Under the pieces are notes generated by a model. It was not told where the DNA came from, searched no databases, and worked only from the letters and a program-made list of their open reading frames with translations. From a virus: a DNA stretch of 30,001 bases. Each line of letters begins with the position of its first letter. The stretch's first letter is position 1. The position numbers and the translations under genes were made by a program. The DNA lies in IMG/VR virus record IMGVR_UViG_3300020020_000127, positions 1 to 30,001 of that record. The stretch is one strand, 5' to 3'. Below are positions 1 to 30,001 of the stretch, piece after piece.

Positions 1-2
1 AA

Positions 3-488
3 GAAAAGAAACAACAACAGGCTGCGCCGGCTGCTGCTGTTTTTTCTGAACCAAAAAAGAAACCAAAACCATCGCTCGATAATCCCGCAGTTTATGAATG
101 CCTCAAGGGAGTAGACATTTCTCTGAAAGAACAAGTTCAGATTACCTCGCGCTATGACGAAGAAACCGTAAAGAGCGCAGTCGCTTGGGCTACTCATCCG
201 CAGACAGTGCTTACCAAAGGAATGGCGCCAGCTCTCAAATGGGCGTGTACAGAGAGACCTCAATTGCCACAAAACAAAGAAGAAGTCGAGGAAGATAACC
301 GAAAATACGCAGCAAAATACGATGGAATGAAAAATAAAGTTGCTAAAATAGAATGTTGCAGTAAACATGTAGAAATCGTACATGGTGGCGCTTCAGCAGC
401 AGGTGTATTTATCAAATACGATGAGAAAGGATTCATAGATAAATTCAAGGAAGCGCTTAAAGTTAACAAATTCAATGTTTTGGAGTGA
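3..488 (+). CDS. C-terminal part of an unrecognised phage protein, possibly replication-related (5' truncated)
   Basis: The frame is open from the first bases of the window with no start of its own, so only the last 161 residues are present. It begins with a low-complexity linker rich in Q, A, K and P (residues about 1-22), followed by a compact segment with the pattern LDNPAVYECL and SRYDEETVKSAVAWA, then a lysine/glutamate-rich helix and a C-terminal segment containing a Cys-Cys pair. The layout of linker plus small helical domain beside recombination genes resembles C-terminal domains of phage replisome organisers or initiators, but this is inference from layout and I do not recognise the family. 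The next gene starts five bases after its stop. Confidence 0.55.
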   Translation, partial: EKKQQQAAPAAAVFSEPKKKPKPSLDNPAVYECLKGVDISLKEQVQITSRYDEETVKSAVAWATHPQTVLTKGMAPALKWACTERPQLPQNKEEVEEDNRKYAAKYDGMKNKVAKIECCSKHVEIVHGGASAAGVFIKYDEKGFIDKFKEALKVNKFNVLE

Positions 489-492
489 AAAT

Positions 493-693
493 ATGTGGAA
501 AAAAGTCAATGACACGCCTAGCGAAGACTGCGAGTATCTTGTATGTTGGTTGCAAGAAAATATGACATATTCTTGCCCGCATAGGGCATATTATGTAGAA
601 GAAGAAGATAAATTTTTCAGCGCGGAAAATCATAATAGTCATCCCTTAATAGTAGATATTTATTTAGAAATACCTGAGATTCAGAACATGTAG
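493..693 (+). CDS. DUF551-like small phage protein
   Basis: A 66-residue protein. The ATG at 493 is preferred over the in-frame ATG at 475 because GGAG at 482-485 lies 7 bases upstream of it. It opens with MWKKVNDTPSEDCEYLVCW and later has an aromatic stretch (RAYYVEEEDKFF), then an IPEI near the end. This is the general layout of DUF551 proteins: an opening W..V.D..P, a central Y/F-rich turn, and a terminal proline-containing W/IP motif. DUF551 proteins are common in phage early operons and their function is not established. A better match to the family is at 3563-3901. Assignment is tentative because the terminal THW motif is missing. Confidence 0.6.
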   Translation: MWKKVNDTPSEDCEYLVCWLQENMTYSCPHRAYYVEEEDKFFSAENHNSHPLIVDIYLEIPEIQNM

Positions 694-698
694 GGGCT

Positions 699-1109
699 AT
701 GAAAAAATACAAAAACACGGACGAACTCAAGAAAAGCAAGCATTTCGTTACGTGTACGTTTAGGGAAGGATTCTCTATTGGGGATATAGTTTTTGAGGTC
801 TACATTTATCTAGTAGATGCAGTCGACGATGAGCGGTTTTTATTTGGGTGTTTTTATAATAATCAGACGGTTTCTCCTGTGTTCGACACCTATAATGATT
901 GTCTAAAATATTCTATTCATATTTTTAATCAATCTGAATATGATAGAGTTCATGAACGTGAAGCTGAGGTGAAAAAATTCATAAAAGGTGGACTAAGAGG
1001 ATGTACAAAACAAACAGCAATACCAATAGAGCCATGTTGCGGAGGATTGAATGGAAAAGATCATGTGGGAGCTTCCGCTAAAAACAGTAAGCGAGGCAAA
1101 CAGCTCTGA
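699..1109 (+). CDS. hypothetical protein
   Basis: A 136-residue protein starting five bases after the previous stop, with AGGGG very close upstream of the ATG. The first 95 or so residues look like a folded protein: alternating hydrophobic beta strands (GDIVFEVYIYLVDAVDD, RFLFGCFYNN) and then a helix around YDRVHEREAEVKKFI. The last 40 residues are low in hydrophobics, rich in G, C, K and S, and overlap the start of the next gene by 59 bases. That tail may be under little constraint or may reflect a small frame change near 990. No family is recognised. The cluster context (recombination and small regulatory proteins) gives no specific role. Confidence 0.55.
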   Translation: MKKYKNTDELKKSKHFVTCTFREGFSIGDIVFEVYIYLVDAVDDERFLFGCFYNNQTVSPVFDTYNDCLKYSIHIFNQSEYDRVHEREAEVKKFIKGGLRGCTKQTAIPIEPCCGGLNGKDHVGASAKNSKRGKQL

Positions 1110-1458
1110 GCATTGGACTATTTCAAGTAGACGGCATAGACAGCAGCAATTCTTTATCAGGGCGCTATTTCATGCATTAGACAAGGAAGTAGCCACACCA
1201 TGCACGGTAACTATGACTAGGCTCAGTCCAAGGCTTTTGGATTCTGATAATAACGTTTCAGCATTTAAATTTTTGCGTGATGAAATTTCAGAGTGTATAT
1301 TTCCTGAAAAGAAAAAGTCCTACATGACAAAAGAAGGAAAGCTTCGATCAATCAAAGGACGCGCTGACTCAGACCCGCGCATCACGTGGAAATACTCTCA
1401 GGAGAAAAGCAAAACTTTAGGCATTAGGATTGAGATTGAATCAATTTTGTCCGAATAA
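1051..1458 (+). CDS. RusA-like Holliday-junction resolvase family protein
   Basis: A 135-residue protein with GGAGG six bases upstream of the ATG at 1051. The family signature is visible: an N-terminal LPL...NSSEHW segment, a central RLSPRLLDSDN motif (residues about 57-67) whose two aspartates D64 and D66 match the acidic metal-binding pair of RusA-type resolvases, then KFLRDEI (residues 73-79) with a further acid. The C-terminal ADSDPRITWKYSQEK strand resembles the DP.v.w.y.q segment of phage RusA-like proteins. RusA enzymes cut Holliday junctions as dimers during phage recombination or branch resolution before packaging. The length is close to the usual 120-135 residues. The final beta strand (IRIEIESI) is complete, so the gene appears intact. 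Confidence 0.75.
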   Translation: MEKIMWELPLKTVSEANSSEHWTISSRRHRQQQFFIRALFHALDKEVATPCTVTMTRLSPRLLDSDNNVSAFKFLRDEISECIFPEKKKSYMTKEGKLRSIKGRADSDPRITWKYSQEKSKTLGIRIEIESILSE

Positions 1459-1475
1459 ATCGAAATCTGTCCGAA

Positions 1476-1760
1476 TTACGCTTGTTTTTTGTCAGATATC
1501 TCAAAGAGAGTGTCACCATTTTGATAGAGCCACTCAGTCTTTTGATTCAGCATAGCGCTAACTGAAGTCTTCAAATCAGCATGTTCTTTTATGAGTGTGT
1601 CATGCATTTTCTTGACCTCACCCAATTCAGCAAACATCTTGCGCCTAACTTTACCCATACTTTCCGACATTTCGTCAATTTGCTTCTGCATCAAAGATAA
1701 AGTCATTTCTTCTGAAGTTTTTTGTTGAAAGTTTAATTCTAACTGAATATGTTCGCTCAT
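1476..1760 (-). CDS. small coiled-coil protein on the minus strand
   Basis: A 94-residue protein read against the surrounding operon. It is supported as real by a GAGG Shine-Dalgarno (complement of 1766-1769) five bases before the ATG and by a promoter-like sequence just upstream (1778-1806). The sequence is mostly helical with heptad-like spacing (LSLMQKQIDEMSESMGKVRRKM, then VKKMHDTLIKEHADLKTSVSAML), ending in a short WLYQNGDTLFEI segment and KKQA. It has no signal peptide or zinc motif. The coiled coil suggests a dimeric regulator or accessory factor, but no DNA-binding motif is evident, so the function is unknown. It ends 17 bases from the convergent RusA-like gene. Confidence 0.7.
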   Translation of the reverse strand: MSEHIQLELNFQQKTSEEMTLSLMQKQIDEMSESMGKVRRKMFAELGEVKKMHDTLIKEHADLKTSVSAMLNQKTEWLYQNGDTLFEISDKKQA

Positions 1761-1777
1761 CGTTACCTCGGATGAGG

Positions 1778-1806
1778 ACTATACAGAGTTAGTTTTTTTA
1801 TCACAA
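1778..1806 (-). promoter_or_regulatory. sigma70-type promoter for the minus-strand coiled-coil gene
   Basis: Read on the minus strand, TTGTGA (complement of 1801-1806) is followed after exactly 17 bases by TATAGT (complement of 1778-1783). Transcription would start near 1771, leaving a leader of only about ten bases that holds the GAGG ribosome site. This is seen by eye and not scored. Confidence 0.55.
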
Positions 1807-1833
1807 TTAAATAAATTAATGGTGAGTAATTTT

Positions 1834-2139
1834 ATGACGATTATAGAGAATATTACGCCTCCTCCAATAATTCAAAAGTTCAATAAATATATGTTAGACC
1901 CAATGTTAGAAATAAAAGACTATGTTGAAAATGTCATTATTGCTAAAGCTAAGAAAAAAATAAGGGAACGAGATATAGGCAAGAAAAGACAGTTTGATAA
2001 ATTATTATTTGATTTTATGGAGACATATGAGCGGAAGAAAGTTGAAAAAGATGAATACGATGAAAAAATTAAAGAGAAAACGAAAGAAATGCGCTGTATT
2101 TCAATTAGAGGAAGCACTACGTGTTTTACAAGATTTTAA
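1834..2139 (+). CDS. hypothetical lysine-rich helical protein
   Basis: A 101-residue protein. The ATG at 1834 is preferred over the ATG at 1819 because GGTGAG at 1820-1825 sits eight bases upstream of it, while 1819 has no ribosome site. The body is a long charged helix (KKKIRERDIGKKRQFDKLLFDFMETYERKKVEKDEYDEKIKEKTKEM). The last 16 residues (RCISIRGSTTCFTRF) no longer look like the rest, whereas the overlapping +1 frame continues with a natural helix. The true product may therefore be a frameshifted fusion with the next ORF. No family is recognised. Confidence 0.5.
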   Translation: MTIIENITPPPIIQKFNKYMLDPMLEIKDYVENVIIAKAKKKIRERDIGKKRQFDKLLFDFMETYERKKVEKDEYDEKIKEKTKEMRCISIRGSTTCFTRF

Positions 2140-2188
2140 CGTAAGAAATAAACTACTTGAAAATATTTTAGGAGTCAAAATTGATTAA
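2027..2188 (+). CDS. small basic helical protein overlapping the previous gene
   Basis: A 53-residue reading frame starting at ATG 2027 with GGAG at 2019-2022. It overlaps the preceding gene by 113 bases and its stop overlaps the TTG start of the ParB-like gene. The first 21 residues are almost only basic (MSGRKLKKMNTMKKLKRKRKK). The rest (FQLEEALRVLQDFNVRNKLL) is a normal amphipathic helix. It could be an independent short protein or the C-terminal end of the 1834 product reached by a +1 frame change. The natural-looking part lies only downstream of about 2090, exactly where the other frame becomes unnatural. Confidence 0.45.
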   Translation: MSGRKLKKMNTMKKLKRKRKKCAVFQLEEALRVLQDFNVRNKLLENILGVKID

Positions 2189-2636
2189 ATGGAAACTAGA
2201 AGAATTACCAATAAAGTCATTGAAAGAACATCCAAAAAATCCTAGACAGATCAAAAAAGATCAATTTGACAGATTATCCAATTTTATAGATAAGTTCGGG
2301 CTCATTGACAAGCCCATCATAAATACTGACATGACAATCATAGGAGGACATCAAAGAATACGCGCTCTCAAGAAGAAGAAGATCAAAACTGTAGAGTGCT
2401 GGGTAGCAGATCGCGAGCTTTTAGACGAAGAAGTAGATGAGCTCTGCATCGGGTTAAATTTGCATCAGGGAAGTTTTGACTATGACCTACTCGGAAATTT
2501 ATGGGATCCTCTAGAACTTTTAGGATATGGCTTCACCGAAGAGCAGCTATTAGGTTCATGCCAAGAAGAAGGAGAGACAAAAGAAAAAACAGGCAAGAAG
2601 AAAAAGAGCTGTCCCCATTGTGGAGAAGAATTATGA
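2181..2636 (+). CDS. ParB/sulfiredoxin-fold protein (phage ParB-like nuclease domain) with C-terminal zinc-knuckle-like end
   Basis: A 151-residue protein starting at TTG 2181, chosen because AGGAG at 2170-2174 is well placed and the alignment to the family begins at once (IKWKLEELPIKSLKEHPKNPR). The ParB N-terminal-like signature is clear: HPKNPR at residues 17-22 and GGHQRIRA at 55-62, the nucleotide-binding box of ParB/Srx-fold proteins. Residues 85-125 hold an acidic helix and the motif DPLELLGYGFTEEQLL. Proteins of this kind often place such a motif before a methyltransferase domain, which is absent here. Residues 144-148 (CPHCG) form half a zinc knuckle. In phages these proteins are nucleases, CTP-binding DNA clamps or modification accessories, and the exact role cannot be read. 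It is coupled by ATGA to the next gene. Confidence 0.8.
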   Translation: MIKWKLEELPIKSLKEHPKNPRQIKKDQFDRLSNFIDKFGLIDKPIINTDMTIIGGHQRIRALKKKKIKTVECWVADRELLDEEVDELCIGLNLHQGSFDYDLLGNLWDPLELLGYGFTEEQLLGSCQEEGETKEKTGKKKKSCPHCGEEL

Positions 2637-2836
2637 AAGATAAGCAGATCAAAGAACTACACGGTTTGATAGAAAATTATTGTGACGAATATGAAATACC
2701 TCTACATGAAATTCTAGCTTTTATAACAGCAATTTTCGTAGGCACATTAGAAATGCATGGATATTCTGAAGATTTTTTTGATAAGACATGTGAAATAATG
2801 AAGCAAGAATTTAGAGAAAAAAGGAAGTTAAGATGA
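2633..2836 (+). CDS. small helical protein, possible member of a local paralogous family
   Basis: A 67-residue protein. ATG 2633 overlaps the previous stop (ATGA), with GGAG seven bases upstream. It is predicted all-helical: a first helix (KELHGLIENYCDEY), a hydrophobic helix (LHEILAFITAIFVGTLEMHG) and a third helix after YSEDFF. The hydrophobic helix is interrupted by charged and polar residues, so it is more likely a core helix than a membrane span. The same three-helix pattern with a GxS/D-E-F step recurs in the products at 3033-3269 and 5098-5325. Function is unknown. It ends in a basic REKRKLR tail and is coupled by ATGA to the next gene. Confidence 0.65.
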   Translation: MKDKQIKELHGLIENYCDEYEIPLHEILAFITAIFVGTLEMHGYSEDFFDKTCEIMKQEFREKRKLR

Positions 2837-3036
2837 GTGAACAATGTAATGAGGATTGTTTGGAATGTCGATGCGAAAAAGAAATCGATATAAAGTTAAC
2901 ACCATTCAAACGAAACTATTTTTTTACAGATAATATTGAATTTTTAGGTTATGGATTTGATGCAGAGAAACTTTTGTGCTCATTTCAAGAAGAAAGTGAA
3001 GAAAAAGAAAAAAGAAGCATTAGAGGATCGAAATGA
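2833..3036 (+). CDS. small Cys-rich protein sharing the C-terminal motif of the ParB-like protein
   Basis: A 67-residue protein coupled by ATGA to both neighbours. The N-terminus has a Cys cluster (CNEDCLECRCEKE) that could bind a metal. The C-terminal half (IEFLGYGFDAEKLLCSFQEE) repeats the motif LELLGYGFTEEQLLGSCQEE found in the ParB-like protein two genes upstream, followed in both by a charged EKEK-type tail. The shared motif suggests that both proteins dock on the same partner, or that this gene arose from the 3' end of the ParB-like gene. That is inference, and no enzyme domain is visible. Confidence 0.65.
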   Translation: MSEQCNEDCLECRCEKEIDIKLTPFKRNYFFTDNIEFLGYGFDAEKLLCSFQEESEEKEKRSIRGSK

Positions 3037-3269
3037 CATTTCAAGAAGGAAGCTTAGAAAGCTTAGAAAGAATAAATAGCCTTGATAGGTATATTAAAGA
3101 TTATTTGTTTGAAAAAGATCTATCATATTTAGAAGCGAACACAGCCCTAATAATGATGCTGATAGATTTAAACATACATGTGGGATGGGATGAAGAGAAG
3201 TTTATGCAAAAAGTTAGATTGACATGGAAGTTGATACAAGCAGAACGAAAAAAACAGGGAAATTACTGA
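3033..3269 (+). CDS. small helical protein, possible paralogue of the 2633 product
   Basis: A 78-residue protein. ATG 3033 overlaps the previous stop (ATGA) and GAGG lies about nine bases upstream. The order of segments matches the protein at 2633: helix one (LDRYIKDYLFEKDL), a hydrophobic helix (EANTALIMMLIDLNIHVG), then WDEEKFMQKVRL and a basic AERKKQ tail. Similarity is in pattern rather than identity. There is no recognised family, signal peptide or zinc motif. It belongs to the same coupled operon as the ParB-like protein. Confidence 0.6.
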   Translation: MTFQEGSLESLERINSLDRYIKDYLFEKDLSYLEANTALIMMLIDLNIHVGWDEEKFMQKVRLTWKLIQAERKKQGNY

Positions 3270-3296
3270 ATCAACAGCAGCAGGGATGCAATAAGA

Positions 3297-3560
3297 ATGG
3301 ATAATGTACAAAATCTTGAAGATCTAAAAAAATCATACAAAAATATAAAAAATTTAGGAGATACAGAACGCTTAGAATTTCTAGATTCCATTGTCTTGTA
3401 TTGCGAACACATAGGATTTACATTTGATAAAATAATGTTTATACTGGCACTAATCCGAAATGTAACACCTGAGCCGGGACAAAAATTTACAGAATGTGAT
3501 GGGTACGATGATATAGATATTGAATTCAACAAAAAGATAACGGAAAAGCAAAGGAAATGA
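3297..3560 (+). CDS. hypothetical helical protein
   Basis: An 87-residue protein starting at ATG 3297, with AGGGA at 3282-3286 as a distant ribosome site. Helices are evident at VQNLEDLKKSYKNI, RLEFLDSIVLYCEHIG and FDKIMFILALIRNV, followed by an acidic linker (CDGYDDIDIEF) and a basic end (KKITEKQRK). The central helices resemble those of the neighbouring small helical proteins but the match is weak. The stop overlaps ATG 3557, the alternative start of the next gene. Function is unknown. Confidence 0.55.
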   Translation: MDNVQNLEDLKKSYKNIKNLGDTERLEFLDSIVLYCEHIGFTFDKIMFILALIRNVTPEPGQKFTECDGYDDIDIEFNKKITEKQRK

Positions 3561-3562
3561 GA

Positions 3563-3901
3563 ATGGAATGGATTAGCGTTGAAGACAATCTTCCGCCGCA
3601 AGGATGGGAGGTAATTGTAAAAAACGGGAAATCGATACTGCCCTATGTGAAATACCGTTATAAAAAATGGCACCACTGGGACAAAATACTCCACCGTGTA
3701 ACTCACTGGAGATTTTCTGAAGACAACAAACCATCTATTCCACCAAAAGACTTGAACGCCTATATGCGACGAGCAGAAAAATATAGACATCAGATGCAGA
3801 CCAGAAAATTTAAGACCGGACCTATTGTAGGATTAAATTCAAAACAGATTCAGGTTTCAGCAACTTACCTGAATTTAATCAACGAACTGCTTAACATGTA
3901 A
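3563..3901 (+). CDS. DUF551-family phage protein
   Basis: A 112-residue protein. ATG 3563 is preferred to ATG 3557 because AAGGA at 3551-3555 is seven bases from 3563 and only one from 3557, and because family members begin directly with the W-I-S-V motif. The DUF551 hallmarks are clear: MEWISVEDNLPPQGWEVIV at the start, the YRYKKWHHW turn, and VTHWRF about 50 residues in (the VTHWMP box). The family is widespread in phages and of unknown function. The last 45 residues (from about YMRRAEKYRHQM) are an unusual extension beyond the domain, and the DNA encoding them contains strong inverted repeats (3831-3880). Confidence 0.75.
   Translation: MEWISVEDNLPPQGWEVIVKNGKSILPYVKYRYKKWHHWDKILHRVTHWRFSEDNKPSIPPKDLNAYMRRAEKYRHQMQTRKFKTGPIVGLNSKQIQVSATYLNLINELLNM
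3831..3880 (+). repeat. two competing inverted repeats near the 3' end of the DUF551 gene
   Basis: The outer pair is GATTAAATTCA (3831-3841) with TGAATTTAATC (3870-3880), a perfect 11-bp match. The inner pair is ATTCAGGT (3848-3855) with ACCTGAAT (3867-3874), a perfect 8-bp match. The right arms share bases, so only one stem can form at a time. No T-run follows, so a simple terminator is unlikely. Confidence 0.5.
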
Positions 3902-3951
3902 TAATAGGGTACTCTCCTCAGACACGTAACATACAAAATTTAAGTATTTCG

Positions 3952-3998
3952 CAAAATGTATTTCCTACATGTTGCTTTTTCCATTTGACAAAATGTAT
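3952..3998 (+). repeat. direct repeat of CAAAATGTAT around the 3985 promoter
   Basis: CAAAATGTAT occurs exactly at 3952-3961 and again at 3989-3998, inside the -35/-10 spacer of the candidate promoter. The second copy runs into the palindrome GTATAC. The spacing of 37 bp and the position over the promoter are typical for operator sites, but no binding protein can be assigned. Confidence 0.45.
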
Positions 3999-4014
3999 AC
4001 AAAACCCTTAATAT
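3985..4014 (+). promoter_or_regulatory. near-consensus sigma70 promoter
   Basis: TTGACA at 3985-3990 (six of six consensus bases) is followed after 18 bases by TAATAT at 4009-4014. It sits in the 139-bp gap before the gene at 4041 and would drive the zinc-ribbon and recombinase operon. Strong by eye; not scored. Confidence 0.7.
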
Positions 4015-4040
4015 AAGGCGAACAAACCAAATGAGGAACT

Positions 4041-4319
4041 ATGGATTTGAAGGACGATTACATATCAAAAAGCGAATTTTATGCATTCGGCATTCTTCCT
4101 GGTGTTTGTATTCACTCGCCTATAGAAGATCAATACTCGAAAATGTACAAGCCTAGAGACAAGTGCGATTGTGGGCATGATAAATGGATAGATTCAACGA
4201 TGGATATTGTTAAACCTAGTTTAGGATTTTCATTTCCAAAAAAAGATATTCATAGATGTGAGAAGTGTAGAGAAATTCGAATGGCAGACCACATAGGTTT
4301 ATTAAATCAGAACGAATGA
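4041..4319 (+). CDS. small zinc-ribbon-like protein
   Basis: A 92-residue protein, first gene after the promoter at 3985, with GAGG just upstream of the ATG. The Cys/His pattern CDCGHDKW (mid-protein) and CEKCREI (near the end) gives the four ligands of a zinc ribbon, with a linker of about 30 residues containing SLGFSFPKKD. Proteins of this size and pattern are common in phage early regions and usually bind nucleic acid or protein, but no specific family is recognised. A 13-codon reading frame (MDWLEVYEQRNER) with its own GAGGGAA site begins seven bases after the stop, at 4326. Confidence 0.65.
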   Translation: MDLKDDYISKSEFYAFGILPGVCIHSPIEDQYSKMYKPRDKCDCGHDKWIDSTMDIVKPSLGFSFPKKDIHRCEKCREIRMADHIGLLNQNE

Positions 4320-4344
4320 GGGAACATGGACTGGTTAGAAGTTT

Positions 4345-4536
4345 ATGAGCAAAGAAATGAGCGATGAAATTATTAAATGTCTAAAGTGCGGACATGTTAT
4401 TATTTCCGGTCATGGAATGTCATGTTTATTTTCACAGGGAACTTCTATTGAATGCAGAAATTGCGGAAATAAGCATGTTTTTGGAAATGAAATTACCCTA
4501 ACAAAATTGCTTTTGGACAACAAACATGATAGGTAA
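4345..4536 (+). CDS. small zinc-ribbon protein
   Basis: A 63-residue protein with two clear CxxC knuckles, CLKCGH (residues about 12-17) and CRNCGN (residues about 37-42), separated by a short loop, which is a classic zinc ribbon. The ATG at 4345 has a poor ribosome site. Translation could be coupled to the 13-codon frame at 4326-4367, which overlaps the start, or could begin at ATG 4357. The 3' end overlaps the recombinase gene by 11 bases, so the two are probably co-translated. A nucleic-acid-binding or adaptor role is inferred from the fold only. Confidence 0.6.
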   Translation: MSKEMSDEIIKCLKCGHVIISGHGMSCLFSQGTSIECRNCGNKHVFGNEITLTKLLLDNKHDR

Positions 4537-5095
4537 ACGCATAGGATACAAACGCGTTAGCACCGACGAACAGAATCCTGATAGCCAGCTAGGCGGTATC
4601 GAGTTGGATAAATGTTTCGTTGAAATCGAAACGGGATTCTCAGTAAAAAATAGGCATCAACTGGCAAGTCTAAAAGATTATGTCCGTGAGGACGATATTG
4701 TTTTCGTTGAATGCATGGACCGATTAGGTAGAAATGGGGACGATCTTGATGATATAGTCGAGTTTCTATTGGCAAAAGGGGTAGAGATTCGGTTTGTTCG
4801 GGAAGGGATCATCTTAGGAAAGAAAAACGATCTAATGAGTAAACTCGCATATGATATGATGAAATCGTTCATTCACTTCTTTTCCGCTTTGGCAAGAGAA
4901 CGTATGATGATCGGTGTTAGAAAAGCTCAAAAAGAAGGCAAATACAAAGGGGGAAAACCTCTTGCACAACAAAAAGTTCTTATGATAAAAGAACAGCTCG
5001 CGAATACCAGAAAAACGAAAACTCAGATCTGCAAAGAGATAGGAATTTCTAGAGCTTCTATATACAAATATATGAAAGAATCTAAAGGGATTTAA
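4526..5095 (+). CDS. small serine recombinase (resolvase/invertase family) with C-terminal helix-turn-helix
   Basis: A 189-residue protein, the usual size for the Hin/Tn3-resolvase class. The catalytic domain carries the nucleophile motif GYKRVSTDEQN with Arg10 and Ser12, then the active-site motif MDRLGRN with Asp65, Arg66 and Arg69. The long E-helix follows (FFSALARERMMIGVRKA), then the KEGKYKGGKP hinge. Residues about 150-185 form a helix-turn-helix (KTQICKEIGISRASIYKYM). All key residues are present, so it should be active. Such enzymes cut and rejoin DNA at paired sites to resolve dimers or invert segments. No neighbouring crossover site is proven. The start overlaps the zinc-ribbon gene by 11 bases and lacks a strong Shine-Dalgarno, so it probably relies on coupling. 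Confidence 0.9.
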   Translation: MIGKRIGYKRVSTDEQNPDSQLGGIELDKCFVEIETGFSVKNRHQLASLKDYVREDDIVFVECMDRLGRNGDDLDDIVEFLLAKGVEIRFVREGIILGKKNDLMSKLAYDMMKSFIHFFSALARERMMIGVRKAQKEGKYKGGKPLAQQKVLMIKEQLANTRKTKTQICKEIGISRASIYKYMKESKGI

Positions 5096-5097
5096 TA

Positions 5098-5325
5098 ATG
5101 GAAAGACGACCACCAAAAGCAACAGATCAAGAAGAAATTCAGAAAGCATTTCTCATTCTGAAAGAATGTATGCAACTAAACCATCAAATTGAACCTACAT
5201 TATGGGTAGGGGCATTTTGGAGCATTCTCGTCGATGGATATAATTCTTGTGGAGTATCCTACGATGAATTTACAAAAGAGTGGGATAGATTTAAACACCA
5301 TTATAAACCATGGTTTGATGAATGA
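5098..5325 (+). CDS. small helical protein, possible paralogue of the 2633 and 3033 products
   Basis: A 75-residue protein beginning two bases after the recombinase stop, with AAGGG upstream. After a basic start (MERRPPKATDQEE) come helices KAFLILKECMQLNHQI and VGAFWSILVDGYNSCGVS, then YDEFTKEWDRFKHHYKPWF. The pattern of hydrophobic helix, short turn and D-E-F helix matches the products at 2633 and 3033. It is aromatic-rich at the end, which may form a binding face. The function is unknown. It is coupled by ATGA to the next gene. Confidence 0.6.
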   Translation: MERRPPKATDQEEIQKAFLILKECMQLNHQIEPTLWVGAFWSILVDGYNSCGVSYDEFTKEWDRFKHHYKPWFDE

Positions 5326-5534
5326 AAAATACAGTGACAAAAACAATCACAAAACTATCGCATCTAAAATCGTGGGTTTCACAACAGATTAAATCTACGC
5401 CGATTGATAATTTCCCGATAACTGTAAATTACAATGAAGCCATAGAGGAGCCGGAATACACGATCACTATTGAAGTTAAACAACCTGATTTTTACGTAGA
5501 TGCGAAAGGCACTAAGTGGGTGAGGGAGAAATGA
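5322..5534 (+). CDS. hypothetical protein
   Basis: A 70-residue protein coupled to its neighbours by ATGA overlaps at both ends. It starts with a T/K-rich helix (KNTVTKTITKLSHLKSWVSQQI) followed by beta-strand-like segments (FPITVNYNEA, EYTITIEVKQPDFYVD) and a terminal GTKWVREK. It has no cysteines or membrane segment. No family is recognised, and its role can only be placed as part of the recombinase operon. Confidence 0.55.
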   Translation: MKNTVTKTITKLSHLKSWVSQQIKSTPIDNFPITVNYNEAIEEPEYTITIEVKQPDFYVDAKGTKWVREK

Positions 5535-5749
5535 ATACATTCGATAGCAATTTAGTGATTGAAGAAACAAAAAGAGGATTGGGAGAGGGTCCTCTCACTC
5601 TGATTATTTCTTGTACAAAATGCCAATCTAAATTTGAGCTAGAGAAACAAAGCGTAGTGATAGCTATTGGGACGAAAACCGCATTTATCGAATATTTGAG
5701 ATGGATTCAAAGCAGTAAATGCCGCGTTTGTGAGGAGAATAAATTATGA
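5531..5749 (+). CDS. small zinc-ribbon protein
   Basis: A 72-residue protein. The ATG at 5531 is chosen over an upstream in-frame GTG at 5516 because GAGGGAG lies directly before it and it makes an ATGA overlap with the preceding stop. Two CxxC knuckles, CTKC (residues about 29-32) and CRVC (near the end), are separated by a helix (VVIAIGTKTAFIEYLRWIQ), giving a zinc-ribbon or treble-clef-like arrangement. It resembles the other zinc-ribbon products of this operon in size but not in detail. Function is unknown. Confidence 0.6.
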   Translation: MNTFDSNLVIEETKRGLGEGPLTLIISCTKCQSKFELEKQSVVIAIGTKTAFIEYLRWIQSSKCRVCEENKL

Positions 5750-5988
5750 ACGAGACTGCAATTATTGAAGAACAAGAAATTCTAACAAACAAAACCGTTT
5801 TGTATGTAAGTTTACATAAACAAGATCCTCATGTCATCCGATTGCTTCATTGGATAAAAACCCTTGAGGACATGCGAGACGAAGTTATTTCTACAGAGAT
5901 GGATGAAGAATTAGCACAAAGCTTACAGGAAATAGCTTCTCGTTTAATAAAAGAAGTTGGGGTTAGAGTTTCAATGATTATTCCTTAG
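5746..5988 (+). CDS. hypothetical protein, last gene of the plus-strand operon
   Basis: An 80-residue protein with an ATGA overlap to the previous gene. It begins acidic (NETAIIEEQEILTNK), continues with a strand (TVLYVSLHK) and then two amphipathic helices (IRLLHWIKTLEDMRDEV and EELAQSLQEIASRLIKEVG), ending in VRVSMIIP. No known family is recognised. Its stop overlaps by four bases the stop of a convergent minus-strand gene, and an AT-rich hairpin at 5996-6016 follows that could end transcription in both directions. Confidence 0.55.
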   Translation: MNETAIIEEQEILTNKTVLYVSLHKQDPHVIRLLHWIKTLEDMRDEVISTEMDEELAQSLQEIASRLIKEVGVRVSMIIP

Positions 5989-6173
5989 AGAGGTGAATGT
6001 AAAGCCGCTTTACATTGCTTTTCCTCTAACCGTTTGATGTGATTGGAATACATCAAATTAAATTCACGTTGAAGCCGAATCAATTCAGGGGAAATTCTAG
6101 AAATTCCAGTCTCAAATTTTGAGCAGACACAATCAAAGCAGTGTACTCCGCAAATATCGCATTCGTTACTCAT
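5985..6173 (-). CDS. small Cys-rich protein on the minus strand
   Basis: A 62-residue protein. The ATG complementary to 6171-6173 is chosen because GAGGG lies about five bases upstream and it overlaps the end of the gene above it by eight bases (ATGAGTAA). More upstream Met codons lack a ribosome site and fall in the other gene. The start MSNECDICGVHCFDCVCSKF contains a dense cluster of cysteines able to bind zinc, followed by a helical region (LIRLQREFNLMYSNHIKRLEEK). Its 3' end contains one copy of the 20-bp palindromic element. Function is unknown. Confidence 0.6.
   Translation of the reverse strand: MSNECDICGVHCFDCVCSKFETGISRISPELIRLQREFNLMYSNHIKRLEEKQCKAALHSPL
5995..6016. repeat. palindromic 20-bp element, copy 1
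   Basis: GAATGTAAAGCCGCTTTACA at 5995-6014 is identical to 10876-10895. Each copy contains arms TGTAAAG and CTTTACA around ccg. In this copy the stem extends to 9 bp (AATGTAAAG at 5996-6004 with CTTTACATT at 6008-6016). It lies at a convergent gene junction and is followed by gctttt, so here it may act as a weak two-way terminator. Confidence 0.6.
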
Positions 6174-6303
6174 CCGTACCCTCTTGTAAAGATTCATAGG
6201 CATCATCAATCGCTTTCATGACATACATTACTTCTTTATGGGACAACTCCCATGTAAGATTTCCATAATTTATTAAATACTCTATTAGAATTTCTTTATC
6301 CAT
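6166..6303 (-). CDS. 45-residue helical protein on the minus strand
   Basis: A short gene of 45 residues, start complementary to 6301-6303 and stop complementary to 6166-6168. GAAGGG lies a few bases before the ATG. It overlaps the next minus-strand gene by eight bases, the usual sign of translational coupling, and together they form a two-gene unit facing the main operon. The product is acidic and helical (MDKEILIEYLINYGNLTWEL, then KEVMYVMKAIDDAYESL). No family is recognised. Its reality rests on the ribosome site, the coupling and the natural composition. Confidence 0.55.
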   Translation of the reverse strand: MDKEILIEYLINYGNLTWELSHKEVMYVMKAIDDAYESLQEGTDE

Positions 6304-6331
6304 TTTTCCCTTCTAGTTTTTTTTCCCATTC

Positions 6332-6359
6332 TGTATACCATTATCAACGACAAAAACAA
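6332..6359 (-). promoter_or_regulatory. candidate extended -10 promoter for the minus-strand gene pair
   Basis: On the minus strand TGGTATACA (complement of 6332-6340) forms an extended -10, with TTGTTT (complement of 6354-6359) 16 bases upstream of TATACA. The start point would lie about 20 bases before the ATG at 6303. The GTATAC core is palindromic, so it could also serve the plus-strand HNH gene weakly. Confidence 0.4.
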
Positions 6360-6366
6360 AGGAAAA

Positions 6367-6555
6367 ATGAGCGATAACACATACCCTTATCAAACAATAA
6401 ACGGAATGAAGAAGCGAGTTCATAGGCATGTTATGGAGGAGCATTTAGGGCGTGAGCTAGAGTTTGACGAGCATGTTTATCATATCAACGGAGATCCTTC
6501 GGATAATAGCCTCGAAAACCTAATCGTGATCAAAAAGAAACATAAAGCAAAATAA
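6367..6555 (+). CDS. small HNH endonuclease-like protein
   Basis: A 62-residue protein with AAAGGAAAA directly before the ATG. It contains the phage HNH_3-type core: RVHRHVMEEHLGREL, then HVYHINGDPSDNSLENL, then a terminal KKKHK. The usual HHxNG pair is YHINGD here, so the first histidine (normally an Asp or His metal ligand) is Tyr, while the second histidine, the Asn of DNSLENL and the final His are kept. Members of the family are often much longer. This one is close to a bare motif and may be a remnant of a homing endonuclease or a DNA-binding/nicking protein next to the terminase genes, where small HNH proteins are often found. Confidence 0.7.
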   Translation: MSDNTYPYQTINGMKKRVHRHVMEEHLGRELEFDEHVYHINGDPSDNSLENLIVIKKKHKAK

Positions 6556-6629
6556 TGGATTGGATGTTGATCATTTTCTACTGCATATGTGCTTTCTTGT
6601 GTTATCTAGCAGCTAAATATTTACGTTAA
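6555..6629 (+). CDS. 24-residue membrane peptide
   Basis: A very short reading frame whose ATG overlaps the previous stop (TAATG). It encodes MDWMLIIFYCICAFLCYLAA and four more residues (KYLR), that is, one hydrophobic helix of about 18 residues with a positively charged end, which fits a single inner-membrane span with the C-terminus inside. Stop-start coupling and the clean membrane profile support it, but its size makes it uncertain. The function is unknown. The position before the terminase genes gives no clue. Confidence 0.4.
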   Translation: MDWMLIIFYCICAFLCYLAAKYLR

Positions 6630-6680
6630 ATTTTTAATTCTATATCTTGAGGTCAAAAACACTTAACGACATGATAGTTT

Positions 6681-7091
6681 ATGGCAAGACCTTTAAAAGA
6701 AATAAATTGGGATTTAGTTGATAAACTTATTGAGGCAGGGTGTAGTGGCGTAGCTATATCAGGAAAATTTAGGATACAAAGCGATACATTTTACGCAAGA
6801 TTCAAAAAGGAATACGGCTGTAGTTTCCAGGATTATCGGGCAGATGTCCAGGAGGCGGGTTTAGCTGATTTAATGATGATGCTACATGCAAAAGCTTTGA
6901 ATAATAAAGCTCCTGGAAACTCTAACCTTTTGATATTTTTAGCAAAAACAAAATTGGGAATGAAAGAACCAGAGACAACAAATCTAGTTGCGCCTAATCA
7001 AGTAGGAATAGATCAATCTCATATCATCATGCAGCTTCAAAACAGAGTAAACGAATTAGAGGCAAATGCCAACAAGTCCAAAACAGAATAA
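6681..7091 (+). CDS. terminase small subunit
   Basis: A 136-residue protein directly upstream of and overlapping the large terminase gene. The N-terminal part has the layout of phage small terminases: INWDLVDKLIEAGCSGVAIS, then a helix-turn-helix (KFRIQSDTFYARFKKEYGCSFQDY) that recognises the packaging site. A helical oligomerisation segment follows (LADLMMMLHAKALN) and then NSNLLIFLAKTKLGMKEP, the typical NLLIWLGKNRLGMKE-type box. The C-terminal part (MQLQNRVNELEANAN) is a short coiled coil that could contact TerL. No clear Shine-Dalgarno is seen at 6681, so initiation may depend on an unusual leader. Confidence 0.8.
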   Translation: MARPLKEINWDLVDKLIEAGCSGVAISGKFRIQSDTFYARFKKEYGCSFQDYRADVQEAGLADLMMMLHAKALNNKAPGNSNLLIFLAKTKLGMKEPETTNLVAPNQVGIDQSHIIMQLQNRVNELEANANKSKTE

Positions 7092-8337
7092 GAGTTTCTG
7101 CGAAGCAACTCATCGTTTTAACATATGGGTAGGTGCTGTAAGCTCTGGAAAGACATTTGCGAGTATAGAACGTCTCATAATGGACCTTAAAGATGGTCCT
7201 CCTGGTGATGCAATGATCATAGGCGTTAACAGGACAGCAATACAACGAAACATACTCACTCACCTATATAAGCAATTAGGTTTCCCGTGTCCGACAGAGA
7301 AAGCACAGATGGCAAAACTTTACGGCCGCAATGTTTGGTTTGTGGGTGCTCCCGATGTGTCAGCTGTCTCCACAATTCAGGGATCGACCCTGGCCCTGGC
7401 TTATGTCGACGAAGCAACAAACCTTCCGGAGCCATTCTGGAAGATGCTAGAAAGCCGTCTAAGAGTTCCGGGAGCTAAACTACTCGCTACTTGCAACCCT
7501 GAAGGCCCGGCGCATTGGCTTAAGAAGGACTATATTGACAAGCCGGAGTTAGACCTAGTTCACTGGGACTTTAACCTCGAAGATAATCCCACACTTGACG
7601 AAGCATACAAACAACAACTGAAAGCCTCTTATACAGGTATGTGGTATAATCGCTACATTCTTGGAGAATGGGCACTTGCACACGGAGCTATATATGACTG
7701 CTACGATCATTTCAACGAATATGAAAACCCATTCCCAGCTCCAAACTATTACATTGTTGGCATTGATTACGGCACCACTAACGCTACAGCGGCCGTTCTA
7801 TTGGCTGTGTCGCCGAAGACGTGGCCTCAAATTAGAGTTGAAGCAGAATATTACTATGATTCAGCTAAGAAAGGCAGGTCTAAAACAGATCAAGAACTCG
7901 TTAGGGACATCAAAGAATTCATTGGCTATAAGAATGTATCTGCAATATATGTGGATCCTGCAGCTGCCTCTCTCAAAATCGCCCTTCGACAAGCTGACTT
8001 GCCTATATTGGATGCGAACAATGACGTACTCCTTGGGATTAAAATATGCTCTAAATTCATAGGTGGTAAAAACATAGTCATTCAAAAAGGATGTACAACA
8101 TTGAGGGAGCATCTTCAATCATACGCGTGGGATTCTAAGGCAGCCGATAGAGGTGAGGACAAGCCTGTTAAAAAGAACGACCATATACTAGATGCTCTAA
8201 GGTATGCTGTATGCTCGGCATTTCCTCAAGGTGAATTTAGTCATCCGGATGAGAATATTAGCTATGATCAATTGAGGAAGAAGATATTTCAGGACGACCA
8301 AAGTCCGTTATACGATCCAATGGGAGGAGGGTTTTAA
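7066..8337 (+). CDS. terminase large subunit
   Basis: A 423-residue packaging motor and nuclease, with AGAGG before the ATG, which overlaps the small subunit gene by 26 bases. The ATPase domain has a Walker A box GAVSSGKT (residues 23-30) and a Walker B box ALAYVDEAT with Asp115 and Glu116, followed by the coupling motif LLATCNPEGP (residues 139-148). The nuclease domain begins at IVGIDYGTTNATA with Asp234 as the first metal ligand, continues with AIYVDPAAASL and ends at the conserved DHILDALRYA. All catalytic acids are present and the length is normal for P22/SPP1-like enzymes. It cuts and pumps phage DNA into the prohead through the portal. The stop overlaps the next ATG (TAATG). Confidence 0.95.
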   Translation: MPTSPKQNKSFCEATHRFNIWVGAVSSGKTFASIERLIMDLKDGPPGDAMIIGVNRTAIQRNILTHLYKQLGFPCPTEKAQMAKLYGRNVWFVGAPDVSAVSTIQGSTLALAYVDEATNLPEPFWKMLESRLRVPGAKLLATCNPEGPAHWLKKDYIDKPELDLVHWDFNLEDNPTLDEAYKQQLKASYTGMWYNRYILGEWALAHGAIYDCYDHFNEYENPFPAPNYYIVGIDYGTTNATAAVLLAVSPKTWPQIRVEAEYYYDSAKKGRSKTDQELVRDIKEFIGYKNVSAIYVDPAAASLKIALRQADLPILDANNDVLLGIKICSKFIGGKNIVIQKGCTTLREHLQSYAWDSKAADRGEDKPVKKNDHILDALRYAVCSAFPQGEFSHPDENISYDQLRKKIFQDDQSPLYDPMGGGF

Positions 8338-8513
8338 TGGATGAAGAATTCTGGAAAACACAAGCTGAATTTTATCAAAGTCAATATTTTAAACAACAGG
8401 AAATAACCGATGCTTATCGCAAAGTAACGGAAGATCTTATGTGGTTATTGAATGAGAAAAGCAGAGGATACACAAATTTAAAATTAGAATTAGAGAAACA
8501 ATGCAAGAAATAG
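8337..8513 (+). CDS. 58-residue helical protein between terminase and portal genes
   Basis: The ATG overlaps the terminase stop (TAATG) and is preceded by GGGAGGAGG, one of the strongest ribosome sites in the window, so the gene is very probably real despite its size. The product starts MDEEFWKTQAEFYQSQYFKQ and continues with EITDAYRKVTEDLMWLLNEK and a lysine-rich end. It looks like one long amphipathic helix pair and is rich in aromatic residues. No family is recognised. Position between TerL and portal suggests an assembly or packaging accessory, but that is inference. Confidence 0.7.
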   Translation: MDEEFWKTQAEFYQSQYFKQQEITDAYRKVTEDLMWLLNEKSRGYTNLKLELEKQCKK

Positions 8514-8556
8514 TCTTATGTGCTAGATTAAATTTCAATCTTACCACAGAGACGAA

Positions 8557-10581
8557 ATGCCATCATACGAATCTGGTCAATATTCCCTAGGCTATATCGA
8601 TCCCTCAGACGTTCAGACTAAACACCTGAAGCAGATGCAGGATTATTTCTATCAGTCTAACTATACAACTAACTCTACGTATTGGTTACAGGGCGCAATT
8701 GACAAGCGATTTAAAGTTGGAGATCAACAGCTTTACAATCAAATGTATGGTCAGAATTCACAGAACGTTCAGAAGTTCTTTTTCAATCTAATACGGCGTC
8801 ACATTAACATGATAGCCGGTTTTCAACGTAAGAATCGAAAGTCTACGATCACAATGCCTGTTAGCGATGGCGATGATCCATTAGCAGATGACTACAACAA
8901 AGTAATGCGCTGGTGTGATGATAGGGATGGATTCCAAGAATATCTTTCTCAAGCATTTGAAGGGGCTTGTGATGTGGGTGAGTATCTACTTCATTTGTAC
9001 CCAGATTATACCTACGACCCTATTTCAGGTGATCTTTTTACGGATGCGGTTAGCTGGAATAATTATTTGATAGATACGTATAGCCGTAAGCAAGATTTAT
9101 CAGACTGTAACGGAATATGGAGAAGACGTTGGACATCTAAGAATGCAGCTAAAATGCTAATTCCAGGTTATTCTAAAGAGATAGACAAGATGAAACCAGA
9201 TGGTATGAAAGATGGACGATTCCCACTACAAGCTGAGTTACAGAACGTGGCTATTAACAATCTATTCACCTACGATGAATTCTACTACCGTACGACAAGG
9301 CCAGGAAAGATCATTCTCGACCCTTACTCTGGTGAAGCCGTGGAATGGGAAGAAGCAGAAGGCGACGAAGAAGATACCATGGAGCGCGTACTTGCGCAGC
9401 AACCTTGGTTACAAGTACACAAGACAGATATCCCGACTGTAAAACTAGTAATAAGTCTATCTGGTAAGATGGTCTATCATGGTAAAACTCTTTTGAATAC
9501 GGATAATTACCCCTTCATTCCATGTCAAACATATATAGAGCAAGACGTTCAGTCGTACGCATGGCGAAAACAAGGAATTATTAGAAATCTTCGGGACAGC
9601 CAATTTTTGTATAACATGCGCAAAGTAATTGAGCTACAACTACTACAAAGTTCTTTAAATGCTGGTTGGATATATCCTGTAGACGTTGTTCCCGACCCAA
9701 AATGTTTCCGTCAATCAAGTGGTGGTAATGGGTTCCTAATTCCGCTTAAAGCAGGTCGTCAACCAGGTGAAATACAAAGAATTGAGCCTGTAGCTATACC
9801 ACAATCATTACTTGAGCTTTCAAATAGTTTAGCGGAAGATATTACAAAAATTTCGGGGGTAAATGAAGAGCTTTTGGGATCGGCCACCGATGATAAGTCA
9901 GGAATATTATCAATGCTACGACAGGGCGCTGGTCTTACGACGCTTCAAACTATATTTGATAAACTCGACTATTCGCAGAGATTATACGGGAAGATTAGGC
10001 TTCAAGCCATTCGTAAAAACTTTAGTAAAGGTAAAATTCGGAATATCCTTGGTCATGATGCCGATCCAAGATTCTGGTCAAGTCATAGCCAAAAATATGC
10101 CATTGCAGTCGAAGAGGGGAACTACAGCACGACTCAACGGCAGATGGAACTTCAACAACTGTTACACTTTAAAGAACTCGGTATGGCAGTGGCCGACAAA
10201 TCTATTATCAGAGCCGCGTTTCTTACCAACAAGCGACAAGTTATCGAAGATATGGAAGAGCAGAAGCAAGCTGAGCAACAACAGCAACAAGCGCAAGCTG
10301 AACAGCAAGAGAAGATGGATAACGCTAAGATCATGGCTGCGTTCTCCAAATCTAAAGTTGATATGGCTCGCGAGCAAGATCTTCAAGCTTCAGCTCAAGA
10401 GCGTATGGCTAAGATTGAAGATCTACACGCTAGTGCTGAGCATAAGAGTATGGAAAGCGATCTCAATCTTGTGAGAGTAATGGTAGAACTTGAAGACATG
10501 CAATTTAATCAACTGAGAGAAGAATTTTACCATGCACAAGAAATTAGGCAGGCAAGAAAACAAGAAGAAGCTATAATTTAG
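8557..10581 (+). CDS. P22-type portal protein
   Basis: A 674-residue protein following the terminase, as expected for a portal ring subunit. The N-terminal region (YFYQSNYTTNSTYWLQGAIDKRFKVGD, then FFFNLIRRHINMIAGFQRKNRKS) matches the start of P22-like portals, and RNLRDSQFLYNMRKVIELQLLQSS in the middle fits the core. The last 110 residues are Q-, E- and A-rich helix (EEQKQAEQQQQQAQAEQQ onwards), comparable to the long C-terminal barrel helix of the P22 portal. Twelve copies normally form the DNA entry pore and the docking site for terminase and tail. The ribosome site is modest (CAGAGACGAA). The length is slightly below P22 gp1. Confidence 0.88.
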   Translation: MPSYESGQYSLGYIDPSDVQTKHLKQMQDYFYQSNYTTNSTYWLQGAIDKRFKVGDQQLYNQMYGQNSQNVQKFFFNLIRRHINMIAGFQRKNRKSTITMPVSDGDDPLADDYNKVMRWCDDRDGFQEYLSQAFEGACDVGEYLLHLYPDYTYDPISGDLFTDAVSWNNYLIDTYSRKQDLSDCNGIWRRRWTSKNAAKMLIPGYSKEIDKMKPDGMKDGRFPLQAELQNVAINNLFTYDEFYYRTTRPGKIILDPYSGEAVEWEEAEGDEEDTMERVLAQQPWLQVHKTDIPTVKLVISLSGKMVYHGKTLLNTDNYPFIPCQTYIEQDVQSYAWRKQGIIRNLRDSQFLYNMRKVIELQLLQSSLNAGWIYPVDVVPDPKCFRQSSGGNGFLIPLKAGRQPGEIQRIEPVAIPQSLLELSNSLAEDITKISGVNEELLGSATDDKSGILSMLRQGAGLTTLQTIFDKLDYSQRLYGKIRLQAIRKNFSKGKIRNILGHDADPRFWSSHSQKYAIAVEEGNYSTTQRQMELQQLLHFKELGMAVADKSIIRAAFLTNKRQVIEDMEEQKQAEQQQQQAQAEQQEKMDNAKIMAAFSKSKVDMAREQDLQASAQERMAKIEDLHASAEHKSMESDLNLVRVMVELEDMQFNQLREEFYHAQEIRQARKQEEAII

Positions 10582-10612
10582 ATTTTAACGGCCATAGGCC
10601 AGGGAGAACAAA

Positions 10613-10819
10613 ATGAAAGAGCACAAAAAACACGGACATCATCCACATGATAAGATGTCAGCAATGCCACAATTCAATGAGGGCCACTGGGAAAAGAAAA
10701 TGGAAGATGTAATGGTTGCCGATGGCAAATATTCATCTGAAATGAACCAAGCAGAAGAATACAAGAAAAGTTCAGATGCTTTGGCATCCTATGCTAAATC
10801 TCATAGAGCAAAGCATTAA
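10613..10819 (+). CDS. small histidine-rich virion-region protein
   Basis: A 68-residue protein with GGGAG upstream of the ATG, located right after the portal gene. The N-terminus is very basic and His-rich (MKEHKKHGHHPHDK), followed by MPQFNEGHWEKKMEDVMVADG and a helical, polar C-terminal half (EEYKKSSDALASYAKSHRAKH). The product contains no cysteine. The His cluster could bind metal or simply be a flexible tail. No family is recognised. A terminator-like hairpin begins 26 bases after its stop, so it is the last gene of the packaging transcription unit. Confidence 0.65.
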   Translation: MKEHKKHGHHPHDKMSAMPQFNEGHWEKKMEDVMVADGKYSSEMNQAEEYKKSSDALASYAKSHRAKH

Positions 10820-10845
10820 TCCGTTTATTGCAACTAGACGGATTT

Positions 10846-10875
10846 GGGCACATGTAAAAAGTGTGTCCGTTTTTT
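10846..10875 (+). terminator. rho-independent terminator after the portal unit
   Basis: GGGCACA (10846-10852) pairs with TGTGTCC (10862-10868), with one G-T wobble, around a nine-base loop, and a run of six T follows at 10870-10875. A second inverted repeat, AATCCGT with ACGGATT, lies just upstream. Structure is judged by eye. Confidence 0.6.
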
Positions 10876-10895
10876 GAATGTAAAGCCGCTTTACA
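10876..10895. repeat. palindromic 20-bp element, copy 2
   Basis: GAATGTAAAGCCGCTTTACA, identical and in the same orientation as 5995-6014. The stem here is TGTAAAG with CTTTACA around ccg and no T-run follows it. It lies directly after the terminator and 13 bases before the ATG at 10909, so it may act as an operator or processing site for the next gene. Confidence 0.6.
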
Positions 10896-10908
10896 CGAAG
10901 GTTCTACG

Positions 10909-11124
10909 ATGAGTAAAAAAAATAAACATAATCCTGATTACCTAAAAAACACCACAGCAGACGTTATCAAACATGGCAGTGGTCGAGCTGTTCCCAATGA
11001 GCAATGGGAAATGAATCGTGATATTACACCAGCAGGCGAAAGCAATCCATGGGGAGCATTCCTTCCTAGATCTGGAAAAGATCGTCCCACACCACATACA
11101 AAACTAAACGAGTGTGATCATTGA
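10909..11124 (+). CDS. small hypothetical protein
   Basis: A 71-residue protein. The ATG at 10909 is preferred over an in-frame GTG at 10861 because GAAGG lies eight bases upstream of it and the upstream part would run through the terminator and the palindromic element. The product is polar and basic, rich in Asn, Pro and Lys (MSKKNKHNPDYLKNT, RAVPNEQWEMN, SNPWGAFLPRSGKDRP), so it is probably extended rather than compactly folded. It ends in NECDH, the same ending as the next gene. No family is recognised. It may be a minor virion or assembly factor, judging only from position. Confidence 0.6.
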   Translation: MSKKNKHNPDYLKNTTADVIKHGSGRAVPNEQWEMNRDITPAGESNPWGAFLPRSGKDRPTPHTKLNECDH

Positions 11125-11289
11125 TACACGAACAAAAATCATTCGATAAATTAGTAGAAGAAAAAGCGGATTGTTTTGAGTTTGCATGGAATGGTTTTAT
11201 CCGTTTATACGAAGATGGAGAAAGGAAATGCGAGTGCAAGAGCTGTAAATATTTAGAATCTGAAAAATTAAACAAGTGTGATCATTGAT
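11111..11289 (+). repeat. 15-bp direct repeat at the ends of two successive genes
   Basis: AGTGTGATCATTGAT is found at 11111-11125 and 11275-11289. Both copies encode C-D-H followed by a TGA stop, and both contain the palindrome TGATCA. The first copy also supplies the TTG start of the 11121 gene. Confidence 0.55.
11121..11288 (+). CDS. 55-residue Cys-rich protein with TTG start
   Basis: An open frame beginning at TTG 11121, which overlaps the previous stop as TTGA. It encodes MIHEQKSFDKLVEEKADCFE, an aromatic segment (FAWNGFIRLYEDG) and a cysteine cluster (CECKSCKYLESEKLNKCDH) that could bind zinc. The natural composition, the coupling to the upstream stop and the shared CDH ending support it. 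The weakness is that a TTG start with only a GAGTG-like ribosome site is unusual. No family is recognised. It may be translated only by ribosomes that have just finished the upstream gene. Confidence 0.5.
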   Translation: MIHEQKSFDKLVEEKADCFEFAWNGFIRLYEDGERKCECKSCKYLESEKLNKCDH

Positions 11290-11301
11290 GGAAATGGACA
11301 A

Positions 11302-11502
11302 ATGAATAAAAGATTATCGATGGGTAAAAAATTCAATAGTCATTTCGGATATGTAGAGTTACCTTCTGAAATACTAGAAGTGGGAATATTTGATAATCAC
11401 ATGGAATTTGATTGTGAAGATGGCGTATATCATGTTTATAGAAATGCACCCAATCCATTAAAAGTAGTAAAAGTTTATGATAGAAAGGTAAAGGATGACT
11501 AG
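11302..11502 (+). CDS. small beta-rich hypothetical protein
   Basis: A 66-residue protein. ATG 11302 is chosen over an in-frame GTG at 11278, which lies inside the previous gene. The ribosome site (GGAAATGGA) is weak, so coupling to the preceding gene is likely. The sequence alternates short strands (HFGYVELPSEILEVGIF, MEFDCEDGVYHVYRN) and ends in VVKVYDRKVKDD. It looks like a small beta sheet, faintly like KTSC-type domains, but the motif is not convincing. Its end overlaps the next gene by eight bases with AAAGG serving that next start. Confidence 0.5.
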   Translation: MNKRLSMGKKFNSHFGYVELPSEILEVGIFDNHMEFDCEDGVYHVYRNAPNPLKVVKVYDRKVKDD

Positions 11503-12121
11503 AATAACAGCAGGCGAGCTATCAAGAAAGTCCCTAGCAGATACTACAAAGTATAATGCACTCGAAGTTGGTCATGCTATGGCCGATGACATCGAGCCAC
11601 ACTTGTATGAGGCTGCGCAGAACTATCACAACATGATCAACGAGACAGAGTATTGCGTTGTCATGGTCATCGCCAAAGACCCTCTCATCAAGAACTTAAT
11701 CCGTCGCAAATTCTATTGCTGGCCTTACTTGCCTAGCCCAAGACCTAACCAAGCCGTATTTTTGTATAACAAACAGCTACAGCGAATAACGAAACGGTTA
11801 TGGGTATTACCCAGCGACATGGTAATGGCAGAGTTAGCATCACTAGCAATTGTAGACAAAAGATACAAAACCATGCAGGCATGGGCGATATCCTTTTTTG
11901 AGGGTAAGTTTTGGGAATATATTCGCTATGAAAGCGGTATCGATATGCCATCAGAGCATGAATACTTACTAGAGCATAGACAAGAATTGCTCGATGCGGG
12001 ATGCAAGATCCCTGATTCTAACGACCCCGAGCCCTTTGATTTTAGTAAAATCCACATTGAAAAGATCGTAGATACGCAAGAAGCCAGCGTCCAGCAAGAT
12101 CCTCTCAGTAGCTGCGGGTAA
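11495..12121 (+). CDS. conserved-looking hypothetical phage protein
   Basis: A 208-residue protein with AAGGTAAAGG before the ATG. It lies between the portal and scaffold genes. The first 150 residues look well folded: helices around HAMADDIEPHLYEAAQNYHN, a strand with an RRKFYCWPYLPSPRP segment, then LWVLPSDMVMAELASLAIV and a helix ending at FEGKFWEYIRYESG. The last 50 residues (LLEHRQELLDAGCKIPDS onwards) are encoded opposite the helix-hairpin-helix domain of the minus-strand gene. I do not recognise the family. By position it may take part in prohead or portal assembly, which is inference. Confidence 0.7.
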   Translation: MTRITAGELSRKSLADTTKYNALEVGHAMADDIEPHLYEAAQNYHNMINETEYCVVMVIAKDPLIKNLIRRKFYCWPYLPSPRPNQAVFLYNKQLQRITKRLWVLPSDMVMAELASLAIVDKRYKTMQAWAISFFEGKFWEYIRYESGIDMPSEHEYLLEHRQELLDAGCKIPDSNDPEPFDFSKIHIEKIVDTQEASVQQDPLSSCG

Positions 12122-12286
12122 GCATAAAGCACCTATCGGTGCATCCGCAGCCATAAAATTAATAGTCGTTCTATACTCATCGAATTTCTTTATAAGTTCA
12201 TCACGAAATTTTCGCATTTGCATGTCAAATTCAATGTTCTTATTTACATTCTCAATATTTTCTTCTATATTCACGCTAGAAACCAT
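11969..12286 (-). CDS. helix-hairpin-helix protein antisense to its neighbour
   Basis: A 105-residue protein on the minus strand. The ATG (complement of 12284-12286) has GAGGG six bases upstream. The N-terminal half is charged and helical (VNIEENIENVNKNIEFDMQM, then RDELIKKFDEYR). The C-terminal 50 residues carry a recognisable helix-hairpin-helix domain of the RNA-polymerase-alpha-CTD/RAD51-N type: ERILLDAGFLRIYDLFNVDF, then KIKGLGVVRIRDLASRI with the KGLG hairpin. This domain binds DNA or protein. The last 153 bases lie opposite the end of the plus-strand gene at 11495-12121, and the domain is coded entirely there. A natural domain over its whole length argues against chance. The function is unknown, possibly a DNA-binding regulator. 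Confidence 0.6.
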   Translation of the reverse strand: MVSSVNIEENIENVNKNIEFDMQMRKFRDELIKKFDEYRTTINFMAADAPIGALCLPAATERILLDAGFLRIYDLFNVDFTKIKGLGVVRIRDLASRIEQFLSML

Positions 12287-12300
12287 AGGAGGCCCTCAAT

Positions 12301-13056
12301 ATGACTGTTAGTACACCAGAAAATACGATACAAGAAATTTCAACACAAGATAAAGCTGCAATAAACGTAGTTCAGCCAACAGAAAATGTGGATGTACAAA
12401 AAGAGCAAAATTTTAAAGCCTTCCGTGAGGCAAGGGAAGTTGATAAAGCAAAAAGAATAGCAGCAGAACAAAAAGCGGCTGAAAAAACGGCAGAAGTTGA
12501 AGCACTTAAGGCAGCAATGGAAGCAGCGTTTTCAAAGAATGCTCCTAGCCCACAGGCATATCAGCAATATTATGGAATAAATTCCGGTTCCAATATACAA
12601 GAAGACGAAACAGAAGATCAACGAATTGAAAAGAAAGTTACTCAGCTTCTCGCGGTTAAGGAAGAGAAACAAAGGAAGGAGCGTGAAGAATATGAGCAAA
12701 GAGAATACCCGAATAGATTGGTAAAAGATTTTCCTGATTTTAACCAGGTTATAGCACAAGAAAATTTAGATTACATTGATTTTCACTATCCCGAAGTCTC
12801 AAGACCTCTACAAAGACTAAATGAAGGCTATGACAAATGGGCTGATATATATCGTGCTATTAAGAAATTCGTTCCTAATAACACCACAGCAAAGAAAGAA
12901 GCCGATAAAGCTGTAGCGAACTTTAACAAACCTAAGTCAATGTCTAGCGCCAATGTAACACCATCTGGTGAAAGCACCCCGTATTCCTCGCATGATGTTG
13001 AACAACGTAGAGCAGCAAACTGGGCCAGAATGCAATCTATTATCAAGAAGGTATAA
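12301..13056 (+). CDS. putative scaffolding protein
   Basis: A 251-residue protein with a strong AGGAGG (12287-12292) eight bases before the ATG. It sits between portal and coat genes, where tailed phages keep the scaffold. Composition fits: highly charged, no cysteine, with a long A/E/K-rich helix (AKRIAAEQKAAEKTAEVEAL), a second charged coil (EEKQRKEREEYEQREYPNRL) and a basic C-terminus (RAANWARMQSIIKKV) like the coat-binding helix-turn-helix of P22 scaffold. The middle (VKDFPDFNQVIAQENLDYID) resembles a conserved phage segment. Scaffold proteins guide coat assembly and leave before DNA packaging. Assignment rests on position and composition, not on a family motif. Confidence 0.7.
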   Translation: MTVSTPENTIQEISTQDKAAINVVQPTENVDVQKEQNFKAFREAREVDKAKRIAAEQKAAEKTAEVEALKAAMEAAFSKNAPSPQAYQQYYGINSGSNIQEDETEDQRIEKKVTQLLAVKEEKQRKEREEYEQREYPNRLVKDFPDFNQVIAQENLDYIDFHYPEVSRPLQRLNEGYDKWADIYRAIKKFVPNNTTAKKEADKAVANFNKPKSMSSANVTPSGESTPYSSHDVEQRRAANWARMQSIIKKV

Positions 13057-13058
13057 GT

Positions 13059-13241
13059 ATGAATCACATAGACAATCAAAAGGAATATGAAAATTTTCGA
13101 GAGGAATTGGTAAAAATAGCTAATCTACATTTGGATATAGGGCATGAAAAAGAAGTAGCGTTCAGGCTTGGGTGTTTATTTCAGACTGCGTCAGAAAATG
13201 CTAAAATATATAAAAAAATAAATGAAAGAACAGAAAAATGA
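13059..13241 (+). CDS. small helical protein between scaffold and coat genes
   Basis: A 60-residue protein starting three bases after the scaffold stop, with AAGG upstream. It is helical and charged (NQKEYENFREELVKIANLHL, then GHEKEVAFRLGCLFQTASEN, then KIYKKINERTEK). It resembles the short helical proteins of the left operon in size but has no clear sequence match to them. No family is recognised. Co-translation with the scaffold suggests an assembly helper, which is inference only. Confidence 0.55.
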   Translation: MNHIDNQKEYENFREELVKIANLHLDIGHEKEVAFRLGCLFQTASENAKIYKKINERTEK

Positions 13242-13379
13242 GTGTTGCGATTAAAATTTTAAATCGTTAAAGTCCTAAATAGCGATCATTAGGAGAATTC
13301 GCGCACTCCAAAGAGCCTACGCCTCTGTAACGTAAGTATAAAAAGAAATTTTTAACTTTATATTTACAGAGGTACTCTT
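13242..13379 (+). promoter_or_regulatory. coat gene leader with SD-sequestering hairpin
   Basis: This 138-bp gap precedes the coat gene. CCTCTGTAA at 13322-13330 is perfectly complementary to TTACAGAGG at 13364-13372, and the latter contains the coat Shine-Dalgarno AGAGG, seven bases before ATG 13380. The loop is 33 bases. Further upstream lies an imperfect palindrome around AAAATTTT (13249-13268) and TCCTAA...TTAGGA. The stem could lower coat translation until opened by ribosomes or a protein. No convincing promoter is visible. Confidence 0.5.
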
Positions 13380-14348
13380 ATGTCATTCCAGACAGGAATT
13401 ACAAATATTAATAACATGGCTCCAGAATTGCCTGTACAGGCATCTGAAGACCTATTGTCAACTCCAATGTTTAACTTAATCCACTCTTTCGGTGTTGATC
13501 TACACCATGCTGAAAGCTATGTGGGTAAAACTACACGTATGTCTCGTTTTGAGCGTCTATCTACTGATGGCGGTCAACTCGATGGTTCCGGTATTGATCC
13601 AGCCTCAGAAGTTCCCGTGCGTTCCGACATCGATGCTACAATGGAAATCTATGCGAAATCCATCGTAACAAACGAGCAAGTCGTGCTGTGGGAGAACTCT
13701 AAGACCTTAACCAAGTTCACAGCACTGCTAGGACAATGGCTGAGAGAAAAGGAAGATCTTTTGATGCGTGACCTATTTTCAAGTTCGGTCAGTTACATAA
13801 ACGCCACAGGGGGCTTAAACGGCGACCAACCTAGTAATATTTCTTTGAATGATGTTAATAACATTGAAAATATCCTACTTGGAAATGATGCTCGTAGCAT
13901 GCTTACAAACCTAGAGGCTACTCTAAAGCTTGCTACAGGTGGTGTGAGAGACGCATTTATTGCTCTTGCAAATACAAACTTGGCAGCAGATTTACAGAAA
14001 GTTCAAGGCGTATTGCTTAAATCGGCATATCCAACGCAAGAAGGAATTAGACCAGAGGAATACTGTTCTATCTCCCGCTTCCGTTTCTTCGTCTCATCTA
14101 AAGCTGCGCGTACGCCTGGAGTCTCATTGAGAGGAAACACTGTATATACCATTCCTATGTATGGACTAGAAGCAGCAGCCAAAATCGAACAGAACAACTA
14201 TACCGCAGTAATCGGATATCGTCCCCCTTGGGTCGTTTCGTCTGTGGCACAGAACAGCCAACTGTACGCCAAGTTTGCAATTGCCCGTGCGATTACAAAC
14301 CAAAACTGGATCAGTGGGCTAAACGTCACAACATTCCAAGCTTCATAG
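13380..14348 (+). CDS. major capsid protein (N4-gp56-like, HK97 fold)
   Basis: A 322-residue protein in the coat position, after the scaffold. The sequence pattern is that of N4-gp56-type coats: KTTRMSRFERLSTDGGQLDG followed by PASEVPVRSDIDATMEIYAKSIVTNEQVVLWENS, then the long spine helix (LTKFTALLGQWLREKEDLLMRDLF), and a C-terminal beta domain with RFRFFVSSKAARTPG and YTIPMYGLEAAAKIEQNNY. The spine helix and the E-loop-like N-terminal strand pair fit the HK97 fold. Many copies form the icosahedral shell. The strong leader structure before it suggests translational control of its high output. It is slightly shorter than most N4-gp56 members. Confidence 0.8.
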   Translation: MSFQTGITNINNMAPELPVQASEDLLSTPMFNLIHSFGVDLHHAESYVGKTTRMSRFERLSTDGGQLDGSGIDPASEVPVRSDIDATMEIYAKSIVTNEQVVLWENSKTLTKFTALLGQWLREKEDLLMRDLFSSSVSYINATGGLNGDQPSNISLNDVNNIENILLGNDARSMLTNLEATLKLATGGVRDAFIALANTNLAADLQKVQGVLLKSAYPTQEGIRPEEYCSISRFRFFVSSKAARTPGVSLRGNTVYTIPMYGLEAAAKIEQNNYTAVIGYRPPWVVSSVAQNSQLYAKFAIARAITNQNWISGLNVTTFQAS

Positions 14349-14357
14349 GAGGACAAT

Positions 14358-15389
14358 ATGCCATTTACAATCGTTTCTCAAGGAACATTTATACAGCCTG
14401 CAACAGCTGTTAGCCAAATTATCCCTCTTCCTAGTGGGGCGGACTACTTTAAAACCTATAACTACACAAAAATGCTAGCCGCAGCTCCTACGGGATGCGT
14501 AATGGGAGAGTGGTTTGGTGGTGGTATTAGTGCCGTCAATGATGGTATTCGTTGGAGAAAATCAGGTAGCGCAGCGCTTTTAGCGGATGCTTTCTCTGTT
14601 GCAACAGCGTCTAATGGTTTTACGTATGTTCAATCATTCCCTCAACCGGAAGCAGCATTGACAGGTACAACTATTACTAACGCGACTCCAGCAGTAGCAA
14701 CAGTAACGAATACATATAGCGAAGGCGACGTTGTAACTATTTACAATTCCGTTGGAGCTCTTATGTATTCAGGCATGAGCTTCACCATCTCTAGCGTTTC
14801 AGGTTCAGGGTTTACTCTCCTCGGTCTTAATACACCAGGATCAGCAGCCACAGCCTTTACGGTGCGTAGAGTGTCTAAAGTGATGCCGGTTGAGCCAAGA
14901 TTCTTGTATATCACAGGGATTACTAAGGCTAGCCAAGCTGTCATTACTGTATCTGAAGCCCACAGCTACGTTGTTGGACAAAAGATCGAGTTAACTATCC
15001 CAGGCTCATTTGGAATGGTTCAGCTAAACAACTACTATCTTCCTGGTAATAAACCACCAGTGATTACAGCGGTTGGAACCTATACCATCACAATCAACGT
15101 AGACAGTACAAACTTTACTACGTTTGCCTTCCCAACTTCTGCCTCATCTCCAACAGCTACACTGTTTGCGACATTGGCACCAGCGGGTCAAAGCACTCAA
15201 TTCAATCCGATTACTAACGTTCAGACTGGCTACAACTTCCAGTATGCACCATTTCATTCCGGATTGTTCCTACCATACATGTATCTTCCTGCGGGTTCAT
15301 TGAGCCCAGCCGGTGAAGCTACTGAGACTATTGTATGGCAAGCATTCAAAATGGAGACCGGGACCATAAACTCACCCATTCCCTCATAA
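14358..15389 (+). CDS. virion protein with two FCCH-like beta domains
   Basis: A 343-residue protein with GGAGGACAAT before the ATG, directly after the coat. The N-terminal 100 residues (IPLPSGADYFKTYNYTKML onwards) are unlike the rest. Two beta domains then follow: residues about 102-170 (TITNATPAVATVTNTYSEGD, FTISSVSGSGFTLLGL) and about 187-262 (GITKASQAVITVSEAHSYVV, NNYYLPG, then YTITINVDSTNFTTF). Both match the phage FCCH-like pattern: nP.vvt...h....Gd.v.i......ln...y.v......ftl. The C-terminal 70 residues contain a Q- and Y-rich segment and WQAFKME. It is probably a shell decoration or tail-vertex protein made in high amount, by position and composition. Confidence 0.65.
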   Translation: MPFTIVSQGTFIQPATAVSQIIPLPSGADYFKTYNYTKMLAAAPTGCVMGEWFGGGISAVNDGIRWRKSGSAALLADAFSVATASNGFTYVQSFPQPEAALTGTTITNATPAVATVTNTYSEGDVVTIYNSVGALMYSGMSFTISSVSGSGFTLLGLNTPGSAATAFTVRRVSKVMPVEPRFLYITGITKASQAVITVSEAHSYVVGQKIELTIPGSFGMVQLNNYYLPGNKPPVITAVGTYTITINVDSTNFTTFAFPTSASSPTATLFATLAPAGQSTQFNPITNVQTGYNFQYAPFHSGLFLPYMYLPAGSLSPAGEATETIVWQAFKMETGTINSPIPS

Positions 15390-15451
15390 TTGATTATATA
15401 ATTATGATTGAAACAGGAACGTAATAATTTTGTTTGGGTTAAACAAAGAAT

Positions 15452-15483
15452 GGAGGGTGATCGAGAGGTCTCCCCTCCTTTTT
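15452..15483 (+). terminator. rho-independent terminator after the coat operon
   Basis: GGAGGG (15452-15457) pairs with CCCTCC (15473-15478), loop of 15 bases, followed by a run of five T (15479-15483). A second hairpin, TTTGTTT with AAACAAA (15429-15447), precedes it. It would separate coat gene expression from tail genes. Confidence 0.7.
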
Positions 15484-15495
15484 AATAGGGATTGA

Positions 15496-15885
15496 ATGCC
15501 AAATCAATATTTGCCTGGAGTAATCACAATACCTAGTTCGCTAGTGATCACAGCGATTACAAAATCATCCCCTATGGTGATTACCCTGGATATTGCGAAT
15601 ATTACGTCAGAGGCAAACACCTATATTGTTGGAATGGCAGTACGTTTATTTGTACCTACTACCTACAAAATGTATCAGGCCAATAATCTAGTAGGAACGA
15701 TTACAGCAATAAATGGGTTAGATTTTACCCTAAACTTAGACTCCAGTCTTTTTGATGCATTTGTAGTGCCATCGGGAAACGTAACACAGCCGGCAACTAT
15801 CGCACCATATGGATCAAGAAATCTAGAATTCAATAATACAACGGGCAAGGCCCCTTTCCAATCATTAAATAACCTAGGAAATTGA
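15496..15885 (+). CDS. small FCCH-like beta-domain virion protein
   Basis: A 129-residue protein with AGGG before the ATG. Almost all of it is one copy of the FCCH-like beta domain (residues about 14-90): AITKSSPMVITLDIANITSE, VGMAVRLFVPTTYKMYQANN, then GLDFTLNLDSSLFDAFVVPS. It clearly resembles the second domain of the protein at 14358 (same order SP/SQ, Y.VG, Y.M.Q.NN, T.N.DSS.F..F). The rest (GSRNLEFNNTTGKAPFQSLN) is an extended tail. It is probably a small adhesin or decoration protein on the head or tail, which is inference. Confidence 0.65.
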   Translation: MPNQYLPGVITIPSSLVITAITKSSPMVITLDIANITSEANTYIVGMAVRLFVPTTYKMYQANNLVGTITAINGLDFTLNLDSSLFDAFVVPSGNVTQPATIAPYGSRNLEFNNTTGKAPFQSLNNLGN

Positions 15886-15886
15886 T

Positions 15887-16321
15887 ATGTCAAAACAACT
15901 AATGCTATCTACAGCTAGTGGTGAACTCCATGGGCTAATCAACACACTCACCAACAGTGTACCATTTGACGACTTCAAAAACATGAAGCCAGAACACAAA
16001 AAAGAGCTGGAACGACAAAAGAAAGAAGATGCTAGACTTGTGAAAGCTGAATACATGAACTCACGCGGTAGACATGAGAGATTGACAAAGCCTTATTGCA
16101 AATATGCTGGTGATCCTATTCAGATCTGGAATTTCATACCTGGTAAAACTTACGAAGTGCCTCTTGGATTAGTAAACGAAGTGAACGACAAAAACAAGAT
16201 CATGAAGCAACGTAGCGGTCTGCTAGAAATTGACGGAAAATCAGTTAGAAGCGATGACAGTCCTTTAGATAGCGATCAAGAAGGCGAGTGGCTTCACCGC
16301 TTTAGTGCCGTTGGTTTCTAA
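15887..16321 (+). CDS. conserved-type virion or assembly protein
   Basis: A 144-residue protein with AGGA upstream. The N-terminal part (LMLSTASGELHGLINTLTNS) is followed by a charged helix (KKELERQKKEDARLVKAEYM), then a globular segment (RGRHERLTKPYCKYAGDPIQ and IWNFIPGKTYEVPLGLVNEV) and an acidic C-terminus (SDDSPLDSDQEGEWLHRF). I recall similar short proteins next to N4-gp56-type coat genes in environmental podoviruses, but I cannot name the family. The position between coat and connector suggests a head-completion role. It has no catalytic motif. Confidence 0.6.
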   Translation: MSKQLMLSTASGELHGLINTLTNSVPFDDFKNMKPEHKKELERQKKEDARLVKAEYMNSRGRHERLTKPYCKYAGDPIQIWNFIPGKTYEVPLGLVNEVNDKNKIMKQRSGLLEIDGKSVRSDDSPLDSDQEGEWLHRFSAVGF

Positions 16322-16340
16322 ATTTATTTGAGGTTCAATC

Positions 16341-17735
16341 ATGAGCTCGGTAGTACAGTCAGACACAACATACACCTCCATAGAGAAGAAAGTTAGGCGT
16401 TTGACTGCATCCGCAAGCGAAAGCGCTTTGAAGAGTGTAGACATCCAAAACGCTATAAATTTGTTTTATAATTCAGACTTCCCTTATGCGATAAAAATGG
16501 ATCAGACTCGTCAGGTCTATAAATTTTTGACGATTCCGAACGTTGATAGATACCCTGTAGATGTAAACAATCTACAGGGCTTTCGCGGACCTGTCTATTT
16601 CCAAGGAATAGGAGGGAATTTTTTTAAGAATAGAGATCAGCTATATAATCTTTATCCTAGATATCCCACACAATTTCAACCTCAAGGCGGAACAGGTTTA
16701 TCAGGAACTATTTTAAATGTTCAGCAAAGCAATCCTTGTATAGTTAGGAGCTCTCAACATGGTCTATCAGATGGTTCAATTATTACCATAAACAATGTTG
16801 TGGGCATGACTGAGTTGAATGGAGAGACTTATACAGTAACGATTATAAATGCCAATAGGTTTACATTAAATGGTATTGATAGCACAGGTTTTACACCTTA
16901 TGTTAGTGGTGGAACCTGGACATCTTCAAATACATTTTCATTTAGTCTTTTTGGTAATAACGTTAATCCATTTCCGCAGCCTAATTTTGGTATTTTAAGC
17001 ACACAGCTTGTTATCGGTGGTATAGATGAAAACGGTGATCCAATACGTATCATCGATGATGGGGGCGCCGTTGTAGATGCCTTCGGCATAGGAAGTAATA
17101 CGACTAATGGTAAGCTAATTTTTGTTCAGCAAAACTCTGTAGGCAATAACGTTTACCTGAATTCCCTAAATGTTCAAGTTCCATCCATTCCAAATCTATC
17201 GCCATTAGGTGGACAACAGAATGCTAACGTTCCAGGTAATCAACCCTATCCGCCTACGCCTTTAACGACTCAGTATTGCGGAACTGTAAACTATGTTACA
17301 ACGCAGATAACCCTCTTGATCCCTGTTCCATTGCAACCAGGATCAACTCTAAATGTATGGGCAGCAACATATCAAGTGGGTAGACCCTACAATCTTCTTT
17401 TCTGGAATAACGAGCTCACAATAAGACCAGTTCCGGACAACGTGTATCTCGTCGAGGTAGAAACTTATCAGACGCCTGTTCAATTCATGCAAACAACAGA
17501 TCATCCGGTATTGAATCAGTGGAGCCAATATATCGCGTACGGCGCTGCAATGGAGATTTTAAGAGATCGTCAAGACATGGAAGGGGTAGAGAATCTACGT
17601 GAAGGATTTGAACGTCAGGAAGGACTTGTTTTAGAGCGTCAGGCGGTCGAAGAAATCAATCAGCCTAACATTACCCTGTTTAATAGCACAAATATCGGCT
17701 ACGGCGTTGGAACTGGCTACGGAGTAGGTTTCTAA
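16341..17735 (+). CDS. head-tail connector (gp4-like) with FCCH-like insert
   Basis: A 464-residue protein. The N-terminal helical part (SIEKKVRRLTASASESALKS, then IQNAINLFYNSDFPYAIKMD) matches the start of phage head-tail connector proteins located after the coat. The C-terminal part (IAYGAAMEILRDRQDMEGVE, then LREGFERQEGLVLERQAVEE) is the corresponding helical closing segment. Between them are inserted beta segments, including one FCCH-like domain at residues about 123-190 (NPCIVRSSQHGLSDGSIITI, GMTELNGETYTVTIINANRF). Connectors of this class fill the portal exit and hold the tail. The stop overlaps the next start (TAATG), so the two products are coupled. Confidence 0.7.
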   Translation: MSSVVQSDTTYTSIEKKVRRLTASASESALKSVDIQNAINLFYNSDFPYAIKMDQTRQVYKFLTIPNVDRYPVDVNNLQGFRGPVYFQGIGGNFFKNRDQLYNLYPRYPTQFQPQGGTGLSGTILNVQQSNPCIVRSSQHGLSDGSIITINNVVGMTELNGETYTVTIINANRFTLNGIDSTGFTPYVSGGTWTSSNTFSFSLFGNNVNPFPQPNFGILSTQLVIGGIDENGDPIRIIDDGGAVVDAFGIGSNTTNGKLIFVQQNSVGNNVYLNSLNVQVPSIPNLSPLGGQQNANVPGNQPYPPTPLTTQYCGTVNYVTTQITLLIPVPLQPGSTLNVWAATYQVGRPYNLLFWNNELTIRPVPDNVYLVEVETYQTPVQFMQTTDHPVLNQWSQYIAYGAAMEILRDRQDMEGVENLREGFERQEGLVLERQAVEEINQPNITLFNSTNIGYGVGTGYGVGF

Positions 17736-20131
17736 TGGCAGGCTATAGCCCTCTCAAAATCACAGGTAACGAAACTGGACTCGTTAAAAATCGAGAAGAG
17801 TTTCTTTTACCTAACGATGCATACCCTACTTTACAGAATGCGTATGTATGGCGCGAGAGAATCCTAAGAAAACGGGCATACGTTTTACTTGGCAGACTTC
17901 AACGCTCTGTCACTAGGACAAGCACATATACAGTCGCAAGCTTTAATCTCTACACGTTTCTATCTATCACTGAAGCAACTCGCACTATAGTTCCCGGATC
18001 AATCGTTATTACTCTGGGTGCTGAAACGTATGTAGATAATGGAAACGGTACTTTAACTGGAACTCCATCAGGTTCAGCAACAATAAATTATATATCTGGT
18101 GTCATCACATTCACAACTGCTCAAGCATTTGGTAGCGCACTTACAATCACATTATATTATTATCCTGGACTTCCTGTGATGGGAATTAGGACGCAGGAGC
18201 TACAAAATAGCGCAATAGATCAGACGATATTTTTTGATCAAGTTTATGCCTATATTTTCGATAGTACATTAAATCATTTTGTGGAGTTTATTCCTGGTAC
18301 TACATGGAACGCATCAGGCGAGGCGGTTTCAGGAACAAGTTTTTTCTGGTCTACAAACTATTGGGTAAGTTCTAACCCTCCGTTTACCACCACAAACCAA
18401 AAGCTTTTCTGGGTTACAAATAATACAGGCGCTAAGGGAGCAACTTCAGATCCAATTAGAATAACGGATGGTATCACCTGGCTTGATTTTGTACCTCCTA
18501 CCTATGGACAAATAGATGCAGCGCCTAATTATTTTGTAAATTGCCTCTCATTCCTTCCTTTTCGTGGTCGATTGGTTGCGTTTAATACATGGGAAGGCAC
18601 TGATGCAGCGCAAGCTGTAAATTATTCAAATCGGATACGTTGGTCAACAATCGGTAATCCGTTCATACCATTTACAGCACCATCTCCAGGAGTTCCAGCA
18701 AAAGGATCTTGGAGAGACGATATAAGAGGACAAGGTGGCTTTCTTGATATACCAACTAGCGAGGATATTGTATCTGTCGGTTTTGTTAGGGATAATCTCG
18801 TTATTTATTGCGAGCGTTCGACTTGGCAGCTTCGTTATACGGGTCGCTCGATTGCGCCATTTCAGATAGAGCGAGTCAATAGTGAGCTTGGAGGAGAAGG
18901 TCCATTCTCTGCTGTTCAGTTCGATACTTCCCTTGTCGGAATCGGTGATAAGGGAATTGTAGAATGCGATAGCTATCAATCTCAACGAATCGATATCAAA
19001 ATTCCTGATATAGTTTTCGGATTCCAGATCAAAAATAATGGCCCTTATCGCGTTCATGGCATTAGAGACTTTATTCGTCGCCTAGCCTATTGGACAATAC
19101 CAGTTCTAAGTCAATACGAGGCTTTTCCAGGAGCCGACGGGACAACTTGGATATTCCCTAATCAACGATTGGTTTACAACTACGAAAACGATTCATGGGC
19201 ACTATTTAACGACTCATTGACAACTCTAGGTAATTTCCAACCAGTAAACAGTAGAACGTGGTTAAGCACTCCGATTCCATGGATTGAGTGTAATTTCTCA
19301 TGGAAAGACTCGGAACCTGCCGGAATTCCCTCAATTGTCGCAGGGAATCAACAGGGATTTATTGAGTATATAGACGTAGACGGCATCACAACAAACGACG
19401 TCAGTCTTTATATTTCCGCTATACTAGGACATGCAACCTCCGGACCTCCGATCACAGGGACTCCAACGGTAATTACCAGTCCTAATCACAATATGAATAC
19501 AGGTTTCGTTATTGAGATTACGTCTATTCCTGCATCCACGCCATACGCTAATTTGAATGGGGGAATTTTCTATATCGAAGTGATCGATCAAAATACATTC
19601 ACTCTATGGGTATACGATCCGATAACCCTAGAATTTAGCACTCCGCAACTTGACGTGCCAGCCGGAACATATATCGGCGGTGGTTTGATTCAGATAAGAG
19701 AAAATTTCTCTATAATAAGCAAGAAATTCAACTTCTTAGATGAAGGACAAAACATTCAACTTGGCTATATAGATATTCTAATGCAGTCTACCTCTGAAGA
19801 TTCTCCTGGGGCCATTAGTTTGAATGTTTATCTCGATTATGACGACGATGAACCGTCAAATACATTACCTAGAAATAAGATCAATAGTTATGCAAGCACA
19901 GCACCGGACACTTTCTTTAACTCGACAATTCCAACAAGTCAATCAACGTTGAATAATGTGGGCGGAAGTAAATTCTGGCAGCGAGTGTATTGTCCAACTA
20001 GAGCTAACTTTATAACGCTAGAATATACGTTATCCAATGCCCAAATGGCCGGAACAGAACAGACGCAAGACGTACAAATTGACGCCCAAGTCCTATACAT
20101 CCGCAAGGCGGGCAGAATGACACAAGGTTAA
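17735..20131 (+). CDS. tail hub/tube protein, gp10-like, with FCCH-like insert
   Basis: A 798-residue, mostly beta protein. The N-terminal box FLLPNDAYPTLQNAYVWRER and the repeated strands around PFRGRLVAFNTWEGTDAAQA and VGFVRDNLVIYCERSTWQLR are typical of the P22 gp10/tail-tubular-B class of beta-propeller hub proteins. An acidic FCCH-like insert lies at residues about 565-650 (TVITSPNHNMNTGFVIEITS, NQNTF-type strands as NTFTLWVYDPITLEF). The C-terminal region (YIDILMQSTSEDSPGAISLN onwards) forms a further beta unit. It should form the central hexameric tail shaft below the connector. The length is above P22 gp10 (472 residues) because of the extra beta inserts. Confidence 0.7.
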   Translation: MAGYSPLKITGNETGLVKNREEFLLPNDAYPTLQNAYVWRERILRKRAYVLLGRLQRSVTRTSTYTVASFNLYTFLSITEATRTIVPGSIVITLGAETYVDNGNGTLTGTPSGSATINYISGVITFTTAQAFGSALTITLYYYPGLPVMGIRTQELQNSAIDQTIFFDQVYAYIFDSTLNHFVEFIPGTTWNASGEAVSGTSFFWSTNYWVSSNPPFTTTNQKLFWVTNNTGAKGATSDPIRITDGITWLDFVPPTYGQIDAAPNYFVNCLSFLPFRGRLVAFNTWEGTDAAQAVNYSNRIRWSTIGNPFIPFTAPSPGVPAKGSWRDDIRGQGGFLDIPTSEDIVSVGFVRDNLVIYCERSTWQLRYTGRSIAPFQIERVNSELGGEGPFSAVQFDTSLVGIGDKGIVECDSYQSQRIDIKIPDIVFGFQIKNNGPYRVHGIRDFIRRLAYWTIPVLSQYEAFPGADGTTWIFPNQRLVYNYENDSWALFNDSLTTLGNFQPVNSRTWLSTPIPWIECNFSWKDSEPAGIPSIVAGNQQGFIEYIDVDGITTNDVSLYISAILGHATSGPPITGTPTVITSPNHNMNTGFVIEITSIPASTPYANLNGGIFYIEVIDQNTFTLWVYDPITLEFSTPQLDVPAGTYIGGGLIQIRENFSIISKKFNFLDEGQNIQLGYIDILMQSTSEDSPGAISLNVYLDYDDDEPSNTLPRNKINSYASTAPDTFFNSTIPTSQSTLNNVGGSKFWQRVYCPTRANFITLEYTLSNAQMAGTEQTQDVQIDAQVLYIRKAGRMTQG

Positions 20132-20145
20132 AAAAAGAGGAAATT

Positions 20146-20838
20146 ATGCCAACGTATCAACCCGGAATCCCTACGGGGTCAGTTCCGTTATCGCTAGATT
20201 ATACGAATATACAAGGGAATTTCGAGCAGCTCAATACTGTTTTTGGAGTAGACCATTTACCATTTTCTAACGTGTCTGCCCAATTGGGTTATCACACGGA
20301 CATACATTTAAATCCTGTATCTACCACGGCAACAAATGCACCAAACAACGTTCCTTCGGTTATACCTCCTACTGTAGCAGGATTCGGGCAGCTTTTTAGC
20401 GTAGAACTTAATGATGGTTATAGAGCTGATAATGCATTATTATTTTTAACAGGTACAGGAAGATTGAGTCAGTTAACCTCTAATTTTGCCCCTTCAGTAT
20501 CCACTAATTTTGGACGCACTTATCTTCCAGGTCCAGGAGCTTCTTCGGGAACTAGTGGAGCAATAACAATGCAATGGGGATTTGTTGATGGTACGCATGG
20601 ATCGGATAATCATTTAAACGGTGGAGATACTGGTACAGTCACATATTCTCCAGCTTTTCCAAATAAAACGATAAGTATTTGGACACAACTTTACTTTACC
20701 ACAGGTAGTGCACCGGCTTCCTCAAATGCTGGTAGTATTGTAATTGATAGTTCTTATTCTAAGACCGCTTTTACTTGGGTATTTAATAGTAATAGCGCTA
20801 GTTATACAGGATTTTTATGGGTAGCAATAGGGACATAA
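20146..20838 (+). CDS. short tail fibre/spike protein
   Basis: A 230-residue protein with AGAGGAAATT before the ATG. The N-terminal part (GSVPLSLDYTNIQGNFEQLN and FGVDHLPFSNVSAQLGYHTD) is a frequent opening of short phage fibre proteins with a virion-anchor helix. The C-terminal 90 residues (TMQWGFVDG, SIWTQLYFTTGS, TAFTWVFNSNSASYTGFLWVAIGT) are typical of gp53-like/gp37-like receptor-binding tips. A compact trimeric fibre that touches the host surface is the likely role. It lies between the hub and the ejection proteins, as short tail fibres do in several podovirus genomes. Confidence 0.7.
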   Translation: MPTYQPGIPTGSVPLSLDYTNIQGNFEQLNTVFGVDHLPFSNVSAQLGYHTDIHLNPVSTTATNAPNNVPSVIPPTVAGFGQLFSVELNDGYRADNALLFLTGTGRLSQLTSNFAPSVSTNFGRTYLPGPGASSGTSGAITMQWGFVDGTHGSDNHLNGGDTGTVTYSPAFPNKTISIWTQLYFTTGSAPASSNAGSIVIDSSYSKTAFTWVFNSNSASYTGFLWVAIGT

Positions 20839-20841
20839 GAT

Positions 20842-21330
20842 ATGACAACTCCGTCAGATAATCAGCAGCTAGAAAGCTATGTTCCCGTATACGACTCAAT
20901 ACCTGAGAAATGGGAAGATGCGCGTGCGTTCATTGTGGAACAATTAAAGAAAGTGAGCACGGCCATTAATTTGCGTGAGATAGGCTGGTTTTTAGACGAG
21001 GAGCTGTTAACTGGAAAAGCGTTTATTCCGAGCCCTGGTAATATATCAGCTAGTCAGACCTCACAGAATTTTAGAACGATTTTACGTACAGTGGTTCCAT
21101 TTCCAGGATTATCACCTGGCTTGAACTCACAGCCACACAATATAACGATAGACTCGAACTTTAGCCTTATGCAGCTATACGCAGCAGCCACAAATGACAC
21201 GACATTGACTGGCGAGCCTATACCTAATGGCGCCGACACTATCACATATGACGCGACCAATATTAATATAACCGTAGCAGCAGCATACACACGTGCTTGG
21301 GCTGTCATCGAATACATACAGGAGCTTTGA
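20842..21330 (+). CDS. hypothetical virion protein
   Basis: A 162-residue protein starting three bases after the previous stop, with AGGG-type spacing. The start (YVPVYDSIPEKWEDARAFIV, EQLKKVSTAINLREIGWFLD) is helical. The body (NFRTILRTVVPFPGLSPGLN onwards) is beta-rich and ends with ITVAAAYTRAWAVIEYIQEL. It looks like a compact trimer-forming or capping domain. It has no known motif that I can name. By position between the short fibre and the ejection proteins it is probably a tail-tip or virion protein. Confidence 0.6.
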   Translation: MTTPSDNQQLESYVPVYDSIPEKWEDARAFIVEQLKKVSTAINLREIGWFLDEELLTGKAFIPSPGNISASQTSQNFRTILRTVVPFPGLSPGLNSQPHNITIDSNFSLMQLYAAATNDTTLTGEPIPNGADTITYDATNINITVAAAYTRAWAVIEYIQEL

Positions 21331-21331
21331 T

Positions 21332-22102
21332 ATGGGATTTTTTGACTATGTGATACCAGGTGGAAAAAAGAACCCAATTAGGGGAGTAACCAGAGCGGGG
21401 AAAAAATTATGGTTAGGTTCACCTGAAGAGCGCGAGAATGTTTCTACTCTTAGACCAGAGCAGGAAGGGAATTTTCAAAACCTTCAAGATGCGGCAGGTG
21501 GAAGGGGTGCAAGCGGAGCATTCGGAGAATCAGCGGACTATTATCGTGATCTAATGAGTAACGATAATGCGGATATCAACGCATTTAATGCGCCAGCACT
21601 ACGACAATATAATGAGGAAATAGTACCAGGTCTTTCTGAACAATTTGCCGGCATGGGTGCAGGTGGTTTATCTAGCTCAGGTTTTAGAAACGCTCAAATC
21701 CAAGGGGCTACGGATCTATCCGAAAGGTTGGGGGCTATGAGAGCTAATCTAAGACAGAGAGGGGCTGAAGGGCTACAGAATATTGGGCAACAAAGCTTGG
21801 GTAACTATAGCCAAAATATGGTGACTAAACAAGGTTCACAGGGTTTAATTGGCTCTGTAGGCCCTGCTTTAGTTTCCGCAGGAGCAGCAGCATTAGGTGG
21901 GCCGGCAGCAGGAGCGGCAGCGTATCCGATGGCTAATCAAGCGTTCAATGGTGTTGGAGGTCAACAAGCAAATACTGGTAGCCTTGGTATGAACAACAGC
22001 CCTTATGGCCGTCAAGGTCCTCAAGCTAGTCCGTTCAAAAGCCCAAGTATGCAAAATAACGGAGTTTCCCAATTACCTGGTTATATGCAAGGGATGAGGT
22101 AG
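21332..22102 (+). CDS. putative DNA ejection (internal virion) protein 1
   Basis: A 256-residue protein. ATG 21332 is chosen because AGGAG lies eight bases upstream; an in-frame TTG at 21293 lies inside the previous gene. It opens with MGFFDYVIPGGKKNP and continues with helices (NADINAFNAPALRQYNEEIV, GFRNAQIQGATDLSERLGAM). The second half is Gly/Ala-rich (VGPALVSAGAAALGGPAAGA), a hydrophobic stretch that could insert into a membrane, then a Q/S/G-rich flexible end. Similar proteins are stored in the head and form the ejection channel in P22-like phages (gp7, gp16, gp20 class). The call rests on position and composition. Confidence 0.6.
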   Translation: MGFFDYVIPGGKKNPIRGVTRAGKKLWLGSPEERENVSTLRPEQEGNFQNLQDAAGGRGASGAFGESADYYRDLMSNDNADINAFNAPALRQYNEEIVPGLSEQFAGMGAGGLSSSGFRNAQIQGATDLSERLGAMRANLRQRGAEGLQNIGQQSLGNYSQNMVTKQGSQGLIGSVGPALVSAGAAALGGPAAGAAAYPMANQAFNGVGGQQANTGSLGMNNSPYGRQGPQASPFKSPSMQNNGVSQLPGYMQGMR

Positions 22103-22106
22103 TCAC

Positions 22107-23402
22107 ATGGTACAAAAAATACGACAAGCAGATCCGTTTGGTAGATTAGGCGAAAGCATTGGGAAGGGTATTGAAGAGCAAGTACCTAGAGAAATTGAAC
22201 GAAGAAGATTAGCCTCTGGATTGAAAGAATTAGGGGATCAAAAAGGACTCACTCCATTTCAACAATTCGCAGGATTAGCCTCACTTCCTGGATCTACTCC
22301 GCATATAGTAGAACATGGAACAAATTTGTTAAGACAACAACAAATTTTAGATAGCGTAGCAAGGCAAAATCCAGGTGCACAACCACAGCAACAACCACAG
22401 CCAGTAAATCAGACTAACTTTATAAATGAACCTCCTCCCGAAAAAAGATCTGTCACTAGTCCAGAAGGAGTCCAAGCAAAGTTAAATCCGTACATTCCTC
22501 CATCAGGAGAGGAAGCAGAATATGAAGCACGACAATTGATGGCTAAAGAACCGTTGATTTACCCTAATCTTGAATCTGCACGAGCCGCAGTTAATGCAAA
22601 AATAAATGCAAATGTGAATAAATCAAATGCTGAAATTAATGCAGAAGATTTAAAACAAGGTGTACAATCAACAGGCGAACAAGAATTATCCAAAGAAATA
22701 GACACATTAGGCGCAAAAATACCTGGGAGTCACCTTTCGAGTTTAAAACAAGATATGTTAGACGAATTACGTTCGGGAAAAATAACGGAACGCGAAGCAG
22801 CAGTGAAATATGGGAAACAGGCTGACGCATTATCTAAAGATTATGCCGATATAAATGCATGGGGTGGACCTGCTTTAATCATGAGTTCCCCAAAAAATCT
22901 TTTATCTTCTATGAAGGCTAAGCAAAAAACATTTAAAGCATTAGGAAAAGAAAGAGAATATGCAGATGCCTTAATTGCATCTAATGGAGTTTCTCCCGAA
23001 TTTGGATATGCTAGAGCGTTACCAGTCTCAGAAGAACCAAAACTAAATAGCGTATTAAAATCCCTTCCATCACTTAAGGCTGTAAGAGAAAAGGTTCCTG
23101 GACTTCCAGGATTAGCCGGAGTGGGAATGTCTGGAGTAAGTAGAGAAAAAAAAATGCAAGAAACTTCTAAGGTTTTGCCTGAATTAGCAAAAGCTATGGG
23201 AAAAAATGGGAGTCCTCTTTCAGTAGCATATGAACTAGAGAAAAAAGGTTATGACCCTCAGTTATGGAAAGATTATCTGATAGATAATCAAGAAAGATTA
23301 GATCTAACAGTTGGTCAAATTGGCGAATTAGGAAAAACATCGAATAATTATTATGGTTGGTTAAATGATTGGTGGCTAAGTGCGTTTTCAGGAATAGAGT
23401 GA
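22107..23402 (+). CDS. putative DNA ejection (internal virion) protein 2
   Basis: A 431-residue, mainly helical protein with GAGG before the ATG. It begins RQADPFGRLGESIGKGIEEQ, continues with a Q- and P-rich linker (PGAQPQQQPQPVNQTNF) at residues about 90-110, a long helical region (SARAAVNAKINANVNKSNAE, EIDTLGAKIPGSHLSSLKQD) and a C-terminal helix (LEKKGYDPQLWKDYLIDNQE) before an aromatic end (YYGWLNDWWLSAFSGIE). The product contains no cysteine. The layout and position fit an internal virion protein ejected with the DNA. The aromatic tail may sit at the membrane or contact a neighbouring protein. Confidence 0.6.
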   Translation: MVQKIRQADPFGRLGESIGKGIEEQVPREIERRRLASGLKELGDQKGLTPFQQFAGLASLPGSTPHIVEHGTNLLRQQQILDSVARQNPGAQPQQQPQPVNQTNFINEPPPEKRSVTSPEGVQAKLNPYIPPSGEEAEYEARQLMAKEPLIYPNLESARAAVNAKINANVNKSNAEINAEDLKQGVQSTGEQELSKEIDTLGAKIPGSHLSSLKQDMLDELRSGKITEREAAVKYGKQADALSKDYADINAWGGPALIMSSPKNLLSSMKAKQKTFKALGKEREYADALIASNGVSPEFGYARALPVSEEPKLNSVLKSLPSLKAVREKVPGLPGLAGVGMSGVSREKKMQETSKVLPELAKAMGKNGSPLSVAYELEKKGYDPQLWKDYLIDNQERLDLTVGQIGELGKTSNNYYGWLNDWWLSAFSGIE

Positions 23403-23409
23403 GGTATAT

Positions 23410-24051
23410 ATGCAACCCTATCAAGCAGCATCGCAAAAAATGCGAGAAAGTGGTGAATATCCACTAGAAGTTTTAAAAAATTTAGGATTAACAGCAGTAG
23501 GAGGAGCCGCAGCAAAAGTAGGTTCCAGGGCTGCCAGCTCATTAATCCCACATGTAATGGCATTGATAAGCGAGCATGTTCCCGAAAAGTTTTCGAAAGC
23601 TGCACTTTCAAAATTAGATCCTCGATTCGGTAAGTTCATCAATGGAGCAGAGCAAGAAGGATACAATTACGATGAGGTGAAAAAACTTATCGGTGAAAAA
23701 ATGAACCAACCGCAAGAATCTGCGCAAGAGAAAAATATTGTTCAGAAATACTCCCCTGAGCTTCATGAGTTTATTCAAGAGCAAATTCAATCAGGAAGAT
23801 CTCCTCTCGAAGCTGGAGCATTAGCTACTCTAGATAAGAAAGGTGGTAAAGGATTCAAAGGAATAATCGATAAGATTGTGAAAGACAACAAAGCTCCCTG
23901 GGCTGCAATTCTTCAAACCATCTATGGTCAAGGACAGAGGGCGCAGAAACAACAAGAACAACCTCAACAAGGACAACAACAGCAAGCACAGCAAGGAAAT
24001 GCAAAATGGGATCAAATAGCTAATTCACTACAAAACCTGTTGAAATCATAA
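23410..24051 (+). CDS. putative DNA ejection (internal virion) protein 3
   Basis: A 213-residue protein with GAGG six bases before the ATG. The N-terminal part has an amphipathic glycine-containing helix (LGLTAVGGAAAKVGSRAASS), followed by charged helices (PEKFSKAALSKLDPRFGKFI, YDEVKKLIGEKMNQPQE) and a compact segment (SPLEAGALATLDKKGGKGFK). The end is Q-rich (RAQKQQEQPQQGQQQQAQQG). The overall design resembles the preceding protein and the ejection class. Its stop overlaps the next ATG by one base (TAATG), so the pair is co-translated. Confidence 0.55.
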   Translation: MQPYQAASQKMRESGEYPLEVLKNLGLTAVGGAAAKVGSRAASSLIPHVMALISEHVPEKFSKAALSKLDPRFGKFINGAEQEGYNYDEVKKLIGEKMNQPQESAQEKNIVQKYSPELHEFIQEQIQSGRSPLEAGALATLDKKGGKGFKGIIDKIVKDNKAPWAAILQTIYGQGQRAQKQQEQPQQGQQQQAQQGNAKWDQIANSLQNLLKS

Positions 24052-24722
24052 TGAATGAACAACGCATACAGCAAATAAAAGATCAGATCTCAGAGTTGAT
24101 TCAACAGATCACTTCTGTAGGAGAAGAACCACCTGAATTTATTCAAGATCTTCTTATGCAGGTTATTGAAAGATCGCAAAACGAAATTAATGAATTAAGA
24201 AAACAAGATGTATCACCTCAACAACCTTCTCCTTCTGGTGCAACTCAATTGGGTGGCGCTATTTCCAATGACGCGCAGCTTCTTTGGATTCTAGCCGGAC
24301 AACAAGAGCAAGCATTCGTTTCCTATTTACGTACATTCCCTACGACTGACACACAAGAGCTGTTAAATAATCCCGCACGATTAAGCGCGGTGATGGAACA
24401 GCTTAGCCAGATGATGCCAGCTGGTCAGCCTCCATACATTAACGGCATCCAACATGCAGATCTTAATAGTTCCAATATTTGGGGTACTGCCTACGATGAA
24501 AAAACAGGTAAAATGAAAGTGCGTTTTCAAGGAGGGTCCGAATACGAATATGACGGAGTTCCTGCCAATATTTACCGTGCGTTCTCTAAAGGAAATGCAT
24601 CGGCTAAAACTAAAGGCAAAAATCAATACGGTGAATGGTGGCCTTCTAAATCGCCGAGTCTAGGCGCGGCGATGCATCAATATATAAAAGCAGGGGGATT
24701 TCCATATAGAAAAATACGGTGA
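24051..24722 (+). CDS. internal virion protein with C-terminal KTSC domain
   Basis: A 223-residue protein coupled to the previous gene. The first 130 residues are helical and acidic (NEQRIQQIKDQISELIQQIT, then a Q/P linker and LRTFPTTDTQELLNNPARLS). Residues about 140-195 form a KTSC domain: DLNSSNIWGTAYDEKTGKMK, then VRFQGGSEYEYDGVPANIYR and AFSKGNASAK. After it comes YGEWWPSKSPSLGAAMHQYI, a terminal helix. KTSC domains (named for a Lys-Thr-Ser-Cys sequence) are found in phage and stress-related proteins and may bind DNA or RNA. Here the fused N-terminal part suggests it is packed with the ejection proteins. Confidence 0.65.
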   Translation: MNEQRIQQIKDQISELIQQITSVGEEPPEFIQDLLMQVIERSQNEINELRKQDVSPQQPSPSGATQLGGAISNDAQLLWILAGQQEQAFVSYLRTFPTTDTQELLNNPARLSAVMEQLSQMMPAGQPPYINGIQHADLNSSNIWGTAYDEKTGKMKVRFQGGSEYEYDGVPANIYRAFSKGNASAKTKGKNQYGEWWPSKSPSLGAAMHQYIKAGGFPYRKIR

Positions 24723-24724
24723 TG

Positions 24725-24733
24725 TGGTATACT
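24725..24733 (+). promoter_or_regulatory. candidate extended -10 promoter for the HNH gene
   Basis: TGG at 24725-24727 followed by TATACT at 24728-24733 makes an extended -10 box. The -35 position (24705-24710, TATAGA) matches poorly, as is usual for extended -10 promoters. The transcript would start near 24740, inside the hairpin arm, just before the HNH start. Confidence 0.4.
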
Positions 24734-24735
24734 TG

Positions 24736-24764
24736 GGCGATGCTAAACAAAAAAGGATATCGCC
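24736..24764 (+). promoter_or_regulatory. hairpin over the HNH ribosome site
   Basis: GGCGAT (24736-24741) pairs perfectly with ATCGCC (24759-24764). The loop of 17 bases holds the Shine-Dalgarno AAGGA, and the right arm touches the GTG start at 24765. Read-through transcripts from the tail operon would fold this way, whereas a transcript starting at about 24740 would lack most of the left arm. Confidence 0.45.
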
Positions 24765-25433
24765 GTGATAGGTCAAAAATTCGGAATGTTAACAATTATA
24801 AAAGATACAGGCAAAAGAACTTCTAGCCGAGGCATCATATACCTTTGCAAATGTGATTGCGGGAATATGAAAGAAATCAGATGGTCTTTAATTAAACGAG
24901 AAAATCGCCCTAGAAGCTGTGGATGTTCTAGAAAAATACTTTCAAGAAAAATTTTCGAATCAAATATTGAAAAGACTGAAGGATGTTGGATATGGAAAGG
25001 AAATTTTAATAAAGGAGGATATGGAAAAATTGGATGTAAACGATTAGCTCATAGAGATGCTTATGTATATGCTTACGGAAAAGTTCCAGTTGGTATTCAG
25101 GTTTGCCACACATGCGACAATAGAAGTTGTGTTAATCCTTCTCATCTTTTTCTTGGTTCTATCGCAGATAATATGGCTGATAAAGTAAAAAAGAACAGAC
25201 AAGCCAAAGGATCTAAAATTGGATCTTCCGTCCTAGACGAAGAAAAGGTTTACCAGATAAGAAAAATAAGATTAGAGGGAAAAAAATATAAGGAAATTTG
25301 TGAAATATTCCAAATCGATTTTTATTTGGTTAGAAAAATCTGTAAAAATTCTACTTGGAAACATGTTCCATTAGGCGAAGAATGCTCGAAATATATCTCC
25401 CCTCATGATACCAATCAGAAACAACACATCTAA
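24765..25433 (+). CDS. free-standing HNH homing endonuclease
   Basis: A 222-residue protein starting at GTG 24765 with AAGGA eight bases upstream. The N-terminal zinc-binding part has C28KCDCGN and, after a basic helix, SCGC at residues 51-54. The HNH core follows at residues 73-140: CWIWKGNFNKGGYG, HRDAYVYAYGKVP, then VCHTCDNRSCVNPSHLFLG (His115, Cys117, Cys122, His127) and DNMAD. A helix-turn-helix that contacts the target lies at about 170-215 (KYKEICEIFQIDFYLVRKIC). All key residues are present. Such genes move between phage genomes by cutting at or near the insertion site. It is AT-rich and Lys-rich, unlike the tail genes on both sides, a sign of transfer. Confidence 0.85.
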   Translation: MIGQKFGMLTIIKDTGKRTSSRGIIYLCKCDCGNMKEIRWSLIKRENRPRSCGCSRKILSRKIFESNIEKTEGCWIWKGNFNKGGYGKIGCKRLAHRDAYVYAYGKVPVGIQVCHTCDNRSCVNPSHLFLGSIADNMADKVKKNRQAKGSKIGSSVLDEEKVYQIRKIRLEGKKYKEICEIFQIDFYLVRKICKNSTWKHVPLGEECSKYISPHDTNQKQHI

Positions 25434-25589
25434 ATCAAAAAAAATCTTCTCTTTTTACTAGTGATTAAATATTTATCTAGATAGATTATTGATAGCGCAA
25501 TTCTAGGTCGCACCTAGTGGCTGTCGTACGATATCGCCCCGTACATGTAATAAATAAAAATAATTTACATATATATATGGAGCCATATT
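25434..25589 (+). other. structured intergenic region before the tail fibre gene
   Basis: 156 bp without a gene. It holds a tight hairpin, CTAGGT (25503-25508) with ACCTAG (25512-25517), a second stem GTACG (25526-25530) with CGTAC (25540-25544), the palindrome ATCTAGAT near 25477, and an AT-rich stretch before the start. The fibre Shine-Dalgarno GGAG (25579-25582) lies in the loop of a short ATATG/CATAT stem (25575-25588). No T-run follows the hairpins. Confidence 0.4.
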
Positions 25590-28055
25590 ATGACAGCAGC
25601 ATTAGGTAATACATCACAAGGGACCCCTTTCGCAACAGGTGTAGACGCATATGTTTACCCTCAGTTCATTGGATACGCACAACGTGCACCAACTACAAAT
25701 GATATTTATAATCCCGGGACACGTTGGCAAGATAATACTACTAATCCCCCTACTATTTACGAAACAACAGGGGCAGGAAATTGGGACGTAGGAGGTATTG
25801 AACAAGCCACCACGTCAACATTCGGTGTAGTTCAATTAGCAACACTATCAGAATTACAAAACGGTAATGCTCCAGCGGGTGCATATGTACCGCTTTCAAA
25901 TGACGTTGCAACAGTGATTGCAGGAGTTGTGGCCGGCGCTGTTCCTCCAGCCACTGAAACACAAGCCGGTATTGCAGAGATCGCCACTCAAGCCGAGACT
26001 AATACAGGAACAGACGATACACGGATTATTACTCCATTAAAATTAGCAACATATGTCGCAGCCGGTGTTGGGGCTGGATCATTTACAGATCTTACAGCTA
26101 CAGGTGCAGTTTCATTTACAGGAGCCACTGGCGGTCTTACAATGACATCTGCTACAGCTTCTAGTCTAGGCGTTACTGGAGCTGGTATTGATTTAACCCT
26201 AGACAGTGCAGCGGGTCAATTGATTCTGACAGGCGGAGAGGCTGCAATAAATGCAGTTCGTATTCAAGCAGACGACGCGGCCGGTGGGATTGACGTTGAC
26301 GCAGGCACAGGTGGGATAACGATAGATTCAACTGGGGCTTTCTCTATAGACGGTGCAGCTGCCTCTAACGTTACCGTAACAGGCGCAGGACTTGACTTAA
26401 CTTTAGCATCTGTTTTGGGATCTGTTCTTGTTAGTTCTACAGAGAATGCTGCATTAGCAATTAGATTACACGCTAACGGCGGTACTTCTGAGACAATACA
26501 GGTTCATTCCGACCAGGGTACTGGCGTAGGGTCAGTCAACCTACTATCAGATGTAGGTGGAATCACATTACGATCAACAGGCCTTGTTTCAGGTGACGCA
26601 ATCAACTTAGAAGCAGCAGCTGGTGGTATCGATGTCGATGCAGCCCTTCAAATTCATATTCAAACCACACAAAGCGCCGCCGACTCGATCGTAATCACTT
26701 CCACAGCAGGAGGTATTGATATTTTAGCCTCCGGAGCTGCCGCAGGTGAGGATATTGACATTGTCGCTACTGGTTCGTCTGTTAATATTTCTGCTACAGA
26801 AAACGATGCTGGAGCGATCACAATAGGCACTAACGGCGGTACTTCTGAAAGAATTACTGTAACGGCAGCACAAGGTACAAATGCATCAAGTATCGCATTA
26901 ACGTCAACCGCTGGTGGTATCACATTCACAGCAGGTCTAGCAACAGCTGACGCGATTAATTTTGTGACATCTAATGCAGGCGGTGGTATCGATATAGACG
27001 CCGGTACAGCAGGGTTTATAGTTGACACTACAGGTGGAATTAGTTTAGATGCTGCGGCAGCATCTAACTTCACAGCCACAGGTGCATTTGATATTACTAT
27101 CCAATCTACGGCTGGATCAATTCTTTTAAATGCCGGTGAAGCCGTTGCTGATGCCATAAATATTGATAGCACTGGTGGATTTGATTTAGATGCGGCATTA
27201 CAAATTAACGTTACCTCATCCCAAGCTGCCGCCGCAGACTCAATTCGTATTTTAGCATCAGCTGCCGATGGTGGTATCGATGTCGATGCCGGAACAGGTG
27301 GAATAACGATAGACAGTACAGGCGCCTTCTCTATAGATGGAGCCGCGGCATCAAATGTAACTGTAACTGGAGCTGGAATCGATTTAACTCTAGCTTCTGT
27401 TTCAGGCTCTGTTCTTGTTAGTTCTACAGAAGATGCAGCTCTTGCAATCCGACTACATGCTAACGGTGGTACAAGCGAGACCATTCAAGTTCACGCAGAT
27501 CAAGGAACAGGTGTATCCTCTATCGGACTTCTTTCAGACGTAGGCGGTTTAACCTTACGCGCAGCAGGACTTGCTTCGGCAGACGCAATTAATCTAGAAG
27601 CAGTGGCTGGTGGGATCGATATGGATTCCGCATTGCAAACCAATATCACCTCATCCCAAGCAGCAGCAACAGCGATCCAACTTACAGCATCGGATGTAGC
27701 CGGAGGAATAACAGCCACAACAGGAACAGGGAATTTCAATGTTTCTGGCGGACATTTAGAAATTTCCTCGGTTGCGAGAACTTTGCGAGTCAATGGTGGT
27801 GCAGTAACTGACTTTATCGGTACAGGAGTGTTAACATTAGGTACGCAGACTATAGCTAACACAAACATAGCTACCGGAGACGTTATCCTGTTGACAAGGT
27901 TAGCTACAAATGGATCTGTAACTCTAGGTGAATACACATATACCATAAGTAATGGCGCAAGCTTTACTGTGACTAGTGTTATATTGGGAACCCCAGCCTC
28001 AACACAGGTTGCAGACGTGTCTAGCTATGCGTACTTCATCATAAGACCATTCTAA
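25590..28055 (+). CDS. long tail fibre with repeated beta units
   Basis: An 821-residue protein with GGAG seven bases before the ATG. The N-terminal 160 residues (GTRWQDNTTNPPTIYETTGA, then FGVVQLATLSELQNG, ATETQAGIAEIATQAETNTG, DDTRIITPLKLATYVAAG) are a typical fibre anchor with tail-fibre repeats. From about 160 to 720 the sequence is Gly/Ala/Thr/Ser/Asp-rich and strongly periodic (GGIDVDAGTGGITIDSTG, GAAASNVTVTGAG), fitting a triple beta-helix or beta-prism shaft. A large duplication is visible (see repeats). The last 90 residues (ARTLRVNGGAVTDFIGTGVL onwards) form a different, probably trimerisation or receptor-binding tip. It has no cysteine or charge clusters. Confidence 0.85.
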   Translation: MTAALGNTSQGTPFATGVDAYVYPQFIGYAQRAPTTNDIYNPGTRWQDNTTNPPTIYETTGAGNWDVGGIEQATTSTFGVVQLATLSELQNGNAPAGAYVPLSNDVATVIAGVVAGAVPPATETQAGIAEIATQAETNTGTDDTRIITPLKLATYVAAGVGAGSFTDLTATGAVSFTGATGGLTMTSATASSLGVTGAGIDLTLDSAAGQLILTGGEAAINAVRIQADDAAGGIDVDAGTGGITIDSTGAFSIDGAAASNVTVTGAGLDLTLASVLGSVLVSSTENAALAIRLHANGGTSETIQVHSDQGTGVGSVNLLSDVGGITLRSTGLVSGDAINLEAAAGGIDVDAALQIHIQTTQSAADSIVITSTAGGIDILASGAAAGEDIDIVATGSSVNISATENDAGAITIGTNGGTSERITVTAAQGTNASSIALTSTAGGITFTAGLATADAINFVTSNAGGGIDIDAGTAGFIVDTTGGISLDAAAASNFTATGAFDITIQSTAGSILLNAGEAVADAINIDSTGGFDLDAALQINVTSSQAAAADSIRILASAADGGIDVDAGTGGITIDSTGAFSIDGAAASNVTVTGAGIDLTLASVSGSVLVSSTEDAALAIRLHANGGTSETIQVHADQGTGVSSIGLLSDVGGLTLRAAGLASADAINLEAVAGGIDMDSALQTNITSSQAAATAIQLTASDVAGGITATTGTGNFNVSGGHLEISSVARTLRVNGGAVTDFIGTGVLTLGTQTIANTNIATGDVILLTRLATNGSVTLGEYTYTISNGASFTVTSVILGTPASTQVADVSSYAYFIIRPF
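26310..26525 (+). repeat. tail-fibre duplication, unit 1
   Basis: This segment encodes GGITIDSTGAFSIDGAAASN and about 50 more residues, which recur 987 bp downstream at 27297-27512. Over 81 residues surrounding GGIDVDAGTGG to DQGTG I count four differences. The DNA differs much more than the protein. Confidence 0.75.
27297..27512 (+). repeat. tail-fibre duplication, unit 2
   Basis: This is the second copy of the segment at 26310. In the first 27 codons all residues agree with unit 1, while 18 codons use a different synonymous triplet. The same order of following motifs (DVGG, then DAINLEA, then GGID, then LQ) continues in both units. Confidence 0.75.
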
Positions 28056-28070
28056 ATCACACAGGAAATT

Positions 28071-28274
28071 ATGAAACAGACAGTCAAGATTGAATTAAAA
28101 AATGAAGAATGCCCTAAAGTTTCTGTTCTAGTGGACTCTGATTGTCCACTAGGGCAGTTATATGATTATTCTTGTTCTCTAAAAAACTTCATTATACAGC
28201 GTATGAAAGAGGCTGAGGATTCAGAGAAGCAACGTCAAGATCAAGAAGCTAAACAAGAGCCTCAAGAGGGTTAG
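28071..28274 (+). CDS. small hypothetical protein in the fibre region
   Basis: A 67-residue protein with AGGAA before the ATG. The first part is beta-like (QTVKIELKNEECPKVSVLVD) with Cys residues at three places (NEEC, DSDC, YSC), then a helix (LKNFIIQRMKEAEDSEKQRQ) and a charged, Q/E-rich end. Position between two fibre-like genes suggests a chaperone or accessory for fibre assembly, but no family is recognised. Confidence 0.55.
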   Translation: MKQTVKIELKNEECPKVSVLVDSDCPLGQLYDYSCSLKNFIIQRMKEAEDSEKQRQDQEAKQEPQEG

Positions 28275-28279
28275 TATAG

Positions 28280-28600
28280 ATGTCAGAGTATATTATACGT
28301 CAGCAATCATTGCCAGCGCCGGAATTAATTACGGCTATGACGGGATCTAGTGTTGCGATAGGGACGCTGTTGCATCCCCCTGTAAAACTGATATTAGATA
28401 ATCATAGCACAACGGCAGTTGTTATTTCCATTTCATTGAATGGTGGAGAAACTAAAATTCAGTGGAAAACATTTGTAGGTGAAGAGGCTCTGGTATTGGA
28501 TGATGACCTATATTCCTTTCCTAAAGGGACTATTTTTTATGGGAATGGAGCGGCTAATGGTAACTTCTCTATTTCTTACACCTACATAAATTTCCCATAG
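28280..28600 (+). CDS. small beta virion protein
   Basis: A 106-residue protein with GAGGG nine bases before the ATG. It is almost all beta strand ([60 protein letters not shown]) and ends in [12 protein letters not shown]. It has no cysteine or long helix. Small beta proteins of this layout occur near tail fibres in several phages and may be a fibre connector or cap. I do not recognise the exact family. Confidence 0.6.
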
Positions 28601-28607
28601 GTATCAA

Positions 28608-29501
28608 ATGAGTCAAATATTTAAATCGGTAACCGCGGGATCTCTTCCCCCTAGCGTCCCGACGCAATTTGTTACAGATGAAGGAACGGCCGTACCTGCG
28701 CTTAATATTCTAAACGTTTTGGGAGGCGGTAGTATAGAGACATCAGCGCCAGGAAGTTTAAACACAGTTGCTATAGAGTTAATAGGTTTAACAAATCATT
28801 CTGTGTTGGTCGGTTCTGGAACGTCCACTATTACTAACGTAGGACCTACCGCAACAGTAGGTCAAGTTTTACAGTCGGCTGGTGCATTATCAGATCCTGC
28901 GTTCAGTACTGCAACATATCCTTTGACTACTACCGTTAATCAAATACTATTCTCAAGTGCCACCAATACTGTAACAGGTCTGACAGCAGTTAACCAAGCT
29001 GTACTTACAAGCACACTAGCCGGACTTCCAACCTGGGTTCCCCTCGCTAATGGTCAAATAATAATAGGATCAACCGCAGGAAGTCCGTCTGCCGCAATAT
29101 TGACGCAGGGGCCCGGTATATCAATAGTCAATGGTTCCAACTCTATTACGATATCGGCAAGTGCCGGTGGTTTTGCATGGACAGACGTTACAACGGCTAC
29201 ACAAACATTAGTTGCGGAAAACGGTTATATCACCGATCGCGGTGGGGGTGTTACCTATACACTACCAGCATCAGGGGCATTGGGTGATGAAATCCGAATT
29301 GTAGGAAAATTAGGACTAGCAACGATTACGCCTAATGCAAACCAACAAATAGTTATGGGAAGTGCTTCTGGAACCGTTGGAATTACAGGGACAGCAGTAT
29401 CTAATAACGTAGGAGACTGTATAGGATTGATATGTATTACCGCAGGGGCATCAACTGTATGGCGTGCTGATTCTGTTATTGGAACATGGACATTAAACTA
29501 A
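28608..29501 (+). CDS. tail fibre-like protein
   Basis: A 297-residue protein with AGG before the ATG. The N-terminal half has a repeat pattern ([60 protein letters not shown]) of about 25 residues, like fibre shaft units. The region around [20 protein letters not shown] is a linker. The C-terminal 110 residues ([40 protein letters not shown] and [17 protein letters not shown]) are a beta domain of the type found at tips of phage fibres. It is probably a second fibre or a distal fibre segment next to the long one. Confidence 0.7.
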
Positions 29502-29516
29502 TAATATAGAGGCAAC

Positions 29517-30001
29517 ATGCCAACACCAGGAAATTCAATCAATGAAGCTACTACAGGTGTAACCGGATTTACTGGCACAGCATTTGTGGGATCACCTGCA
29601 ACACAACATTGTGTTCAAATAGGTGGATCGACAACTAGCACTTTAAGCAGCGTCTCTAATGGAACTACAGGACAGATTTTAACGGCTGTAACCGGGTTAG
29701 ATCCAACATTTCAAAATGCTGCTGCATCTTCAAAAGTTACAACATTCCTAGCAAGTAGTACGTGGACTATTGATCCACGCTCTAAATCTGTCGAGTTTTA
29801 TGTTTGGGGTTCCGGAGCGGGTGGAGGAAGCGGACGTTGTGGAGCTAGTGGGACAGCGGGAGGAGGATCGGGAGGAGGTCCAGGACAGTTTTGTCATGTA
29901 AAAACGTTATCCACTAATTTAACTGCGAGTCCATATACCGTAACAATTGGGGCCGGTGGTACAGGTGGAATTTCAGTTAATGCAATTGCCACTCAAGGAA
30001 A
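29517..30001 (+). CDS. fibre-like protein with glycine-rich domain (3' truncated)
   Basis: The gene starts at ATG 29517, with GAGG at 29509-29512, and is open to the end of the window (161 codons seen). The first 80 residues (SINEATTGVTGFTGTAFVGS, then NGTTGQILTAVTGLDPTFQN) share the GQIL...DP.F pattern of the previous fibre-like protein. From about residue 95 a glycine-rich domain begins: VEFYVWGSGAGGGSGRCG, GGGSGGGPGQFC, then TVTIGAGGTGG. This matches phage glycine-rich tail tips, which bind receptors. Its true length is not visible. Confidence 0.65.
   Translation, partial: MPTPGNSINEATTGVTGFTGTAFVGSPATQHCVQIGGSTTSTLSSVSNGTTGQILTAVTGLDPTFQNAAASSKVTTFLASSTWTIDPRSKSVEFYVWGSGAGGGSGRCGASGTAGGGSGGGPGQFCHVKTLSTNLTASPYTVTIGAGGTGGISVNAIATQG

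Follow-up and report, generated by a model that had tools for sequence, protein, structure and literature searches.

The window, a term by which we refer to the whole stretch of DNA analysed, is a 30,001-base IMG/VR virus record, and the features discussed here are collected in Table 1. Downstream of genes for the terminase large subunit and a P22-like portal protein, a conserved plus-strand gene and a minus-strand gene run toward each other and share their 3' ends, and the start codon of the minus gene faces that of the next plus gene across a short junction. In a simple ORF map of two long relatives, essentially all other coding in the head and tail region falls on one strand, so that the antisense gene stands alone in the apparent late operon. 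The 251-residue product of the gene at 12301 had no credible match in Pfam or PHROGs; it may be scaffold-like, since its gene precedes the putative head gene at 13380-14348 and its composition is charged.

Table 1. Location of the genes, overlap, junction and protein features discussed in the text (positions in the window, or residues where so given).
Feature	Location	Strand	Basis or remark
Terminase large subunit	7066..8337	+	PF03237, E 2e-12; phrog_2, E 1.5e-49
P22-like portal protein	8557..10581	+	Pfam PF16510, E 5e-68; PHROG 156; marks the packaging/head operon
Overlapped plus gene, 208 aa	11495..12121	+	Lies between the portal gene and 12301..13056; relatives in 72 IMG/VR loci and in more distant ones
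Convergent double-coding overlap, 153 bp	11969..12121	both	Recoding tests, substitution classes, codon-position rates
FDFSKI, plus codons 181-186	12035..12052	+	Opposite minus residues 79-84 (DFTKIK), where the hairpin starts
Antisense gene, 105 aa	11969..12286	-	ATG start; ORF list
Predicted long N-terminal helix of the minus product	residues 3-46		AF2 model
Predicted alpha-CTD-like helix-hairpin-helix domain of the minus product	residues about 47-104		AF2 model, Foldseek, VIA, profile
Divergent junction, 14 bp, AGGAGGCCCTCAAT	12287..12300	both	A Shine-Dalgarno-like sequence for each strand
Next plus gene, 251 aa	12301..13056	+	Homologue in 67 loci

Other parts of the surroundings are also of interest. 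Between the portal gene and the 208-residue gene, a small plus ORF (10861-11124) matches 122 loci with up to 85% identity and has no Pfam or PHROGs match; it is a conserved head-region gene without a name. On the minus strand, a 94-residue ORF lying between plus genes (1476-1760) is free of stops in its homologues from two long relatives, which are 41% and 33% identical to it, and looks like an ordinary non-overlapping gene; three further long minus ORFs opposite plus genes (27500-27946, 18644-19057 and 21054-21377), used as controls, appear spurious, because the matching antisense stretches of relatives contain stop codons. Upstream of the terminase gene, a serine recombinase (4526-5095, plus strand; PF00239, E 2e-22; best PHROG "DNA invertase") is kept in two long relatives with about 46% identity, and its role might be that of an integrase or of an inversion switch; the early region also encodes a 151-residue protein with a ParB N-terminal-like domain (2181-2636, plus strand; PF02195, E 1e-6). 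In the distant locus L139, an ORF at 5720-6721, which lies downstream of the 251-residue gene's homologue at a distance of about 0.7 kb, contains a RING/U-box-like stretch recognized by eye (CSISRDIIKDPVQTVCGHTFERVMIEDY...CPDCRKEF), possibly a hint of a host living with eukaryotes.

The preliminary description of this DNA had claimed a helix-hairpin-helix gene with a Shine-Dalgarno sequence of its own, lying opposite the final part of a plus-strand phage gene. A GAGG is indeed found 7 nt 5' of the minus ATG at 12286 (ATTGAGGGCCTCCT-ATG in minus-strand reading), and the gene itself finds support in its conservation, in tests of selection and in the predicted structure. The plus protein has relatives at 72 IMG/VR loci, 3 of which end before the overlap region; all of those that reach it (69/69) have an open minus frame at an unchanged antisense position and in one constant codon register, and tblastn likewise found the frame open in the relatives. 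These 69 loci encode 59 distinct minus proteins, several loci being identical in this product. The distant loci L137 and L139, obtained in a second scan and with plus proteins 46 and 45% identical to the plus protein of locus L070, also have the minus gene, which is single-copy in 15/15 contigs of 35.6-39 kb. The absence of homologues with the domain in the minus frame, or stop codons in that frame in close relatives, had been named as findings that would speak against the gene; homologues are present at all 69 loci reaching the region, and the minus frame shows 0 stops across plus codons 161-208 in 59 aligned sequences, vs 38 on average when codons 176-197 alone are synonymously recoded (antisense stops tallied just ahead of codon 161 are the minus gene's own stop, at plus codon 159). 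The ORF at 11969-12286 is almost certainly a real protein-coding gene with double coding against the plus gene and, as its distribution indicates, is kept throughout a clade of uncultured soil phages, the longest contigs of which measure 36-39 kb. No relative was found in cultured phages, and scans of the GTDB species genomes with the minus protein and the plus alignment, which were pattern-based and mainly detect close relatives, yielded no bacterial copy.

The overlap comprises plus codons 159-208 and the stop codon of the gene at 11495-12121, and every minus codon in it is the exact reverse complement of a plus codon (11969-11495 = 474 = 3x158). This codon-on-codon phase (123:321) is identical in every relative examined, and the convergent overlap extends over about 120-195 nt in nearly all loci. 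When the plus frame was synonymously recoded, minus identity over codons 159-197 fell from the observed 0.53 to 0.30 (z 60); the same recoding in non-overlapping control blocks gave z values of 4-8, which serve as a gauge of the inflation produced by relatedness. In the reciprocal test, with the minus frame recoded, plus identity was 0.56 observed vs 0.29 recoded. Where the plus amino acid is the same, the codon is also the same in a proportion of 0.65 within the overlap vs 0.39-0.46 elsewhere. Furthermore, constraint falls on different alignment columns in the two frames: all sequences (59/59) keep R71 in the minus protein, while the plus residue opposite may be T, P, S or another (codons ACG, CCT and TCT), and opposite the invariant plus residues F181, D182, F183 and K185 the minus residues alternate between K/E, I/V and L/F.

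The comparison of synonymous and nonsynonymous change that had been suggested for both frames revealed purifying selection in both across relatives. In the codon model, omega was 0.055 for minus residues 23-55, outside the overlap, and 0.036 for plus codons 100-158, vs 1.31 for the antisense of those same plus codons, taken as a non-coding control; inside the overlap, values of 0.33 (plus) and 0.37 (minus) were obtained, raised because free synonymous sites are scarce there. Differences at minus codon positions 1, 2 and 3 amounted to 0.44, 0.30 and 0.63 outside the overlap, and to 0.45, 0.18 and 0.43 inside. Across 29 disjoint pairs, plus-altering but minus-silent changes in the overlap occurred at 1.15x the expectation and changes altering both proteins at 0.42x, the two corresponding classes outside the overlap being at 0.24x and 0.27x. 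Judged from these substitution patterns, purifying selection acts on each of the two frames within the 153 bp that they share.

A search of profile libraries had also been proposed in the preliminary description. With the single minus sequence of the window, Pfam, PHROGs, PDB and cultured phages gave no match; the likeness of the domain is visible only via the family profile and structure. The profile of 56 minus proteins had RNA polymerase alpha CTDs as its best four matches in the PDB (E 0.005 to 0.05), and hhalign of the minus profile with a small alpha-CTD alignment gave a probability of 94 and an E of 9e-8 over 54 columns, this E being that of a single two-profile comparison with alpha-CTD sequences picked after the PDB profile result. 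Individually, 3/56 aligned minus proteins matched PF03118 (best E 0.00045; the window sequence itself does not), and 4/56 matched HHH_5 (best E 0.0065). The AlphaFold2 (AF2) model of the minus protein (pLDDT 84) has helices at residues 3-46, 51-54, 58-67, 72-75 and 88-104. The best four Foldseek matches of this model were likewise alpha CTDs (rmsd 1.1-1.3 Å over 57-59 columns; E 0.04 to 0.11, probability 1.00), and VIA-align to alpha CTD reached a Z of up to 9.5; RAD51-family N-terminal lobes score nearly as high (VIA Z 8-8.7), because they belong to the same helix-hairpin-helix superfamily. In this sense, profile, Foldseek, VIA and hhalign results refine the original helix-hairpin-helix reading, and the predicted fold of the minus domain is very probably RNA-polymerase-alpha-CTD-like.

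At the residue level, Y38, D48, L64 and R71 are invariant in the minus protein, the hairpin KIKGLG (hxGhG type) is conserved (G85 in 53/56, G87 in 42/56), and R90 and R92 are commonly conserved basic residues. The likeness to alpha CTD, as derived from sequence and structure prediction alone, would be one of shape, function apart. The alpha-CTD residues that contact DNA, R265, N268 and C269 (E. coli numbering), are not kept in the minus family, the equivalent columns holding T/K/A/V/S/P, K/T/S/N and I/A/L, respectively, in the register of the profile-PDB alignment, so that UP-element binding by the minus protein is without support.

The preliminary description had further seen a real domain in both frames, which stands for the folded minus domain and fails to extend to the plus frame. 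The AF2 model of the plus protein (pLDDT 75) is good to about residue 167 and poor past 170, and codons 171-208 are of low confidence (pLDDT 38-58), yet they include the invariant FDFxK motif (F181, D182, F183 and K185, each in 59/59), which is also invariant in the 33-row alignment A2. The plus C-terminal tail is, by this model, probably flexible; since it is only weakly predicted, the minus domain would face short helices (near residues 154-167) and a tail, with no second folded domain. A PDB fold search with the plus protein gave no credible match, and one of BFVD returned only uncharacterised phage proteins of 120-167 aa, the best relatives (154-167 aa) being from uncultured Caudovirales. 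A weak hit of the plus protein in crAss-like phages (E 0.4) was dismissed, since the gene concerned has an unrelated, non-structural neighbourhood. Of the two genes, the minus one is probably the older, because its predicted fold belongs to an old cellular family; this, together with BFVD relatives of only 154-167 aa, points to overprinting into the minus gene as the probable origin of the plus tail, which would begin at about codon 160.

The minus ATG at 12286 and the plus ATG at 12301 are divergent and 14 bp apart. Among the 47 loci in which the gap measures 5-60 bp (start codons were set by rule, and single loci may be off), a plus Shine-Dalgarno sequence was found in 42, a minus one in 26 and both in 24. 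The 14 nt preceding the plus start contain CTCC or CCTC in 25/42 junctions vs 0/76 other Shine-Dalgarno-led ORFs of at least 100 aa; as these motifs indicate, the junction often forms a palindromic double Shine-Dalgarno. Translation of the minus gene may start at this 14-bp junction, which would double as the ribosome-binding site of the divergent gene at 12301. Its transcription would proceed from a putative opposite-strand promoter within the late operon, and such opposite-strand transcription implies that minus expression and late transcription should interfere with each other. In 58 loci, sigma-70-like promoter sites ahead of the minus gene showed no enrichment relative to shuffled sequences.

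Taken as a whole, the explanation that we favor, and regard as likely, is that of a genuine double-coded minus gene that converges with a conserved plus head-region gene and overlaps its 3' end codon in register; this minus gene would encode an alpha-CTD-like fold, be older than its partner's tail and act through its product as a transcription-linked regulator. Concerning this last part, our best guess is a small regulator of host transcription, which would touch RNA polymerase, sigma or an activator via its alpha-CTD-like surface, its N-terminal helix perhaps serving for dimerisation; we advance a transcription-related function tentatively, with somewhat less than even confidence. A more elaborate scenario, in which the phage alpha-CTD-like protein redirects the host RNA polymerase, the folded domain and the conserved linear motif are co-maintained on opposite strands for as long as the clade has diversified, the palindromic junction serves both ribosome-binding sites, and regulator and late expression are mutually exclusive, seems to us rather doubtful.

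The minus protein might instead be a DNA-handling or packaging accessory, that is, a helix-hairpin-helix DNA binder working with the terminase, the portal or head assembly. We consider this unlikely: the invariable position between the portal region and the 12301 gene, the single copy always at that place, and the KIKGLG hairpin with the commonly conserved R90 and R92 would suit such an accessory, but the gene lies on the strand opposite to the co-transcribed head genes, so its expression would not be common with theirs, and its top matches are alpha CTDs and not nuclease, repair or packaging proteins. It is quite improbable that the minus gene is mainly a cis regulator, with opposite-strand transcription and the shared ribosome-binding junction tuning the late genes while the protein matters little; the palindromic double Shine-Dalgarno (25/42 vs 0/76) and the convergent overlap kept in nearly all loci would agree with it, whereas the strong purifying selection on the protein outside the overlap (omega 0.055, with codon periodicity) argues against it, and a predicted fold would be needless. 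Finally, a single coding frame in the overlap, the other being open by chance and staying similar as in-register antisense, is next to inconceivable and was rejected: although in-register antisense inherits some conservation (recoded identity 0.30) and the window contains further long antisense ORFs, recoding in both directions, the codon model, the substitution classes of disjoint pairs, the lack of stops in the overlap of 59 sequences vs the stops of the control antisense ORFs, and the conserved non-overlapping half of the minus gene all oppose it.

Under the preferred reading of a double-coded, alpha-CTD-like regulator, several aspects go beyond this locus. Standard phage genome annotation can miss conserved, structured proteins such as those of antisense genes, and the possible part of a new alpha-CTD-like protein in host transcription takeover is open to assay. 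Dozens of diverged natural sequences carrying a folded domain and a second conserved protein on the same codons also make double-strand coding models directly testable. In comparison with the alpha CTD (PF03118), the domain of the minus protein is alike in predicted fold, length and core (PI-x-x-L-x-L ... L-x-x-x-G ... D-L ... I/V-x-G-L/I-G); the protein differs in being a stand-alone protein of 105 aa with a long N-terminal helix and no alpha NTD joined to it, in lacking conserved equivalents of R265, N268 and C269, and in having a shorter link before the hairpin, seen as a 3-residue gap in the alignments.

Antisense coding genes of prokaryotes and phages are disputed, the published cases being mostly young and poorly conserved (PMC7457138); no account of the present gene pair was found in the literature searched, whose coverage was partial. 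A review of the antisense overlapping genes of bacteria (pop, laoB and others) calls them typically small and young, and their products unlikely to fold (PMC7457138). Such genes share with the present pair the production of two proteins from opposite strands of one DNA stretch, overlooked by annotation; the present overlap, in contrast, is partial and tail-to-tail, is conserved clade-wide and covers a predicted folded domain. Gene 10 and olg1 of Pseudomonas phage Fc02 are likewise overlapping phage genes on opposite strands, for which the abstract reports strand-specific RNA-seq and a role in superinfection exclusion; they belong to the lysis-lysogeny region, and a clade-wide selection test does not appear in that abstract (PMC9936078). 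Among prokaryotic convergent overlaps, the commonest phase is 123:132 and cases of >100 bp fall in the fat tail of lengths (PMC2174442); the present pair is also tail-to-tail, and its phase is 123:321 instead of the commonest one. Lastly, the Rodin-Ohno hypothesis places codon-on-codon antisense coding in the ancestral aminoacyl-tRNA synthetases (PMC4082485); the likeness is one of codon geometry alone, and the difference is that the gene pair described here is a present-day phage locus in which both frames can be tested.
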